DNA from: Balneolaceae bacterium
GTDB lineage: Bacteria > Bacteroidota > Rhodothermia > Balneolales > Balneolaceae
Direction of reading: 5' to 3'
Length of the DNA stretch: 64,000 nucleotides
NCBI GenBank assembly: GCA_017795005.1
Contig: CP051242.1
Location: 3,526,119 to 3,590,118 of the forward strand
Under the pieces are notes generated by a model. The model saw only the letters and a list, made by a program, of their open reading frames with translations, searched no databases and had not been told where the DNA came from. The position numbers and the translations under genes were made by a program. Positions within the stretch are counted from its first letter, which is position 1, and each line of letters begins with the position of its first letter. This document shows positions 1 through 64,000 of this stretch, in pieces.

Positions 1-2
1 GC

Positions 3-818
3 CGACTCCAAGACAGAAAAATCTTCGTTACCATTCTTATTATTCTACTTATTATTTCTATTGCATTAGCAATTTGGTCGTACAGGTTAATAAAATTACG
101 GGATCAGTCCCTGGATGAAATAGCCCGAATTAATGATGATAAAAACCATTTCATTGGGGTTGTGTCTCATGATTTAAGAAGCCCCTTAAATTCCATTATG
201 GCATTATCAAGCCTATTAATAGATGGTTACAAAGATACGCCACCAAAAGTGCTTGAAGAATATAGTTCGATTATTCTTACTTCAAGTAAAAGGATGGAAA
301 ACCTCATTAGTAATATGCTCGATATAAACAAAATTGAAAACGGACAAACAAAGTTGATTTTAGAACCTATTTCTGTTTCAAATGTCATTCTTGAAATTTC
401 AGAATCGATGAAGCATTTTGGAAATGAGAAAGGGATTCATACAAAAATAGAAGTAGAAGATAACCTACCAAATATTATTGCTGATTTAAGTGCACTTGAA
501 AGAGTTCTGGAAAACCTTGTCAGCAACGCCTACAAATTCTCTCAAAAGAACAGCACCGTTTTAATATCTGGTACAATCCAAGGATCTCAGGTTCAGATTT
601 CTGTAAAGGACGAGGGACATGGAATGACAGAGCTGGATCGTTCTAAATTATTTAAGAAATTTGAAAAATTGTCTGCATCACCTACCGGAAATGAGAAATC
701 AACCGGACTAGGATTATATATAGTCAAAAACCTTATGACGGAAATGAACGGTACTATTCTCGTAGAAAGTGAGTTAGATAAAGGAACTACGTTTAAAGTA
801 CTTTTTAATAAAGCCTGA
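3..818 (+). CDS. Sensor histidine kinase, 3' part (5' end outside window)
   Basis: The reading frame is open from base 3, so the gene begins before the window; the GTG at 162 is internal. Visible first is a membrane segment (about residues 8-25 of the visible part, rich in Ile and Leu), then a HisKA domain with the phospho-acceptor His in SHDLRSP (codon 168-170). The HATPase_c domain follows with an N box (NLVSNAYKF), G1 (DEGHGM), F box (FKKFEKL) and G2 (GLGLYI). It would autophosphorylate on His and pass the phosphate to a response regulator, none of which is visible here. The sensory part lies upstream and cannot be read, so the stimulus is unknown. It stops 60 bp before the next gene. Confidence 0.9.
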   Translation, partial: RLQDRKIFVTILIILLIISIALAIWSYRLIKLRDQSLDEIARINDDKNHFIGVVSHDLRSPLNSIMALSSLLIDGYKDTPPKVLEEYSSIILTSSKRMENLISNMLDINKIENGQTKLILEPISVSNVILEISESMKHFGNEKGIHTKIEVEDNLPNIIADLSALERVLENLVSNAYKFSQKNSTVLISGTIQGSQVQISVKDEGHGMTELDRSKLFKKFEKLSASPTGNEKSTGLGLYIVKNLMTEMNGTILVESELDKGTTFKVLFNKA

Positions 819-878
819 TTTCAATTTTCACAATTTGAGGATATATTTAGCAGACGGCTTAATTATCATCTACAACTT

Positions 879-1550
879 ATGAATCGTTCTATTTCTCTGA
901 CATTAGTGTTAGCATCATTAATGTTTATTCAGTCTTGTGGGGTAACAAACCGTGCAGGATCTTCTAATTCGAAAACCATTTCCAAGTCCTCAAAAGATAT
1001 CAGCGCAGTCGAAACCGGAGTTGCAAGTTGGTATGGGCCCGATTTCCATGGTAGGCAAACTGCAAATGGTGAAAAATACGATATGCATGGACTGACAGCT
1101 GCTCATCGTACGTTACCTTTTAACACTGAGGTACTTGTCGAAAATCTGGATAATGGAAAAACGGTACAAGTAAGGATAAATGACCGGGGACCATTTGCAA
1201 AAGACCGGATAATAGACCTATCCAGAGGAGCTGCAGAAAAGGTTGAGATGATTGGACCAGGTACCGCAAGAGTACGAATCTATATTGTAGGAGGAACGGA
1301 AAATCTTCCTGAAAATATTAAAAAAGCTCAGTACACGGTTCAGCTGGGTTCTTACAATAACAGAGAAGCAGCCGAGAAGAAATCTGCCCAGATAAGAAGT
1401 AGCTATGTTCATGAAGTAACGGTAAAAGGGGAGAAATTTTATCGGGTTTATTTTGGAGATTTTTATAATCCTGCTATTGCATTAGAAGCTCAACAACGCC
1501 TTGAAGGTCTTGGGCATAAAGGCTTTGTTAAGCAAAAAGGCAATGATTAA
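879..1550 (+). CDS. rlpA: RlpA-family septal-ring lipoprotein (DPBB + SPOR)
   Basis: A 223-residue lipoprotein with a signal peptide ending in the lipobox IQSC (Cys20). It has a double-psi beta-barrel at about residues 45-135, with the RlpA signatures ASWYGPDFHG and NDRGPF, followed by a C-terminal SPOR domain (about 148-220, starting QYTVQLGSY). In this family the barrel cleaves denuded glycan strands or binds the septal wall, and SPOR docks on denuded peptidoglycan, so the protein probably acts at the division site on the periplasmic face of the outer membrane. Length and domain order are normal. It looks monocistronic between the kinase and the carotenoid gene. Catalytic activity is inferred, because some RlpA proteins are only structural. 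Confidence 0.92.
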   Translation: MNRSISLTLVLASLMFIQSCGVTNRAGSSNSKTISKSSKDISAVETGVASWYGPDFHGRQTANGEKYDMHGLTAAHRTLPFNTEVLVENLDNGKTVQVRINDRGPFAKDRIIDLSRGAAEKVEMIGPGTARVRIYIVGGTENLPENIKKAQYTVQLGSYNNREAAEKKSAQIRSSYVHEVTVKGEKFYRVYFGDFYNPAIALEAQQRLEGLGHKGFVKQKGND

Positions 1551-1612
1551 TCTTTTCGGGATTGATTGATCACTGATTTAGGTTATGTGCCTGAATCAAA
1601 GCTCAATCATAC

Positions 1613-3091
1613 ATGAAAAAAAAGATTATAATTATTGGAAGTGGTTTTGGAGGACTTGGCGCTGCTTCCCGTTTGCTTTCCGCCGGCCATGATGTAACAG
1701 TAATAGAAAAGAGAGATAAACTTGGTGGCCGTGCATATGTTTATGAAAAGAATGGATTCAAGTTTGATGGAGGCCCTACAGTAATTACTGCTCCTTTTAT
1801 GTTCGATGATATTTGGAAAGCTGCGGGTAAAAAAAGATCTGATTATGTTGAATTTGTCCCATGCGATCCATTTTATCGGCTTTTTGATCACAATGGATTA
1901 AAGTTTGATTATAACAATGATCATGAATTTACCCTTAAAGAAATTGAGAAAAGAAGCCCGGCAGATAAAGACGGATATGAGAAATTCCTTGGAACAACGA
2001 AGGCAATTTTCGATAAAGGTTTTACAGAATTAGCGGATCAACCCTTTCTCAAGTTTTCAGATATGTTGAAGGTGGCTCCGGATTTAATTCGACTTCAATC
2101 ATATAAGAATGTATATAAGTATGTTGCTCAGTTTATAAAGGATGATTTCCTGAGACAATGTTTTTCTTTTCATCCATTGTTAGTTGGTGGAAACCCATTT
2201 GACACGACTTCCATTTACGCCATGATTCACTATCTGGAACGAGAATGGGGAGTTCATTATGCAATGGGTGGAACCGGAGCAATTGTAAACGCTTTTGAAA
2301 AACTGATCACTGAACAAGGTGGGACTTTTCATCTTGAAACTGAAGTTGATGAAATATTGGTAAAAAATGGAAAAGCAGTAGGTGTTCAACTTAAGAATGG
2401 GGAGAAACTTGATGCAGATATAGTAGTGTCTAATGCAGATGTTGGCTTTACTTACAAAAACATGATCCGCTCTGAGCATCGAAAAAAATATACTGATAGA
2501 AAAATAGATCGGACTAAATACAGTATGTCATTATTTGTGATTTATTTTGGCACGAAGAAGCGATATCTGGATTCTGGTCTTGCTCACCACAATATCATTC
2601 TTGGCAAAAGATATAAAGGATTACTGGATGACATTTTTCATAAAAAGCATGTTGCCGATGATTTCTCCCTTTACCTGCACATGCCTACTATCACTGATCC
2701 CAGTATTGCGCCAGAAGGACATGAAGGGTTTTATGTTCTTTCTCCCGTTCCACATTTAGATAGTGGTACTGATTGGAATGAGTTTGCTCCAAAGTATCGG
2801 GATGCTATTATGAATTTTCTGGAAGAAAATTATCTGCCTGATCTACAGGAAACCCTTGTCGCAGAACATTATATAGACCCCCTTCACTTTCAGAATGTAT
2901 TGAATAGTCATAAAGGCTCTGCTTTTTCGGTTGAACCAATTCTTACACAAAGTGCCTGGTTCAGACCTCATAATAAATCTGAAGATGTAGAAAATCTATA
3001 TTTCGTCGGAGCAGGAACACACCCCGGAGCAGGTTTACCAGGAGTACTTTCATCTAGTATTATTGCAGAAAACCTGATTGGGAGAGCTTAA
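1613..3091 (+). CDS. crtI: Phytoene desaturase-family FAD oxidoreductase (CrtI-like)
   Basis: A 492-residue protein of normal CrtI length. The N terminus carries the FAD Rossmann motif [10 protein letters not shown] followed by [10 protein letters not shown] and the family signature GGPTVI. The C terminus has the CrtI-type flavin motif [12 protein letters not shown]. CrtI enzymes introduce double bonds into phytoene at the membrane on the way to lycopene and other carotenoids. No crtB, crtY or other carotenoid gene is adjacent, so whether this is the phytoene desaturase, a CrtN-like dehydrosqualene desaturase or a carotenoid ketolase/oxygenase-like homologue cannot be fixed from context. The ATG start at 1613 lies directly before the FAD motif, leaving no room for a later start. 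It runs in the same direction as its neighbours, with 62 bp upstream. Confidence 0.85.
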
Positions 3092-3184
3092 TCAGATATT
3101 TCTAGGCACAATTTTTTGCCTTGCTTTTACTACTCATTTTAAGTCTCTTATTAGTCAAAAATAAGTAATACAAATTAAGTACGT

Positions 3185-4876
3185 ATGGTAAATATTAAGC
3201 TATCTCTGGTTTTTACAGTAATCATAATTCTGTTTTCCCTGCAATCAATTGCCGCTCAGACAAGAGCTCAAAATGGTATGGTTGTATCTGATAGCGATAT
3301 TGCTTCAAGTATCGGTGTTGATGTACTTAAGAAAGGAGGTAACGCAATTGACGCAGCTGTTGCTACTGCTTTTGCACTTGCAGTTACGCATCCTCAGGCC
3401 GGAAATATTGGTGGCGGCGGGTTCATAGTATTCCTTAATTCAGAAGGGATTTCAACCACTATTGATTTTCGCGAGAAAGCGCCTCTTGCTTCATCTTCAA
3501 CTATGTTTCTTAATGAAAATGGAGAAATTAATAATGATTCTAATCATGAAGGAGCTTTATCAATAGGTGTTCCGGGAACAGTTGCAGGTTTATACTATGC
3601 CCATCAGAAATATGGTTCCCTCCCCTGGAGAGATTTGGTCGACCCCGCTGTTAAACTTGCATTAGAAGGTTTCTCCTTTAACTGGATGTTGAGAGAGCAG
3701 GCTGAGCGTTTTTATAATCTGAAAGATGAATTTCCTTTTATGGGGAGCTTCTTTAATAATGAAGCAGGCACTATTACTGAGATCGGAGAACTTTGGAAGC
3801 AACCGGAACTCGGAAATACTTTGACTTTGATCAGGGATGACGGACGAGATGGTTTTTACACAGGTTATGTAGCAAAGGAAATTGCTAAATTTATGAAGGA
3901 ACACGGTGGCTTTATTACTGAAAAAGACCTTGAACTATATGAAGCCATTGAAAGAGAACCTGTTACAGGAACTTATAAAGGATATGATATAATTTCGATG
4001 GGACCTCCTAGTTCTGGCGGAGTTGCATTAATCGAAATGATGAACATAATGGAACTTGCTGACTATGAGGAAATTGAATTTAATTCCGCTCAGTACGTGC
4101 ACCTAGTAGCTGAAACTATGCGCCGAGCTTATTCTGACCGTGCAGAATATCTCGGAGATCCTGATTTTAATCCTGACATGCCTATCGATTTTCTATTGTC
4201 TAAAGAACACGCAAAAAATAGATTTGAACACATAGATTTTAAAAAAGCTTCTGTAAGTGATTCTTCCAGATTTGGCCAAATTTATGATGGCACTAATACT
4301 ACTCACTTTTCAGTAATTGATAAATCTGGTAATGCGGTTTCTTTAACCTATACTTTGGAATATAGTTACGGATCAAGAATGGGTGCTGATAATTTAGGCT
4401 TTATATTTAATAATGAAATGGGCGACTTCAACCCTCAACCCGGGGTTACTAAACGAAATGGTCAAATCGGAAGTCCCCCAAATCTTATAGCGCCCGAAAA
4501 AAGAATGCTTTCCAGTATGACTCCTACTATAGTTGCTAAAGATGGTAAACCATATCTGATAATTGGTACTCCCGGAGGAAGGACAATTATAAATACTGTT
4601 TTTCAAACTGTATTCAATGTGCTAGAGCTAGATATGCGTATCGACCGCGCAATTGAAGCAGTGAAGGTTCATCATCAGTGGCTACCCGACCGTATTTTAT
4701 ATGAAGAACATCTCCTTTCACCAGATACCATAAAAATGTTGGAAGAAATGGGACATACACTTGTGCCCAGAACAAGGCTTGGCAATCTGATGGGTATAAC
4801 GATAGACCCGGAAACCGGAATTCGTATGGGCCACTCCGATTCGGCAAGCCCGAATGGAGCGGCAGTAGGATACTAG
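3185..4876 (+). CDS. ggt: Gamma-glutamyltransferase (glutathione hydrolase), exported
   Basis: A 563-residue protein with a signal peptide of about 25 residues (ending SIAAQ), so it is probably periplasmic. It is made as a proenzyme that cleaves itself before a Thr. That Thr is Thr372 in TTHFSV, matching the Escherichia coli TTHYSV site, giving a large subunit of about 345 and a small one of about 190 residues. Substrate-binding signatures are visible: GNIGGGGF, IDFREKAP and the PPSSGG motif. The C-terminal LMGITIDPETG block and terminal GAAVGY are typical. It transfers or hydrolyses the gamma-glutamyl group of glutathione-like compounds to recover amino acids. It converges with the aldolase gene at a gap of only 27 bp, and I see no strong terminator between them. 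Confidence 0.94.
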   Translation: MVNIKLSLVFTVIIILFSLQSIAAQTRAQNGMVVSDSDIASSIGVDVLKKGGNAIDAAVATAFALAVTHPQAGNIGGGGFIVFLNSEGISTTIDFREKAPLASSSTMFLNENGEINNDSNHEGALSIGVPGTVAGLYYAHQKYGSLPWRDLVDPAVKLALEGFSFNWMLREQAERFYNLKDEFPFMGSFFNNEAGTITEIGELWKQPELGNTLTLIRDDGRDGFYTGYVAKEIAKFMKEHGGFITEKDLELYEAIEREPVTGTYKGYDIISMGPPSSGGVALIEMMNIMELADYEEIEFNSAQYVHLVAETMRRAYSDRAEYLGDPDFNPDMPIDFLLSKEHAKNRFEHIDFKKASVSDSSRFGQIYDGTNTTHFSVIDKSGNAVSLTYTLEYSYGSRMGADNLGFIFNNEMGDFNPQPGVTKRNGQIGSPPNLIAPEKRMLSSMTPTIVAKDGKPYLIIGTPGGRTIINTVFQTVFNVLELDMRIDRAIEAVKVHHQWLPDRILYEEHLLSPDTIKMLEEMGHTLVPRTRLGNLMGITIDPETGIRMGHSDSASPNGAAVGY

Positions 4877-4903
4877 AACTTCTACTTCTTATCGAAGGTT
4901 TGC

Positions 4904-5560
4904 TTATTTAAAACTGTTTTGCAGATCTTCCCAATCCTGAAGAAAACGGGCAAGTCCGTTATCCGTAAGAGGATGTTTTAACAAACCAAGAATAACATTC
5001 AAAGGCATTGTTGCTACGTCAGCACCTGCTTTTGCACATTCTACCACATGCATTGGATGACGAATACTTGCAGCCAAAACTTCCGTTGCAAATCCATAGT
5101 TTAAGTAAATTTGTACAATATCATTGATTAACTGCATTCCATCTGTTGAAATATCATCCAATCTTCCTAAAAATGGAGAGATATAGGTAGCTCCCGCTTT
5201 TGCTGCGATTAGAGCCTGTGTAGATGAGAAACAAAGTGTACAGTTTGTTTTAATTCCTTCTTCAGAGAAAGTTTTAATTGCTTTTATACCATCTTTAATC
5301 AATGGAACCTTTACCACAACGTTATCTGCAATTTTTGCGATTTTTCTTCCCTCTTCTACCATTTCATTATAAGTCGTTGATACAACTTCTGCAGAAACGT
5401 CTCCTTCAACGATATCGCATATTTTCTTGATATGCCCTTCAAAATCTCTTACACCGATTTTTGCACAAAGGCTGGGATTAGTAGTTACACCGTCTAGAAC
5501 CCCAAGATCATTCGCTTCTTGTATTTCTTCAAGGTTTGCTGTGTCGATAAAAAATTTCAT
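4904..5560 (-). CDS. fsa: Fructose-6-phosphate aldolase / transaldolase-like protein
   Basis: A 218-residue class I aldolase of the short TalC/FSA (MipB) subfamily, which is a (beta/alpha)8 barrel. The start [13 protein letters not shown] and the Schiff-base Lys84 in VVKVPLI are diagnostic; TTNPS near residue 26 and SPFLGRLDD near 148 are also conserved. Members either interconvert fructose 6-phosphate with dihydroxyacetone and glyceraldehyde 3-phosphate or act as true transaldolases in the pentose phosphate pathway; sequence alone does not separate the two, and many genomes use this form as their only transaldolase. The gene is single, divergent from the RND operon across a 174-bp gap and convergent with ggt. 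Confidence 0.93.
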
Positions 5561-5576
5561 GAGTAGGAGATTTTAT

Positions 5577-5592
5577 TGTTCAAATTTGAGCA
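5577..5592. promoter_or_regulatory. Near-perfect palindrome between fsa and the RND operon
   Basis: A 16-bp near-palindrome with a perfect TCAAATTTGA core lies in the divergent spacer, 17 bp before the fsa start. On the minus strand it immediately follows an AT-rich TATTTTTTG stretch that could be a Bacteroidota-style -7 element. Position and symmetry fit an operator for a dimeric repressor, but no cognate regulator is next to it, and AT-rich spacers produce such palindromes by chance. Confidence 0.3.
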
Positions 5593-5734
5593 AAAAATAC
5601 AAAAACTGTCACTGCAAAACATTTCGAATTGTAAAGTTTATGTTGCTTTTTTTTACATCAGGATATTATCTAATACTGAACTAATTAGCGAAATTATTGG
5701 TCTTAGAAGTGAACTTTAAACCAGTCATAAAAAA

Positions 5735-7102
5735 TTGAAAAATTTATTCTTTTCGGCATTAATAGCAGTATTCATATTTGCAGGTTGTGGTAATTCAGAT
5801 GAAGGTCAATCGAGTAGTGGTGGGGGTTGGGCAGCTGGTGGATTTGGTGGTTTTGGACAATTACGCACTACTAGTGTAGAAACCCAACAAGTTGCTTTCA
5901 GCCCAATTGCAGATCAGGTACGTTCTTTTGGTACAATCAAGGCTCAGGATGTAATTTCGATTACTCCTCAGGTTAGTAATAGAATTACCCGGTTCTATGT
6001 TGACTTAGGAGATACTGTTCGTCAAAATCAGCTTCTGGCAAAAATTTATGATGCTACTTTCAGGGATCAACTCAATCAGGCGAAAGCTCAGCTAGAGCAA
6101 AGTAAAATTGCTATGCAAAGAGACAGCTCTCAATTTGAAAGGCAACAATCGCTTCAGGAAAGAGAGTTAATCAGCCAATCAGAATATGACATCGCACTTG
6201 CCACATATAGAAATTCACTAGCACAATATGAATCTGCAAAAGCGCAGCTTACTCAGGCTCAGGAAAATTTCAATTTTACGGAAGTCAGATCTCCTGTTCG
6301 CGGAGTTATTATCTCCAGAACAGGCGAAGAAGGTGACATTGCTACTACTGGACAACCGCTATTTGAAGTAGCTAACCTTGTTGGATATGAAACCAGAATC
6401 TACCTTCCAGTTCAGGATTGGAGATTTATTAGGATTGGCCAGCCTGTTGCTCTTCGGGTATCAAACGAAGCACAGGCAACTGCTCGCGGCGTTGTATCCA
6501 GAAAAAGTCCTCAATTGGATGCTACCACCGGACTGGGAGAAGTGGTAATCACACTTACTCAGGTTGGTAATTCAATTTACCCCGGAGTGTTAACTGAAAA
6601 CGTAATTGATATTGTTAATAAACCAAGAGCTATTGTAATCCCAAGAAGCTCGTTAGTTGAAAAAGTAGAAACAGTGGTAGACCCTGAATCAAATACTATC
6701 CAGCTTGAGCGTACTTACTCAGTATTTGTAAGTAAAGGTGATTCGGTTGCTGAACTTCGTGAACTCGAATTGGGAATTGAACAAGGAGATCGTCTGGAAG
6801 TACTTTCAGGATTACGCCCTGGAGAGCAAATTGTGGTTACCGGACAGCAGAGTTTACAGGATGGTGGTCGTATTCGGGTTGCAACCGGATCTACTTTTTC
6901 ATCTCCACAACAATCTATTACCGAAGGTGAAAGACCAGCCCAGCAAGCTGGGCAGCAGGGAGGCAGACCTGGTGCAGCAGCTTTTGCAAACATGAGCGAA
7001 GAGGATCGTCAGAAAATGCGCCAACGAATGCAAAATATGACTCAGGATGAACGTAGAGCGTATTTTGATAGCCTTAGAACTGCAAACTCTTCGAGTAATT
7101 AA
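5735..7102 (+). CDS. RND efflux periplasmic adaptor lipoprotein
   Basis: A 455-residue membrane-fusion protein. The N-terminal signal ends in the lipobox FAGC (Cys18), followed by a Gly/Ser-rich linker. A split lipoyl domain (about 75-105 and 185-215) brackets a coiled-coil hairpin rich in Gln, Ala and Glu (about 105-180), then come beta-barrel and membrane-proximal domains. The C terminus (about 385-455) is unusual: low complexity, with Gly/Gln then Met/Arg/Gln repeats such as QRMQNM. The protein would link the inner-membrane pumps to an outer-membrane TolC-type channel. It starts at TTG; no ATG occurs before the hairpin, so the TTG is needed. It is 2 bp from the first permease and clearly the first gene of a three-gene operon. 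Confidence 0.92.
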   Translation: MKNLFFSALIAVFIFAGCGNSDEGQSSSGGGWAAGGFGGFGQLRTTSVETQQVAFSPIADQVRSFGTIKAQDVISITPQVSNRITRFYVDLGDTVRQNQLLAKIYDATFRDQLNQAKAQLEQSKIAMQRDSSQFERQQSLQERELISQSEYDIALATYRNSLAQYESAKAQLTQAQENFNFTEVRSPVRGVIISRTGEEGDIATTGQPLFEVANLVGYETRIYLPVQDWRFIRIGQPVALRVSNEAQATARGVVSRKSPQLDATTGLGEVVITLTQVGNSIYPGVLTENVIDIVNKPRAIVIPRSSLVEKVETVVDPESNTIQLERTYSVFVSKGDSVAELRELELGIEQGDRLEVLSGLRPGEQIVVTGQQSLQDGGRIRVATGSTFSSPQQSITEGERPAQQAGQQGGRPGAAAFANMSEEDRQKMRQRMQNMTQDERRAYFDSLRTANSSSN

Positions 7103-7104
7103 TC

Positions 7105-10100
7105 ATGGGTGGTTTATCCAAATTAGCGGTACAAAGACCGATCACCTTTTTAATGACAAGTCTGATCTTAATCGGGTTTGGGATATTTGGTGTTCTTCAA
7201 TTAAGACTTAATCTTTATCCTGATGTAAGCTTCCCTACCATCACTATTTTTACCGGTTACGAAGGTGTAGCTCCCGAAGATATTGAAGCCCTCGTTACCC
7301 GACCGATTGAAGAACAAGTTGGAAGTATTAGTGGTATTAGACGGGTTCGTTCACTTTCAAGTCAGGGTGCTTCCGTAGTTAAACTTAATTTTAACTGGGG
7401 AACAGATCTTTATGAAGCCGAAAATGATGTCCGAAAACAACTTGGATTTGTAGAACGATCAATACCAAGAGATGCAGAAACACCCCTTGTTTTCAGTTAT
7501 GATCCAAATCAGGAACCGATCGTTGTTCTGGCTGTCACTTCTGATGTACGATCTCCCCGGGATTTAAGAACGTATGCAACTCAGGTTTTAGAACAACGAA
7601 TTGAACGTATTAATGGAATAGCTTCTGCTGAGACCTCTGGTGGTTTGGAACGCCAGATTAATGTGGTGATCAATAATGAGAAAATGAGGTTGTACAACAT
7701 TACAATTTCGGATATCTCAACCAGATTAAATGCCGAGAATATTCAGGTTCCTGCGGGCCAGCTTACTGAGGGTAATACGGTGTATTCTCTTAGAACTATG
7801 GGAGAACTCAAAAGTGTAGAGCAGATTCAAAATACTGTTATTGCAGTTCGCGAGGGACGTTCCTTGTATTTAAAAGATGTTGCTGATGTTCAGGATGGTA
7901 TCGCTCAACCTATCGGAAATGTACAGGTAAATGGTGAAGATGGAATCATTATCAATATTTATCGCCAGAGTGATGCGAATGTAGTTGTTGCTGCTGATGA
8001 AGTAATTTCAAGTCTTGAAGAAATTAAAAAAAGCCTCCCTGTAGATGTAGAAGTAGAAGTCCTTACCAATAAAGCTGAGTTCATTAAACTTTCGATTCAA
8101 AATCTGTTGCTTACAGGGTTACAGGCTATCATACTGGTTGTCTTGATTCTTCTGGTATTCCTCAGAAGTGGTAGATCTGCATTAATTATTGCCATCTCAA
8201 TACCTGTTTCTATCATAACAACTTTTGCAGTGATGAACTTTGCAGATTTAAGTTTGAACATCATTTCACTTTCTGGACTTACACTCGCTGTTGGTCTTGT
8301 TGTGGATGATGCTGTGGTTGTTCTTGAAAATATATTCAGGTTCAGAGAAGAAGGTAAAAACCGGAAAGATGCTGCGGTATTTGGAGCAAAAGAAGTTGCG
8401 GTACCGGTGGTAATCTCTACCCTTACAACTTTGGTTGTATTCCTTCCGATTTTATTTGTCCCTGGTATAGCAGGATTTCTTTTTCGTGATCTGGCACTAA
8501 CTATTTCCTTTTCTCTTTCTGTTTCCTCGCTGGTAGCATTGACGCTCATTCCCATGATGACTTCTCAATTTTTTAGTGATAAAGAAAAGTCATTCCAGGC
8601 TAGCAATAAATTGGCAAATTTCTTTAGCAACTTGCTTGACAAGCTGGAAAGCCGATATGCACAACAACTGGATTCTACTTTAAAGAGAAGTGGTTTAGTA
8701 GTACTTGTTTCTGTGCTTTTCTTTGGAGCTACTCTTCCAATTTTTAACCAGTTGGGAGGTGAGTTTTTCCCACGGGTGGATGAAGGAGCTTTTACTCTGG
8801 AAATAAGTCGTGAAGCTGGTGTTAGTTTGTTAGAATTGGAACGTACTTTTAAGCAGGTTGAAAGTGTAATACGCCAGGAAATCCCAGAAGCTCGAATGGT
8901 AGTTTCTGACTATGGTGATAAAGAAGGAATTGAAGGTGCCGATAATCCCGGGGGGTTTACTGGTACTGTTAGAGTTGAACTTGTGTCACTTAATCAAAGA
9001 GAAAGAACCCAGTTTGAAATAGTAAGTACTATTTTAAATCAGCTAACCATTGTTCCTGGTATCGATGTACAGGAAATCATTCAGGATCCGCTCAGCCCGG
9101 ATGGAGAAAACGGGCTTATTGTGCAGGTATTTGGATATGACCCTGAAATCAAAAAAGAACTATCTGATGGCGTAAAAGAACGCATCACGGAGATTGACGG
9201 AGTTGTTAGTGCTTATAGTACTGCTGATCAGGGACGTCCGGAATTAAGACTAATAATGGACCGGGAAAGAATATCACTAGTTGGAATGACAACTAACCAA
9301 GTTGCTAGTACTGTAAGTGATGCAATCCAGGGAAGTGTTGCTACGAGCTTTGTAGATCAGGGTGTAGAATTTGAAGTAAAGGTAGAACTTGACCCACGAC
9401 AGAAAGCGGCATCAACGGATTTAGAAAATATCCAGATTCAAACTCCAGATGGTCAGTGGATGCCCTTAAGTAATTTAGCCCGAATTGAACGATATACGGG
9501 ACCTAGTAATGTTACCAGAATTGATCAGGAACGAGTAATTGAAATTTATACAGAATTAGATGGTGTAGACCTGAAAACAGCGTCTGCTGAGGCTCGTCAA
9601 ATTTTGGACGAAGTTGAATGGCCCGATGGCTACCGTTATGCACTTGCCGGTTCTGCTGAAGAACAAGCAGAATCATTCAATTTTCTCTTAATTGCTTTTG
9701 CTATCGCTGGAATTCTAACCTATATGGTTATGGCTTCTCAGTTCGAAAGTTTGGTAGAACCCTTTATCATAATCTTTACAATTCCCCTTGCTCTTTCCGG
9801 CGTACTTATAATGCTTGGGATAACAGGAACAGCCATTAGTGTAACCTCGATGGTTGGTTTGATCCTTCTTTCTGGTATTGTAGTTAATAACGGAATTGTG
9901 ATGATTGATTATATCAAAATACTCCAGGCACGGGGACTAGACAGGCATGAAGCAATTGTTCAGGGAGCTACAAGAAGGTTGCGACCAATTTTGATGACTG
10001 CTTTGACAACTATCCTCTCGATGGTTCCCCTTGCATTGGAATTGGGTTCAGGTTCCGAAACCTGGAGCCCTATGGCACGAACCGTAATTGGAGGGTTGAC

Positions 10101-10230
10101 GATGTCAACAATCTTAATGTTATTTGTTGTACCTAGTATTTATAAGCTTGTAAACCAGGGAGTTGATCGTCTTGGTTTCGATGCCATTCATAAACTTGAT
10201 CCACTTGAAGAAGAAGAGGTATTAGCATGA
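7105..10230 (+). CDS. RND efflux transporter permease (first of two)
   Basis: A 1041-residue inner-membrane pump of the AcrB/HAE1 type with the standard 12-helix plan: a helix at the N terminus, a large periplasmic loop, helices 2-6 (about 335-500), a second loop and helices 7-12. Helix 4 keeps the Asp pair of the proton relay (Asp401-Asp402 in VVDDA), and helix 11 keeps the RLRPILMT arginine. The helix-10 position that is Lys in AcrB is Asn here (VVNNG, Asn928-929), as in several HAE1 lineages outside the AcrB group. It would extrude drugs or other amphiphiles driven by protons. Its last four bases overlap the start of the second permease (ATGA). Confidence 0.94.
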   Translation: MGGLSKLAVQRPITFLMTSLILIGFGIFGVLQLRLNLYPDVSFPTITIFTGYEGVAPEDIEALVTRPIEEQVGSISGIRRVRSLSSQGASVVKLNFNWGTDLYEAENDVRKQLGFVERSIPRDAETPLVFSYDPNQEPIVVLAVTSDVRSPRDLRTYATQVLEQRIERINGIASAETSGGLERQINVVINNEKMRLYNITISDISTRLNAENIQVPAGQLTEGNTVYSLRTMGELKSVEQIQNTVIAVREGRSLYLKDVADVQDGIAQPIGNVQVNGEDGIIINIYRQSDANVVVAADEVISSLEEIKKSLPVDVEVEVLTNKAEFIKLSIQNLLLTGLQAIILVVLILLVFLRSGRSALIIAISIPVSIITTFAVMNFADLSLNIISLSGLTLAVGLVVDDAVVVLENIFRFREEGKNRKDAAVFGAKEVAVPVVISTLTTLVVFLPILFVPGIAGFLFRDLALTISFSLSVSSLVALTLIPMMTSQFFSDKEKSFQASNKLANFFSNLLDKLESRYAQQLDSTLKRSGLVVLVSVLFFGATLPIFNQLGGEFFPRVDEGAFTLEISREAGVSLLELERTFKQVESVIRQEIPEARMVVSDYGDKEGIEGADNPGGFTGTVRVELVSLNQRERTQFEIVSTILNQLTIVPGIDVQEIIQDPLSPDGENGLIVQVFGYDPEIKKELSDGVKERITEIDGVVSAYSTADQGRPELRLIMDRERISLVGMTTNQVASTVSDAIQGSVATSFVDQGVEFEVKVELDPRQKAASTDLENIQIQTPDGQWMPLSNLARIERYTGPSNVTRIDQERVIEIYTELDGVDLKTASAEARQILDEVEWPDGYRYALAGSAEEQAESFNFLLIAFAIAGILTYMVMASQFESLVEPFIIIFTIPLALSGVLIMLGITGTAISVTSMVGLILLSGIVVNNGIVMIDYIKILQARGLDRHEAIVQGATRRLRPILMTALTTILSMVPLALELGSGSETWSPMARTVIGGLTMSTILMLFVVPSIYKLVNQGVDRLGFDAIHKLDPLEEEEVLA

Positions 10231-13200
10231 GAAAATTTTCGCTTACCGGAGGAATTCTTAATCGCCCGATCACAGTAATTATGTGTACTCTGATTGTTGT
10301 GGGTTTTGGGATTTTCTCACTTACAAATCTTAGAGTCACCCTCTTTCCAAGCCTGAATATACCCGTTCTGGCTGTATCATCAGGATATCAAAATGTAGCT
10401 CCAGAAGATATTGACCGAATTATTGTAACACCTATTGAAGGAGCTGTTGCTGCAATAGAAGGCATTGAAAGTCTCGAAGCACGTGTAAGCAGGGGGAATG
10501 CTTTTGTAATTCTCAGATTATACGAAGGAACTGATATCCGAAAAACTGAGCTAAAAGTTCAAAAAGCTATTGATCAGATTAGAGATGACTTACCTGAACA
10601 AGCTCAGGAACCTACCATCTTCCAATTCGATCCCGAGAACCGGCCTATAATGCAACTTAGTATCAGCTCTGGATTAAAAGGATTAGATGAACTGAGGAAC
10701 CTTGCTATCGATGTTGTTGAACCAAATCTTGAACGTATTGTTGGACTAGCCTCAGCAGATACCAGAGGTGGTTTAGAACGACGTATCTATGTTGATGTCT
10801 CTCCAATGCAATTGGCACAACACAACATTGTTCCTCAGGAAATTGAAAACGCTATACGAAACAATAATACCCAGCTACCTATGGGTAATGTTATAGCTCA
10901 GAACATCAGCTACAGCGTAAGAGCTGAGTCGATGTACGAGACCGTTGACCAAATCAAGAAAACAATAATTAAAGTTTCTGATAATGGTGTTCCAATCCGA
11001 GTAGAGGATGTTGCAGACGTTTCAGATGGATTTACAGAAGTAACCAGCCTTGTTAATGTAAACGGTAATAACAGTGTATCCATCGAAGTTCAAAAAAATT
11101 CTGATGCTAATACCCTTGATGTCGTAAATTCTGTAAAACTAGTTGTTCCTGAAATAAATGAAATTTTACCTCCCGGAGTTGAGCTCAGAATCCTTTCTGA
11201 TGAAGGTCGTGCCATCGACGATTCAATCAACAACCTTGCGCAATCTTCTCTTTTTGCTCTAATAGTGGTTGTATTGGTCATCCTCGTTTTTATGGGTGGA
11301 TGGAGAATTTCCCTTGTAGTCGCACTTTCAATACCGGTTTCTATTGCTGCATGTTTTGCTGTTATGTACGCTGCAGATTTGACACTCAACATTTTTACCA
11401 TCTCAGCCCTAGCTCTTGCTATCGGTTTACTAGTGGATAATGGAATTGTAGTTACAGAAAGTATTGCCAGGAAGATGGAAGACGGTATGAAGCGATACCA
11501 AGCTGCACTTACCGGAACAAACGAAGTAATAGGTCCACTTCTCGGATCAACACTGACCACATTAGGTGTCTTTATCCCTATCACTTTAATTAGTGGGATT
11601 CAGGGAGTGTTTTTCAAGGAATTTGCACTTACCATCAGTTTTGCAATCGCCATTTCATTTATTTCTTCGATTGTACTGGTCCCTGTTATGGCCATCCTTT
11701 TACTAGATCGGGATCAATTCAACAAAAGAAGTTTTATGTTCACCGCTCTTCACAAACTGGAAGGTGGATATGGATTTATTCTGCAATGGCTTTTGAGACA
11801 CAAATGGATTCCTACTTTAGCATTATTTGGTATTGTTGCGGGTACTGTATTCATGTATCAAAACATCAACAAAGAAGGGTTCCCGGAAACGGATTCAGGT
11901 GAAATTGATGTGGACATAACATTACAGGAAGGAACCAAACTAATACGTACTGTAGAAGTAATGGAGCAGTTTGAAGCTCAACTTCTTGAAAAACCTGAGA
12001 TTGAAACACTGATCTCATCTATAGGTCGAAGCCGATGGACTCAACAGTCCAACCGTGGAAGCTTTACTTTACAGCTTGTTCCTGTTGAAGAACGTGAAAT
12101 TACAAGTAGTGAATTAGCAGCCAATTTAAGACAGGAATTGATTGCTCCGGGAGTTTTTGTTCGAGCTTCTGTTGAAGGTGGGGGAATCCGATTTGGAGGG
12201 CGGGGCTTTAGATCCGGAGGTGGTTCTGTTCGATTAAGTCTTATTGGTCCTGAAATGTCCGAGTTGCTTCGAATTTCGAAACAAATTGAAGATAAATTTC
12301 TTGAAGACCCAAATATCATCTCTGTTGATAATGGAAGAACAGATCCAACACCTGAGCTACAGTTTATTGTAGATCGTAATCGGGTTGGCATGATGAATGC
12401 AGGAATTAGCCAGGTTGCAGGTAATCTACGAACCCAGACATTAGGTAATCAGGCAGGTTATTTCAGAGTTGAAGGAAGAGAAATTCCAATCGAAGTACGA
12501 ACAGCAAAAACAGCACTTAAATCCAGAGAAGATTTGTTTGATCTGGAAGTTCTTCAATATGAAGACCAGCGAATACCCGTAGTCGCTGTTGGTGAATTCC
12601 AGGAAACTAAAGGAGTAGATTCTTATTCCAAAAGAGACCGTGAAATTCTGTTAGATGTAAGTATTCAATTTAATGGAGACGCAAATGTATACCGTGGGCT
12701 TATCACTGATTTTATCAGTAACGAGGTAATTATACCGGATGGATATAGATACGAATTTACAGGAGCAAGTCAGGAAGCACAGGAAGGAGCTCGTCAATTC
12801 TTATTTGCCGGTTTGGCCGCATTGATATTGATGTTCATGATTATGGCTTCTCTGTTTGAAAATTTCAGAGATCCATTTGTCATCTGGTTATGTATTCCAA
12901 TGGCTTTATTTGGCGCGCTTGCAGGATTAATGATTTTGGGAACACCGTTAAGTACAACAGGAAATATTGGTCTGTTTATGTTGGTTGGAATTATTGTAAA
13001 CAATGGAATCGTACTTGTGGATTATATGCACTTGAGAACCCGTGGAATAGGTTTTGACATAAGTAAAAATTCAGACTTTATGAGCGCTATTCTGGAAGCA
13101 TGTAAGCGAAGGATGAGACCTGTTTTATTAACAGCTATCACAACTATCTGTTCAATGATTCCACTTTCATTGGAACTTGGAGCGGGAGCTGAAATCTGGT

Positions 13201-13358
13201 CGCCTTTAGCTAAGACAGTAATTGGTGGTCTTTTATTTGGTGTTATCTTTACTTTGTTTATTACACCGGCAATTTCTGTAGGATTTAAGCAGGTTATAGT
13301 TTGGATCTCAGGTTTATTTAAACGATCCGAAAAACAAGTTCTTCAAACGGCTTCCTAA
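10227..13358 (+). CDS. RND efflux transporter permease (second of two)
   Basis: A 1043-residue AcrB/HAE1-like pump, clearly paralogous to the preceding gene but well diverged. It has the same 12-helix plan. The helix-4 relay pair is changed to Asp404-Asn405 (LVDNG), and helix 10 again has Asn-Asn (IVNNG, Asn925-926) where AcrB has Lys; the helix-11 arginine in RMRPVLLT remains. A Gly/Arg-rich stretch near residue 655 (GGGIRFGGRGFRSGGG) sits in the second periplasmic loop. Start overlap with the first permease implies translational coupling. By analogy with MdtB-MdtC the two may form a mixed trimer with a shared adaptor; this is inference. No TolC-like gene follows. Confidence 0.94.
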   Translation: MRKFSLTGGILNRPITVIMCTLIVVGFGIFSLTNLRVTLFPSLNIPVLAVSSGYQNVAPEDIDRIIVTPIEGAVAAIEGIESLEARVSRGNAFVILRLYEGTDIRKTELKVQKAIDQIRDDLPEQAQEPTIFQFDPENRPIMQLSISSGLKGLDELRNLAIDVVEPNLERIVGLASADTRGGLERRIYVDVSPMQLAQHNIVPQEIENAIRNNNTQLPMGNVIAQNISYSVRAESMYETVDQIKKTIIKVSDNGVPIRVEDVADVSDGFTEVTSLVNVNGNNSVSIEVQKNSDANTLDVVNSVKLVVPEINEILPPGVELRILSDEGRAIDDSINNLAQSSLFALIVVVLVILVFMGGWRISLVVALSIPVSIAACFAVMYAADLTLNIFTISALALAIGLLVDNGIVVTESIARKMEDGMKRYQAALTGTNEVIGPLLGSTLTTLGVFIPITLISGIQGVFFKEFALTISFAIAISFISSIVLVPVMAILLLDRDQFNKRSFMFTALHKLEGGYGFILQWLLRHKWIPTLALFGIVAGTVFMYQNINKEGFPETDSGEIDVDITLQEGTKLIRTVEVMEQFEAQLLEKPEIETLISSIGRSRWTQQSNRGSFTLQLVPVEEREITSSELAANLRQELIAPGVFVRASVEGGGIRFGGRGFRSGGGSVRLSLIGPEMSELLRISKQIEDKFLEDPNIISVDNGRTDPTPELQFIVDRNRVGMMNAGISQVAGNLRTQTLGNQAGYFRVEGREIPIEVRTAKTALKSREDLFDLEVLQYEDQRIPVVAVGEFQETKGVDSYSKRDREILLDVSIQFNGDANVYRGLITDFISNEVIIPDGYRYEFTGASQEAQEGARQFLFAGLAALILMFMIMASLFENFRDPFVIWLCIPMALFGALAGLMILGTPLSTTGNIGLFMLVGIIVNNGIVLVDYMHLRTRGIGFDISKNSDFMSAILEACKRRMRPVLLTAITTICSMIPLSLELGAGAEIWSPLAKTVIGGLLFGVIFTLFITPAISVGFKQVIVWISGLFKRSEKQVLQTAS

Positions 13359-13447
13359 ATGTATTTTAACGTTCGCCTATGGTATTTGGAATGCGTTTTA
13401 ATTATTCTTGTTAATAATAGTACAATGAAAGAAAAAAGGAATATGTC

Positions 13448-13753
13448 ATGAGTAAATCAGGAAATTTTTTAGCCGGACTTATTACAGGAGCTATGGCTGG
13501 TACGGTATTAGCGCTTCTTTATGCTCCGGATACAGGAAAAAATACAAGAGACCGACTTTCTTACCGACTTAGTAACTATAGAGACGAGCTTACTGATCTG
13601 ATCAGTGAACTTAGAAAGGAAAAGCAAAAGCTTATTTCCGAAGCTAAGGAAAAAGGCGAAAAAGTAGTGGTAGAAGCAAAAGAAAAGGCTGAGGATCTTA
13701 TCAAAGAAGCCGAAGACTTATTAGCTTCTATTGACACTGTTCACGAAAACTAA
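13448..13753 (+). CDS. YtxH domain-containing protein
   Basis: A 101-residue protein. A single glycine-rich hydrophobic helix (FLAGLITGAMAGTVLALLYAP, split by Gly) is followed by the family motif APDTGKNTR and then a long charged amphipathic helix or coiled coil rich in Lys, Glu and Ala. Members are small membrane-associated proteins often linked to envelope or general stress, but no biochemical function is established. The start is fixed by an AAAGGA-like ribosome site 5-10 bases upstream. It lies 89 bp after the RND operon and converges with the foldase gene at 14 bp. Confidence 0.85.
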   Translation: MSKSGNFLAGLITGAMAGTVLALLYAPDTGKNTRDRLSYRLSNYRDELTDLISELRKEKQKLISEAKEKGEKVVVEAKEKAEDLIKEAEDLLASIDTVHEN

Positions 13754-13756
13754 TAT

Positions 13757-13779
13757 AAAGAAACAGATTAGCTGTCTTT
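13757..13779. terminator. Weak hairpin between convergent YtxH and foldase genes
   Basis: A short inverted repeat (ACAG/CTGT with flanking AAAG/CTTT, two-base bulge) spans the stop codon of the minus-strand gene and runs into a T-rich stretch on the plus strand. It could end transcription of the YtxH gene, but the stem is short. Confidence 0.3.
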
Positions 13780-15513
13780 GTTTTCTTTTGTGAGATCATA
13801 GATTTTGTTAAACAGAGCAGTATCTATTTCTACTTCTGCCTGATCTCGTATCTCATTCAGTTCATCACTGATATATTTATAGACTTTATATCTTCTTTGA
13901 ATCAGTGAGTTAATACCTGAATTACCGGTTTCTCTTATATCTCTTTTAACCACATTCAGAATTAACCAGCCCTCATCTTCAAAGAACGCAATTACCGGAG
14001 TGTCGATAATCCCTTTTCTCAATAGACTAAATTTTGGATCGGTATCCGGAAGATCCTGAATTGAAAACTCCTTAAAGCTTGGATCCTTTTCTGGTACAAG
14101 TGACCCGCTTTCCATCTCAGCTTTAGCTTTTAAACCTCCATTAACATCAGAAATTGAAAATTGCCAGTATTCTACATCCATTGCCAATTCCCGGTTACCA
14201 ATAAACCTCTGCTTTACTTCTTCCGGAATTTCAACCCTAGTTGTATCCCTGAGTGCTTGTCTTGTAAGATCTCTTTGATAAAGCTCTGATAGAACCTGAT
14301 AACCTTTATATTTAACTTCTTCTTTTACCCTTTCATCTTCCTGATAGCCTTCTTCTGATGCCATCATATAGAACACTTCATTCCGAATCCCCCGACCAAC
14401 AGAAGTTCCTATTCTGGCTTTTGATTCTGCATAAGAAAGATACGGAAGCCATTTCAAGTAATCATCAAATGTAAAATCTACCCGTTCACCTTTATAAATA
14501 AATGATCCCAATATAGTTGCTCCATCCATTGCAGACTGCAGCTGTCTGAAATCTGAATCCTGCCAGTTATCAGACTGTTGTTCGTTTTGATTCGAATTGT
14601 TAACAATGTTGTTTTGACCGAGTTGGTCGATTACTTGTTTGAGCTCGAATATATTATCCTCAGATACTTGAACTAGAAGAGAAGCCATTAATTCATTGAC
14701 ATATTCATTCGCTTCCAGTTCCTGATTCCTGAGTCTTACCTGACTACCTATTCCCGATTTTCTTGTTTGATAATCGCTCTCTGTAAGAATTGTGGGTATT
14801 TCCAAATATTCAACCAATACGATATGAAATCCAAAATTTGATTTAACCGGCTTTGAGAATTCCCCTTGATTAGTTGAAAATGCGGCTTCTGCAAATGCAT
14901 CATCCACTGAATAATATCCGATAGGACCTATATAGCCTGCAAGTGAATCATAAGCAGGCGTTTTAAATAGTTCATTCGCTAAATCAACAAAACTCTCACC
15001 TTTTAATAATCGATTATAGTATTGCTCAATTTCATTTCTATCCCTTGAGTATAAATGTCTTACATAAGCTTTTCTTTTCGATTTAGCATAAGCAAGTCGA
15101 ACTTCCTCATCAGTTGCGGGCTCTAACCGTTCGTCCATTTGGTCAATAAAATAAAAATCAACCATAGCCTTTCTTTGGGCAAAAGTTATTGTCCTTTGAT
15201 AAGTAGGATGATCTAAAAAACCAGAATCAGCGGCTTTCTTTGCAAGCAGGACTTCATCCTGAAACTGGTTTAAAAAAGCATAACGCTCTTTCTTCGTATC
15301 GTTTCTACCGGTTTGAATAAGGTGACGAACATACTTTGCTTCAAAAATTTCAACATTAACCCGTTCACCTTCTATTTCTGTAATAATATCCTGGTCAGTG
15401 CTCGTCTCTTTGGAACAGCCTGAAATAGCTACTAAAAAAAATAAACCTATGATAAATAAGAAAGGCTGCTTATTAAACAAGCAGCCTTTGATAAACTCTA
15501 TGTGAAAAATCAT
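13768..15513 (-). CDS. Periplasmic peptidyl-prolyl isomerase lipoprotein (PpiC/SurA-like)
   Basis: A 581-residue predicted lipoprotein (lipobox AISGC, Cys33 from the longest start). A SurA-N-like helical region is followed by one recognisable parvulin domain (about residues 130-235) with YIGPIGYYSVDDAF and FGFHIVLVEY; the rest is helical and probably a chaperone module. It would fold or escort exported outer-membrane proteins. The ATG at 15513 directly follows the TAA of the PorV-like gene, but a strong hairpin lies inside its first 18 codons. A TTG at 15480 gives a compact signal peptide (FNKQPFLFIIG...) and may be the real start. It is the last gene of the five-gene surface operon, suggesting a dedicated foldase for its products. 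Confidence 0.85.
   Translation of the reverse strand: MIFHIEFIKGCLFNKQPFLFIIGLFFLVAISGCSKETSTDQDIITEIEGERVNVEIFEAKYVRHLIQTGRNDTKKERYAFLNQFQDEVLLAKKAADSGFLDHPTYQRTITFAQRKAMVDFYFIDQMDERLEPATDEEVRLAYAKSKRKAYVRHLYSRDRNEIEQYYNRLLKGESFVDLANELFKTPAYDSLAGYIGPIGYYSVDDAFAEAAFSTNQGEFSKPVKSNFGFHIVLVEYLEIPTILTESDYQTRKSGIGSQVRLRNQELEANEYVNELMASLLVQVSEDNIFELKQVIDQLGQNNIVNNSNQNEQQSDNWQDSDFRQLQSAMDGATILGSFIYKGERVDFTFDDYLKWLPYLSYAESKARIGTSVGRGIRNEVFYMMASEEGYQEDERVKEEVKYKGYQVLSELYQRDLTRQALRDTTRVEIPEEVKQRFIGNRELAMDVEYWQFSISDVNGGLKAKAEMESGSLVPEKDPSFKEFSIQDLPDTDPKFSLLRKGIIDTPVIAFFEDEGWLILNVVKRDIRETGNSGINSLIQRRYKVYKYISDELNEIRDQAEVEIDTALFNKIYDLTKENKDS
15461..15489 (-). terminator. Perfect 11-bp hairpin inside the start region of the foldase gene
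   Basis: Arms 15461-15471 and 15479-15489 are perfectly complementary (AAAGGCTGCTT / AAGCAGCCTTT) with a 7-base loop. Read on the minus strand the stem ends in CCTTT and runs into CTTATTTATC, so it resembles an intrinsic terminator or attenuator placed just after the PorV-like stop codon. It overlaps codons 9-18 of the downstream frame as drawn from the first ATG. Confidence 0.65.
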
Positions 15514-16590
15514 TTAAAAGAATAGCTTTAAATCTACAATAGTGGTTTGTCCTAAATATTCATAAGGAACCTGGGCAAAATCTACTCCAATTGCAAGACC
15601 TGATGCAGTCTTAAGAACAAATCCGGCACCGTAAGTTATATGTGAATCTACTTTATCTCCTAAAAGTAAATCTTTATATCCTCCTCGAACATGAAATTTA
15701 ACAGTATTACTGATGTAGCTGAATTCACTTCCCGAATCTACGTTTAAATCATTATCACTTGTTTGTTGAGCTTCAGAAAGGATCAACCATTTCATGTTAT
15801 CCTGCTCTACAATAGGTAAAGAAACACCGGCCTTGAAAGACAGAGGTAAATCCCATCGATCCATATTGACTCTACCCAATATGTTTCCATTATCCCCTTC
15901 GCTGGTCTCATCAATATCAATAAAGTATTCTGAATTGATACCGTCCATCTGCATCTGTCCCCCGAAGTTACTTATCGAAGCACCAATCGTAAGTCCATTC
16001 AGATACTCTGTTTTGAGGATAAAACCAAGATCTACAGCAAACGTTTCAGCATGCATATCATATATTCGTTGCTGAATAAATTTTGCGGTCCCACCGAAAT
16101 GAAATGATTCAGTAAGGTTTTGGGCATATGTAACTCCAATACTTAAATCGTTAGCTCCATATGTAGCACCAGTACCTTCCTGAAGTTCTACGGTTCTTAT
16201 TTTTTGTCTTCCATAGTCAACATAGTTTATATGAAAACCAAAGTTCTTACCTGATCCCTCACTTAATGGAAGTACCAGTCCTGCACCATACACATCCACG
16301 TCTACAAAAAGTTGATTTATGCTAAAGAAACCAGAACTTCCTGTTTCTCCTCTGTTTTCTATGGAAATTGCTGCCGGATTCCAGAAAAGAGCTTCAGCTC
16401 CAGAAGTGTTAACTGTATTAGCATGTCCAAGGGCCTGACCTTTTGCGCCAACTCCCATTGTTAAAAAAGGAGCGGCAGAAGTTCCAACCCTACTTTGAGC
16501 TAAAATTTGTGACGTGCCGATTACTGCAATCAGAACAACCAACGTACATGCTTTTTTGGAGGTTTTTAAGATGTATTTCATTAGATCCAT
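15514..16590 (-). CDS. PorV/PorQ-family outer-membrane protein (type IX secretion)
   Basis: A 358-residue protein with a signal peptide (ending SQILAQ) and the family's typical opening: VGTSAAPFLTMGVGAKGQALGHA in short blocks, then GAEALFWNPA. The rest is a beta-barrel of alternating strands ending in LKLFF, with the terminal Phe expected for outer-membrane insertion. PorV in characterised Bacteroidota shuttles T9SS substrates from the translocon to the attachment complex, while PorQ-type members have other T9SS-linked roles. This copy lies directly after a T9SS-tailed protein gene, overlapping it by one base (TAATG), so it may serve that substrate. It could be the genome's general PorV or a locus-specific paralogue; a genome-wide count would tell. 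A second ATG three codons in (16581) is also possible. Confidence 0.85.
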   Translation of the reverse strand: MDLMKYILKTSKKACTLVVLIAVIGTSQILAQSRVGTSAAPFLTMGVGAKGQALGHANTVNTSGAEALFWNPAAISIENRGETGSSGFFSINQLFVDVDVYGAGLVLPLSEGSGKNFGFHINYVDYGRQKIRTVELQEGTGATYGANDLSIGVTYAQNLTESFHFGGTAKFIQQRIYDMHAETFAVDLGFILKTEYLNGLTIGASISNFGGQMQMDGINSEYFIDIDETSEGDNGNILGRVNMDRWDLPLSFKAGVSLPIVEQDNMKWLILSEAQQTSDNDLNVDSGSEFSYISNTVKFHVRGGYKDLLLGDKVDSHITYGAGFVLKTASGLAIGVDFAQVPYEYLGQTTIVDLKLFF

Positions 16591-19500
16591 TATTTAATGA
16601 TTGCAAATTTACCGGTGAACTCACCAATTTTTGTAATGCTTCCATCCTCATGTTCAAATCTACCCTCTACATGATAGAAATAAACACCGTAAGCAACGTC
16701 TTCATTATTATCTGATAGTAAATCCCATCCAGCAGAGCCATCATTAAAGGCACCTTCATGCTCAATAGTTTTTATCAATTCTCCTCTAATATTAAAGATT
16801 CGAATAGTACAGAGTCTGGGAAGGTTAAAAAATTCAACCCTTCTTTCTCCTCTACCAATTGACGCTGAACGTCTTTCCCATGAAGCTGTCCCTACATATG
16901 GATCTGGAGCAACATAGATATCTTTTAATTCTGCTGTTGCTAAAGAATCACTTACAGATCCTTTTTGCACACTAAATAGGAACGTGTCTCCACTTCTGAA
17001 TTCTCTTGTGTTAGAGACATAAATGATTTCGCCCGGATCCGGTGCATCATTACCATCAGGGTCTATCGTGATAGTATATCGGTATGTGTATACGTTTGAA
17101 TTTGTCTCCTCTGCGAGAACAAGCTGATCACCAGGAGTTAAAGACTCTGATTCATCCGTATCTAATAAGAAGAGTTCTGCAGGTACCCCTTTAGTAACGT
17201 TTCTTGCAAATACAGGCATATCTGCACGTTCAAAATCAGAACCAAATAAACGAGGAGGTGTATATACCGAATCAGCAGGATCAACAAAAAGGAGCTCAAA
17301 ATCACTATCAGTTTTTCCAAAACCTTCGCTTTCTCCACCTAATAACGGAAGTATGAATAGTTCCCAATCTGTAGATATTCCATCTAAATCATTCGGGTCC
17401 TGAGAGTACATTTCATTTTCAGTTCCTGCATTAGACCGATAACCCGTTCTGGTTAAATCAAGATCTGCTGGTACCGAATTATTCATATCAACTGTAAATC
17501 CATCTATTACTTTTGTAGTAGTTGAAAATGAAGTTGTATCAATCAAAATACTATCTCCGGAAGCTGTCTTCAGAACCAGGGAATAACTTTCCGTGTAACG
17601 GGCATCTCCAAACTCTGGTGGTGCTGCACTATCAGTAAACTGAATTTCATAGATATGTTCATCTATTAACAGATCTTCATTTATGATGTTCACTAACGCA
17701 GATCCTGTTCCTATACCTGTGGTTACAGAACTTAAATCAGAAGATGAACCTCCGGATATAAAACCTGCTGGTGGAGTTGTTGGAACAACCGCTGCAGTAT
17801 TTGGTGAAGTTCCGGAAACCAGACCTTGTGTATTAACAGTTATTCTAAATGGACTTTCCTGAGGGTCTATACCAGGTGTATCACCATCGCCTTCAATACC
17901 TCTATCATATGAATTAATGGCATAGTAATACGTCTTTCCATTAATCACATCATTATCAATATATGAAAATGCTAATCCGGTATTGGAACCTAAATTGTAT
18001 ACGGCATCACCTTCCAAAACCGGAACACTGCCACTTATATCGTTATCCAGATCCCATTGTGCTATTGGTTCATAGAAAACAGGAGTTCCATTAACATCAG
18101 ATATAGTTCGTACATCATTAAAAATATTATTCGTAGAGCGATACAACTTGAAGCCTTCAAAGTCGAATCCCTCATTTACATCCGGAGTCGAAGGATCATC
18201 CCCGATGAAGCGATCATAACTTTGTAGTGCTATATCATCCCATGAAAGTACAACTCTATTATCAGATGCAACCGCTGTCAGGTTGGGTGTTAATGGTGGT
18301 TGAGCAAAGTTATAATCTGCGTTATATATCCTTTGCACTGTTCTTCTGTTTTTAAAGAAGTCTTGCTCATCATCACCAAAAATCCATGCAGTAGAGAAAA
18401 AGTCAGTAGATCTTTCTGTTGATTCTTCATTGGCTAATTCTACAACACCTGATACAAATAAGATAAAAGGTTCTTCATCTGCTAAAGGGCTAACTAATGG
18501 TGGCTGATCCGGATCATCAAAAAGATTTTCTTCTATTTTAGACCACAACCAGGTATCGTCTCTTAAGTTATCGCCCGATTCGTACTCAGGACGAGTTCCT
18601 AAATCAAATCCTGTTAAACCAATCTGATCTGATTCATCAACATCAATTTGGTTATAGTTAGGTTCTCCGTCTGTTGGAATACCATCCCCTTCACCTTCGT
18701 CCGGTCCTGGATATCCAAAATCAAAGTTCCCAAGACCATCACGTCCGACATCATTATTTAAAACTTCTCCTTCGTCCCAAATTCCATTATTATTATCATC
18801 TCCAAAACCTATCCAATCCAGATTTTCATCCGTTGTATACCATAGACCTGCTTCGTAAGCAGGTCGGTCTTCAATTGCCTCCTCATAGAATTCTGCGAAA
18901 TCATCCCGGTTATAATTCGCATCTACATAGGCATCAATTTCTGCCTGGGAACTAAGAACCAGATAATTGTTATCAAATCTAGACTCATCAACAATACCAT
19001 CGGAATCATCATCAATAAGGTTTAAATCATTCGCAGGTGACTCAAGAAATGCGAATCCGGTATAACCTAAACTATAACGCGTTTGTCCATCACGTGTCGG
19101 TTCACCAATTCCATCTCTATCCCAACCATACACAACGTCAAGTAATGGATCGAAGTTTGCATTATCATCTGCTTCTTCAAATCCCAGACCATAATCCACA
19201 ATTTGTGCAAAATATAAACTGTCTTGTTTGTAATCTCCTTTATTGGTGATTCTGTAGATTAGAAAGGCCGTATCTTCAGCAAGTACATTTGCCCACTGAA
19301 AAATCCGTACCTGCATTTGCATGGCTAACCCACCAATAGTTGAATCTACATCACTTGGATGATACACCCCAAATTCACTATGTGGACCCGCTTCTTCAAT
19401 ACCAAAAGCATATTCTAAATCGGAAAAGTCATCCATCACATAAAAGGATTCAAGATCAGCACTTGCAAAACGACCATCTCTACCATTCCATGTACCTGGC

Positions 19501-20072
19501 CAACCCGGATCTTGTTCTCCCAGACGATCCGGCCAAAATTCAGGCCAGGAAGTATTATCGTTAGATAAGGCTGGTACCGGTTCTGCTTGTAATAGATCAT
19601 TTAATCTATCCCGGTTATTAAACCCTGGTAATGGAAGCCAACCATAAATATCTCCTGTTCTTGGGCTTTGTCTCAAGCCAGCTTGACGATAATTAATACT
19701 TAACGGATTTAAAATAGTGTCTGTAGTAGCCGTAAAAAATGGGGCTACTTCAGCAGAAGTTCTGTTACCTAATACTTTTCCAACAACAAGAACCCCAACC
19801 CCATCAATATGCCTTCCACCAATATCACGAGGCCAAACCCCCCAAGGAAAATCATCCCATCTGGAAAGCTCACCATGATTTCGAAAGTTTGTTTGAATAA
19901 GGTTACCGTCTAAAATTCCTCTGGCAATAGAGTTTTCTACTCCACGATATATTACTCCATTTGCAGAATCAGGAATTGATTGAGCGTTTACACTGCTTAC
20001 CAGCAGAATTGAAGCTAGTAATGATAATGTTTTGGTTAAATTCCGCATGTAAATATTCTTTGTACTAAACAT
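16590..20072 (-). CDS. Large secreted surface protein with T9SS-type C-terminal sorting region
   Basis: A 1160-residue protein with a signal peptide ending SSVNAQ. The better-shaped signal starts at Met9 (ATG at 20048), so the start could be there. No enzyme domain is recognised. Between about residues 350 and 480 are several Asp/Asn-rich loops (DDDSDGIVDE, DDNNNGIWDEGE, DGEPNYNQIDVDESD) resembling calcium-binding dockerin or thrombospondin-3 loops. One or more fibronectin-III-like segments follow (about 600-760, beginning LTAVASDNRVVLSWDD). The last about 95 residues match a sorting/FlgD-like beta domain (IRIFNIRGELIKTIEHEG ... GVYFYHVEGRF ... GKFAIIK). It is probably exported by the T9SS and held at the surface. 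It sits between the TonB receptor (5-bp gap) and the PorV-like gene (1-bp overlap), so it is probably a partner of the receptor. Confidence 0.8.
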   Translation of the reverse strand: MFSTKNIYMRNLTKTLSLLASILLVSSVNAQSIPDSANGVIYRGVENSIARGILDGNLIQTNFRNHGELSRWDDFPWGVWPRDIGGRHIDGVGVLVVGKVLGNRTSAEVAPFFTATTDTILNPLSINYRQAGLRQSPRTGDIYGWLPLPGFNNRDRLNDLLQAEPVPALSNDNTSWPEFWPDRLGEQDPGWPGTWNGRDGRFASADLESFYVMDDFSDLEYAFGIEEAGPHSEFGVYHPSDVDSTIGGLAMQMQVRIFQWANVLAEDTAFLIYRITNKGDYKQDSLYFAQIVDYGLGFEEADDNANFDPLLDVVYGWDRDGIGEPTRDGQTRYSLGYTGFAFLESPANDLNLIDDDSDGIVDESRFDNNYLVLSSQAEIDAYVDANYNRDDFAEFYEEAIEDRPAYEAGLWYTTDENLDWIGFGDDNNNGIWDEGEVLNNDVGRDGLGNFDFGYPGPDEGEGDGIPTDGEPNYNQIDVDESDQIGLTGFDLGTRPEYESGDNLRDDTWLWSKIEENLFDDPDQPPLVSPLADEEPFILFVSGVVELANEESTERSTDFFSTAWIFGDDEQDFFKNRRTVQRIYNADYNFAQPPLTPNLTAVASDNRVVLSWDDIALQSYDRFIGDDPSTPDVNEGFDFEGFKLYRSTNNIFNDVRTISDVNGTPVFYEPIAQWDLDNDISGSVPVLEGDAVYNLGSNTGLAFSYIDNDVINGKTYYYAINSYDRGIEGDGDTPGIDPQESPFRITVNTQGLVSGTSPNTAAVVPTTPPAGFISGGSSSDLSSVTTGIGTGSALVNIINEDLLIDEHIYEIQFTDSAAPPEFGDARYTESYSLVLKTASGDSILIDTTSFSTTTKVIDGFTVDMNNSVPADLDLTRTGYRSNAGTENEMYSQDPNDLDGISTDWELFILPLLGGESEGFGKTDSDFELLFVDPADSVYTPPRLFGSDFERADMPVFARNVTKGVPAELFLLDTDESESLTPGDQLVLAEETNSNVYTYRYTITIDPDGNDAPDPGEIIYVSNTREFRSGDTFLFSVQKGSVSDSLATAELKDIYVAPDPYVGTASWERRSASIGRGERRVEFFNLPRLCTIRIFNIRGELIKTIEHEGAFNDGSAGWDLLSDNNEDVAYGVYFYHVEGRFEHEDGSITKIGEFTGKFAIIK

Positions 20073-20077
20073 CTTAA

Positions 20078-22873
20078 TTAAAATTTAAAACTTAGTCCGA
20101 CTCTTACCGTTCTTGGAGCACCAACACTTTGTGGATTCAAAAACCATTCAGTAAGAGTATTCAATCCTCCTGGTTGAGCATTCTGATCTATTCTTCTATT
20201 TAATTCACCTGATTCAGTTGCTAAACCGGTATCATTGAAAACGCCGAATTCAGGTGTAGAATCGAAAACATTATTTACTTGTAAGAAGATCTCCACATCC
20301 TGTTCAATAACCGGAGGCTTATAGAATACACGAGCATTAGAATTAAACCAAGGTGGAGTATCTTCATTATTAGGAATAGTGGACTGTCTGAAGTTCCTTA
20401 ATGAAGTATATGGACTACCAGACTGCAACGTATTTATAAATGAAAGTGTAAGACCATATGGACTATTCCAGGTAATGGTATTGTTTAAAACATTTCTTCT
20501 ATCCCAATCTAAACGATTCAACTTAATCACAGGATCTTGCCCCTCTAACGCTCTCTGTAACGTTTCTTGAGGATTAGATGCAGATCCATTAGCGAACTGA
20601 TAGGTATAATCTAGTGTCCAGCTTACCGGACCGCCTCCTCGTTGATATAATGATAGGGTAAACCCTTTTACTGTCCCATAATCAAGGTTTACTAGTTGAG
20701 CTGTATATTGACCATTAAAATTTCTAAAAAATTCTAGTCCGGATAAATTTCTTATGTCCTTAGAATAGAGTGTTAAGTCCATTCCTAAGGTTTCCGTTAA
20801 ACCTTGCTGTAATCCTACTTCAAAAGAGAGAGTCCGCTCTGGTTTCAAAGAAGCATTCCCATAAGTAATACTGGCATTTGCCGGATTGGCTTCAAATTCA
20901 TTATTTGTATACAGAAGATTTAACTGAGGCGTTTGAAAAAATAAACCTGCTGAAAATCTCATAACTCCGGTTTCTGAGATAGGAAAAGCTATCCCTAATC
21001 TTGGGCTTAATTGGAAAGTATCTTCAGCTTTGGTTCGATTAGAAATTGAATCCCCTTCAGCCTCAGTACTAACATCCGCTATTCTATCAAACTGACCTTG
21101 AGAAATATCTCTTACTACAACAAAATCAGGTTCAAAATAATCAGCGCGTAATCCAGCATTTACAATCAAATTATCAAACTCAAGTTTTACCTGAGAGTAA
21201 GCTGCAGCTTCATAGGGATTGACTTCCAGTGAAGAGTTTGCATAGATATTATTGGATCTTACCGCAGGCTGATTACCGGTCTTCGTAATTCCATAACCCT
21301 CGTTATCCAAACTGTGGAATCTTGCTGAAATTCCGGATTTAAAAAGTACGGTATTGTTTATTTGAGAAGTGAAGTCTGTTACAATAGTATGAGTTTTAGT
21401 AACACTGATTCCCGAATTCAAATAATTCCCTCCGACATTGAAGGCGAATTGTCCTTCCTGAGCTTCAAAATTTGGATTAACATATCGTTGATCTAATTCC
21501 CCTGTTGCAGTAGCGTCACTGTATAAATAGCTTTCCCCACTATCATATAAGTAACTATAAGAGAAGTTAGCAAATGAGTTTTGACCGATAGAATATCTTA
21601 AACCAAGTATATGGTTCTGTGATAAATTGTAGTAATTATTTATTCCATCTGGTACATATTTATAACTATGATCATAATTACTACCATCCTGTTGTTGAAG
21701 GAATAAATTATAATCTAATTTAAATCTGCTGTTAATTTCGTATACAAAAGAGGTATTCAAAGAATAACGATCGTAATAATTAAGTCCTTGTAATTCGCCA
21801 CTACCAGTCGATTGAAGCAACCAAGTTTCAGAACCTCCCGACCCAGTTAAGCCTGCTACAATAGAGTTGCCTTCAGTAAAAGAAAGTTGTTGATCGCTTG
21901 GCTTGAATAAGTCTCTACCTATTAAGTTACCAGGCTCAGAAACATATCTTAGAGTTGCCTGAATACTAAATTTATCTTTGATGATTGGACCACCTACTGA
22001 AAACTGAACATCCCTACTTCTAAAAGTTGAGTATGCTTCGGTATATGAAATTTTTTCATTCACAAAATCATCGATTGTGAGCCTCTCACCAAGCTCTGTA
22101 GGTCCACTGGTTCTACGCACCATTTCTAATTCTCTATTACTATATACTGTACCTACGTAACCTAGAAAATTTGCGGTCCACTCATTTGAAACACCTTTTG
22201 TTACAATATTTACAACACCACTAAGTGCCTGTCCATATTCTGCATTAAAAACCCCGCTAATAACTTCAAGACTGGAAACCATGTTTTGTTCAACTTCGAA
22301 TGCAGCATTGTTATTAAACGCATTATTTATTGGAACACCATTTACAAGATATGCAACCTCACCAATTCTTCCCCCTCTAAAGTGACCATCTACAACACCC
22401 GCTTGTTGATTTACTGCTTCATTTAAACTAACAATTGGTAAGTCTTCTAATTGTTCTGAACTTACATATGCAGTAGTAGTTGTTCTATCTTTTTCAACAA
22501 TTGGTCGTTCGGCAGTAACTACAATTTCCTGCCCTTCTATAACTTCTTCTCTTAATGTGACATCTATTTCAGTAGTTCGGTCAAGACGAACTACTACTTC
22601 TTCAACTCTTGTAGTAGCGAACCCAATATATCTAAAAACCAATACAAAGGTACCTGCCTCAAGATTTATTATGGAATACTCCCCATTCAAATCAGTTAAT
22701 ACACCTCGTGTTGTACCTTCAATTAGAACCTGGACACCAATTAATGGCTCCCCTGATTCATCTAGAACTGTACCACTTACCTTACCTTTAGATTGGGCAA
22801 ATACAGTTGAACTGGTGATCAGAATTAGTAAAAGTGAGGGGAGTGCAAACTTCGATAAGAATAGTTTGATCAT
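20078..22873 (-). CDS. TonB-dependent outer-membrane receptor
   Basis: A 931-residue receptor. A signal peptide (ending STVFAQ) is followed by a carboxypeptidase-regulatory-like domain (about 30-110, GTVLDESGEPLIGVQVLIEGTTRG), a TonB-box-like segment (EIVVTAER), a plug domain (about 130-225, with NAEYGQALSGVVNIVTKG in parts) and a 22-strand-type barrel to a terminal Phe (VGLSFKF). It would import a large or scarce nutrient across the outer membrane using TonB energy. The SusC signature and a SusD partner are both absent. It follows the secreted sugar-binding gene after 81 bp containing a strong hairpin, and precedes the large surface protein. Its substrate is inferred to be a glycan, from the neighbouring carbohydrate-binding protein and LacI regulator. 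Confidence 0.93.
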   Translation of the reverse strand: MIKLFLSKFALPSLLLILITSSTVFAQSKGKVSGTVLDESGEPLIGVQVLIEGTTRGVLTDLNGEYSIINLEAGTFVLVFRYIGFATTRVEEVVVRLDRTTEIDVTLREEVIEGQEIVVTAERPIVEKDRTTTTAYVSSEQLEDLPIVSLNEAVNQQAGVVDGHFRGGRIGEVAYLVNGVPINNAFNNNAAFEVEQNMVSSLEVISGVFNAEYGQALSGVVNIVTKGVSNEWTANFLGYVGTVYSNRELEMVRRTSGPTELGERLTIDDFVNEKISYTEAYSTFRSRDVQFSVGGPIIKDKFSIQATLRYVSEPGNLIGRDLFKPSDQQLSFTEGNSIVAGLTGSGGSETWLLQSTGSGELQGLNYYDRYSLNTSFVYEINSRFKLDYNLFLQQQDGSNYDHSYKYVPDGINNYYNLSQNHILGLRYSIGQNSFANFSYSYLYDSGESYLYSDATATGELDQRYVNPNFEAQEGQFAFNVGGNYLNSGISVTKTHTIVTDFTSQINNTVLFKSGISARFHSLDNEGYGITKTGNQPAVRSNNIYANSSLEVNPYEAAAYSQVKLEFDNLIVNAGLRADYFEPDFVVVRDISQGQFDRIADVSTEAEGDSISNRTKAEDTFQLSPRLGIAFPISETGVMRFSAGLFFQTPQLNLLYTNNEFEANPANASITYGNASLKPERTLSFEVGLQQGLTETLGMDLTLYSKDIRNLSGLEFFRNFNGQYTAQLVNLDYGTVKGFTLSLYQRGGGPVSWTLDYTYQFANGSASNPQETLQRALEGQDPVIKLNRLDWDRRNVLNNTITWNSPYGLTLSFINTLQSGSPYTSLRNFRQSTIPNNEDTPPWFNSNARVFYKPPVIEQDVEIFLQVNNVFDSTPEFGVFNDTGLATESGELNRRIDQNAQPGGLNTLTEWFLNPQSVGAPRTVRVGLSFKF

Positions 22874-22892
22874 GGCTAAAAATATTTAAAAA

Positions 22893-22920
22893 TCGGACAC
22901 AGTCTTACGACTGTGCCCGA
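22893..22920 (-). terminator. Strong hairpin with GUAA loop and U-tract between binder and receptor genes
   Basis: On the minus strand a 12-bp stem (one G-U pair) with loop GUAA is followed by UUUUU, and a second U run lies closer to the receptor start. This is the form of an intrinsic terminator. It lies between the secreted binder gene and the receptor gene, so it probably works as a partial terminator or 3' stabiliser, making the binder far more abundant than the receptor. Confidence 0.75.
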
Positions 22921-22954
22921 CATAGTATTTATATAAGTAGTCAGTGTATGAAGC

Positions 22955-25357
22955 TTATTTGATAAGCATCATTTTTCTGGACTGAGTAAATGATTCTGTA
23001 CTAATACGATATACGTACATTCCAGAAGCAAGACTTGAAGCATCAAACTTCTGAGAATGTGCTCCTGCGCTCAACTTCTCGTTTTGAAGAAGTGTAGCCA
23101 CTTTCTGACCAAGCAGATTGTATACTTCTAAAGTAACATTGCTTGTCGTTCCAAGTCGGAATGAAATATTCGTAGTAGGGTTGAATGGATTCGGATAGTT
23201 TTGATTTAACTCAAATGTGAATGGCTTAGAAATTCCATCATCTTCATTCGAGTTTGGAACTGCATCAGCTCCAACCAAAGCTACTGTTTCCCATCTGGCA
23301 GGAGTATTCCACCAATCATCCTGTCCACCTTTCGTGGACCAACCCACCTGAGTGTCTCTGGTGGTAGCATCTGCATCATTGATCGTCCAGTTAAATGGAA
23401 CTGTTGTTACTTCATCGCCAGTTGGGAAATCAAAATCTACTGATTCAGTATTAACTACTGAGAAGGCATTTGTGTTTGCTATAGAAAGCAATCTGTACCC
23501 TCCAGTAACTGATTCTCCAATAGTAGCTGAGTTGTTAATATCGCCGTTGAATGCACCACCATTGGCGTGCATGTAAGCTGCGGTATCGACTCTGAGACCA
23601 GCACGCATCTGGTAATCAGGCTCTTCACCTTGTTCGAAATTCTCGTGATCAGATCCATTGATAAATGAAGCAGGAGAATAAGCACCAATACCAATTTCCC
23701 AACTATCATAATTCCACCCACCTTCACCAGCTGTAGTTCTAGGTGTTGGAACTAATATATCGTCGGTGATTTCTGCATAGATTACCATATAAGCAGATGC
23801 AGCATTGAAACCAACCCACATTTTTCCAGAGATGTCAGCGTCATTATCGCCACCAGATCCGTTTTCAATAATTTTTCTACCGCTTGCTTCGCTAATTTCG
23901 AATGGTTGATATCCATCTGGAAATAATGCTGCAAGAGCTGACGCTTCCGGAACTACACCATCATCAATAGCATCAAAGACTGTATCTAATTGATCGTCTG
24001 AAAGCTCAACAATGTAGTTAGCTGCTGCTGTCATACCTGTTTCAATCGAACTTACAGTGATGTCACTTTCAGTACCATTTGCTGTTTTAGCCACAAGCCC
24101 GTAATGCGCTGTAAAGTTAGTAGCTAGTGATGGGTGAGGTGCAGTTGTAGAATGCTGGAATGTTAACCCTGCATCAACTGAGAATGTACCTACAGAAGAT
24201 GCACCATCAGTTGAGGTAAACGCAGAATCCGCAAAGTATACTTCATATTCAGAAACACCAGATTGAGCACTAGCTGTAAGTGTAACAACACCGTCCATGG
24301 TAGTTAAACCAAAAGTAGGAGCATCCGGAGCAACCTCACGCACTCTTCTAACAATTACATTATCAAACCAAACAGGGGAATCATCTGCAGAAACCTCAAA
24401 ACCTATCTTCATTGATGGAAAGTTTCGTGTTACATCAATATTTAAAGAGTAGGTCTGCATAGAATCATCAAGTACTACTTGTGGAGCAAAATTCGTCCAA
24501 TCTGCACCACCACCAATATCAGAGCCATTATTACCAAAAAATACTTGAATTGTTTTTTCAGCCACATTTGTTCTCGCTTCAAACTCCATTAGGTATGGAC
24601 CAGCATAAATAGAATCAAGCTGAACAGTATCTAACACTTGATACCATTGAATATCATAACTATTAACTAAGTTAGCCATGTCATCAATTTTTAACTCTCC
24701 ATTTTCGGCAGTGAACGTAGCAGAAGCACCACTTACAACCTGATCCCAAGCAGTACTTAGAGAATCTTCACCAATAACCAATTCTCCATCATACAGAAGG
24801 TTATCATCTACTCTTCTTAATGTAATGTTATCAAAGAATACATCTTGAGCATCATGATTCACTTCAAAAGCAAATTTCATATTTGACCAAGTTTGAGTGA
24901 TGTTTGTTTTAAGAGTAAATGTAGTATCTGTAGTAAATGACCAGTTCTCACTCCAATATCTCGCCCAATCTCCTCCGTTTTCCCCTAAGAAAACGTGAAA
25001 GGTCTTGGTTGAATCAGTTGTTGTCCGGGCGTCAAAAGTAAGCTCCCACTCTCCACCTCTTGAAAGCTCAGCGATCTGAGCAGCACTTAATTCTTGTACC
25101 AACTGTACATCCCAGGAGTTACCATCTCCTGTTAGACCTGTTATGGCAGCTTCATTATTAGTGATTTCTACAGCTCCCGGGCCGGAATCAATAATACTAC
25201 TCCAATTAGGTGCAAGGGTACCGACAGTGAAATCGCCATCAATAATGACATTATCGCTGTACAAAGTATTCTGAGCTGAAACTGTTGTTCCAATACTCAT
25301 CATTAATAGCATCACAAATGAAAGTGAAGCCACATTTCTGATTGTAGCTTTAATCAT
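22955..25357 (-). CDS. Secreted multi-module carbohydrate-binding protein with T9SS type A tail
   Basis: An 800-residue protein with a signal peptide ending TVSAQ. Two tandem jelly-roll-like modules, about residues 34-186 and 187-342, each end in a matching block (FFDNITLRRV and WFDNVIVRRV) and look like CBM4/9-type repeats. A fibronectin-like segment follows (about 345-440). Residues about 460-705 resemble a family-9-type carbohydrate-binding (DOMON-like) domain, with AYMVIYAEITDD, WEIGIGAYS and TQVGWSTKGG. The last about 85 residues are a canonical T9SS type A sorting domain (NQNYPNPFNPTT, YNLLGQKV, ASGMYVYRI). No catalytic domain is seen, so it is probably a surface glycan binder rather than a hydrolase. 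It is the first gene of the operon, divergent from the LacI regulator. The exact glycan is unknown. Confidence 0.82.
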   Translation of the reverse strand: MIKATIRNVASLSFVMLLMMSIGTTVSAQNTLYSDNVIIDGDFTVGTLAPNWSSIIDSGPGAVEITNNEAAITGLTGDGNSWDVQLVQELSAAQIAELSRGGEWELTFDARTTTDSTKTFHVFLGENGGDWARYWSENWSFTTDTTFTLKTNITQTWSNMKFAFEVNHDAQDVFFDNITLRRVDDNLLYDGELVIGEDSLSTAWDQVVSGASATFTAENGELKIDDMANLVNSYDIQWYQVLDTVQLDSIYAGPYLMEFEARTNVAEKTIQVFFGNNGSDIGGGADWTNFAPQVVLDDSMQTYSLNIDVTRNFPSMKIGFEVSADDSPVWFDNVIVRRVREVAPDAPTFGLTTMDGVVTLTASAQSGVSEYEVYFADSAFTSTDGASSVGTFSVDAGLTFQHSTTAPHPSLATNFTAHYGLVAKTANGTESDITVSSIETGMTAAANYIVELSDDQLDTVFDAIDDGVVPEASALAALFPDGYQPFEISEASGRKIIENGSGGDNDADISGKMWVGFNAASAYMVIYAEITDDILVPTPRTTAGEGGWNYDSWEIGIGAYSPASFINGSDHENFEQGEEPDYQMRAGLRVDTAAYMHANGGAFNGDINNSATIGESVTGGYRLLSIANTNAFSVVNTESVDFDFPTGDEVTTVPFNWTINDADATTRDTQVGWSTKGGQDDWWNTPARWETVALVGADAVPNSNEDDGISKPFTFELNQNYPNPFNPTTNISFRLGTTSNVTLEVYNLLGQKVATLLQNEKLSAGAHSQKFDASSLASGMYVYRISTESFTQSRKMMLIK

Positions 25358-25553
25358 GTTCTATCCTAAATTTGTTAATTTTTATTTAATGGTCTTTTAA
25401 CATTTTGGACATGTTATACAACAATTCCAATCTGAAATACCATCTACCTATTTTATAGAAACCCTTCCAAAGAAACAAAAAAAAAAGACATTTTTTTCAA
25501 TGTCGTGAGAAATTTTCCCACAAACACACTAAAACAGCTCTATGGTACCAATA

Positions 25554-25567
25554 AAAAAGCGCTCTCA
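25554..25567. promoter_or_regulatory. Putative LacI-family operator, site 1
   Basis: The sequence is centred on the palindrome AGCGCT (25558-25563) with A-rich left and CTCA right flanks. LacI/GalR proteins typically bind operators built around a central CG step such as GCGC or AACGTT. It is one of two such sites in the spacer, 49 bp centre to centre from the other. Confidence 0.6.
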
Positions 25568-25602
25568 TGAAATTTTTTGGGAAATCCTGCAAATAAATAC
25601 CC

Positions 25603-25616
25603 TGTAAGCGCTTCTT
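25603..25616. promoter_or_regulatory. Putative LacI-family operator, site 2
   Basis: TGTAAGCGCTTCTT contains the 8-bp perfect palindrome AAGCGCTT (25606-25613), close to the LacI/CcpA-type consensus with a central CG. It lies 75 bp before the regulator's ATG, so it could mediate autoregulation as well as control of the divergent operon. Confidence 0.65.
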
Positions 25617-25690
25617 TTTATGAAAAAATTATTTATTTTTATAAGAAAATTTCTCACCATTGTGAGTAATTCTCTACCTTGTTCAACAAA

Positions 25691-26698
25691 ATGATCAAAG
25701 CAACTTTACACGATATTGCTGAAAAAACCGGGCTTTCCGTTTCAACGGTATCACGTATACTTCGCGGAGAATCAAAAACCAGCGCCGAAAATGTTAAACT
25801 GACAATTAAGGTTGCCCAAGAGATTAATTACCCAATTAATACCAGGGTGTTAAACGGTAAGTATAGCTATAAGAAAAAAACTCAAATAGCACTCATTACC
25901 TCTTTTTATCCGGATGAATTTTACTCTAACTTTTACCATGGATTTAATGAAGCAGGTATTGAGTTTAATACTAATCTTTCACTTCATTCTATAAATCCAG
26001 AGGAATTCGACCTAGCTGAGTTTATTACCGAGCTAAGTTATAATTCAATAGATGCTGCTATCTTATTTTTACCTACATTTCAGGAGATTGATTACGAAAG
26101 TTTGCTTGAAAAAATCCCACAGGATTTTGCTATAATTTCTGCAGCTCCTCTTTTCAATCCTGTATTAGACACCATTACTTTTGATTCTTATAGAGGAGGA
26201 TATATAGTTGCCAAACATTTTTATGATCGGAAATATTTTGATGTCGGTATCATAACAGGACCTAACAATAAAAATGAAGCATTACTTAGAAAAAATGGTT
26301 TTCTGGATTTTATTAATCAAAAAAAAGACCTGAATCTTGTGTGGCAATTTGAAGGCGACTATAGTCTGGATTCCGGAAAAATGGCCTTTGAAGCATACTC
26401 AAAATTGAAGGACAAACCCCGTGCGATATTTACAAGTAATGACTATATGTGTCTCGGATTTCTGGAACAAGCTTCAAAACACGGGGTAAAAGTCCCCGAT
26501 GAAATTGCTGTTGTAGGTTATGATGACCTTCCCATCTGTAACTATATCTATCCAGCAGTCACATCTGTTCATACCAATTATAAAATGCTTGCCCAGAAGA
26601 CTTTCAGTGTATTAATCGAAAAAATGGAATCTTCCGATTCACATAGTGGTATTTTAAGTGTTATACCTGTGTCGCTATCTGTGAGAAATTCCAGCTGA
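25691..26698 (+). CDS. LacI/GalR-family transcriptional regulator
   Basis: About 335 residues. The N-terminal helix-turn-helix is canonical (TLHDIAEKTGLSVSTVSRIL), the hinge region keeps the Leu and Gly-Lys of the family (RVLNGKYS), and the C-terminal part is a periplasmic-binding-like sugar-sensing fold (IALITSFYPDEF ... FTSNDYMCLGFLEQA ... DEIAVVGYDDLPICNYIYPAVTSV). I chose the ATG at 25691; a TTG at 25679 would add four residues. It should bind the AGCGCT palindromes just upstream and release them, or bind them, when a sugar ligand is present. It is divergent from the binder/receptor operon, which makes that operon the obvious target. Confidence 0.93.
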   Translation: MIKATLHDIAEKTGLSVSTVSRILRGESKTSAENVKLTIKVAQEINYPINTRVLNGKYSYKKKTQIALITSFYPDEFYSNFYHGFNEAGIEFNTNLSLHSINPEEFDLAEFITELSYNSIDAAILFLPTFQEIDYESLLEKIPQDFAIISAAPLFNPVLDTITFDSYRGGYIVAKHFYDRKYFDVGIITGPNNKNEALLRKNGFLDFINQKKDLNLVWQFEGDYSLDSGKMAFEAYSKLKDKPRAIFTSNDYMCLGFLEQASKHGVKVPDEIAVVGYDDLPICNYIYPAVTSVHTNYKMLAQKTFSVLIEKMESSDSHSGILSVIPVSLSVRNSS

Positions 26699-26703
26699 TC
26701 AAC

Positions 26704-26722
26704 ATTAGTAAGAATAACTAAT
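26704..26722. terminator. AT-rich inverted repeat between convergent genes
   Basis: ATTAGT and ACTAAT form a 6-bp stem with a 7-base loop just after the LacI-family stop codon, overlapping the stop of the convergent gene. The stem is weak and AT-only apart from one G-C pair, so terminator function is only possible. Confidence 0.3.
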
Positions 26723-28511
26723 TTGACCCCTGGGACCTGGATTGTATAAATCGATTATAATAAGCCCCGGCCTTTGCGGTATCCCCTTTTAAAATATGGT
26801 AGCGGGCCAGATTATAAAATAGTACCGGAGCATTAGACCCTAAGCGCTCACTTTCATCAAGCCAATATTTTGCTTTATCGAGTTCATTATTTATTAAATA
26901 TACAGATGAGATCACATCCATATATCTTGGATCATTCAGACCATCATTTAAAGCCTGGAGGATCATACCTGCCAAATATATATCTGCTTTTCTATTATTT
27001 ACCGAATACTCAATCCCTCTTTCCACCAAGGTTATTGAATTTAGTTGCCATTTTAGCAGATCAAAATAGTGGGTTAAAACAGCTATGGTGTCATTTTTTG
27101 CTCTAGAGACATTTATTATTTCTGTTAATGCTTTTGGTACTTCTTCCTGATTTCTGGCAGTAGCCGAAGCTAATGAATCAATATAAGATGCGTTTTGATA
27201 GCCGTTAAAAATCCTTTCAAATTGTGCAAGTTCCTCACTCTGACTAAGCCCCTTTTGAAATGGATAACCAACCAGAAGTCTGGATATAGACGTATTTGCA
27301 TATACTTCTTCAAACCGACTTATTGTTTTTGGTGTGTCAAAGTTTGTTGGATTATAAGCGTCTTCGATTGTTTTTAGCTTAACAATTTCTTCAAAAAACA
27401 AATCTGCAATCAGATCATGCCCAATCCAGTTTGGGTGTAAATGGTCTATGAATAGTGACTCATCTTCAATTCCACTTTCAGAGTGTCTTCTTAACATCTC
27501 CTGAACATCAACTAAATTAGTGCTTGAGTTCTCTGTCAGGTCTTTAATAATTTCATTTATTCCCATTGGAGCGCGAAACCTGATTACATCCAGTTCTTTT
27601 GCCGTTATATATTCTTTTAATGCTAAGTCCTTTTGACCAGATTCAAATAGTTCTTCGGCCTTGCTATAGGAGTCCAATGAGAGTTCGTTTTCACCAAGTG
27701 GATTCTGGTCTTTTAAATTAGACGCCACTGTACCAATAAATATGGGGATGTTTTCCTTTTCATATAAATGAATTACATCCTCGATATTATTTTCAAATTG
27801 ATCGAGGCCTTTTTTAAATATTTCACTATTTAATCCGATGTCAGATTCTCTAACCACTTTAGCCATAAGTGTTCTTCTGTCCCCACTACCTCCTGAATCA
27901 GGTTTCAAAACCTGCTCTATGAACTGGTACAGTCTCAGATCCTTCAACTTTAAAACCAGCCTCTTGATAACTATACTATTAACCATACCAAATTGTGTAC
28001 TTCCAACTCCAAAAGAACCATAATATTCATTATGACCTGCATAAATAATAATTGCATCCGGTTCATAAGGAACTACTCGTTTTGATAAATCCCGGATTAC
28101 ATAGCTATTTACTGCAGTCATACCCAGGTTCACAACCTCTATATTAAGACCGTCAGTATTAAGGAGTAGTTTTTGTTCCAGTTTATCTGAAAAGCTGTAA
28201 TAGAAGTTATATGGAAACCCCTGAGTTGATGAACCACCAAAAACAAAAATCCTAAAGGTGTTAGACTCTTTCACTTTTCTAAAAGCGTTAGAAGCTACTT
28301 TCGGTGTGAAAGCCGGGAAGTACCTTCCCATGAAAGAGGTATTTGTTACCAGAAAGTCCTCATCGTTCGGAGCTTCTACAAATAAATTCTGCTTCTCTTC
28401 TGCATAACCTCCGATTCGTAACCCTCCTTCTACAAGAGCGAGGATTAGGATTGGAAAAAGTAAGGTTAGGATCCAAAGAAATAATTTCTTTGAGGACGAC
28501 TCCTGATGCAT
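26718..28511 (-). CDS. Membrane-anchored SGNH/GDSL hydrolase with C-terminal TPR-like repeats
   Basis: A 597-residue protein. One N-terminal membrane helix (about 9-28) anchors an exported domain. SGNH blocks are complete: block I FGGSSTQG (Ser nucleophile), block II NLGM, block III YAGHNEYYG (Asn), and block V IDHLHPNW (Asp-His). The C-terminal third (about 430-597) is helical, ending in TPR-like pairs (YLAGMILQALNDG, APVLFYNLARYHILKGDTAKAGAYY in parts). SGNH enzymes remove acyl or acetyl groups from lipids or sugars; with a TPR tail and membrane anchor it may edit an envelope polymer. No substrate can be assigned. It converges with the LacI gene and is divergent from the PLP-enzyme gene. 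Confidence 0.85.
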   Translation of the reverse strand: MHQESSSKKLFLWILTLLFPILILALVEGGLRIGGYAEEKQNLFVEAPNDEDFLVTNTSFMGRYFPAFTPKVASNAFRKVKESNTFRIFVFGGSSTQGFPYNFYYSFSDKLEQKLLLNTDGLNIEVVNLGMTAVNSYVIRDLSKRVVPYEPDAIIIYAGHNEYYGSFGVGSTQFGMVNSIVIKRLVLKLKDLRLYQFIEQVLKPDSGGSGDRRTLMAKVVRESDIGLNSEIFKKGLDQFENNIEDVIHLYEKENIPIFIGTVASNLKDQNPLGENELSLDSYSKAEELFESGQKDLALKEYITAKELDVIRFRAPMGINEIIKDLTENSSTNLVDVQEMLRRHSESGIEDESLFIDHLHPNWIGHDLIADLFFEEIVKLKTIEDAYNPTNFDTPKTISRFEEVYANTSISRLLVGYPFQKGLSQSEELAQFERIFNGYQNASYIDSLASATARNQEEVPKALTEIINVSRAKNDTIAVLTHYFDLLKWQLNSITLVERGIEYSVNNRKADIYLAGMILQALNDGLNDPRYMDVISSVYLINNELDKAKYWLDESERLGSNAPVLFYNLARYHILKGDTAKAGAYYNRFIQSRSQGSN

Positions 28512-28667
28512 ATTTTCTTTTAGTACCGCTTATTTATTATTAAAGAAAGAAACTTAGAAGAAGTAGCTACTTTTTCCAAACCATAATTCAATTCTTCTAA
28601 ACTATCTCATCCTTGCTTTTCATCCGATCGATTCATAAATCAAACTAACTCAAATAAATTAACCGGC

Positions 28668-29957
28668 ATGTCTTCACGAAAACAATTTCTCCAAAAAATA
28701 GGACTAAGTGCTGCTTCTGTTGCTCTTGGAAATTATTTTAATCTTGAAAAAACTGGTTCTCTGATTAGCGAATTAAATTCATTCGAAGGTTCTGCAAAGG
28801 AATTGGCAGCAAATGAAGCGTTTTGGTATCGAGTCCAACAAGCGTTTACAGTAGATCGAAGTATTATCAACTTGAATAATGGTGGTGTAAGTCCGTCTCC
28901 TGAGTTTGTTCAAGCTGCTATGAAAAAGCATCTGGACTTCTCCAATCAGGCTCCGGTCTATAATATGTGGAGAATATTGGAACCCAGAAGAGAAGGAGTT
29001 CGACAACGACTTGCCAGAATGTTTAATGTTGATTCAGAGGAAATTGCCCTAACAAGAAATGCATCTGAAAGTCTTCAAATATGCCAATTAGGAATAGACC
29101 TGACTGAAGGAGATGAAGTACTAACAACTTCTCATGATTATCCGAGAATGATTACCACATTCAAACAAAGAGAAAGAAGAGAAGGTATTGTGCTAAAACA
29201 GTTTGACCTGCCTGTCCCGGTTGAGGATGACGATAAGATTGTCGATTTATTCGAAAAAAATATCACTCCTAAAACCAAAATGATCCTGATGTGTCATATT
29301 GTAAATATCTCAGGTCAAATTTTACCAGTCAAAAAAGTTGTTCAGATGGCTCGAAAGAAAGGTATACCTGTTGTCGTAGATGGGGCACATGCATTCGCTC
29401 ATTTTAGTTTTGATCATCATGATTTGGATTGTGATTACTATACAACCAGTTTGCATAAATGGCTTTTTGCACCACATGGTACAGGAATGTTATACGTGAA
29501 AAAAGATAAAATAAAAAGCTTGTGGCCATTAATGGCGGCCAATGAGACACAGGATGAGGATATACGAAAATATGAAGAGATTGGAACACATCCCGCCGCT
29601 AATTATTCAGCTATAGGTGAAGCCATCACTTTCCATGAAGGAATTGGGGCTGAACGAAAAGAAGCACGACTTAAATATCTTAATGATCTTTGGATTGACC
29701 AGCTAATTGCTGACCCGAAGGTTACCCTTCATACAAGCCGTAACCCAAAATATGCTTGTGGCATTGCAACAGTTGAGATTAAAGGAATAGAGCCAAATGA
29801 ATTAAATAGTCGGTTATGGCAGAAGTACCGAATTATTACCACACCAATAAATCATTCCCAATTTAAAGGGATCCGTGTTACACCAAATGTATATACAACT
29901 CTGGAAGAAATAGGTCGCTTTACCGATGCTATGAAAGAGGAGATACAAAATGCTTAA
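28668..29957 (+). CDS. Exported class V aminotransferase-fold PLP enzyme
   Basis: A 429-residue enzyme of the isopenicillin-N-epimerase-like/cysteine-desulfurase-like class V fold. The PLP Lys is in SLHKWLFAPHGTG, the cofactor Asp in VVDGAHAFAH, and the aromatic-stack region around TRNASESLQ. The N terminus MSSRKQFLQKIGLSAASVALG looks like a Tat-type leader in which the second arginine is Lys (SRKxFLxK), which would allow export of a folded, cofactor-loaded protein. Members act as epimerases, lyases or desulfurases on amino acids; the substrate here is unknown. It overlaps the next gene by 8 bp, so the two products are probably made together. Confidence 0.85.
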   Translation: MSSRKQFLQKIGLSAASVALGNYFNLEKTGSLISELNSFEGSAKELAANEAFWYRVQQAFTVDRSIINLNNGGVSPSPEFVQAAMKKHLDFSNQAPVYNMWRILEPRREGVRQRLARMFNVDSEEIALTRNASESLQICQLGIDLTEGDEVLTTSHDYPRMITTFKQRERREGIVLKQFDLPVPVEDDDKIVDLFEKNITPKTKMILMCHIVNISGQILPVKKVVQMARKKGIPVVVDGAHAFAHFSFDHHDLDCDYYTTSLHKWLFAPHGTGMLYVKKDKIKSLWPLMAANETQDEDIRKYEEIGTHPAANYSAIGEAITFHEGIGAERKEARLKYLNDLWIDQLIADPKVTLHTSRNPKYACGIATVEIKGIEPNELNSRLWQKYRIITTPINHSQFKGIRVTPNVYTTLEEIGRFTDAMKEEIQNA

Positions 29958-30405
29958 ATATATAAGCGCAACACTTCTAGCATCACTTCTTTTATTGAGT
30001 TGTACTAAAACCGCTCCAATACCATCAGAAAAAACAGTTATCCAAACTGATAAAGCGCCAGCTGTAATTGGCATTTACTCTCAGGGAATAAAAGTAGGGA
30101 ATACGGTGTATGTATCCGGGCAGATTGGTTTGGTGCCGGAAACCAGGGAACTTTCTGGTGATGATCTTGAATCACAAACTCATCAAGCCATAAAAAATAT
30201 TGAAGCTGTTCTTGAAGCAGTTGATTTTAGTTTACAAGATGTAGTAAGTGCTAATGTATTTCTGGACGATTTAAATGATTATCAGGCTTTTAATGAAATT
30301 TATGTAAAGTATTTTCCTATTGATCCCCCTTCCCGATTGGTTGTTGAGGCGGCACGAATTCCCCTTGATGCCAAAGTGGAGATTAAAGTTATCGCCGCAA
30401 AATAA
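29950..30405 (+). CDS. Exported RidA-family (YjgF/YER057c/UK114) lipoprotein
   Basis: A 151-residue protein consisting of a lipoprotein signal (lipobox LLSC, Cys18) and a complete RidA domain: YSQGIKVGNTVYVSGQIGL, NIEAVLEAVDFSLQDVVSANVFL in parts, and the active-site Arg in PPSRLVVEAARIP. RidA trimers hydrolyse reactive enamine/imine intermediates released by PLP enzymes. Usually cytosolic, here it appears anchored outside the cytoplasm. Overlap with the exported PLP enzyme gene suggests it detoxifies that enzyme's product in the periplasm; that is inference. It converges with rpoC over a shared hairpin. Confidence 0.88.
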   Translation: MLKYISATLLASLLLLSCTKTAPIPSEKTVIQTDKAPAVIGIYSQGIKVGNTVYVSGQIGLVPETRELSGDDLESQTHQAIKNIEAVLEAVDFSLQDVVSANVFLDDLNDYQAFNEIYVKYFPIDPPSRLVVEAARIPLDAKVEIKVIAAK

Positions 30406-30411
30406 AGACAT

Positions 30412-30449
30412 AAAAAAAGCCCCCTCTGGAAACAAAGGGAGCTTTAAAT
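30412..30449. terminator. Bidirectional terminator between RidA gene and rpoC
   Basis: A 10-bp stem (30416-30425 with 30436-30445, one mismatch) flanked by A runs on the left and TTTAAA on the right lies in the 62-bp convergent gap. For rpoC the minus-strand stem is followed by a U-rich stretch (complement of TAAAAAAAG), as expected for the end of the rpoBC transcript. Confidence 0.75.
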
Positions 30450-30467
30450 TCAAAAGCAGTCCGGAGA

Positions 30468-33400
30468 TTACTCTTCTCCTTCAGCCGGTTCAGTATCATC
30501 ACCACCAAGGGCTTCAAATACTTTTGCAACTTCAGCGGTATCGCCTTCTTCCATGTCTTTCTTGGAGCCAACAATAATGTCATTGTACTCACGAAGACCA
30601 GTACCAGCAGGTACTTTATGTCCAACAACCACGTTTTCTTTAAGTCCACGCAGCCAGTCTTTCTTAGCTTCAATAGAAGCCTGAGTAAGAACTTTCGTTG
30701 TTTCCTGGAAGGAAGCAGCTGATAACCAACTTTCCGTAGAAAGTGCAGCTCTTGTGATACCAAGAAGAATCGGTTTAGAGATCGCAGGTTCTGCTTCTCT
30801 TGTTTGAAGTTCTTCTTTTCCATCTTTGATCAGTTCGTTGTTCACATCACGAACTTCACGTCGATCAAGAATGGTACCTTTCTTTAGCTCACTTCCACCT
30901 GCATCAGTGATTACAAACTTACCAATCAACTCATCGTTACGAACATTCACCTCAAAACGATCTACTTTATCGCCTTCAAGGAACATGGTATCGCCCGGAT
31001 CAGTGATTTCTACTTTCTGCATCATGGTGCTTACGATAACCTCAATGTGCTTATCGTTGATTTTCACACCCTGAAGACGGTAAACTTCCTGAATCTCGTT
31101 CACCAAATACGACTGTACTGCGTATGGTCCAAGAATATTCAGAATGTCCTGTGCAGGAATAGTTCCGTCAGAAAGTGGCTGTCCAGCTTTCACGAAGTCG
31201 TTAGACTGAACAAGAATATGCTTGCTGAGTGAAATGAGGTATTTCTTCTCGTCAGTACCGTCTTTTGATTTAACGATTACTTCCTGAGACCCTCTCTTTC
31301 TTCCACCCATTTCCACAATACCGTCAATTTCAGATACTGCAGCAGGATCACTTGGAGATCGAGCTTCAAACAACTCGGTCACACGAGGAAGACCCGCAGT
31401 AATATCTTTCGATTTTGAAGTAGCACGTGGAATCTTGGCAATCACCTGACCAGAAGATACTTTTTCGCCATCATCTACAACGATGTGGGTATCAACCGGA
31501 AGTGTACTTTCTCTTAAGATGTCGCCCTTTCCTTTCACCACAAGTGTTGGAACCAGCGTACGATCTTTAGAATCTACAATTACTTTTTCACGGTGACCGG
31601 TTTGAGCATCGGTATCATCAGTAAAAGTTACACCTTCAATGATATCCTTGTACTCAAGTGTACCGTCAATTTCTGAGAAGATCAGGGCGTTATACGGATC
31701 CCATTTACAGAGCTGGGCTCCTTTTGGCACCATATCACCTTCTTCTACCATCATTTCACAACCATAAGGCACGTTGTAGCTGATTAGAACTTTACCTTCA
31801 TCATCTACAATCTTCAATTCACCTGCACGGCTGAGAACTACACTATGTTCTTCTTCACCATCGTCATACACAACCACACGTACATTTTCGAATTCAACTT
31901 TACCATCGAATTTCGCTTTGTGTTGTGAGTCTGCTTCAAGGCGAGAAGCTGTACCACCAACGTGGAAAGTACGAAGTGTAAGCTGTGTACCAGGCTCACC
32001 AATCGATTGAGCAGCTATAACACCTACAGCCTCTCCTTTCTCAACAACTGTTCCACGAGCAAGGTCACGGCCATAACATTTAGCACATACACCACGTCCG
32101 GTTTCACAAGTTAATACAGAACGGATATCTACTTCTTCGATGGATGTTTCTGCGATTTTCTTAGCAACGTCTTCATCAATCATCTGGTTTGCTTCACAAA
32201 TAAGCTCATCAGTGATTGGGTCAACGATATCATACAAAGAGAATCGACCAATGATACGATCTTCTAGACGCTCGATAATATCTTCGTTGTCTTTCAAAGC
32301 CGCCATTTTAATACCACGGAGGGTACCGCAATCTTCTTCCGTAATGATCACGTCCTGAGAAACATCGACAAGTCGACGAGTAAGGTAACCCGCATCGGCA
32401 GTTTTAAGAGCGGTATCGGCAAGACCTTTACGCGCACCGTGCGTAGAGATGAAGTACTCAAGTACCGTCAATCCTTCTTTGAAAGAAGAAAGAATCGGAT
32501 TCTCAATAACCTCATTTCCTTGCTGCATGGAGCTCTTTTGAGGCTTAGCCATCAATCCACGCATACCACCAAGCTGACGGATCTGTTCTTTCGAACCTCT
32601 CGCACCAGAATCGGCCATCATAAATACCGGGTTAAATCCTTCTCTATCATCAGCGAGTGCCTGGAATAACGTTTCAGATACACGGTTTGTGGTGCTTGTC
32701 CACTTATCAATTACCTGGTTATAACGCTCGTTATCAGTAATGAAACCCATTTCGTAACGACCTTGAATGTCAGTCACTTCGTCTTTGGCTCCAGTGATTA
32801 AATTCGCTTTTGCATCCGGAATGATGATGTCTTCAAGAGAGAACGAAAGTCCACCAAGGGTAGCATTTTCGTATCCAATCTTTTTCATATCATCAAGGAA
32901 CGCAGCTGTTCTGGCAGTTCCACATTTTCCATGGATATCACCAATAAGAATTCTAAGCTCTTTCTTCCCAAGTGTCTTGTTGATAAAGCCCATTTCTTCC
33001 GGAACGATCTCATTAAAGATCACACGACCAGTCGAAGTTTTAACAACTTCAGAAACAGTTTCACCTTCTTCGTTCTTGGTTTCAATTCGAACATTGATCT
33101 TCGCATGAACATCTAATCTGTCCTGATCAAAAGCAATGATTACTTCATCTGGAGATGCAAAGGTCTTACCTTCTCCACGCTGGCCACTTCTTGGCTTTGT
33201 GAGGTAATACAGACCTAAAATCATATCCTGAGAAGGAACTGCAATCGGTCCACCACTTGCAGGGCTCATGATGTTGTGCGAACCAAGCATCAATACAGAT
33301 GCTTCAAGTACAGCATCATGGCTCAATGGTAAGTGAACGGCCATCTGGTCACCGTCAAAGTCAGCGTTAAACGCCGTACATGCTAACGGGTGAAGACGGA

Positions 33401-34778
33401 TCGCTTTCTCCTCAATAAGTACCGGCTGGAATGCCTGGATACCTAAACGGTGAAGCGTCGGAGCACGGTTAAGCATTACAGGATGTCCATCAATAACATT
33501 TTCAAGAACTTCCCAAACTACCGCATCTCTGCGATCAACAACTTTCTTCGCACTTTTCACGGTTTTAACATAACCGCGCTCAATCAGGCGACGAATAATA
33601 AATGGTTTGTACAGCTCAACCGCCATTTCTTTAGGAAGACCACACTCATGCATTTTGAGCTCAGGTCCTACCACAATTACAGAACGTCCGGAATAGTCAA
33701 CACGCTTACCAAGAAGGTTTTGACGGAAACGACCACTCTTTCCTTTCAGCATATCTGAAAGTGACTTCAATGGACGATTGTTGTTCCGTACTGCGTTTGA
33801 TTTTCTCGAGTTGTCATACAGAGAGTCAACAGCTTCCTGCAACATGCGCTTCTCGTTACGGAGAATCACATCCGGAGCTTTAATGTCGATCAGTCTCTTA
33901 AGACGGTTGTTTCTGATAATAACACGACGGTACAGGTCATTTAAATCCGAAGTCGCAAAACGACCACCTTCTAAAGGTACTAGCGGACGTAATTCCGGTG
34001 GAATTACAGGAATCACACTTTGGCACATCCATTCTGGACGATTTTCAGTGTGTTGTGCCGCTGCACGGAATGACTCAATTACCTGAAGTCGCTTCAATTT
34101 CTTTTTCTTACGCATCTGTGAAGTTTCGTGCTTCACTTCATAGCGTAACTGGTATGCGAGTTCATCCAGATCAAGATCGGCGAGCATGGCAGCAAGTGCG
34201 TCTGCTCCTTCCTTCACGATAAATTTATCATCATCGTCATCATCGAGGTCATAGTTGTCCTCTGGAAGTTGATCCATGATGTCGTACTTCTCTTCTTCCG
34301 AAATTAAATCGCCTTTTGCATATCCCAAATCTCGGGCAAGACCCGGATTGATGATCACGAATGTTTCGTAATACACGATACGATCAAGGTTCTTTGAAGA
34401 AAGACCAAGAAGGTAAGCGATTTTGTTTGGCAGAGATTTGAAGTACCAGATGTGAACTACAGGCACAGTCAAAGTAATGTGTCCCATTCGCTCACGGCGA
34501 ACTGCTTTTCTGGTTACCTCAACACCACAACGGTCACAGATAATACCTTTGTAACGGATACGCTTGTACTTACCGCAATGGCATTCGTAATCCTTAACCG
34601 GTCCGAAAATCTTTTCGCAGAAAAGACCGTCCATTTCCGGTTTAAAGGTTCTGTAGTTGATGGTCTCTGGTGTTAGTACTTCACCATGAGAGCGTGATAA
34701 AATAGTTTCAGCAGAAGCAAGGGATATTCCAATGCTTTTAAAGTCGTTCGTAACTGCTAATGTTTGTGTAATTGGCAA
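30468..34778 (-). CDS. rpoC: RNA polymerase beta' subunit
   Basis: A 1436-residue beta' subunit of normal length for the phylum. It has the catalytic Mg loop [14 protein letters not shown], the N-terminal zinc site (CHCGKY...CDRCGVEV) and the second zinc site ([17 protein letters not shown] in parts). The C terminus is acidic ([15 protein letters not shown]). It starts at TTG (34776-34778) with GGAGG 8 bases upstream, and the resulting N terminus aligns with the family start, so this is the real initiation codon. It lies 31 bp after rpoB in the same operon. Confidence 0.97.
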
Positions 34779-34786
34779 GGGTGTTT

Positions 34787-34791
34787 CCTCC
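34787..34791 (-). promoter_or_regulatory. Shine-Dalgarno site deciding the rpoC TTG start
   Basis: GGAGG on the minus strand, 8 bases before TTG. The strong site and correct spacing support TTG as the rpoC initiation codon; no in-frame ATG occurs nearby. Confidence 0.8.
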
Positions 34792-34809
34792 GAATTTTAT
34801 TAACAGTGA

Positions 34810-37800
34810 TTAGTCTAAGTGGATTTCAAGACCGAGACCCATAAGCTCTCGTAGTAATACCTTGAATGATTCCGGAACGTCTCCATCAGGAAGGTTTTCA
34901 CCTTTTACAATGGCTTCATAAACTTTGGAACGCCCTTTTACGTCATCACTTTTTACAGTGAGCATTTCTTTCAGGATGCTTGAAGCACCATATGCATACA
35001 GTGCCCATACCTCCATCTCACCGAGTCGCTGACCACCAAACTGAGCTTTACCACCCAATGGTTGCTGCGTAATAAGTGAATATGGTCCGATTGAACGGGA
35101 GTGCATCTTATCCTGAACCAGGTGATTCAATTTGATCATGTAAATGTAACCAACCGTAGTTTTCTGAGAGAATGGTTCTCCTGATCTACCGTCATAAAGG
35201 TTTACACGACCATCTTCAGGAAGACCTGCTGCACGAAGCTGTTCTTTAACATCATCCATGCTCGCACCATCAAAGATTGGTGAAGCGAATGTGGTTCCAA
35301 GCTTCTTGGCAGCCCATCCAAGAATGGTTTCATAAATCTGACCAAGGTTCATACGAGACGGTACACCAAGCGGGTTTAGACAGATGTCAACCGGGGTACC
35401 ATCTTCCATAAATGGCATGTCTTCAACAGGTACGATTTTAGCAACAACACCTTTGTTACCATGACGACCCGCCATCTTATCACCCACCTGAAGTTTACGC
35501 TTCTTAGCAATGTAAACTTTGGCTTTCTGGATGATTCCCGGAGGAAGCTCATCTCCTACCTGAATCGCAAATGTTCTTCGTTTCGCTTCGCTGTCGATTT
35601 CACGACGAAGCTCTCTGTAATTATGGAACAACAGTTTTACATGCTCAACGAGATCTTTATCTGTTGCCCAGTCAATGTTTTCATTGATGTTTACTGGATC
35701 GATTTCTTCAAATACAGACTTTTTGTATTTCTCACCTTTCGGGATCAATTCAACGTTACTGTAATCAAGGACGCCCGGAGATGTTTTATCACGTAGAAGT
35801 GAGTACATCTTGTCTGCCCATTGCTGATTCAACTCAGCAAGTTTTTGAGCGTGACGCTCCTGCTCTTGCTCAACACGTTTCTTCTCTTCTTTTCTTGAAA
35901 CGAGTTCATCACGTTTTCTGCTGAAGAGTTTTGTATTTATTACTGTTCCTGAAACGCCCGGAGGTGTCTTCAGAGAAGCATCTTTTACGTCACCGGCTTT
36001 ATCACCGAAGATTGCACGAAGAAGTTTCTCTTCAGGAGTTGGATCAGTTTCACCTTTAGGAGTGATTTTACCTACAAGAATGTCGCCCGGATTGATTTTT
36101 GCGCCAACGCGAATCATACCCTGCTCATTCAGGTTACGGGTAGCCTCTTCACTTACGTTAGGAATCTCACGGGTGAGCTCTTCTTCACCACGCTTGGTAT
36201 CACGAACTTGTTGTTCGAATTCAGTTACGTGAATAGAAGTGTAGATATCTTCCTGAACAATACGCTCAGAAATTACAATCGCATCCTCAAAGTTGTATCC
36301 TCTCCATGGCATGAATGCAACAAGAAGGTTACGTCCAAGAGCAAGCTCTCCACCGTCGGTAGAACAACCATCAACGATGGCCTGATTCTTTTTAACCTTG
36401 TCTCCAACTTTTACGATTGGGCGCTGGTTAGTAGCGGTATCCTGGTTTGTTCTTGTAAACTTCTCGAGCTTATACGACTTAATACCGCCATCAAAATAAC
36501 AATGTTGTTCCGTTTCAGAACGATCGTATTTAACACGGACTTCTGTAGCACTCACATATACCACTTCACCATTAGCTTCAGCAGTAATAATTGCACGGGA
36601 GTCACGAGCTGCACGATGCTCCAGACCGGTTCCTACTACAGGTGCTTCCGGACGAAGCAGTGGAACGGCCTGACGTTGCATGTTCGAGCCCATCAAGGCA
36701 CGGTTCGCATCATCGTGCTCGATAAATGGAATTAATGCTGCTGCCAACGATGTAATTTGGTTGGTAGCAACGTCCATATATTCGATTTCCTCTTTCTTTG
36801 CATTAGAGTAGTTACCCTCACGCATTCTTGAGAAAACCATTTCATTTTTAAACATTCCTTTGTCGTCAAGCTCAGCATTCGCCTGTGCGATTACTGTTTC
36901 ATCTTCCTGCTCGGCAGCAAGATACTCTACCGACTTACTTACTTTACCTTCTTTCACTTTTCGGTAAGGAGTTTCAATAAATCCAAAGTCATTTACTTTC
37001 GCGTGAATACAAAGCGAAGAAATCAAACCAATGTTCGGACCTTCCGGTGTTTCAATAGGACAAAGACGACCATAATGAGTATAGTGAACATCACGAACCT
37101 CAAAACCGGCACGCTCACGAGTTAAACCACCAGGACCAAGCGCAGACATACGTCGTTTGTGTGTCAACTCAGCAAGAGGGTTGGTTTGATCCATAAACTG
37201 AGAAAGCTGGTTGGTACCAAAGAAAGTGTTAATCACACTTGAAATGGTACGAGCATTCACAAGATCTTGTGGTGTTAACTGCTCAGCATCACGAGAGTTC
37301 ATTCTCTCTTTAATAGTTCTTGCCATACGAGCAAGACCAATTGCGAATTGCTGTCCAAGCTGCTCACCAACAGTTCTAATGCGTCTGTTACTCAAGTGAT
37401 CAATATCATCCACCTGAGACTTCATATTTTTAAGTCGGATAACCTCTTTAATGATTGCAACAATATCTTCTTTAGTCAGATACTGAACATCGGTGTCATC
37501 AAGGCGAAGTCTTTTGTTAAGTCGGTAACGACCTACTTCACCAAGGTCATACTTTTTGTCACTAAAGAACAGTCTCTCAAGGATCGCACGTGAAGTCTCC
37601 GGATCTGGCATTTCACCGGATCGGATTTGCTGGTATACTTCACCTAATGCAGAGTGCTCATCCCAGGTAGGATCTTTTCTAAGCGTATTCATTACTACAG
37701 AACGCTCAGATTCTTCAGCTGTAATTTTCTGTACAAGAACTGTTTTAACTTCAGCTTCTTTCAACATACCGTAATCATCTTCAGTAAGCTTATGATCACG

Positions 37801-38634
37801 CTCAAAAATTACTTTTCTATTGAGTGCTTCTGTTACTTCACCAGTTTCATCGTCTACAACTTCTTCCATCTCTTCAGCGATGATATTCTGAGCAAGGCGC
37901 TGACCTACCAATTTCTTGTTGTAATCAGCTTTGCTTCCGAATTTGATCTCGTCAGAAAGTTCGAACAAGCTTAATAATTCGATATCAGAAGAATAACCTA
38001 ATGCTCTAAGTAGTGTAGTTGCAGGAATCTTTTTCTTTCTGTCGATATAAGCCCAAAGTACGTCACGGATATCTGTTGTGAATTCAATCCATGATCCTTT
38101 AAATGGAATTACCCGAGCTGAATAAAGTTGGGTACCATTAGGGTGAACAGACTGACCAAAGAACACACCTGGCGATCTGTGTAGCTGACTTACGATAACT
38201 CTTTCAGCACCATTTATAATGAAAGTACCGCGGTTGGTCATCCATGGAAGATCTCCCAGGAATACTTCCTGTTCGATAGTTTCGCTAGCTTCATCGCTAT
38301 CATCTACTGATGAAAGACGAAGTTTAGCTTTCAATGGAACCGAGTAAGTTAAGCCACGATCCTGGCATTCTTTAATTGTATAACGGGGCACGTCAACATT
38401 GAAATAAAGAAATTCAAGAATGTGAGTTTCGCGAGTATCCTGTATTGGGAAGTTCTCGTTAAAAATTCGTTGCAGACCTTGATTTGCACGTTCATTTGGT
38501 GCAATATCGAGTTGTACGAATTTTTCGAAGGACTCTAATTGGATATCCAGAAAATCCGGATAGTCTAAAACATGTTGTGTGCGCCCAAAAGATTGGCGAT
38601 CCGTATTAGGAATAATTTGCATCTTCTTGCTCAA
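34810..38634 (-). CDS. rpoB: RNA polymerase beta subunit
   Basis: A 1274-residue beta subunit. The rifampicin-binding region reads QLSQFMDQTNPLAELTHKRR and SALGPGG with the usual susceptible residues (Asp, His, Ser) in place. The active-site Lys regions KMAGRHGNKG and the GEMEVWALYAYGA C-terminal clamp motif are present. The start is TTG at 38632-38634. An AGGAG lies 9 bases upstream, while the in-frame ATG four codons later would be 21 bases away, so TTG is preferred. The ribosome site sits in a hairpin (see that entry). rplL lies 135 bp upstream. Confidence 0.97.
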   Translation of the reverse strand: MSKKMQIIPNTDRQSFGRTQHVLDYPDFLDIQLESFEKFVQLDIAPNERANQGLQRIFNENFPIQDTRETHILEFLYFNVDVPRYTIKECQDRGLTYSVPLKAKLRLSSVDDSDEASETIEQEVFLGDLPWMTNRGTFIINGAERVIVSQLHRSPGVFFGQSVHPNGTQLYSARVIPFKGSWIEFTTDIRDVLWAYIDRKKKIPATTLLRALGYSSDIELLSLFELSDEIKFGSKADYNKKLVGQRLAQNIIAEEMEEVVDDETGEVTEALNRKVIFERDHKLTEDDYGMLKEAEVKTVLVQKITAEESERSVVMNTLRKDPTWDEHSALGEVYQQIRSGEMPDPETSRAILERLFFSDKKYDLGEVGRYRLNKRLRLDDTDVQYLTKEDIVAIIKEVIRLKNMKSQVDDIDHLSNRRIRTVGEQLGQQFAIGLARMARTIKERMNSRDAEQLTPQDLVNARTISSVINTFFGTNQLSQFMDQTNPLAELTHKRRMSALGPGGLTRERAGFEVRDVHYTHYGRLCPIETPEGPNIGLISSLCIHAKVNDFGFIETPYRKVKEGKVSKSVEYLAAEQEDETVIAQANAELDDKGMFKNEMVFSRMREGNYSNAKKEEIEYMDVATNQITSLAAALIPFIEHDDANRALMGSNMQRQAVPLLRPEAPVVGTGLEHRAARDSRAIITAEANGEVVYVSATEVRVKYDRSETEQHCYFDGGIKSYKLEKFTRTNQDTATNQRPIVKVGDKVKKNQAIVDGCSTDGGELALGRNLLVAFMPWRGYNFEDAIVISERIVQEDIYTSIHVTEFEQQVRDTKRGEEELTREIPNVSEEATRNLNEQGMIRVGAKINPGDILVGKITPKGETDPTPEEKLLRAIFGDKAGDVKDASLKTPPGVSGTVINTKLFSRKRDELVSRKEEKKRVEQEQERHAQKLAELNQQWADKMYSLLRDKTSPGVLDYSNVELIPKGEKYKKSVFEEIDPVNINENIDWATDKDLVEHVKLLFHNYRELRREIDSEAKRRTFAIQVGDELPPGIIQKAKVYIAKKRKLQVGDKMAGRHGNKGVVAKIVPVEDMPFMEDGTPVDICLNPLGVPSRMNLGQIYETILGWAAKKLGTTFASPIFDGASMDDVKEQLRAAGLPEDGRVNLYDGRSGEPFSQKTTVGYIYMIKLNHLVQDKMHSRSIGPYSLITQQPLGGKAQFGGQRLGEMEVWALYAYGASSILKEMLTVKSDDVKGRSKVYEAIVKGENLPDGDVPESFKVLLRELMGLGLEIHLD

Positions 38635-38651
38635 AAGGAACCTCTCCTTTT
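38633..38651 (-). promoter_or_regulatory. Hairpin enclosing the rpoB ribosome binding site
   Basis: Perfect 7-bp arms (AAAAGGA / TCCTTTT) with the 5-base loop GAGGT lie immediately at the rpoB start on the minus strand. The AGGAG ribosome site spans stem and loop, and the first two bases of the TTG start lie in the closing stem. The structure could lower or regulate rpoB translation. Confidence 0.55.
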
Positions 38652-38716
38652 AGTTGAAGGGTGATTGTACAGTAAAAACCCGTGATAACTCAGGGGTTAA
38701 GTGATATAGACGCCAA

Positions 38717-38746
38717 TAGCCAATGCCGTTTTCACGACATTGGCTA
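38717..38746 (-). promoter_or_regulatory. Long stem-loop in the rplL-rpoB gap
   Basis: Thirteen-base arms with a single mismatch close a four-base loop; on the minus strand the loop reads GAAA closed by a CGU/ACG stem, a GNRA tetraloop. No U-tract follows. In Escherichia coli the same gap holds an attenuator and an RNase III site that set the ratio of L7/L12 to beta; this hairpin has the position and form for an equivalent function. Confidence 0.65.
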
Positions 38747-38769
38747 CCAACGAAATGTAAACAAAGTGC

Positions 38770-39150
38770 TTATTTGAGCTCTACAGTAGCTCCAGCTTCT
38801 TCAAGCTTGCTTTTGATCTCTTCAGCTTCGTCTTTAGCAACGCCTTCCTTGATTGTATTAGGAGCGCCGTCTACTAATTCTTTAGCTTCTTTAAGACCTA
38901 AGCCAGTGATACCGCGAACTTCTTTAATTACCGCGATTTTCTTAGCTCCAGCAGCTTCAAGAACAACATCAAACTCAGTTTTTTCTTCACCACCACCAGC
39001 AGCGTCGCCACCAGCAGCAGGGCCAGCTACAGCAACAGCTGCAGCAGCAGGTTTGATATCGTATTCTTCTTCGAGAACTTTAGCAAGTTCGTTAGCTTCT
39101 TTGATAGTTAGGTTGACAAGCTCTTCAGCTAGTTTGTTAACGTCAGCCAT
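38770..39150 (-). CDS. rplL: 50S ribosomal protein L7/L12
   Basis: A 126-residue stalk protein. The N-terminal dimerisation domain (residues 1-32) is followed by an Ala/Gly hinge (about 33-54, [16 protein letters not shown]) and the C-terminal factor-binding domain ([32 protein letters not shown] in parts). Multiple dimers bind L10 and recruit translation GTPases. A GGAG ribosome site lies 6 bases before the ATG. It is separated from rplJ by 49 bp. Confidence 0.98.
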
Positions 39151-39199
39151 TTTTATCTCCAGTTGTTTTTTTAAGTAAAATTCTTAGTTGATATAAGGG

Positions 39200-39724
39200 T
39201 TAATTTTCGCCTTTTTCAGCGATTGCTTTTACAGCACCAACAAGGTTAGATCCTTGCGAATTAATAGCACCAAGTACGTTCGACATTGGAGCAGCAAGTA
39301 AACCAAGGATGTCGCCAATGATCTCATTTTTAGATTTCATTGCAGCGAGCGCTTCAAGCTTATCTTCTCCGTAAAACTCGCCATCAACGATGGCAGCTTT
39401 AAACTGAGGCTTGTTGTTATTTTCCTTGATAAAATCTTTTAAAACCTTTGCAGGTGCAGATAATTCTTCTTCAACAAATGCGAATGCATTTTGCTCATTA
39501 AGAGTTGGAATTACGGAATCATATCCGCCCACCTCTTCCATAGCAAGTTTCATCAATTTGTTCTTGTATACTTTGAAGAAGACATTTCCCTTACGAAATG
39601 CACCACGCAGCTTATTAGCTTCATCCACAGACATGCCAGAATAGTTAGTAACATAGATAGCGTTAGCACTATTCAGCTTTTCTGTAATTTCATCTAAAAC
39701 TGCTTTCTTTTCTGCAGTTGGCAT
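39200..39724 (-). CDS. rplJ: 50S ribosomal protein L10
   Basis: A 174-residue L10. The N-terminal rRNA-binding domain (LDEITEKLNSANAIYVTNYSG in parts, then LRGAFRKGNVFFKVYKN) is followed by the C-terminal helix that binds L7/L12 dimers. It forms the base of the ribosomal stalk. A very strong AGGAGG ribosome site precedes the ATG, consistent with high expression. The gap from rplA is only 13 bp, so there is no room for a separate L10 leader between these genes. Confidence 0.97.
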   Translation of the reverse strand: MPTAEKKAVLDEITEKLNSANAIYVTNYSGMSVDEANKLRGAFRKGNVFFKVYKNKLMKLAMEEVGGYDSVIPTLNEQNAFAFVEEELSAPAKVLKDFIKENNNKPQFKAAIVDGEFYGEDKLEALAAMKSKNEIIGDILGLLAAPMSNVLGAINSQGSNLVGAVKAIAEKGEN

Positions 39725-39737
39725 AATTTAATTCCTC

Positions 39738-40439
39738 CTAATTAAGAGATGTAACTGCGGTTCTGCTTATCGGAATGCTTGGCCCCATAGTACTGCTCAT
39801 ATATACGCTTTTAACGTAGATACCTTTTGCAGAAGATGGTTTCAGGCGCATAACAGTTTGAAGAAATGCTTCCGCATTTTCTTTCAAATCACTTGCACCA
39901 AAACTTACCTTACCAACAGATGTATGGAGGATTCCGGTTTTATCAACACGGAAATCAATTTGTCCAGCTTTAACCTGCTTAACAGCAGCAGCCACATCCA
40001 TTGTTACAGTTCCACTTTTAGGGTTAGGCATCAATCCGCGTGGACCCAAAAAGCGTCCAAGCTTACCGAGTTTGCCCATTACATCCGGCGTAGCGATAAT
40101 CACATCGATTTCCGCCCAGCCTTCTTCAATTTTTGCGATATATTCATCCAGACCAACATAGTCTGCACCGGCTTCAGTAGCTTCACCTTGTTTAGCCTCG
40201 TTAACGAGTGCAAGAACACGAACCTCTTTACCGGTTCCGTGAGGCAAGCTCACAGTACCACGTACCATTTGATCAGCATGTCGTGGATCAACACCCAAAC
40301 GGATATCGATATCGACAGAAGCATCAAAGTTGGTGCTCGATGTCTTTTTAACAAGGTCACAAGCTTCTTCCAAAGTATATTCCAACTCCGGATTTACCAG
40401 TGCTGCGGCCTGTTCATATTTTTTTCCTCTTTTTGCCAT
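39738..40439 (-). CDS. rplA: 50S ribosomal protein L1
   Basis: A 233-residue L1 with the family signature [20 protein letters not shown] and an RNA-binding surface around [15 protein letters not shown]1 forms the mobile stalk at the E site and, in many bacteria, represses its own L11-L1 mRNA. It is coupled to rplK across 14 bp. The opposite-strand frame over this gene is a codon-bias shadow. Confidence 0.98.
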
Positions 40440-40453
40440 GAGTTCTATTTCCT

Positions 40454-40885
40454 TTACCTGTCGCGATTAACTCTAAGACCCATACTGCGAGCCGTACCTG
40501 CAATCATTTCTGCAGCAGCTTCAACGTCGAACGCATTTAAGTCCTCCATTTTCTCCTGCGCAATTTCCTTGCATTGGCTCCAGGTTACCGTTCCCACTTT
40601 AACGCGGTTTGGTTCGCCTGAGCCGGATTTGATCTTCGCTGCTTGTTTAAGAAGTACTGGTGCAGGCGGAGTTTTAGTCTTAAATGTAAAAGACTTATCC
40701 GCGAACACAGTAATCTCTACAGGGATAACCGTTCCGGCTTTGTCCTGAGTCTTAGCATTAAAGGCTTTACAAAACTCCATAATGTTGATACCTGCTTGAC
40801 CGAGCGCCGGTCCCACAGGAGGGGCAGGGTTTGCCTGCCCGCCAACTATTTGGAGCTTCAGGATTCTTTCAACTTTTTTAGCCAT
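40454..40885 (-). CDS. rplK: 50S ribosomal protein L11
   Basis: A 143-residue L11 with the N-terminal signature [20 protein letters not shown] and the C-terminal rRNA-binding domain ([16 protein letters not shown]). It sits at the GTPase-associated centre with L10/L12 and is needed for RelA activation in species with stringent response. A 75-bp gap follows nusG, carrying a small inverted repeat. Confidence 0.98.
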
Positions 40886-40960
40886 GGATTCTCAGGATCC
40901 TATTCTATTTATATAACTTCTGTTTATCGCGTAATAGCTAGTGTGCATCAACTAGGTTCT

Positions 40961-41515
40961 TTAGGTTGCGGATTCAACTTGATTCACATCCACTTCAACA
41001 GGAGTACGACGTCCAAAGATGCTCACCAATACACGGAGCTTTAATTTCTCTGGATTCACTTCCTGTACCGTTCCATCGAAATCTTTGAACGGTCCGGATA
41101 TTACTTTTACCAAGTCGCCTTCGCTGTACGGAATCTCAACGTTCCGTAGTTCATCTCCAGCTTCCTGCACTCGTCCAATGATGCGTTGAACTTCGTGCTT
41201 TTTAAGCGGGGTGGGCACCGTTTCATTCTTTCCTTTCAAAAATCCTAAACAGGACGGTGCACTTTGTATGAGGTTATTCACCTCTTCGTCATAATGAGTA
41301 TTCACTAAAATGTATCCAGGGAAAAAATTCTTTTCTCTGGTACGTTTCTTACCGCCACGAATTTCTACCACAGTCTCTGTTGGAACAAGTACATCAATTA
41401 CTTTATCTCCAAGATCCTGATCTTCGATTTCGCGGTCGAGAAACTCTTTTACTTTTTTTTCATGGCTGGAAAAGCAGCGAACTACATACCATCCATGTTC
41501 CAGTTCTTTACTCAT
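40961..41515 (-). CDS. nusG: Transcription termination/antitermination factor NusG
   Basis: A 184-residue NusG. The NGN domain opens WYVVRCFSSHEKKVKEFL and contains FFPGYILV; the C-terminal KOW domain has EGDLVKVISGPFKDFDGTV. It binds RNA polymerase and, in other bacteria, links it to the ribosome or to Rho. The single-base overlap with secE (shared base 41515) is the standard arrangement. The NGN domain is slightly long, as is usual in Bacteroidota-type NusG. Confidence 0.97.
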   Translation of the reverse strand: MSKELEHGWYVVRCFSSHEKKVKEFLDREIEDQDLGDKVIDVLVPTETVVEIRGGKKRTREKNFFPGYILVNTHYDEEVNNLIQSAPSCLGFLKGKNETVPTPLKKHEVQRIIGRVQEAGDELRNVEIPYSEGDLVKVISGPFKDFDGTVQEVNPEKLKLRVLVSIFGRRTPVEVDVNQVESAT

Positions 41516-41697
41516 TATTGATAAATAGCTTCTAGTACAGTACTGTATACCTGATCAACACCGAAAATAAACGCAGATATGATGATCGAGAACACAACTA
41601 CAATAATTGTATTGTCTACTAATTCCTTTTGAGTTGGCCAAGATACTTTCTTGAATTCGTTACCAACACTCTCAAAAAAATTTATAAGTTTTTCCAT
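41515..41697 (-). CDS. secE: Preprotein translocase subunit SecE
   Basis: A 60-residue single-helix SecE. The amphipathic N-terminal helix with EFKKVSWPTQKELVDNT is the diagnostic signature, followed by one membrane helix (IIVVVFSIIISAFIFGVDQVY in parts). It stabilises SecY in the inner membrane. It lies 21 bp after tRNA-Trp and overlaps nusG. Confidence 0.97.
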   Translation of the reverse strand: MEKLINFFESVGNEFKKVSWPTQKELVDNTIIVVVFSIIISAFIFGVDQVYSTVLEAIYQ

Positions 41698-41718
41698 ATT
41701 ACAGTACTACTTAGTTTG

Positions 41719-41791
41719 CACGGGTGGAGAGACTCGAACTCCCGACACCTGGTTTTGGAGACCAGTGCTCTACCAACTGAGCTACACCCGT
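41719..41791 (-). tRNA. tRNA-Trp (anticodon CCA)
   Basis: The minus-strand cloverleaf is complete: 7-bp acceptor ACGGGTG/CACCCGT, anticodon stem CTGGT/ACCAG with loop CTCCAAA (CCA), a T arm with GTTCGAGTC, and discriminator G as expected for Trp. The 3' CCA is not encoded. It lies between tuf and secE, the classical position. Confidence 0.96.
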
Positions 41792-41803
41792 AGATACACA
41801 CAA

Positions 41804-41829
41804 GAGTAGGCAACCAAAGTCACCTACTC
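41804..41829 (-). other. Inverted repeat between tuf and tRNA-Trp
   Basis: Perfect 7-bp arms GAGTAGG/CCTACTC with a 12-base loop lie between the tuf stop codon and tRNA-Trp. No U-tract follows, so it looks more like a processing signal or a protective 3' hairpin for tuf mRNA than a terminator. Confidence 0.5.
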
Positions 41830-41859
41830 CAGATGTGCTGTCAATACGTTTTCTTAGAA

Positions 41860-43047
41860 TTAATCTAAGATTTTAGTTACAACACCGGCACCTACGGTAC
41901 GGCCTCCTTCTCGGATCGCAAATCGCAATCCTTCTTCCATCGCTACCGGCTGAATTAGCTCTACAGACAACTTCACGTTATCCCCTGGCATTACCATCTC
42001 CACACCACTTGGAAGCTCACATGCTCCGGTCACGTCAGTCGTTCTGAAGTAGAACTGCGGACGGTACCCCTTGAAGAATGGGGTGTGTCGTCCACCCTCG
42101 TCTTTGCTAAGTACGTATACCTCACACTCAAACTTCTTGTGTGGGTTGATTGAGCCTGGCTTACATAGCACCATTCCACGCTGGATCTGCTCTTTGTTGA
42201 TTCCACGAAGCAGAATACCTGCGTTGTCACCCGCTTGTCCCTGATCAAGCAATCTTCGGAACATCTCGATACCGGTTACTACACTCTTTAGCGGAGCTTC
42301 CACGATTCCAACAATCTCAATCTCGTCGTTTAGCTTTAGCACTCCTCTTTCAATTCTTCCGGTTGCTACGGTTCCACGACCCGTGATACTGAATACGTCC
42401 TCAACTGGCATCAGGAACGGCTTGTCTACATCACGCTCCGGAGTTGGGATCGTCTCATCAACAGCTGAGATCAACTCTACGATCTTCTCTTCCCACTGAG
42501 CTTCGCCGTTTAGCGCGCCCAAGGCTGATCCCTGAATCACAGGAATGTCATCGCCATCAAATTCATACGAAGAAAGTAGCTCACGTACTTCAAGCTCTAC
42601 CAGCTCCAGAAGTTCTTCGTCGTCTACCAAGTCAACCTTGTTCATGAATACCACAATTTGAGGCACCCCTACCTGACGAGCAAGAAGGATGTGCTCACGG
42701 GTTTGTGGCATAGGACCGTCGGTGGCGGCTACTACTAAAATAGCTCCGTCCATCTGAGCCGCTCCGGTTACCATGTTCTTTACGTAGTCGGCGTGACCCG
42801 GGCAGTCTACGTGTGCGTAGTGACGCGCATCCGACTCATACTCCACGTGCGCCGTTGCAATGGTGATACCACGCTCGCGCTCTTCCGGTGCATTGTCAAT
42901 CTGATCAAATGCCTGAGCGACTCCACCGTAGGTCTTCGCCATTACAGTAGTGATCGCCGCAGTCAACGTTGTCTTTCCGTGATCTACGTGCCCAATGGTT
43001 CCCACATTCACATGCGGCTTGGTGCGTTGAAAGGTCTCTTTTGCCAT
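41860..43047 (-). CDS. tuf: Elongation factor Tu
   Basis: A 395-residue EF-Tu with all GTPase motifs: [10 protein letters not shown] (G1), the switch I Thr in [22 protein letters not shown] (G3), NKVDLVD (G4), and domains 2 and 3 ending [10 protein letters not shown]. It delivers aminoacyl-tRNA to the ribosome. Codon use is strongly biased (GAC, GTC, CTC-rich relative to neighbours), as for very highly expressed genes. It is embedded in a tRNA cluster exactly as tufB is in proteobacteria. Confidence 0.98.
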
Positions 43048-43106
43048 GATTAAATCTAATTATGTGTATTGTTAAAAAATTGTTTTTCCGTATCTATCAA
43101 CAACAG

Positions 43107-43178
<72 letters not shown>

Positions 43179-43189
43179 TTAGTTTCTTG

Positions 43190-43262
43190 AGCGAGCGACC
43201 GGGATCGAACCGGCAACATTCAGCTTGGAAGGCTGACACTCTACCAATTGAGTTACGCTCGC
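43190..43262 (-). tRNA. tRNA-Gly (anticodon TCC)
   Basis: Cloverleaf with acceptor GCGAGCG/CGCTCGC, anticodon stem TCAGC/GCTGA around CTTCCAA (TCC), T arm GTTCGATCC. It is spaced 11 bp from the Thr gene. Confidence 0.95.
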
Positions 43263-43279
43263 TTTTCAAAATGTCAATG

Positions 43280-43362
43280 TGGGGAGAGCAGGATTCGAAC
43301 CTACGAAGTCGTAAGACAACAGATTTACAGTCTGCCCCAGTTGGCCGCTTTGGTATCTCCCC
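43280..43362 (-). tRNA. tRNA-Tyr (anticodon GTA)
   Basis: An 83-base class II tRNA with a long variable arm (TTGTCTTACGACTTCG region), acceptor GGGGAGA/TCTCCCC, anticodon stem CAGAC/CTG around TGTAAAT (GTA), discriminator A. It belongs to the Thr-Tyr-Gly-Thr cluster. Confidence 0.95.
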
Positions 43363-43377
43363 AATTTTCACAATTTG

Positions 43378-43450
43378 AGCCAGTGACCGGATTCGAACCG
43401 ATGACCGACGGTTTACAAAACCGTTGCTCTACCAACTGAGCTACACTGGC
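43378..43450 (-). tRNA. tRNA-Thr (anticodon TGT)
   Basis: Cloverleaf with acceptor GCCAGTG/CACTGGC, anticodon stem ACGGT/ACCGT around TTTGTAA (TGT), T arm GTTCGAATC. It is the first tRNA of the cluster, about 17 bp downstream of a strong promoter. Confidence 0.95.
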
Positions 43451-43466
43451 TTTTTGCGAAAGACTA

Positions 43467-43497
43467 CAAAAATACCTATGTATCTAAAGATTGTCAA
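43467..43497 (-). promoter_or_regulatory. Promoter of the tRNA-tuf-secE operon
   Basis: On the minus strand: TTGACA, a 17-base spacer, then TATTTTTG. The first is a perfect sigma-70 -35, and the second matches the Bacteroidota -7 consensus TAnnTTTG exactly. It lies 17 bp before the first tRNA, which fits a start site just ahead of it. The same layout recurs before queA. Confidence 0.8.
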
Positions 43498-43526
43498 CAT
43501 TTAAAGCATAAAAATTTTTGAAATTT

Positions 43527-44168
43527 CTATACCTTTTCAGCAGGGCTTCTTGCTTTATATTTTGACCATATAAATCTGGAAAAAATCACTACTCCGATAC
43601 AAACCAGTATAACTTTACCGTAGTTAGATAAATACTCCCCGATTATCTGCCAATTATCTCTTATAAACCATCCCATTAATAATAATATAGCGTTCCATAA
43701 TGCAGAACTGATAACAGAATTAATGATGGTATGACTGATTTTAAGATGGGACATCCCTGCTGTTAAAGAAATCACCGAACGAGTACCCGCCAGGAATCGA
43801 TTCCCAAATATTATCCATTGCCCATATTTATTCATCCATCCCTTACCTCTTTTGAAGTATTTATAATTGATAAAGCGAAGAAGAATATGGTCATCTTTTT
43901 CCTGCTCAATTTGACCACCAAGTTTATAGCCAATCCAATACATGTTCATAAAACCCAGAACTGAAGCAAGAACAGTGAGCACCCAGATGATTGGAATTGA
44001 GAGTAAACCTTCAGCAGCTAAATATCCACCAAAAGCTAATAGCACATCCCCTGGTACTGGTGGTAATACATTTTCCAAATAGGCTATCAAGGTAATTATA
44101 AGGTAAACCCCCACCGGTGGGACTACGCTAATCCAATCGATTATTGCCTGAACAACCTGATCTGCCAT
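43527..44168 (-). CDS. DedA-family membrane protein (VTT domain)
   Basis: A 213-residue inner-membrane protein with about five hydrophobic segments. Family signatures include LENVLPPVPGDVLLAFGGYLA near the N terminus (in parts) and GNRFLAGTRSVISLTAGMS, with the conserved Arg and Gly. DedA/VTT proteins are lipid scramblases or transporters needed for undecaprenyl phosphate or phospholipid recycling and envelope homeostasis. It is one base from ispF, so it is cotranscribed with isoprenoid genes; a role in undecaprenyl-phosphate handling would fit that context, but is inference. Confidence 0.9.
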   Translation of the reverse strand: MADQVVQAIIDWISVVPPVGVYLIITLIAYLENVLPPVPGDVLLAFGGYLAAEGLLSIPIIWVLTVLASVLGFMNMYWIGYKLGGQIEQEKDDHILLRFINYKYFKRGKGWMNKYGQWIIFGNRFLAGTRSVISLTAGMSHLKISHTIINSVISSALWNAILLLMGWFIRDNWQIIGEYLSNYGKVILVCIGVVIFSRFIWSKYKARSPAEKV

Positions 44169-44169
44169 A

Positions 44170-44643
44170 TTATTTTTTTTGAATTAAAACCAAAGCTGTT
44201 GCAGAGATCCCCTCTTCCCTTCCAACGAACCCTAATTTTTCTGAGGTTGTAGCTTTTACTGACACCTGATTAATATCTACTTCCAGATCTGAAGCTATAG
44301 TTTCTCGTATTTTTGAAAGGTATGGCATCAATTTTGGACGTTGAGCAACCACTGTTGCGTCCAGATTTCCAAGTTCATACCCCTTCTCTTTAATCAAATG
44401 GTAGCAATGCTTAAGAAGAAGTCGACTATTGGCATCTTTATGTTCAGGATCTGTATCCGGGAAATGTTGACCTATATCTCCAAGAGCGAGAGCACCAAGA
44501 AAGGCATCTGTTATTGCATGAAGAAGTACATCTGCATCAGAGTGACCGAGCAACCCTTTTTCAAATGGAATTTCTACGCCACCAAGAATAAGCTTTCTTC
44601 CTTCAACCAATTGATGAATATCAAATCCATAGCCAATTCTCAT
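44170..44643 (-). CDS. ispF: 2-C-methyl-D-erythritol 2,4-cyclodiphosphate synthase
   Basis: A 157-residue trimeric MEP-pathway enzyme. The zinc ligands are Asp8 and His10 in GYGFDIH and His42 in [25 protein letters not shown] near the C terminus is the CDP-binding motif. It cyclises CDP-methylerythritol 2-phosphate with loss of CMP. It overlaps ispD by four bases, and the two enzymes act two steps apart in isopentenyl diphosphate synthesis. Confidence 0.97.
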
Positions 44644-45338
44644 ATTCTTCCTCGCTCATCCAATATTAACTCTGCTACTTTAAGGTCTATCGGATAGGTA
44701 ATTTTAAGATTTCGTCTGTCACCTTCAATTACTTTTACGCTTCCTCCAATTCGCTCTACCAATGAAGCGTCATCGGTACCCAAAAATTTATCTCTATTCG
44801 CATGCTCATAAGCACGTATTAATAGTTGTCGTTGGAAAATTTGCGGAGTTTGTGCCTGCCATAAATTACTCCGATCAGGAGTCTCCAAAATTGTATTCTC
44901 TGAATTTACTTTTTTGATTGTGTCTTTTGCAGGAACCGCTACAATCGCACCGCCAACGTTTGATGCCGCCTCACAGCATTCATTAATAAGTTGTTCGCTT
45001 ATGAAAGGCCGAACGGCATCATGAACTGCAACCAAGTCAATTTTTGAAGATATCTTTTGAAGAGCATTATAAATTGAATGCTGTCGTTCAGAACCACCTT
45101 CTACAATACCAACTCTGTTAACCTGACTTGCATATTTTTCTAAAATCCGATCAATGTGCTCAAACCATTCTTCTGAAGTTGCAACTACAATTTCCTTAAC
45201 ATTGTCAACTTGAGCAAAAGCCCTGATAGTATGCTCCAGAATAGAAGCGTCTTTAAGTTGGATAAAAGGCTTTGGAATACGGGTTCCCATTCGGGAACCC
45301 GAACCGGCAGCCGGAATTATGACCGCCAGTTTAGACAT
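44640..45338 (-). CDS. ispD: 2-C-methyl-D-erythritol 4-phosphate cytidylyltransferase
   Basis: A 232-residue nucleotidyltransferase. The CTP-binding signature [19 protein letters not shown] with its Arg and Lys, [11 protein letters not shown] and the C-terminal DASLVERIG are all present. It couples MEP with CTP in the MEP isoprenoid pathway. It starts directly after the queA stop (no gap) and overlaps ispF, so three genes are translationally linked. Confidence 0.97.
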
Positions 45339-46394
45339 TTAGATAATCAACATTGCATCGCCAAAGGAGAATAGACGATAATCTTTTTCTTTTGCTTCTT
45401 CATAGGCCTTCATAAGAAAATCATATCCTGCAAAAGCAGCGCCTAACATTAAAAGAGTAGATTCAGGGCGATGAAAATTGGTAATCAATGCCTCAGTAAT
45501 CTTAAATTGATAAGGAGGATAAATGAATTTATCAGTCCAACCTGTTCCCATTTTCGACATTCCACTTGCCATTACACTCGTTTCGATGGCGCGGACTGCG
45601 CTGGTTCCAATTGCAACAACCTTATTCTTTTTCTTTTTCAGCGCTATGTTGATTTTATCTGAAGTGTCTTTCGAAATAAAATAATTTTCGGAATCCATTC
45701 TGTGTTTGGTAAGGTCTTCAACCTCAACATTTCTGAACGTTCCCCAACCGATATGAAGCGTAATTGGTAAAAACTCTACTCCTTTCTTTTCGATCTTTTC
45801 AATCAAATCCTGCGTAAAATGCATTCCGGCCGTTGGCGCAGCTACTGCCCCACGCTCAGTTGCATAAACAGTTTGGTACCTTTCTTTATCTTCATCAACT
45901 GGTTCTCTTTCTATGTAAGGAGGAAGTGGCATTTTACCAAGGTCATCCAGCTTTTCATAAAGTTCGTTATTTGGACCATCATATAAGAAACGAATGGTAC
46001 GTCCACGGGAAGTTGTATTGTCAACAACTTCTGCCATCAACTCATCTTCACCTTCCCCAAAGTATAATTTATTCCCTATTCTTATTTTTCTAGCAGGTTC
46101 AACAAGCACATCCCAAAGCATATTTTCAGGCTGAAGCTCTCGTAATAAAAATACTTCAATATCAGCTTCTGTTTTTTCTTTCTTTCCGTTTAAACGTGCC
46201 GGGAATACTTTTGTATTGTTAAAGATAACAACATCACCTTCGTTCAGATACTCGTGAATATCAGAAAATTTTCTATGTTCGATCGTTTGTTCTGCGCGGT
46301 TTAAAACCATTAATTTTGCAGAATCTCTTTTTTTAAGTGGTTCTTCAGGTACATTAAGACCTTCAAGCTCGTATCTAAAATCGGTGAGTTTCAT
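45339..46394 (-). CDS. queA: tRNA preQ1(34) S-adenosylmethionine ribosyltransferase-isomerase
   Basis: A 351-residue QueA with the N-terminal KLTDFRYELE, FNNTKVFPARL, PTAGMHFT and the C-terminal TNFHRPESTLLMLGAAFAG (in parts), all characteristic. It moves the ribosyl group of S-adenosylmethionine to preQ1 in tRNA, making epoxyqueuosine. It is first in an operon with ispD, ispF and dedA. It has a good ribosome site (GAGGAGAG) and a clear promoter 51 bp upstream. Confidence 0.97.
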   Translation of the reverse strand: MKLTDFRYELEGLNVPEEPLKKRDSAKLMVLNRAEQTIEHRKFSDIHEYLNEGDVVIFNNTKVFPARLNGKKEKTEADIEVFLLRELQPENMLWDVLVEPARKIRIGNKLYFGEGEDELMAEVVDNTTSRGRTIRFLYDGPNNELYEKLDDLGKMPLPPYIEREPVDEDKERYQTVYATERGAVAAPTAGMHFTQDLIEKIEKKGVEFLPITLHIGWGTFRNVEVEDLTKHRMDSENYFISKDTSDKINIALKKKKNKVVAIGTSAVRAIETSVMASGMSKMGTGWTDKFIYPPYQFKITEALITNFHRPESTLLMLGAAFAGYDFLMKAYEEAKEKDYRLFSFGDAMLII

Positions 46395-46444
46395 CTCTCC
46401 TCAGCTAATTTGTATGTGTTAGTTTGCTTTTTTCGAAAAGAGAG

Positions 46445-46475
46445 CAAAAATAGGGTATTTTTTAATGTTTATCAA
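46445..46475 (-). promoter_or_regulatory. Promoter of the queA-ispD-ispF-dedA operon
   Basis: On the minus strand: TTGATA, a 17-base spacer, then TATTTTTG, about 50 bp before the queA start. This is the same hybrid layout as the tRNA-tuf promoter. Confidence 0.75.
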
Positions 46476-46497
46476 TTTTCTACTACTTCAGTTCCCA

Positions 46498-46526
46498 TTT
46501 ACTATTTAACACCAATTAACTATAAT
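46498..46526 (+). promoter_or_regulatory. Candidate promoter of the 46570 gene
   Basis: TTTACT, a 17-base spacer and a perfect TATAAT, 44 bp before the start codon. The site is sigma-70-like rather than Bacteroidota-like. A perfect 6-2-6 palindrome (AGAACT-TT-AGTTCT, 46527-46540) begins directly after TATAAT, over the expected start site. Confidence is limited because the spacer is AT-rich. Confidence 0.45.
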
Positions 46527-46569
46527 AGAACTTTAGTTCTGACGTTGTTTTTTATATTTTAAACTCGCT

Positions 46570-47088
46570 ATGAAGAAAACAATATTTTCAACATTATTAT
46601 TTACACTCTTGTTTGTCGGTGCTGCTTTTGGACAGTTACGAGCTGATCTTTCTACACCCTATGATTACAGCGGACCGATAATCAACAGAAGCGTACCTTC
46701 TGTTGATACCGGACTCAACCGTTTTTTCAATAGTATAGAAATGAGTCATTCTTATAGCATGAGTTTTTCTTCCTTTGGTGGTGGTTATCAAAATATAAAT
46801 GCCTATACCAATACACTTAGGTTTGATATTAGTCCAAGGATGGACGGAAGAGTTGATATTTCCTTTCTTCATTCACCCTTTGGTAACAATTTGGCTCAAG
46901 GTCAAACCGGATTTCAAAATCAGGTTATCATAGAGAATGCAGAATTAAATTACAGGATAAGCGATAATGCAACTATACGTTTTCAATATCGTCAACTTCC
47001 GGCAGGATATTATGGGTTTAGTCCTTTTGGATACAACCGTTTCGGTAACTACAATAGCCGGTATGATAGAAGTAGATTTTGGTATTAA
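46570..47088 (+). CDS. Small exported protein, function unknown
   Basis: A 172-residue protein with a signal peptide ending GAAFGQ. The mature part alternates polar and hydrophobic residues in beta-like strands (TNTLRFDISPRMDGRVDISFL in parts, IIENAELNYRISDNATIRFQY in parts), suggesting a small barrel or beta sandwich at the outer membrane. The C-terminal 35 residues are rich in Tyr, Phe, Gly, Arg and Asn and end in RFWY. I do not recognise a family. It is first in a plus-strand run, 11 bp before the LytR_C gene, and divergent from queA. Confidence 0.7.
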   Translation: MKKTIFSTLLFTLLFVGAAFGQLRADLSTPYDYSGPIINRSVPSVDTGLNRFFNSIEMSHSYSMSFSSFGGGYQNINAYTNTLRFDISPRMDGRVDISFLHSPFGNNLAQGQTGFQNQVIIENAELNYRISDNATIRFQYRQLPAGYYGFSPFGYNRFGNYNSRYDRSRFWY

Positions 47089-47099
47089 GAATTTTATGA

Positions 47100-47564
47100 A
47101 TGGCTGATAACCAACCAGAAAAATCTTCCTCAACTGAAAATCTTTTTTTAAATGCGGCGATTGGTTTTTTAAGCATCCTTCTTATTGTACTACTAATCGC
47201 GCTTTCAACACGAATTATTTATCCAAGAATTTTCAATCAAAGGGTCGAAGCTTCTTCCCAACTCATAAGTGAGATAATTCAGATTGAAGTTTTAAATGGA
47301 TGTGGAATCCCCGGCATAGCCAATGCTTACACTGGGGTTTTAAGATCAAATGGGTTTGATGTAGTAGAAACAGGAAATTTTGATCATTTCAATCTTGAAA
47401 AAACGATTGTAATTTCCCGAAGTGGAGTCCTCGACAATGCCAGGAGAGTTGCCAGCGCTTTAGGAGTCGATCCCATACATATAATCCGAGAAGAGTCTCC
47501 GGATTATTTTTTAGATGTAACCGTGGTAATTGGCCATGATTACGAATTACTTAATAAAGAGTAA
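47100..47564 (+). CDS. LytR_C-domain membrane protein
   Basis: A 154-residue protein with one membrane helix (about 18-40) followed by an extracytoplasmic LytR C-terminal-type domain (IQIEVLNGCGIPGIANAYT in parts, then FDVVETGNFDHFNLEKT, VDPIHII). This domain occurs at the C terminus of LCP cell-wall enzymes and alone in Bacteroidota, where its role is unknown but envelope-related. The stop TAA directly abuts the rsfS ATG. Confidence 0.82.
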   Translation: MADNQPEKSSSTENLFLNAAIGFLSILLIVLLIALSTRIIYPRIFNQRVEASSQLISEIIQIEVLNGCGIPGIANAYTGVLRSNGFDVVETGNFDHFNLEKTIVISRSGVLDNARRVASALGVDPIHIIREESPDYFLDVTVVIGHDYELLNKE

Positions 47565-47966
47565 ATGACTGAAATTAAAAAACCATCGAACAACCAGTTT
47601 ATTGAAGCTAAACCCGAATCGAAAGAACTTGTGGAGTTAATCATAGAAGGGTTACAAAAAAGAAAAGCACAGGACATTGCAATTCTGGATGTCTCTGAAC
47701 TTACAACCCTTACCGATTACTTTGTAGTTTGCAGCGGTAATTCCGATACACAAATCAAGGCAATTGCCGACTCAGTTGAAGAAGAGTTACTAGAAAAAGC
47801 GGGAGAGAAAGCCTGGAAAAAAGAAGGACTACAAGCCCGTTCCTGGATCATCCTAGATTTCATTAACACGGTTGTACATGTAATGAGCAAAGATAAGCGA
47901 GAGTTTTATAATATTGAGAATATGTGGAACGACGCTAAAGTGACCTATATCGAAAACGAAAGCTAA
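47565..47966 (+). CDS. rsfS: Ribosome silencing factor RsfS
   Basis: A 133-residue protein of the RsfS/Iojap family. It contains ELVELIIEGLQKRKAQDI, the signature DYFVVCSGNSDTQIKAIADSV in parts, and WIILDFINTVVHVM. It binds L14 on the 50S subunit and blocks subunit joining when nutrients fall. The start abuts the preceding stop (zero gap), and the next gene follows after 6 bp. Confidence 0.96.
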   Translation: MTEIKKPSNNQFIEAKPESKELVELIIEGLQKRKAQDIAILDVSELTTLTDYFVVCSGNSDTQIKAIADSVEEELLEKAGEKAWKKEGLQARSWIILDFINTVVHVMSKDKREFYNIENMWNDAKVTYIENES

Positions 47967-47972
47967 GAAAGC

Positions 47973-48950
47973 ATGAAGACTCCCCGAATTCTGATCACCG
48001 AACCCATTCCAGAAACGGTGATTGCTTATCTAAAAGAATTCGGACATGTTACTATTGGAGAGAAAGGACAGTATAATACTGAACAAATTCTGATTAATGA
48101 GTTAGATGGATATGATGCCTTACTCTGTATGCTTTCTACTCCTGTAACTAAAGCTGTTCTTACATCTGCTACCAACTTAAAAGTAGTTGCAAATTTTGCA
48201 GTAGGCTACAATAATATTGACGTCGATACCGCTTCAAAATTAGGTATTAAAGTTGCAAATACCCCTGATGTACTTACCGAAGCATGTGGCGACTTTGCAA
48301 TGGCGTTATTAATGGCAACGACACGAAGTTTTTATAAGGCAGAAAGATATTTGAGAGATGGAAAATTCAAAGGTTGGGAGCCTTTAGGTTTTTTGGGCAT
48401 GGAATTAAGAGGTAAAGTTTTGGGGATTGTTGGAATGGGCAGAATCGGACAGGCATTTGCCCAACGTGCAAAAGCATTTGGAATGAAAATTATGTACCAC
48501 AATCGTTCGCAATTACCTCCTCTTCTAGAGCGAGAACTTGATTGTACTTATATCTCAAATCTTGAGGAACTTGCGAGACAAAGTGATGTACTAAGTTTAA
48601 ACTGCCCATTAACTCAAGAAACCCATCATTTAATTGATAATCATATCTTTTCTAATATGCCAACCCATTCCATCCTTATCAATATCTCCAGAGGTCCTGT
48701 TATTGACGAAGCTGCATTAGCAAAAGCTCTCCATACTGGAGAGATAGCCGGAGCAGGCCTGGATGTTTTCGAAAATGAACCGAAGGTTCACCCCGAGTTA
48801 CTAACCGCTCCAAATTGTACTATTCTTCCGCATATCGCCAGCGCGACTTTTGAAACCAGAGAAGCAATAGGCATGCTTGCTGCTGACGCTATTAAGAAAG
48901 TGCTCGAAGGAGCACGCGATAAGGACATCTCAAACCTGGTTACAGGTTAG
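47973..48950 (+). CDS. D-2-hydroxyacid dehydrogenase (glyoxylate/hydroxypyruvate reductase type)
   Basis: A 325-residue NAD(P)-dependent enzyme. The nucleotide motif is GIVGMGRIGQAFAQRAKAFG. Catalytic residues of the family are the Arg in NISRGPVID, the Glu in DVFENEP and the His in LPHIASAT. The DTASKLGIKVANTP block is typical of glyoxylate reductase/glycerate dehydrogenase. It probably reduces glyoxylate or hydroxypyruvate; the exact acid is unproven. It follows rsfS closely but shows no obvious functional link. Confidence 0.9.
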   Translation: MKTPRILITEPIPETVIAYLKEFGHVTIGEKGQYNTEQILINELDGYDALLCMLSTPVTKAVLTSATNLKVVANFAVGYNNIDVDTASKLGIKVANTPDVLTEACGDFAMALLMATTRSFYKAERYLRDGKFKGWEPLGFLGMELRGKVLGIVGMGRIGQAFAQRAKAFGMKIMYHNRSQLPPLLERELDCTYISNLEELARQSDVLSLNCPLTQETHHLIDNHIFSNMPTHSILINISRGPVIDEAALAKALHTGEIAGAGLDVFENEPKVHPELLTAPNCTILPHIASATFETREAIGMLAADAIKKVLEGARDKDISNLVTG

Positions 48951-48973
48951 CAACTTTTTAAGTAGCTTAAACT

Positions 48974-51900
48974 GTGAATTCTTATTTAAAAAATAGAACC
49001 ACTTTTCTATTCATATTACTTTGCTTACTGGCAACGGGGTATAGTCTTTTTGAATGGATGACATATCAAAATAGTCCCAAAAATGCAGATAAGAATTTAC
49101 TTGCAAAGCAAGCTGTTTCCGAAGCATCAGAGAATTTCAAACAATTTGTATTCAAGTTTACAAATGAATCCACTTTATTCTCCGAAAGTATAAAATCTGC
49201 TGTTGAACAAAACAATCAGCTTGAATCAATTTTCGATAATGAGTTTAACTCAAATCTTTTTTGGGGTTCTGTATTATATAAAGCAGGAGAAAGAATTGCA
49301 TGGTCTGGCTTTATCCCTGAAAATTACCCAATCGAGTTATTAGGTAATGAAGATGCCTTATACGTTTCTATCGATCAAGAAAATAATGTAACCTATTTAT
49401 TTAGTGTGATACCTTTCTTTATTGAAGAGCAAGACTCTCTTGTCAGGTATGATGTTTATAACAGGGCTAAAATTTCTCAGGAAAATATTCTGTCTTTAGG
49501 GAATAATCTTGAACAGTCTTCAGTAGATATGTTTACTGATCCGGGAAATTACCCAGTACGTTTTGACTTCAATGAATTCAGTACTCCATATACCATTGCT
49601 TCTTCAATTATATCTACGGTAAGTTCTGATTCGCTAGGAGAAATATATGCTTTAGATGAAGGATTTAGTGAGTATGTGGCATATCATATAGAAAAATCGG
49701 GGATATGGAGAGCTTTCTTTTTAATCTGTTTCCTTCTACTCGTTGGGGCATTAGCCTACTCTTTTTCAAAGTCCTTAACCCAATGGACTGGCTTGTTTAT
49801 CCAAATTGCAGTCTACTCATGTATTTGGCTGTTGATAAAAACTTTGTACCCACTCTTAAATATTCAATCCTTAAATATCCCCCTTCTCCACAATCTGTAC
49901 CTGGTTAACTATACCGTTAATTCGATGTACACATTGTTAATAAGCTTTACTGTGGTATCATTTATTCATTCAGTTAAAAGAATAAATCTGTTTTCTGATC
50001 CACTTAAGTTTATTGTTATGGGAGCTATAATAAGTGTATCGGGGAGTATTACATTTTACAACTTCCTGTATAATTCGTCATCAGTCATTATTAACTCAGA
50101 TATCGAAGTTCTTGACCTGAATTTAATTCCTTTTCTTCCAACACTAATCTTCTATTTATGTTCTAGCATTACATTTATTTCTTTACTGGTTCTCTTTATA
50201 ACTATTACATGGTTTATATTTAAAAATTCGCCCGACTATTTATGGCAAACTCTATCCGGATTTATTGCCGGAATTCTCATTTTTATTATAATTAGTAAAC
50301 TTTCCTTTGCTGAACAAAGCAGTTTCAATTGGATTGTAGTTATTACCGTACTTTTCTTTTTTCTGGCTCTGATCTTTTCTGTTTATCTGGTTCGAAAAGC
50401 ACCCTCTTTTCTCCAATCCTCAAGGCTCCGACTTCTAATTTTCATCTGTTACCTTGCTTCCTGCTTCATATATATTTCTTATACCAGTGGAAATACGCAA
50501 CGTCAAAATAGCCGGATGATAGAAGCCGCGGAATCCTTTTCCATAGATGAGGAAAATGAAATACAGGCAATTTCAGTTAACCTACTGCTCGCTCTAAGTA
50601 ATGAGCTTTCCAATTTTCCCCAAACTGCTTTTGATGATTTTTTCTTCGATCAATTTGTAGAAAGCTATATCAAACCTGAGTGGCTCAGATATACAATATC
50701 AGTACAAGTAATAGACGAAGATGGAGATAGATTTACTGATTATACAACCAGTTTATCACCACCACAATGGAGTACGGCTTTTAGAATACAAGAACTGGAA
50801 ATACCTTTTGAAGACGAACAAATAAGACGAGAGAATCTCCGCCCTGTTTTGAGGAGACGACCTATTAACACAATTAATGCGAATTATTCTTCTTTTATTC
50901 GAGGATGGATTCCAATTTTTGAAAGCTCAGATTCTAATAACAGAGTTGGGTGGATTTTATGTTCTGTATATGAAGAGCTCCCCCAATTAGACCGACCACT
51001 AAGAACAGTAATTTATTCTCAGCAATTCAATAACAAAGGAGAAACTCTTCTCGCTTCTGAATATGAAAATGGAATACCGATCAGAAGCTCATTATCCGGT
51101 ACTCCACTTGAAATCCCGGAACCCTCCATTCTTCCAGATAACGTTCAGTCTACTGTAAAAAGAGATTCTATTTTTACTACTTCATTCATTTATGGAGGAG
51201 ATGAAATTAAAGAGCTTTATGTAAAAAAAGCAGAGAATAATATTGTAAGAATCGCTAGCAGAAAATCTGGTATAACACAACATATATTTTCTTTTTTAAG
51301 ATTATTCTTTGTTTTGTTAATCCTGGGAATACTGTTAATGATTCTATTTACTCTAAAGAAACATAAACAGTTTTTTGAGCCCTCCCGCCGTTTTAAAGAC
51401 CGGCTTATCGACCGTTTTATTTTAGCCAGTCTTGTCTGCTTGTTAGCTTTAGTTGGGGCTTCTTTCTTTGTACTTACTATTCAGAATAGAGATGATGTTC
51501 AGGACCAATTATTTACTAAGCTTGAAAACCTGGTAGTTAATATAGAAAGCGAACTTACTCAAACGGTATCAGACCGAGCCGAACTTCAGAAAATAACCTC
51601 AATCCTAGACGTTGATGCAGCTTTATATGAAAATGGAGTATTGATAAACTCAACTACCTCTCAAATATATAGCCAACACTTACTGCCAATTACGGTTCCC
51701 TGGGATATTTACAAAAAGATTATGAGTACTGAGACTAATCAGGCCCTTGATATAGTAGACTTTGACAACCTGGAAATGATGATTGGGTATCAACCATGGT
51801 TTGATGAAAATAACCAGATTGCTGGTATTGCTGCAATCCCTACTTTTTTGAAGGCACCTAAATTTTATGATCGTTTATTGTCTACTACCAGTTATTTACT

Positions 51901-52822
51901 AGCATTTTATACGGTTATCTTTGGAATCCTAATGATGGGGGTTGGTTTTATTTCTTCTCAGTTAACCTCTCCATTAGAAGAAATAAGTAATGCGTTAAAA
52001 AGAATTTCTGCAGGTGACCTTGATACCAAGCTCCCGGTTCGTAGCGAAGATGAAATAGGGACACTTACAAAAGCATACAATGTAATGGCAAAACGGTTGA
52101 AAACAGTTCAAAAGGAACTTGCAGAAACAGAACGTGAAGCTGCGTGGAAAGAGATGGCTCAGCAAATTGCTCATGAAATCAAAAATCCACTTACTCCAAT
52201 GAAGCTTAACCTTCAACACTTGGAACGGCAACTTGAAGCCACAGAAAAAGATCTGGGCTCGGTAAAACCTAATGTCTCAAAAATTGCCGGGAGTATGATT
52301 GAGCAAATCGATGCTTTAACTAAAATTGCATCTGATTTCTCAAAATTTGCTAAACCCATTGAGCATGAGTTTCATGAACTAGACCTAAACGCCCTTACAC
52401 ATTCTGTTATAGAAATGTATAGTACTGACGAAAGCTTTAGCTTGGTGACTGACTTTGCAAAAAAAGAACTATATATATCTGGTGCTAAGGAAGAATTGCG
52501 CAGGGTGCTCGTTAATCTCATCAAAAATGCGAAAGAGGCATTAGCTGAGGATGGAAAAATAACGGTTTCTACCTTTTCAGACTCCAAACATACTAATGCA
52601 TTTGTCACTGTAACAGATAATGGAGAAGGGATATCTTCAGATGATCAGGAAAAGATTTTTGTTCCAAACTTCTCTACTAAGTCAAGCGGTACAGGATTGG
52701 GACTTGCCATCACTAAAAAGATCATTGAAGAACACGGTGGTGAAATTACTTTTATTTCAACAATAGGTCAGGGCACTTCTTTTACGATTCGAATTCCTCT
52801 CATAAAGAAAGTACTCAAGTAA
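48974..52822 (+). CDS. Very large multi-sensor membrane histidine kinase (NtrY-like kinase core)
   Basis: A 1282-residue kinase. From the N terminus: helix 1, an extracytoplasmic domain (about 30-240), a block of about eight helices (about 245-500), a second exposed domain (about 510-770), one helix, a short loop, another helix (about 820-845), a third exposed cache-like domain (about 850-985) and the last helix. A HAMP domain (SQLTSPLEEISNALKRISAG in parts), HisKA (AHEIKNPLTPM) and HATPase_c (NLIKNAKEAL, TDNGEGI, TGLGLAI) follow. The kinase core resembles NtrY. The start is GTG; the next ATG lies inside the first helix. No response regulator is adjacent, so partner and signal are unknown. 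Confidence 0.9.
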   Translation: MNSYLKNRTTFLFILLCLLATGYSLFEWMTYQNSPKNADKNLLAKQAVSEASENFKQFVFKFTNESTLFSESIKSAVEQNNQLESIFDNEFNSNLFWGSVLYKAGERIAWSGFIPENYPIELLGNEDALYVSIDQENNVTYLFSVIPFFIEEQDSLVRYDVYNRAKISQENILSLGNNLEQSSVDMFTDPGNYPVRFDFNEFSTPYTIASSIISTVSSDSLGEIYALDEGFSEYVAYHIEKSGIWRAFFLICFLLLVGALAYSFSKSLTQWTGLFIQIAVYSCIWLLIKTLYPLLNIQSLNIPLLHNLYLVNYTVNSMYTLLISFTVVSFIHSVKRINLFSDPLKFIVMGAIISVSGSITFYNFLYNSSSVIINSDIEVLDLNLIPFLPTLIFYLCSSITFISLLVLFITITWFIFKNSPDYLWQTLSGFIAGILIFIIISKLSFAEQSSFNWIVVITVLFFFLALIFSVYLVRKAPSFLQSSRLRLLIFICYLASCFIYISYTSGNTQRQNSRMIEAAESFSIDEENEIQAISVNLLLALSNELSNFPQTAFDDFFFDQFVESYIKPEWLRYTISVQVIDEDGDRFTDYTTSLSPPQWSTAFRIQELEIPFEDEQIRRENLRPVLRRRPINTINANYSSFIRGWIPIFESSDSNNRVGWILCSVYEELPQLDRPLRTVIYSQQFNNKGETLLASEYENGIPIRSSLSGTPLEIPEPSILPDNVQSTVKRDSIFTTSFIYGGDEIKELYVKKAENNIVRIASRKSGITQHIFSFLRLFFVLLILGILLMILFTLKKHKQFFEPSRRFKDRLIDRFILASLVCLLALVGASFFVLTIQNRDDVQDQLFTKLENLVVNIESELTQTVSDRAELQKITSILDVDAALYENGVLINSTTSQIYSQHLLPITVPWDIYKKIMSTETNQALDIVDFDNLEMMIGYQPWFDENNQIAGIAAIPTFLKAPKFYDRLLSTTSYLLAFYTVIFGILMMGVGFISSQLTSPLEEISNALKRISAGDLDTKLPVRSEDEIGTLTKAYNVMAKRLKTVQKELAETEREAAWKEMAQQIAHEIKNPLTPMKLNLQHLERQLEATEKDLGSVKPNVSKIAGSMIEQIDALTKIASDFSKFAKPIEHEFHELDLNALTHSVIEMYSTDESFSLVTDFAKKELYISGAKEELRRVLVNLIKNAKEALAEDGKITVSTFSDSKHTNAFVTVTDNGEGISSDDQEKIFVPNFSTKSSGTGLGLAITKKIIEEHGGEITFISTIGQGTSFTIRIPLIKKVLK

Positions 52823-52864
52823 TTTAAGTCTATCTTCCTTACCATTTGCTCTTATTAAAGAGCT

Positions 52865-54205
52865 TTGAAAAAACATCTGCCAGACATACAAAAAGAGTCC
52901 TCTAAACTTTTAAAAATAGGGCTGCCCATTGTTGGAACTCAGTTATTGGGAATGGGACTTAATGTAACCGACACTATTATGGCAGGTCAGTTATCAGCTG
53001 CTGACTTAGCTGGAGTAGCTGTTGGAAATGCGCTTTACTTACCTGTTACTTTATTCGGAATGGCTACCTTAGTAGCTATTAATCCAATTGTTTCTCAATA
53101 CCTTGGAGGACGAAAGTTTTTTAAGATCGGAAAAAGTGCCCGTCAAATGTTATGGTTGATCTTTTTCTTAACTGTCCCATCTTTCTTTCTGATCAGGAAT
53201 CTTGATTTTATCATGCATTGGGTAAAAGTTGATCTGGAGATAATCCCGCTGGCATCGAAATATCTTAAAGCCGTTTCATGGGGGATTCCCGGACTACTTA
53301 TTTTTGCAGGACTAAGATATTTTAGTGAAGGTTTGGCTATAACAAAGCCAGCTATGTATCTGTCTTTGCTTATTCTCCTTCTCAATATCCCGGCTGATTA
53401 TATTCTTATGTATGGAAAATTTGGCTTACCTGCATTAGGGGCTGAAGGTACTGGGTATGCCACTACCGTTGTTCAACTAGCAGCTGGTATTTCGATGATC
53501 ATTTTTACCGCTTCTTTTAAGCCTTTTAAACGGTTTAACATATTTGCCAGAACTAGGGGACCTGAATGGAAATATATCAAAGAGTTACTATACGTTGGAC
53601 TACCAAATGGCGCAAGTTCCACACTTGAAGTGTTATTGTTTGCTTCAGTAAGTGTGTTGATGGGAACCTTAAGTGTAACTGCTTCAGCTGCTCATCAAAT
53701 TTCAATAAATATCGCTGCTACTTTATTTATGATTCCGTTCGGACTTTCTATGGCTGTCTCTCAACGCGTTGGCCTTGCTGTTGGGCAAGGTTCCTTGGAA
53801 AATGCCCGTTTTCGTGGATTTACTGGAACGACAATTTGTACACTTATCATGGTATTTACAGCAATCATGATTTTTACAGTCCCGGAATATATTGTTGGAA
53901 TTTATACAAGTGATCCACAAGTAAAAGCATTGGCTGTTTCTCTGGTCTTCATGGCGGGATTATTCCAGATTTCGGATGGTTTACAAGTTGGAGGTTTTGG
54001 AGCGCTACGTGGTCTTAAAGATACTCGTGTTCCAATGTTGGTCAATTTTATTTCTTACTGGCTTATTGGTTTTTCCGTTGGATATTATTTAGGTATTCAT
54101 ACAGAATTAGGCCCTAAAGGACTCTGGATTGGCTTGATTACCGGGCTTTCAGTTGCCGCATTATTGCACAATCTTCGGTTTCATCTTCTTACTAAAAATC
54201 ACTAA
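52865..54205 (+). CDS. MATE-family efflux transporter
   Basis: A 446-residue inner-membrane transporter with about 12 helices in two homologous halves. Signatures include GLPIVGTQLLGMGLNVTDTIMAG in parts near the N terminus and GLPNGASSTLEVLLF in the second half. MATE proteins export cationic drugs or metabolites using Na+ or H+. It starts at TTG; the next ATG falls inside helix 1, so TTG is required. It lies 42 bp after the kinase and 61 bp before the polyketide synthase, so it might export the polyketide product, but this is only positional evidence. Confidence 0.93.
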   Translation: MKKHLPDIQKESSKLLKIGLPIVGTQLLGMGLNVTDTIMAGQLSAADLAGVAVGNALYLPVTLFGMATLVAINPIVSQYLGGRKFFKIGKSARQMLWLIFFLTVPSFFLIRNLDFIMHWVKVDLEIIPLASKYLKAVSWGIPGLLIFAGLRYFSEGLAITKPAMYLSLLILLLNIPADYILMYGKFGLPALGAEGTGYATTVVQLAAGISMIIFTASFKPFKRFNIFARTRGPEWKYIKELLYVGLPNGASSTLEVLLFASVSVLMGTLSVTASAAHQISINIAATLFMIPFGLSMAVSQRVGLAVGQGSLENARFRGFTGTTICTLIMVFTAIMIFTVPEYIVGIYTSDPQVKALAVSLVFMAGLFQISDGLQVGGFGALRGLKDTRVPMLVNFISYWLIGFSVGYYLGIHTELGPKGLWIGLITGLSVAALLHNLRFHLLTKNH

Positions 54206-54266
54206 CCTTGGGTATATCTACTATAAAAGAGGTTTTGAATAACTTACCTAATTAAGTCACTATTTT

Positions 54267-55364
54267 ATGGGCGTTTATATCCACGACATTGTAACAGCAA
54301 ACCCCAAAACAGTTACAGACCAGACTTATATTCGTGATATTTTTAAAAAAGGCTTAGGAAAAGACCGGTTAACCCAGGCTATAATACATAGACTTTATTC
54401 TCATTCAGGAATCAAAAACCGTTGTACTTTTCTTAATTATTTAGAAAAAGATTCAGCAACTACATTTGTTGAACGTACTTTTTCTGATGATAATCAACCT
54501 ACTACTTTTGAGAGAAATGAGATTTATAAAAAAGAAGCATCCAAACTATTTGTTGAAGTAGGCACTAAACTTTTAGAACAAAATCCCACATTCTCCAAAG
54601 ATGAGATCACACATGTAATCACGGTATCTTGTACCGGCTTTTATGCTCCCGGACCCGATTTTGATTTAGTAAAAAGACTCGGTCTTAGCCCAAATACTCA
54701 TCGTTTTCATCTTGGTTTTATGGGTTGCTATGCTGCGCTACCCGCTCTTAAAATGGCAAAGTCGTTTTGTGAGGCAGATGATAACGCAAATGTGTTAGTA
54801 ATTTGTAATGAATTGTGCACCCTCCACCTTCAGAATAAAAATGATTCAGACAGCCTAATTGCATTTTCAGTTTTTGGAGATGGTGCTGCTGGTGTTATTG
54901 TATCGTCCAGAAAATCAAAGAATAAAGGATATGAAATCCATGATTTTGCCACCTCTCTTGCATACGAAGGTGAGAAGGATATGGCCTGGAGTATTGGTGA
55001 TACTGGTTTTAATATGATACTCTCAAGCTATGTCCCTGATATCATAGCTTCTAACCTGGATGACGTTTTAGCTCCTCTATTTTCCAAATTATCAATTACC
55101 AAAGAACATGTAGATTTATGGGCAGTTCACCCTGGTGGAAGAGCTATTGTTGATAAAGTTGAACAGTCGATGAGTCTTTCTGAATCTCAGGTGATTGCTT
55201 CAAGAAAAGTTCTTTCGGAATACGGAAATATGAGTAGCGTAACCATACTTTTTGTACTTAAAGAGATACTTAATTCAAACCCTAAAAATGGATCTTCAGT
55301 TTTACCGATTGCATTTGGTCCCGGACTAACTATTGAGTCTGGACTTCTTACAGTAGTTTCGTAA
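54267..55364 (+). CDS. Type III polyketide synthase
   Basis: A 365-residue chalcone-synthase-fold enzyme with the intact catalytic triad: Cys154 in GFMGCYAA, His288 in WAVHPGGR and Asn321 in YGNMSS. The N-terminal half also has VSCTGFYAPGPD, typical of the family. Such enzymes extend an acyl starter with malonyl units and cyclise the chain; bacterial members often make alkylresorcinols or alkylpyrones from fatty acyl starters. The starter is not predictable here. The next gene begins 2 bp after the stop, so methylation of the product is likely. Confidence 0.95.
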   Translation: MGVYIHDIVTANPKTVTDQTYIRDIFKKGLGKDRLTQAIIHRLYSHSGIKNRCTFLNYLEKDSATTFVERTFSDDNQPTTFERNEIYKKEASKLFVEVGTKLLEQNPTFSKDEITHVITVSCTGFYAPGPDFDLVKRLGLSPNTHRFHLGFMGCYAALPALKMAKSFCEADDNANVLVICNELCTLHLQNKNDSDSLIAFSVFGDGAAGVIVSSRKSKNKGYEIHDFATSLAYEGEKDMAWSIGDTGFNMILSSYVPDIIASNLDDVLAPLFSKLSITKEHVDLWAVHPGGRAIVDKVEQSMSLSESQVIASRKVLSEYGNMSSVTILFVLKEILNSNPKNGSSVLPIAFGPGLTIESGLLTVVS

Positions 55365-55366
55365 CA

Positions 55367-56074
55367 ATGCCTTTTTTTCTCTCAAAACGGCAACCAAATC
55401 TGGTCGAACAAATGGACCGGAAAGATTGTGACCCTGTTAAACTTGAAAATACCTACCAACAGTTTTCCAGAATAAACGGGTTACTTTCAAACTGGAATAG
55501 AATTTATAAACAAAAAATCCGTCCAGTATTCAGTGATTCAAACAAAGAATATTCTCTTTTAGATGTAGGATTTGGCGGGGCTGATATTCCCCTTTCGATT
55601 TCAAGATGGGCTAAAATTGATGGTATAAAACTAAACATAACTGCGATAGAAACTGACTCACGTGCTTTTGAGTTTGTAAATAAACTACCCGACTGTGACG
55701 GTGTTACTTTTATAAATTGCAGTTCATCAGATTTAGTGAGTCAGCATTTCCAATATGACGTTGTGATTTCTAATCATGTTTTGCATCATTTAAATAAAAA
55801 TGAAACTCTTTCAATTCTCGATGATGCTAAAAAACTCGCGAAATCTCGGGTAATTTTTAATGACATTGAACGCAGCGATCTGGGCTATTTGTTATTCAAT
55901 ATCTTATCCAGACCTTTATTCTGGAATTCGTTTATCACAGAAGATGGTCTCACATCCATTAAACGTTGTTACACACTAAGCGAGCTAAAGAAAATAGCAC
56001 CGCCCGGCTGGAAAGTTGAACGTTCTTTTCCATTTCGGTTGTTGCTGATGTATGAAAAAGAAAATGAATCCTAA
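55367..56074 (+). CDS. Class I SAM-dependent methyltransferase
   Basis: A 235-residue methyltransferase with SAM motif I LLDVGFGGADIPLSI, a motif II acidic residue in AIETDSRA and a conserved SNHVLHHL segment. The C-terminal half is typical of small-molecule O- or C-methyltransferases. It is tightly coupled to the type III PKS (2-bp gap), so a phenolic polyketide is the likely substrate. A related enzyme acting on another lipid cannot be excluded. Confidence 0.9.
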   Translation: MPFFLSKRQPNLVEQMDRKDCDPVKLENTYQQFSRINGLLSNWNRIYKQKIRPVFSDSNKEYSLLDVGFGGADIPLSISRWAKIDGIKLNITAIETDSRAFEFVNKLPDCDGVTFINCSSSDLVSQHFQYDVVISNHVLHHLNKNETLSILDDAKKLAKSRVIFNDIERSDLGYLLFNILSRPLFWNSFITEDGLTSIKRCYTLSELKKIAPPGWKVERSFPFRLLLMYEKENES

Positions 56075-56088
56075 TCTTAGCTTTTCTT

Positions 56089-56140
56089 ACACACCCCTGA
56101 ATCCCCCTTGCCTGTCCGGTAGGCAGGTCTCAAGAGGGGA
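56089..56140. repeat. Nested palindromic repeat (outer CCCC-CTTG/CAAG-GGGG, inner TGCCT/AGGCA)
   Basis: Just downstream of the methyltransferase stop, an ACACACCCCTGA lead-in is followed by an outer inverted repeat (56103-56110 with 56131-56139) that encloses a second one (56109-56113 with 56121-56125, centre CCGG). Outer and inner units look like separate dispersed palindromes, one inserted in the other. It could also fold as a terminator or 3' hairpin between methyltransferase and oxygenase genes. Confidence 0.6.
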
Positions 56141-56163
56141 CTTATTACTTAGAGGTACTTGAA

Positions 56164-57321
56164 TTGAATACTGAAGATGTAATAATAGTTGGCGGTGGTC
56201 CGGTTGGATTGTTTATGGGGATTTGTCTTCATTATCATGGTATCCCATGTACGATTATTGAAAAAAGAAAAGAGGTGATTTCTGACTCCAGATCTTTGGG
56301 TATTCACCCTGCCTCTTTGGAGATATTTGAAAGACTGGGAATTGTTGATGAATTTCTTGAAAATGGAGTTAGGGTAAAGCGGGGAATCGCACATGACGGA
56401 AAAAAAGAGATTGGTACGATAGATTTTGAAGTGTGCCCTTCTCCTTATCAGTACATACTTATCAATCCGCAATTCGAAACCGAGCGAATACTCAGAGATC
56501 AATTCCTTAAGCTAAATCCAGATTCCATAATCACGGGAGCAGAAGCAGTAGCAATGACTGAAGAGTTTGATTTTGTAACCCTAACGATCAATAAAGATGG
56601 AAAAGAAGAACATCTGGAAGTTGGTTATGTGATAGGTTGCGATGGCAAGAACAGCTTCATCAGAAAAGCTGCAGGTATAGCATTTACAGGAAAACGTTAT
56701 CCTGATTCCTACATTATGGGTGATTTCGCTGATACAACCAATTATGACAACGACGCAGTAGTCTATCTAACCAAAGAAGGTTTAGTTGAATGCTTCCCGC
56801 TTCCCAAAAACCAACGAAGATGGGTAGTAAAAACAGAAGAATATATCTCTGACCCAACTCCGGAATTACTTACACATCTAATAAAAGAACGGGTATCAGA
56901 AGAAATAAATATTGGTACCAATAGTATGGTGAGTAGCTTTGGAGTATCTCACTTTCTTGCTGATACATTTATTAAAGAACGGATTTTATTGGTTGGTGAT
57001 GCCGCTCATGTAGTAAGTCCTATTGGTGGTCAGGGAATGAACCTGGGTTGGCTGGATGCATGGCATTTAGCAAATGTAATGTCGTTTTGCAGAGGGATTT
57101 CAAAAGATCTTCCCATTGCCGACTTATTTGTTTATGAGGCAAAACAACGACCCATCGCGAAAAAAGTAACCCGAAGAGCCGCCTTTAATATGTCGTTGGG
57201 AAGAAAAACTTCCCTTCATTCTTTTAGAACGTCACTAGTAAGAAGTATGCTTAAAAAGCCATTCCACAATAAAATGGCTCAACTTTTTACGATGAGAGGG
57301 CTTGAAAGCTGGTGGGTTTAA
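56164..57321 (+). CDS. FAD-dependent aromatic monooxygenase (hydroxylase)
   Basis: A 385-residue group A flavoprotein monooxygenase. It has the FAD motif VGGGPVGLFMG at the N terminus, the DG motif VIGCDGKNSFIRKAAG and the GD motif LLVGDAAHVVSPIGGQGMN in parts. These enzymes hydroxylate phenols with NAD(P)H and O2. It begins at TTG (56164); the first ATG comes after the FAD motif, so TTG is required. Together with the type III PKS and methyltransferase upstream it forms the gene set of the Streptomyces srsABC phenolic-lipid pathway, pointing to oxidation of a methylated resorcinol to a hydroquinone or quinone. Confidence 0.9.
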   Translation: MNTEDVIIVGGGPVGLFMGICLHYHGIPCTIIEKRKEVISDSRSLGIHPASLEIFERLGIVDEFLENGVRVKRGIAHDGKKEIGTIDFEVCPSPYQYILINPQFETERILRDQFLKLNPDSIITGAEAVAMTEEFDFVTLTINKDGKEEHLEVGYVIGCDGKNSFIRKAAGIAFTGKRYPDSYIMGDFADTTNYDNDAVVYLTKEGLVECFPLPKNQRRWVVKTEEYISDPTPELLTHLIKERVSEEINIGTNSMVSSFGVSHFLADTFIKERILLVGDAAHVVSPIGGQGMNLGWLDAWHLANVMSFCRGISKDLPIADLFVYEAKQRPIAKKVTRRAAFNMSLGRKTSLHSFRTSLVRSMLKKPFHNKMAQLFTMRGLESWWV

Positions 57322-57363
57322 AAATGAATGAGAAACTAAAATTTTATATCAGGTAACAAAATT

Positions 57364-57966
57364 ATGAAAATATTGATAATTGGTGGAAATGGAACCATTG
57401 GTAAAACAGTAGTTTCTCATTTTAAAAAAACGGATGAAGTTCTGATTGCGGGTAGAACCAGCGGAGATATTCTTGTTAACATTGCTGAAAGCAATTCGAT
57501 TGAGGCGATGTTTAGGGAGACAGGGAATTTAGACGCTATCGTTTGTATCGCCGGAGAAGCAAAATGGTCAAAATTCAATGAATTAACAGAAGAAGATTAT
57601 TATATCGGCATTAAAAGTAAATTGATGGGACAAGTTAATGTTGTACGAATTGGTTTAAACTATTTAAACCAATATGGCTCTATTACTCTCACAACGGGTA
57701 TTTTAGCAGACGACCCGGTTGTCAAAACTGCAAGCGCATCTATGGTGAATGGAGGGATACACAGCTTTGTATCAGCTGTTGCCCTCGAAGTAGATAATGG
57801 GAATAGAATTAATGTTGTTTCATCAGGTATGGTAGAAGATGCCTACGATAAGTATAAAGATTACTTTCCCGGACATAATCCAATCTCTATGAAAAAAGTG
57901 ATTAATGGATATGTAAGAAGTGTAAAAGGAAAAGGGAATGGAGAAATAATTAGAATTTACAATTGA
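57364..57966 (+). CDS. Short-chain dehydrogenase-like protein lacking the usual Tyr-Lys pair
   Basis: A 200-residue Rossmann protein: GGNGTIGKTV nucleotide motif, then AGRTSGDI and CIAGEAKW. At the active-site segment the usual Tyr-X3-Lys is replaced by TASASMVNG, so the normal SDR dyad is missing. Small SDR-like proteins of this kind are common, but their reactions are poorly known. It follows the FAD monooxygenase by 42 bp on the same strand and may belong to the polyketide cluster, or may simply be a neighbour. Confidence 0.8.
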   Translation: MKILIIGGNGTIGKTVVSHFKKTDEVLIAGRTSGDILVNIAESNSIEAMFRETGNLDAIVCIAGEAKWSKFNELTEEDYYIGIKSKLMGQVNVVRIGLNYLNQYGSITLTTGILADDPVVKTASASMVNGGIHSFVSAVALEVDNGNRINVVSSGMVEDAYDKYKDYFPGHNPISMKKVINGYVRSVKGKGNGEIIRIYN

Positions 57967-58031
57967 TAAAAGAAAAGGAGTTGGATTGAATTAAATCTCA
58001 CCTTCTTGAGTTACATTTAAAATTACCTGCC

Positions 58032-58691
58032 ATGCCAGAAAAAATATACACCTACGAATCCGAAGAAATTAAAGTAACCTGGGACAAGGTTAAATGTATC
58101 CATGCTGAAAAGTGTGTACATGGTTTGCCTGGTGTATTCAATATTGATGAAAATCCTTGGATTCAACCCGGTAAAGCAACAGCCGATGAAGTTGTAAAAG
58201 TAATTGAAAGATGTCCTACTGGCGCCTTGCAATACACCTGTAAAGATGGGGGCAAAAACGAATCTATCCCAACTGAAAATGAACTTCATTTAGTACAAGA
58301 TGGTCCCGTTTACCTGAAAGGTAATCTGCATATCAAAAATCTGGATGGTGAGACTATCGCCAGGGAAACCAGGGCAGCTTTTTGCAGATGTGGAAAGTCA
58401 TCCAATAAACCATTTTGCGACAACTCCCATATTGATGCCGGATTTAAGGCCGGAACAGATTATAATCCTGAACGATTACTCATCGAAGAAACTGATGATA
58501 CAGGAGGGGAATTATCCGTGACCGTATTTCCAAACGCTCCTTTTGTACTTGAAGGGAATTACACCTTACATGGATCTGATCAAGTGGTATCAACCAAAAA
58601 GAAAATGAGTTTCTGTCGTTGTGGAGCCTCTTCCAACAAACCATTTTGTGATGGAACTCATAAAAAGGTTGGGTTTAATTCAGAAGAGTAA
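58032..58691 (+). CDS. Fe-S protein with Fer4_19 and two CDGSH domains
   Basis: A 219-residue protein with three predicted clusters. The N-terminal divergent ferredoxin domain (about 8-75) has cysteines in KCIHAEKCVHG and RCPTGAL. Two CDGSH (mitoNEET-like) motifs follow: FCRCGKSSNKPFCDNSH near residue 118 and FCRCGASSNKPFCDGTH near 196. The first has Asn in place of the CDGSH Gly, while the ligands C-C-C-H are intact. Such proteins are implicated in electron transfer or redox sensing; the role is unknown. It is cytosolic, with no signal. It might supply electrons to the nearby oxidases, but that is conjecture. Confidence 0.9.
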   Translation: MPEKIYTYESEEIKVTWDKVKCIHAEKCVHGLPGVFNIDENPWIQPGKATADEVVKVIERCPTGALQYTCKDGGKNESIPTENELHLVQDGPVYLKGNLHIKNLDGETIARETRAAFCRCGKSSNKPFCDNSHIDAGFKAGTDYNPERLLIEETDDTGGELSVTVFPNAPFVLEGNYTLHGSDQVVSTKKKMSFCRCGASSNKPFCDGTHKKVGFNSEE

Positions 58692-58692
58692 A

Positions 58693-58720
58693 TTGGACTT
58701 ACTCATTTTCTTGATATAAA
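58693..58720 (+). promoter_or_regulatory. Weak candidate promoter before the 58786 gene
   Basis: TTGGAC, a 16-base spacer and TATAAA, 65 bp before the ATG. The -35 match is poor and the region is AT-rich, so this is tentative. Confidence 0.3.
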
Positions 58721-58785
58721 AAAATTGAAACTATCCTCCCTGATCCAAGTAAAGGTCGCTGCTCTTCAATTAGAAATAGACAAAT

Positions 58786-59316
58786 ATGAATTCAGATTTT
58801 TTAAAGAAAAGGAAAGTATTACTTACTCTTCTTTCAGTGTTTTTAGTTCTCCTTCATTTACTAGTCGAATATTTTCAAGGAGGTATAGTAACTCATTATT
58901 TCTTGCAAAGTGGAAGTTTGCCTGGAATCTCAAATTGGTGGGGATTAATCTCCTTCCCTTTGACCACTTGGGTTGTACTGACACGTATTGAAAAAAGAAA
59001 ACCTTCTTCTTCAAAAAGGGAGAACCTGGTCATACTTTATCGTTTTATAAGTGGCGTTCTTTTTGGGGTTTTAGTTTCCTATCTCTTTACAATTGACTCC
59101 GGGTTCCTTGATTATCTAATGCTTGGGTTATTTGTACTTTCCTTTTTTATTCCTCTGTACTTTGGTGAATATCTTATCGGTTATACTCTTGGAGGTATGT
59201 ATGTATTCGGAGCTAACATACTTATTATTGGTGGCTCGATACTTATTCTAATCCTATTTACACTATATAGCATTCCCAGATTCATTTATAAACTATTTCG
59301 GAAAAAGGTTAACTGA
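58786..59316 (+). CDS. Small polytopic membrane protein, function unknown
   Basis: A 176-residue protein with about five hydrophobic segments (near 10-28, 44-62, 82-102, 108-125, 133-160) and basic termini (FLKKRKVLL at the start, LFRKKVN at the end). I recognise no family. It converges with the SLC13 transporter gene with a 12-bp gap. The overlapping frame at 58725-58991 has poor coding character and was not kept. Confidence 0.65.
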   Translation: MNSDFLKKRKVLLTLLSVFLVLLHLLVEYFQGGIVTHYFLQSGSLPGISNWWGLISFPLTTWVVLTRIEKRKPSSSKRENLVILYRFISGVLFGVLVSYLFTIDSGFLDYLMLGLFVLSFFIPLYFGEYLIGYTLGGMYVFGANILIIGGSILILILFTLYSIPRFIYKLFRKKVN

Positions 59317-59328
59317 ATTTTAACAGCC

Positions 59329-60750
59329 TTAAAAAAATATTCCCTGAAAAATATAGCTGTAAACAGTAATTATCAGAATACAAGTGATGTTCAGAATAAT
59401 TCCAACCCGCGCCATCTGGTTCATATTGATATAGCCACTTGAAAATACAATCGCATTGGGCGGTGTGGAAATGGGAAACATAAATGCACAACTGGCACCA
59501 ATAGTAAGCGGAATAGCTAATTGAAGTTCACTGAATCCAAAGTTTTGAGCTATCACAAATGAAACGGGTATAAATACTGCTACTAATGCTACGTTGCTCA
59601 TCACTTCGGTTAAAAAAACAGCAAACGCACATACAACGAGTATTACCAAAATTGGACTCGGAGCCACACTTGAGCTGATCCAATCCCCTAACAACCCAAC
59701 AACATTTGTTACCTCTAGTCCCTTTGCCAATGAAATACCTCCTCCAAAAAGAAGTAATATATCCCAGGGTAGTTTTTTGGTGTCTTTCCAAACCAGAAGA
59801 GGCTGTGACTTTTTAGCTGAGGGCCAGATAAAGAGGAGAATTGAGGCGAAAATTGCAATAATGGTATCATTCAATCCGTCCAAAAAAGGAATTTTTGTAA
59901 GCTGGGTCCGAAAAATCCATAGCAAGGCGGTGACTATTAATATGATCAATACATTTCGCTCACTTTTATCCAAAGTGCCAAGCGACTTAAGCTCCCCGGA
60001 TATTAACTTTCCTACCCCTTCAAGTTTCTTTATCCGAACAGGAAATACCAGTTTTGTATTGATCAAATAAACAGAAGTGAAAAGAATCACTACCAATGGA
60101 AAAGCAAATATCAACCATTCTGAAAAACCAAGAGGTTCTAACCCGCTCTCATCAACAATACTTGCCAAAACAAGATTTGGAGGAGTTCCAATTAAAGTCG
60201 TGATACCGCCGATATTTGCAGCATATGCGATACCAAGCATCATTGTTAAAGCAAAATGTTTTGCCCCGACTCCATCCTCCATTTTATCTTTCAAAAGTGC
60301 AACCACCGACATACCAATGGGAAGCATCATCACCGTTGTTGCTGTATTACTAATCCACATTGAAAGCAAAGACGTAGCCAGCATACATCCTAATATCACT
60401 CTTGAAGGTTTTTCTCCTGCAAGGCTCATAATGTTTAAGGCAATTCTTTTATGAAGTCCCCATTTCTCAATAGCCAAACCAAGTACAAATCCTCCAAAAA
60501 AGAGATAAATGACAGGATTTGCATAGTTGATGGTTGTATCCCGGAGCTCCATAATACCTGTCATTGGAAATAAAATTATGGGCAAAAGAGCTGTTACGGC
60601 AATAGGAACAACCTCGGTAATCCACCAACTCAGCATCCAGAGCACAATGCCAATCATGATTGCCTGGTCATTTTCAAATCCACCTATTGATGCGCTTAAA
60701 AATAGAAGCGCCGGACCGGCTAATAATTTAAATATTCGGTTTAACTCCAT
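59329..60750 (-). CDS. SLC13/DASS-family anion (dicarboxylate/sulfate) transporter
   Basis: A 473-residue inner-membrane transporter with about 11 helices. Both DASS substrate/Na+ clamshell motifs are visible: WISNTATTVMMLPIG in the first half and EVMSNVALVAVFIPV in the second, followed by SCAFMFPISTPPNAIVFSSG in parts. Members import C4-dicarboxylates, citrate, sulfate or phosphate, usually with Na+. The SNT/SNV motifs favour a carboxylate. It lies 45 bp downstream of a GAF histidine kinase gene and near aconitase, which fits use of TCA intermediates. Confidence 0.92.
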   Translation of the reverse strand: MELNRIFKLLAGPALLFLSASIGGFENDQAIMIGIVLWMLSWWITEVVPIAVTALLPIILFPMTGIMELRDTTINYANPVIYLFFGGFVLGLAIEKWGLHKRIALNIMSLAGEKPSRVILGCMLATSLLSMWISNTATTVMMLPIGMSVVALLKDKMEDGVGAKHFALTMMLGIAYAANIGGITTLIGTPPNLVLASIVDESGLEPLGFSEWLIFAFPLVVILFTSVYLINTKLVFPVRIKKLEGVGKLISGELKSLGTLDKSERNVLIILIVTALLWIFRTQLTKIPFLDGLNDTIIAIFASILLFIWPSAKKSQPLLVWKDTKKLPWDILLLFGGGISLAKGLEVTNVVGLLGDWISSSVAPSPILVILVVCAFAVFLTEVMSNVALVAVFIPVSFVIAQNFGFSELQLAIPLTIGASCAFMFPISTPPNAIVFSSGYINMNQMARVGIILNITCILIITVYSYIFQGIFF

Positions 60751-60795
60751 CCTGTGGAAAGTAGGAAATTCAAACCAAAAGTCAGGGAATTCTAA

Positions 60796-61929
60796 TCAGA
60801 TATAAAACAGAATAGTAAAAGTAGTTCCGCCTTCGTCGTTTTGGCGCTGGGTAAGCGTAGCATCCAGTTTAACTGCCAGTGTCTTTATGATCACTGTTGC
60901 CAAAGAATCTTCTTCACTTCCATCCAAACTGGATTTAAGCCCGGTTCCATCATCTGAGATGCTAATAACAACACAGTTTTGCTCATCTTTTTTTATGGCT
61001 AAGGTAATTTTACCATAGGATGTGAGAATGAACGCATCCCTATACATATTTACCAAAACCTCATTTACAATTAAGCCAACGGTAAGGGCTATACTTGCTT
61101 TAAGAGCAATTTTGTCCATATCTAAAAGCAGACTAATCTCTTTTTCTTCGTCTTCAAATATTTCAGATACAGTAGAAGTCATTCTGCCCAGATAAAGTCC
61201 CAGATCTAAATATTCAAACTCATCCTGATTATAAAGTATATGATGTGCGTTGGAAATGGCTTCAATTCTGGAACCTGTTGCTTTTAGGATAAAACTTGAT
61301 GTCTCATCATCAATGGTAGGCACTTCTAACTGAATGAGTGCATTTATAGCAGCCAGGTTACTTTTTAAACCCTGATGAACTTCTTTGAGTTTAGACTCTT
61401 TGTCTTTGATTTGCTTTTTGAGGTCATCAACTTCTTTAACCTTTTCGATAGAAAGAGCTACGTGACCGGCAAGAGTCTCAAAAACGGGAATTTCTTCTTT
61501 AGAAAACTCTTTCCCGTTCATTTTATTCAAAACCTGAATAACACCTATTGCCTCCTTCTTTGAATTCAGAAGTGGAACACACATGATACTTTTTGTTTTA
61601 AAATCTGAACTCAGTTCACCCCAAAAAATATCTGATTCCTTTAACGTATTTGAAAAGAATGGCTCTTTCGTTTTTAAAACGTGTCCCGCAACTCCCTTGT
61701 CTCTTGGAATACTCATTCCTTTAATTTTATCCTTAATCGGACCCGTTGGGACGCTTACGTGCAGTTCTCCAGTAACATCATCAATAAGCATAAGTGAACT
61801 TGCTTCAGCTTCCATCACCTGGCATGCAGAATTCATACACTTCAGTAATAGTGATTTTAGCTCCATCGTACGATTGATGCCTTCAATCGCATGAAGTAGT
61901 AGCTGCATATGTTTATAGTTTTCCGCCAT
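60796..61929 (-). CDS. Cytosolic GAF-domain histidine kinase (HisKA_2-like)
   Basis: A 377-residue soluble kinase. An N-terminal GAF domain (about 20-165, with VCQVMEAEASSLMLID-like core and IMCVPLLNSKKEAIGVIQVLN in parts) is linked by a coiled coil (about 165-190) to a HisKA_2-type dimerisation region with probable acceptor His in KEVHQGLKSNLAAINAL, then a HATPase with NEVLVNMYRDAF (N box) and SDDGTGL (G1). The His region differs from the classical HHRVKNNL, with Gln-Gly after the His. No response regulator is adjacent. It lies between aconitase and the SLC13 transporter. Confidence 0.88.
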   Translation of the reverse strand: MAENYKHMQLLLHAIEGINRTMELKSLLLKCMNSACQVMEAEASSLMLIDDVTGELHVSVPTGPIKDKIKGMSIPRDKGVAGHVLKTKEPFFSNTLKESDIFWGELSSDFKTKSIMCVPLLNSKKEAIGVIQVLNKMNGKEFSKEEIPVFETLAGHVALSIEKVKEVDDLKKQIKDKESKLKEVHQGLKSNLAAINALIQLEVPTIDDETSSFILKATGSRIEAISNAHHILYNQDEFEYLDLGLYLGRMTSTVSEIFEDEEKEISLLLDMDKIALKASIALTVGLIVNEVLVNMYRDAFILTSYGKITLAIKKDEQNCVVISISDDGTGLKSSLDGSEEDSLATVIIKTLAVKLDATLTQRQNDEGGTTFTILFYI

Positions 61930-61984
61930 TCAAAAAGTTAGGTCGTTAGAAAAAATGAGGATTGAAGATGGGGCTTCCCACTCA

Positions 61985-62019
61985 GAAAAACAAAAACCCC
62001 GACCTGTAAAGACCGGGGC
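61985..62019 (-). terminator. Intrinsic terminator of the aconitase gene
   Basis: On the minus strand a CCCCG/CGGGG stem with a 12-base loop is followed by TTTTTGTTTTT. It lies 14-48 bp after the aconitase stop codon. Confidence 0.85.
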
Positions 62020-62032
62020 TAACTTTAATTAC

Positions 62033-64000
62033 CTAGGATTTGCTCTTTTTAAGGTAGTCTAGTAACACAGTATGAAGGATACCTCCGTTTCTGTAGTAAT
62101 CTACTTCAACAGGAGTATCAATACGGCTATTAGTAGTAAAATTGATTTCTTCTGCGCCATCCTTAACTGCGGTTACTTCAACTTCTCCACGTGCTTTGAT
62201 GTCGTCACTTAAATGAATGGTAAATGTTTCTGAACCATCAAGTCCAAGAGATTCAGGTGTTTCACCTTCTTTAAATTGTAGAGGAAGCACGCCCATTTGA
62301 ACCAGATTAGATCGGTGAATACGCTCATAAGATTCCGCAATAACTGCCTTAACACCAAGCAAGTTGGTTCCTTTTGCAGCCCAATCGCGTGAAGATCCGG
62401 TTCCATATTGGTTCCCGGCAATAGCAATTAAAGGAGTATTTGTTTCTTTATACTTCAGTGAAGCATCATAGATCGTAGTAACCTCACCGGTTGGGTGATA
62501 TTTAGTAAATCCACCCTCTGTACCCGGAGCAAGTTGGTTTTTGAAACGAACGTTAGCAAAAGTACCACGAGTCATTACACGGTCGTTACCACGACGCGAA
62601 CCATATGAGTTGAAATCTTTCTTAGCAACTCCATGCTCTTTCAGATAAACACCGGCAGGAGCGTCCTCTTTAATATTTCCGGCAGGTGAAATATGATCGG
62701 TGGTGATGGAATCTCCCACTTTCACCAATACTTTCGCACCTTCAATCGATTTAATAGGCTGAGATTTTTCACTCATATTCATAAAGAACGGAGGCTCCTG
62801 TATATAAGTGGATTCCTCATCCCAGTTAAACAGATCTCCACCTGAAACTGGAATTGCTTCCCAGGTTGGTGATTCAAAAATATCTTCGTACATCTTATCA
62901 AAAAGATCCGGACGAATAGCATTATCTAAATGCTCTGCAATTTCTTCGGTAGTTGGCCAGATATCTTTCAGGTACACATCATTACCATCCTGGTCCTGAC
63001 CAAGAGGATCATTATTTAAATCAATGTGAACTGTTCCTGCAAGCGCATAAGCTACAACCAACGGAGGTGAAGCCAGGAAGTTTGCTTTTACCCATGGATG
63101 AATTCTACCTTCAAAGTTTCTGTTTCCGGAAAGAACACCGGCCGCAATCAAATCCCCTTCTTTGATAGCGCGCTCAACCGGTTCAGGAAGTGGGCCCGAG
63201 TTACCGATACATGTTGTACAACCGTATCCAACCAAATTGAATCCAAGCTGATCCATATACTCTGTTAAACCAGCTTCATTCAGGTATTCTGTTACAACTC
63301 TGGATCCAGGAGCAAGTGACGTTTTTACATAAGCCGGAACTTTCAATCCTTTTTCCACAGCTTTCTTGGCAACTATTCCTGCACCTAACATTACACTCGG
63401 GTTTGATGTATTGGTACAACTGGTTATAGCAGCGATCACTACATCACCATGAGTCATCTCTATTTCCTGACCATTTTTGTAAAGCCCTTTGTTAGACAAT
63501 CTTTCCTGCGCAAGATTGAAGCCCATGGTTGGATTATCACTAGTTAAAGAATTTTCGAATGCAGGCTTCATATTTGTAAGCGTGATTCGATCGTGTGGAA
63601 GCTTTGGTCCTGCAAGAGAAGTTTCTACCGTACCAAGATTTAACTCTAATGTGGAAGTGAACTCCGGATCCGGCGTATTATCTGTTCTGAATAAGCCCTG
63701 TGCTTTGGTATAATTTTCAACCAATTTCACCAGTTCTTCAGAACGACCTGTTCTTCGCATGTATCTTAAGGACTCATCATCAATCGGGAAGAATCCCATG
63801 GTAGCTCCGTATTCAGGAGCCATGTTTGCGATAGTTGCACGATCAGGTAAGCTCATGTTACTGATTCCGTCACCATAGAACTCAACAAACTTTCCTACTA
63901 CTTTATGCTTTCTGAGCATTTGAGTAACAGTAAGAGTCAAATCGGTAGCAGTTACCCCTTCACGAAGTTTACCAGTTAATTTCATTCCAACAACTTCAGG
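62033..64000 (-). CDS. acnA: Aconitate hydratase A, C-terminal part (start outside window)
   Basis: The frame is open to the window edge; the ATG at 63985 is internal ([10 protein letters not shown]), so the gene begins beyond 64000. About 655 residues are visible of a family length of about 900. The 4Fe-4S cysteines are present: one in [12 protein letters not shown] and two in [12 protein letters not shown]. The swivelling domain has [10 protein letters not shown] with its catalytic Ser/Arg. It interconverts citrate and isocitrate in the TCA cycle. It ends in a clear terminator. Confidence 0.96.

Follow-up and report, generated by a model that had tools for sequence, protein, structure and literature searches.

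A conserved triplet of TonB receptor, secreted F1160 protein and PorV-family barrel with a probable role in glycan uptake, in a LacI-linked locus of a Balneolaceae bacterium

The SusC/SusD pair is the familiar glycan importer of gut Bacteroides, with the Sus system of B. thetaiotaomicron and other PULs as examples, and provides the first comparison for the locus analyzed here. Two further comparisons come from type IX secretion (T9SS). PorU and PorZ keep their C-terminal domains uncleaved and are held by PorV and PorQ, respectively (excerpts of PMC5562754 and PMC11285876). The extra hairpin that is common to PorZ and PorU is, according to the latter excerpts, not enough to block cleavage, as RgpB given this hairpin is still cleaved, and a Tannerella C-terminal domain that the authors contrast with non-cleaved domains is nevertheless structurally closest to those (PMC11285876). 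That PorV-type barrels shield C-terminal domains from cleavage has been posed as a hypothesis in a review (excerpt of PMC10202324), and gene pairs of a cargo with its private shuttle or anchor are also described for type B domains and PorP/SprF, such as SprB-SprF and PG1035-PorP (excerpts of PMC9143113 and PMC12618676). Closest in gene order is the R. marinus alginate locus, with tonB, a T9SS protein and a PorV/PorQ protein in succession and without mention of SusD in the main text (PMC9530828). This locus corresponds to one of the relative loci in our set (L229); its middle protein (hypA in PMC9530828) is of a shorter kind (~730-770 aa), the resemblance of which to the protein described below is largely confined to the C-terminal domain. 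An excerpt of PMC6987092 gave the R. marinus xylan locus (Rmar_1067-1073, L226) as a lead for a further example, which was rejected: the locus encodes a TonB receptor and a type A protein of 671 aa and gave no F1160 or PorV match.

The locus of interest lies in a 64,000-nucleotide stretch of a Balneolaceae genome, which we refer to as the window. The original prediction placed a LacI regulator divergent from an operon of five genes here, and all six genes, their order and their divergence are borne out, with matching coordinates and lengths:

25679..26698, + strand: LacI-family regulator, 339 aa, divergent from the operon (PF00356, 4.2e-10; Peripla_BP_3, 2e-23)
22955..25357, - strand: 800-aa surface glycan-binding protein with a type A T9SS tail (Por_Secre_tail, 3.3e-14; AF2 model)
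20078..22873, - strand: TonB-dependent receptor, 931 aa (CarboxypepD-reg N-terminal extension, plug and barrel by Pfam)
16590..20072, - strand: F1160, large T9SS-type secreted partner, 1160 aa
15514..16590, - strand: PorV/PorQ-family outer-membrane barrel, 358 aa (NF033709), the proposed private shuttle or anchor of F1160
13768..15513, - strand: parvulin-type peptidyl-prolyl isomerase, 581 aa (PPIC rotamase; Rotamase, 8.4e-11)

The five operon genes are spaced by 0-81 bases or overlap by one base. As in SusC/SusD PULs, a CarboxypepD-reg TonB receptor adjoins a large, presumably surface-exposed partner, and glycosidases, binding proteins and a regulator are found in the loci of many relatives. 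Unlike in those systems, the partner F1160 is no SusD lipoprotein but carries a Sec-type leader, a predicted beta-supersandwich and a C-terminal domain of T9SS type, a PorV-family barrel is present in addition, and the receptor falls under the SusC/RagA cut-off (TIGR04056, 80.4 bits vs 368.25). None of the six locus proteins matches a SusD or glycosidase model (Pfam/NCBIfam, E ≤ 0.1). The noted lack of SusD holds for the locus; genome-wide, a search with PF07980, the one Pfam SusD family used, returned a single match away from the locus (C1:3628078, 25.9 bits, cut-off 23.1). The noted absence of a hydrolase applies to the window copy, with no adjoining glycosidase or inner-membrane sugar transporter, but not as a general trait, given that sister loci carry alpha-amylase, GH3, GH130, GH16 and GH94 genes.

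Comparison across genomes confirms the locus as a member of a large, widespread and apparently unnamed family, the core of which consists of adjacent genes for a TonB receptor, F1160 (~1100 residues) and a PorV/PorQ-family barrel; in the open-licence literature searched, no account of the three genes as one system was found. Counting all ORFs, with identical C-termini taken once, type A-tailed genes from the same stretches as controls, loci selected by F1160 similarity and not by PorV, and "F1160" denoting genes with a PorZ-like tail only, PorV is the next gene after F1160 in 110/114 cases (type A-tailed genes, 1/166), the TonB receptor is the gene before it in 107/110 (1/130), and both neighbors are present for 100 of the 105 F1160 genes that have space for a gene on either side, compared to 0/124 type A-tailed genes. 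In the four of 114 cases where PorV is not next, it lies elsewhere in the locus, and the sole type A gene followed by PorV is itself F1160-like, being a second such gene in locus L186, with a tail that scores as type A. These figures supersede a first next-gene count (F1160 108/117, F700 3/6, type A 1/160), which was affected by shadow ORFs in GC-rich genomes. Of 41 loci (the window and 40 others selected by F1160 similarity, those cut by a contig end being scored as misses), 21 have all five genes in this order. The recurrence of the order, and of the far more widespread core triplet, is more than chance, and the conservation of the neighbors expected for a distinct system is therefore found. 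Among the best 80 loci, the lineages named are Rhodothermales, Balneolales, Gracilimonas, Ignavibacteriales, Melioribacteraceae, Caldithrix, Neomarinimicrobiota, KSB1 and WOR-3. Of 296 genomes sampled across the phylum, 109 have an F1160 match at E ≤ 1e-30, 55 of these 109 belonging to the class of the window. The spread is patchy, with no match at the thresholds used in 37/116 relatives and 187/296 phylum genomes.

The three core genes co-travel across these many deep lineages repeatedly with carbohydrate genes. The genome's second F1160 copy lies in a starch-type locus, together with three genes that have alpha-amylase domains, an MFS gene and a gene for a T9SS protein bearing CBM48, and the loci of relatives often contain CBM proteins, LacI, ABC importers and glycosidases. 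Downstream of F1160 in L121-L187 we counted 34 ABC permeases, 17 extracellular solute-binding proteins, 13 GH3, 12 GH130, 4 GH16 and 3 GH94 genes, in a tally covering 115 of 143 unlabelled same-strand genes up to 8.5 kb after F1160. We consider the module and the glycan role of the locus to be well supported, and the triplet is very probably a conserved unit for glycan uptake. The suggestion of a glycan-import module in its own right, with a PorV-family barrel tied to the locus, has accordingly gained support from the conserved triplet and from the 12 porV-family matches in the genome.

The first gene of the operon had been called CBM-rich, for which the predicted folds of two modules are the main support (Z 15 and Z 19), CBM_4_9 being sub-threshold by Pfam:

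24809..25246, - strand: CBM4-like module of the 800-aa protein, aa 38-183 (1gui, Z 15.2, rmsd 2.4, 137 aligned, 21% identity; AF2 mean pLDDT per block about 48-77)
23264..24025, - strand: CBM9 module of the 800-aa protein, aa 445-698 (7nwn, Z 19.3, rmsd 2.6, 185 aligned; 1i82, Z 19.0, 21% identity)

A PDB sequence search with the 800-aa protein gave nothing useful. The CBM4 and CBM9 folds suggest beta-glucan, xylan or reducing-end binding. The type A tail of this protein is above both cut-offs (TIGR04183, 52.7 bits, cut-off 23; PF18962, 53.4 bits, cut-off 27), and two peptidase models also touch the protein, via the T9SS tail only.

The regulator has both the HTH and the sugar-binding domain above cut-off (PF00356, PF13377), and LacI is found in 20 of the 80 named loci only. 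Two putative operator half-sites lie between it and the operon:

25557..25563, no strand assigned: putative operator half-site 1, AAGCGCT, in the LacI/operon intergenic region
25606..25612, no strand assigned: putative operator half-site 2, AAGCGCT, 49 bases from half-site 1

The exact twin AAGCGCT pattern has two occurrences in the genome, both at F1160-PorV cassettes, the second being just upstream of the TonB receptor of the genome's second cassette. AGCGCT-like sites number 17 in 14 intergenic regions vs 1.95 expected, for a motif chosen from the same intergenic regions later used for the count. When the window was scanned with a 12-base operator, sites were no more frequent than expected (33 vs 28.95), and only the twin pattern is informative.

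F1160 itself begins with a Sec-type leader ending in ...SVNAQS, without a lipobox cysteine (by eye), and divides into three parts:

18273..19946, - strand: N-domain of F1160, predicted beta-supersandwich, aa about 43-600 (some structural matches extend to aa 750)
16908..18272, - strand: middle region of F1160, aa 601-1055, beta-sandwich/Fn3-like modules (Fn3-rich Foldseek matches and also a weak one, 0.12)
16593..16907, - strand: C-terminal domain of F1160, PorZ/PorU-like

The N-domain model aligns with 9ju0 (Z 19.1, rmsd 3.2, 268 aligned), with the CGS entries 8rf9, 8rf0 and 8rfe (Z 18.1-19.1) and with disaccharide phosphorylases (Z 16.1-17.7), and no SusD chain is among the structural matches listed for F1160. 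We take the disaccharide phosphorylase structures to be GH94, 8bou carrying GH94 in its title. In GH94 enzymes, the supersandwich is the N-terminal domain, separate from the catalytic domain. Because the N-domain is predicted as a beta-supersandwich, the proposal that F1160 replaces SusD can be meaningful in a functional sense only.

F1160 had also been described as T9SS-tailed, and a T9SS-type C-terminal domain is indeed present, but it is not a recognizable type A tail: full-length F1160 has no match to TIGR04183 or PF18962 at E ≤ 0.1 and a sub-threshold CHU_C match (0.05). The type B model TIGR04131 does not match the window protein and matches 1/30 members weakly (0.0041). When isolated, the C-terminal domains match the type A model weakly in 25/30 cases at E ≤ 0.1 (best 7.1e-5), and they are homologous to type A tails (hhalign 96%). 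The PorZ model matches 30/30 of them (E ≤ 0.1, best 8.6e-9) vs 1/12 control type A tails, whereas the PorU model, with 28/30 vs 12/12, does not separate the two tail types. By sequence, the PDB returns PorU, PorZ and one weak unrelated chain for this domain, and the F1160 model aligns with PorZ 5m11 over 92 residues between model residues 604 and 1160 (Z 10.8, rmsd 2.4, 25% identity). The domain, which also has the extra hairpin of PorZ and PorU, is therefore closer to PorZ/PorU than to type A tails.

The adjoining barrel belongs to the PorV/PorQ family (NF033709, 145.3 bits, cut-off 90) and lies below the PorV, PorQ and PorV2 equivalog cut-offs (62.0, 79.1 and 37.1 vs 250, 220 and 325 bits); its subfamily profile matches PorV 6h3i at 6e-23. 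As had been suspected, it is not the sole porV of the genome, being one of 12 matches to the family model, 9 of them above cut-off, with a porU-porV pair at another locus and PorQ at a third. In a tree, a branch with 96/87 support sets 34 F1160-linked PorVs, drawn from many lineages, apart from the F700-linked PorVs and from the core PorV, PorQ and PorV2 of the genome, which shows that the locus barrel is a member of a subfamily specific to the F1160 partner. Across 93 loci, a mirror-tree analysis did not specifically link PorV to the C-terminal domain of F1160 (partial r -0.04), which is too conserved to decide the matter; the strongest partial link was between PorV and the TonB receptor (0.515). 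The pairing resembles PorU-PorV and PorZ-PorQ in joining a secreted protein with a PorZ/PorU-like C-terminal domain to a PorV/PorQ-family barrel (excerpt of PMC5562754), but here the cargo would be a glycan-uptake partner and not a sortase or LPS-delivery protein, and the barrel is in its own clade. It shares with the type B/PorP/SprF pairs a cargo encoded next to its shuttle or anchor, but differs in the PorV family of the barrel, in the C-terminal domain and in the addition of a TonB receptor. It is somewhat likely that the barrel is the private shuttle or anchor of F1160.

The reading that we favor, and consider reasonably likely, is that of a LacI-controlled outer-membrane system for glycan capture and import, in which F1160 is exported, held by the barrel and acts as the glycan-binding partner of the receptor. 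F1160 would cross the outer membrane via the general T9SS translocon (SprA is present, 1477 bits), after which its C-terminal domain, of the kind that stays uncleaved in PorZ and PorU, would be taken up and retained by its own PorV-family barrel, which would thereby stand in for the lipid anchor of SusD. At the surface, the beta-supersandwich may bind glycan together with the neighboring TonB receptor, or cap it; a role as the cap or lid of the receptor has, in our view, slightly less than an even chance. The CBM4/CBM9 protein would collect polymer at the surface, the receptor would import oligosaccharides, the lipoprotein-like parvulin may aid folding of F1160 or of the barrels in the periplasm, and LacI would repress the divergent promoters via the twin AAGCGCT sites until sugar is present. 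More tentatively still, this could be a third glycan-import architecture besides SusC/SusD and lone TonB receptors, with two barrels and one secreted beta-supersandwich protein held permanently by an uncleaved PorZ-like domain.

The anchoring step could also be read as delivery only, with the locus PorV as a co-regulated extra shuttle, PorU cleaving the domain, and F1160 attached to LPS or released in the manner of ordinary type A cargo, to act as a general SusE/SusF-like glycan binder of the surface and not as a partner fixed to the receptor. Such a reading would fit the homology of the domain to type A tails and its matches to their model, the presence of PorU (1058 bits), the lack of co-variation seen between domain and PorV, and the L186 gene whose type A-scoring tail precedes PorV. 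However, the genome already has a core PorV, the type A genes of the same loci (other than that L186 gene) have no PorV next door, the PorZ model matches every F1160 domain compared, and the genome's one F1160 N-domain with a type A tail (L028) stands alone, with no PorV or receptor labelled in the 20 kb covered, and we judge cleavage and release to be unlikely.

We find it more improbable again that F1160 is an enzyme, that is, a divergent glycoside hydrolase, phosphorylase or epimerase of supersandwich fold that trims glycans before import, even though carbohydrate enzymes (disaccharide phosphorylases, GH116, GH149 and aldose epimerases) head its fold matches and many of its acidic residues are invariant. 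Neither F1160 nor its own-genome paralogues match a catalytic-family Pfam model, F1160 has no Glyco_hydro_94 match at E ≤ 0.1, the GH94 supersandwich is the non-catalytic domain, and the same protein stands beside alpha-amylase, GH130 and GH3/GH16/GH94 sets, which better suits a constant part of transport. Import of something other than a polysaccharide (a glycoconjugate, nucleoside or metal chelate), with the nearby sugar genes being incidental, is the least probable of these readings: TonB receptors take many substrates and the window copy lacks a neighboring glycosidase or sugar transporter, but the operon opens with CBM4/CBM9 folds, its operator pattern is common to the starch-type cassette, and ABC, MFS, GH3 and GH130 genes recur in many sister loci.

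If the favored reading of a barrel-held, glycan-binding F1160 is right, it would explain glycan uptake without a SusC/SusD pair in the locus across many Bacteroidota lineages and neighboring phyla, give a function to many hypothetical proteins annotated as "T9SS sorting domain" and "PorV/PorQ family", and extend the type IX system beyond secretion to the building of importers. The F1160 profile and triplet would also offer an annotation marker for glycan loci missed by SusC/SusD searches, and the F1160-PorV module a way to test directly whether C-terminal domains are protected from cleavage by PorV-type barrels. The more tentative third architecture, if real, would be a main machine of glycan uptake in Rhodothermota/Balneolota, Ignavibacteria, Calditrichota, Marinimicrobia and their neighbors, and PorV-family barrels would be a general class of protein anchors.

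The last gene of the operon, for the parvulin, has a lipobox-like start (by eye). The idea of a locus-linked foldase stands in part: the foldase is part of the close orthologues, and 27/80 named loci have a parvulin-like gene beside PorV, but it is absent from that position in the rest. At the other end of the locus, a GDSL/SGNH-like gene (26718-28511) follows past LacI, outside the operon.

The window genome consists of one 3.75-Mb contig. Family searches bear out the original prediction of a LacI regulator divergent from a five-gene operon, with all six genes found as described:

Genes of the window locus (the family searches agree)
LacI regulator gene, divergent from the five-gene operon
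Operon gene 1, T9SS-tailed protein, 800 aa
Operon gene 2, TonB receptor, 931 aa
Operon gene 3, F1160 (a large T9SS-type secreted protein), 1160 aa
Operon gene 4, PorV/PorQ-family barrel, 358 aa
Operon gene 5, parvulin, 581 aa

A further gene on the minus strand (window 26718-28511), which encodes a GDSL/SGNH-like protein with TPR repeats, is convergent with the LacI gene and lies outside the conserved module.

The conservation of neighbors anticipated for this locus is found: the full five-gene order returns in 21 of 41 loci (window counted), and its core, the triplet of receptor, F1160 and PorV, for 100 of 105 F1160 genes, compared to 0/124 for genes with an ordinary (type A) T9SS tail. Taking identical C-termini once, and counting as F1160 only genes with a PorZ-like tail, PorV directly follows F1160 in 110/114 cases (type A genes on the same stretches, 1/166), and a TonB receptor directly precedes it in 107/110 (type A genes, 1/130). 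In the four misses PorV is still within the locus: in L157 and L169 it is one gene further downstream, in L186 it comes behind a second F1160-like gene, and in L187 it lies upstream of F1160. The last two loci, from WOR-3 and KSB1, with their second F1160-like gene or shuffled order, are useful for judging the separability of the parts. LacI is present in 30 of the 41 loci (window counted) and in 20 of 80 named loci.

Of 116 related genomes, 79 carry an F1160 relative, and in a sample of 296 genomes taken from across the phylum 109 have a match at E ≤ 1e-30 (55 in the window's class, 54 outside); the module is thus patchy, as many genomes, including members of the window's own family, have no match. 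A contig scan matched at least 586 stretches, at least 550 of which encode an F1160 relative, with the best 80 titled Rhodothermales, Balneolales, Ignavibacteriales, Melioribacteraceae, Caldithrix, Neomarinimicrobiota, KSB1 and WOR-3. We note that the second contig of one related genome (L231, 125,133 bases), probably a plasmid, carries an F1160 triplet, suggesting that the module is mobile.

The C-terminal domain (CTD) of F1160 resembles those of PorU and PorZ. Searched against solved structures at E ≤ 10, its sequence matched only PorU (0.013), PorZ (0.23) and a weak unrelated chain (0.88); type A tails instead matched gingipain CTDs, FlgD and further T9SS tails, and reached PorU at 0.67. 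A PorZ model recognized 30/30 F1160-kind CTDs vs 1/12 type A tails, while a PorU model did not discriminate (28/30 vs 12/12). The CTD segment W-DL-x-TKDG-x-DVAYGVY aligns with segments of PorU and PorZ at which, in the published account, a hairpin is found that is absent from the compared cleaved P. gingivalis domains and does not by itself block cleavage (PMC11285876). At the level of structure, Foldseek matches of the F1160 model include both PorZ and PorU, and in the fold search PorZ aligned over 92 residues within model residues 604-1160 (Z 10.8, rmsd 2.4, 25% identity).

The window genome also encodes a 672-aa protein (L028:9947-11965; C1:3693946-3695964) that combines an F1160 N-domain (47-50% identity) with an ordinary type A tail, and in the surrounding 20 kb neither PorV nor a receptor is labeled beside it, a contrast that fits the barrel following its partner protein. 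Two further genomes have short frames (two in G002, one in G014), each about 690 aa long, that match this part of F1160. As a counter-case, the second F1160-like gene of L186 has a tail scoring as type A, yet PorV is next to it.

The original prediction, which took the barrel for a locus-linked shuttle, is upheld in that the window gene is not the sole porV-like gene: the PorV family model gave 12 matches in this genome, 9 above cut-off. One copy adjoins PorU (287 bits vs the PorV cut-off of 250), and another scores 297 bits vs the PorQ cut-off of 220. The window barrel exceeds the broad family cut-off only, and is therefore a paralogue distinct from the general T9SS PorV. In a tree of 48 PorV-family proteins, in which several long branches are unsure and core PorV, PorQ and PorV2 are each represented by the window genome's copy only, all 34 F1160-linked barrels fall on one side of a branch supported at 96/87 (94% of 200 bootstrap trees), and these three copies fall outside it. 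A shorter cargo family, F700 (about 700-770 aa, with a CTD of the F1160 kind), occurs in six loci (L029, L030, L227, L228, L229, L230), with PorV directly after it in five, which form receptor-cargo-PorV triplets; of the six barrels linked to F700, five group with one another (95/91), apart from the F1160-linked ones. Since the F1160-linked barrels group together, the barrel tracks its partner protein rather than the organism. Other PorV-family genes of the window genome adjoin proteins with divergent T9SS-like CTDs (L035, a 545-aa protein with two barrels; L036, a 2382-aa protein with one), hinting that a cargo with a private barrel is a wider pattern.

In the T9SS literature, type A cargo is shuttled by PorV, which also tethers PorU, and PorZ is tethered by PorQ (PMC5562754, PMC12618676); PorU and PorZ retain their CTDs (PMC11285876, PMC10202324), and for type B proteins private PorP/SprF shuttles double as anchors (PMC9143113, PMC12618676). 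We propose that F1160 would be exported by the T9SS, as expected given its kind of tail and a genome that encodes SprA and PorU, and that the PorV-family barrel would capture it and hold it lastingly, an anchoring role supported by this analogy and by the barrel clade. A co-variation test over 93 loci gave no support for a specific link between the F1160 CTD and PorV. F1160 might then work jointly with the TonB receptor as a glycan-binding cap or partner, the cap being our guess, with the CBM protein gathering polymer and LacI sensing the product.

The F1160 AlphaFold model (54 sequences, mean pLDDT 83.5, pTM 0.76) predicts a beta-supersandwich at residues about 43-600, with closest resemblance to dextran dextrinase (Z 19.1, rmsd 3.2, 268 aligned), CGS entries (Z 18.1-19.1) and disaccharide phosphorylases (Z 16.1-17.7), as well as to GH116 and GH149 enzymes and aldose epimerases (Z about 13); a Pfam search of F1160 matched no catalytic domain. 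Several acidic loops with a DxDxDGxxDE-type motif, almost unchanged among relatives, lie at residues about 354-363, 415-446 and 464-487 (gene at window 16590-20072) and look by eye like putative calcium-binding loops.

Functionally the module comes near to SusC/SusD, but the window locus has no SusD (the single PF07980 match in the whole genome, the only SusD model searched, lies elsewhere), its receptor scores below the SusC cut-off, and F1160 is not a lipoprotein. The module is a combination of protein families already known; the parts of the open-licence literature searched yielded no description of the triplet as a named system.

For the window copy, the glycan evidence is the predicted CBM folds of the first operon gene, whose model (mean pLDDT 70, first modules weaker) matches CBM9 (Z 19) and CBM4 (Z 15); the ABC, MFS and glycosidase neighbors of sister loci are absent beside it. 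Among 115 genes scanned of 143 (unlabeled, same-strand, 240-1100 aa, ≤8.5 kb after F1160, loci L121-L187), we found 34 ABC permeases, 17 solute-binding proteins, 13 GH3, 12 GH130, 4 GH16, 3 GH94, 6 MFS and 4 ROK. Elsewhere, L092 combines LacI, a CBM_4_9 protein, the triplet, a binding protein and GH130, and L096 combines LacI, a CBM9 protein, the triplet and a PF10091 glycoamylase. In view of the triplets that turned up in Melioribacteraceae, the Melioribacter roseus starch genes Mros0759-0761, called SusC, SusD and SusE in the published description (PMC3534657), may be a receptor, F1160 and another secreted protein. The window genome itself holds a second F1160 cassette:

Second F1160 cassette (C1:1766902-1778489)
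TonB receptor, 895 aa
F1160 homologue, 1225 aa
PorV, 343 aa
T9SS protein with CBM48/CBM20-type modules, 1034 aa
LacI

Three alpha-amylase-domain genes and an MFS transporter follow, and the whole resembles a locus for starch or maltodextrin, with the triplet occupying the place expected for SusC and SusD. Across the LacI gaps of the window and 13 relatives (14 loci), AGCGCT-like sites number two or more in five, one in six and none in three, 17 in total, where 500 letter shuffles gave an expectation of 1.95 and a maximum of 8. This motif was picked from the same gaps in which it was counted, so the independent evidence is a whole-genome scan for AAGCGCT-N38-44-AAGCGCT, which occurs exactly twice, in the window LacI/operon gap and directly before the second cassette's TonB receptor; the reversed control occurs nowhere in the genome.

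The literature already contains at least one F700-type locus, with genes named only hypA and hypB. The R. marinus alginate locus is listed as four successive genes, namely tonB (2805 nt), one for a T9SS type A protein (2181 nt), one of the PorV/PorQ family (1056 nt) and a hypothetical one (1398 nt), with SusD unmentioned in the main text (PMC9530828). L229, likely from an R. marinus genome, corresponds to this locus, with a TonB receptor, a 767-aa protein, a 1056-nt PorV gene and a 1398-nt ORF in the published order; its middle protein is of the F700 kind, sharing mainly the CTD with F1160. The R. marinus xylan locus, first suspected of carrying the triplet, was rejected, as the triplet is absent there.
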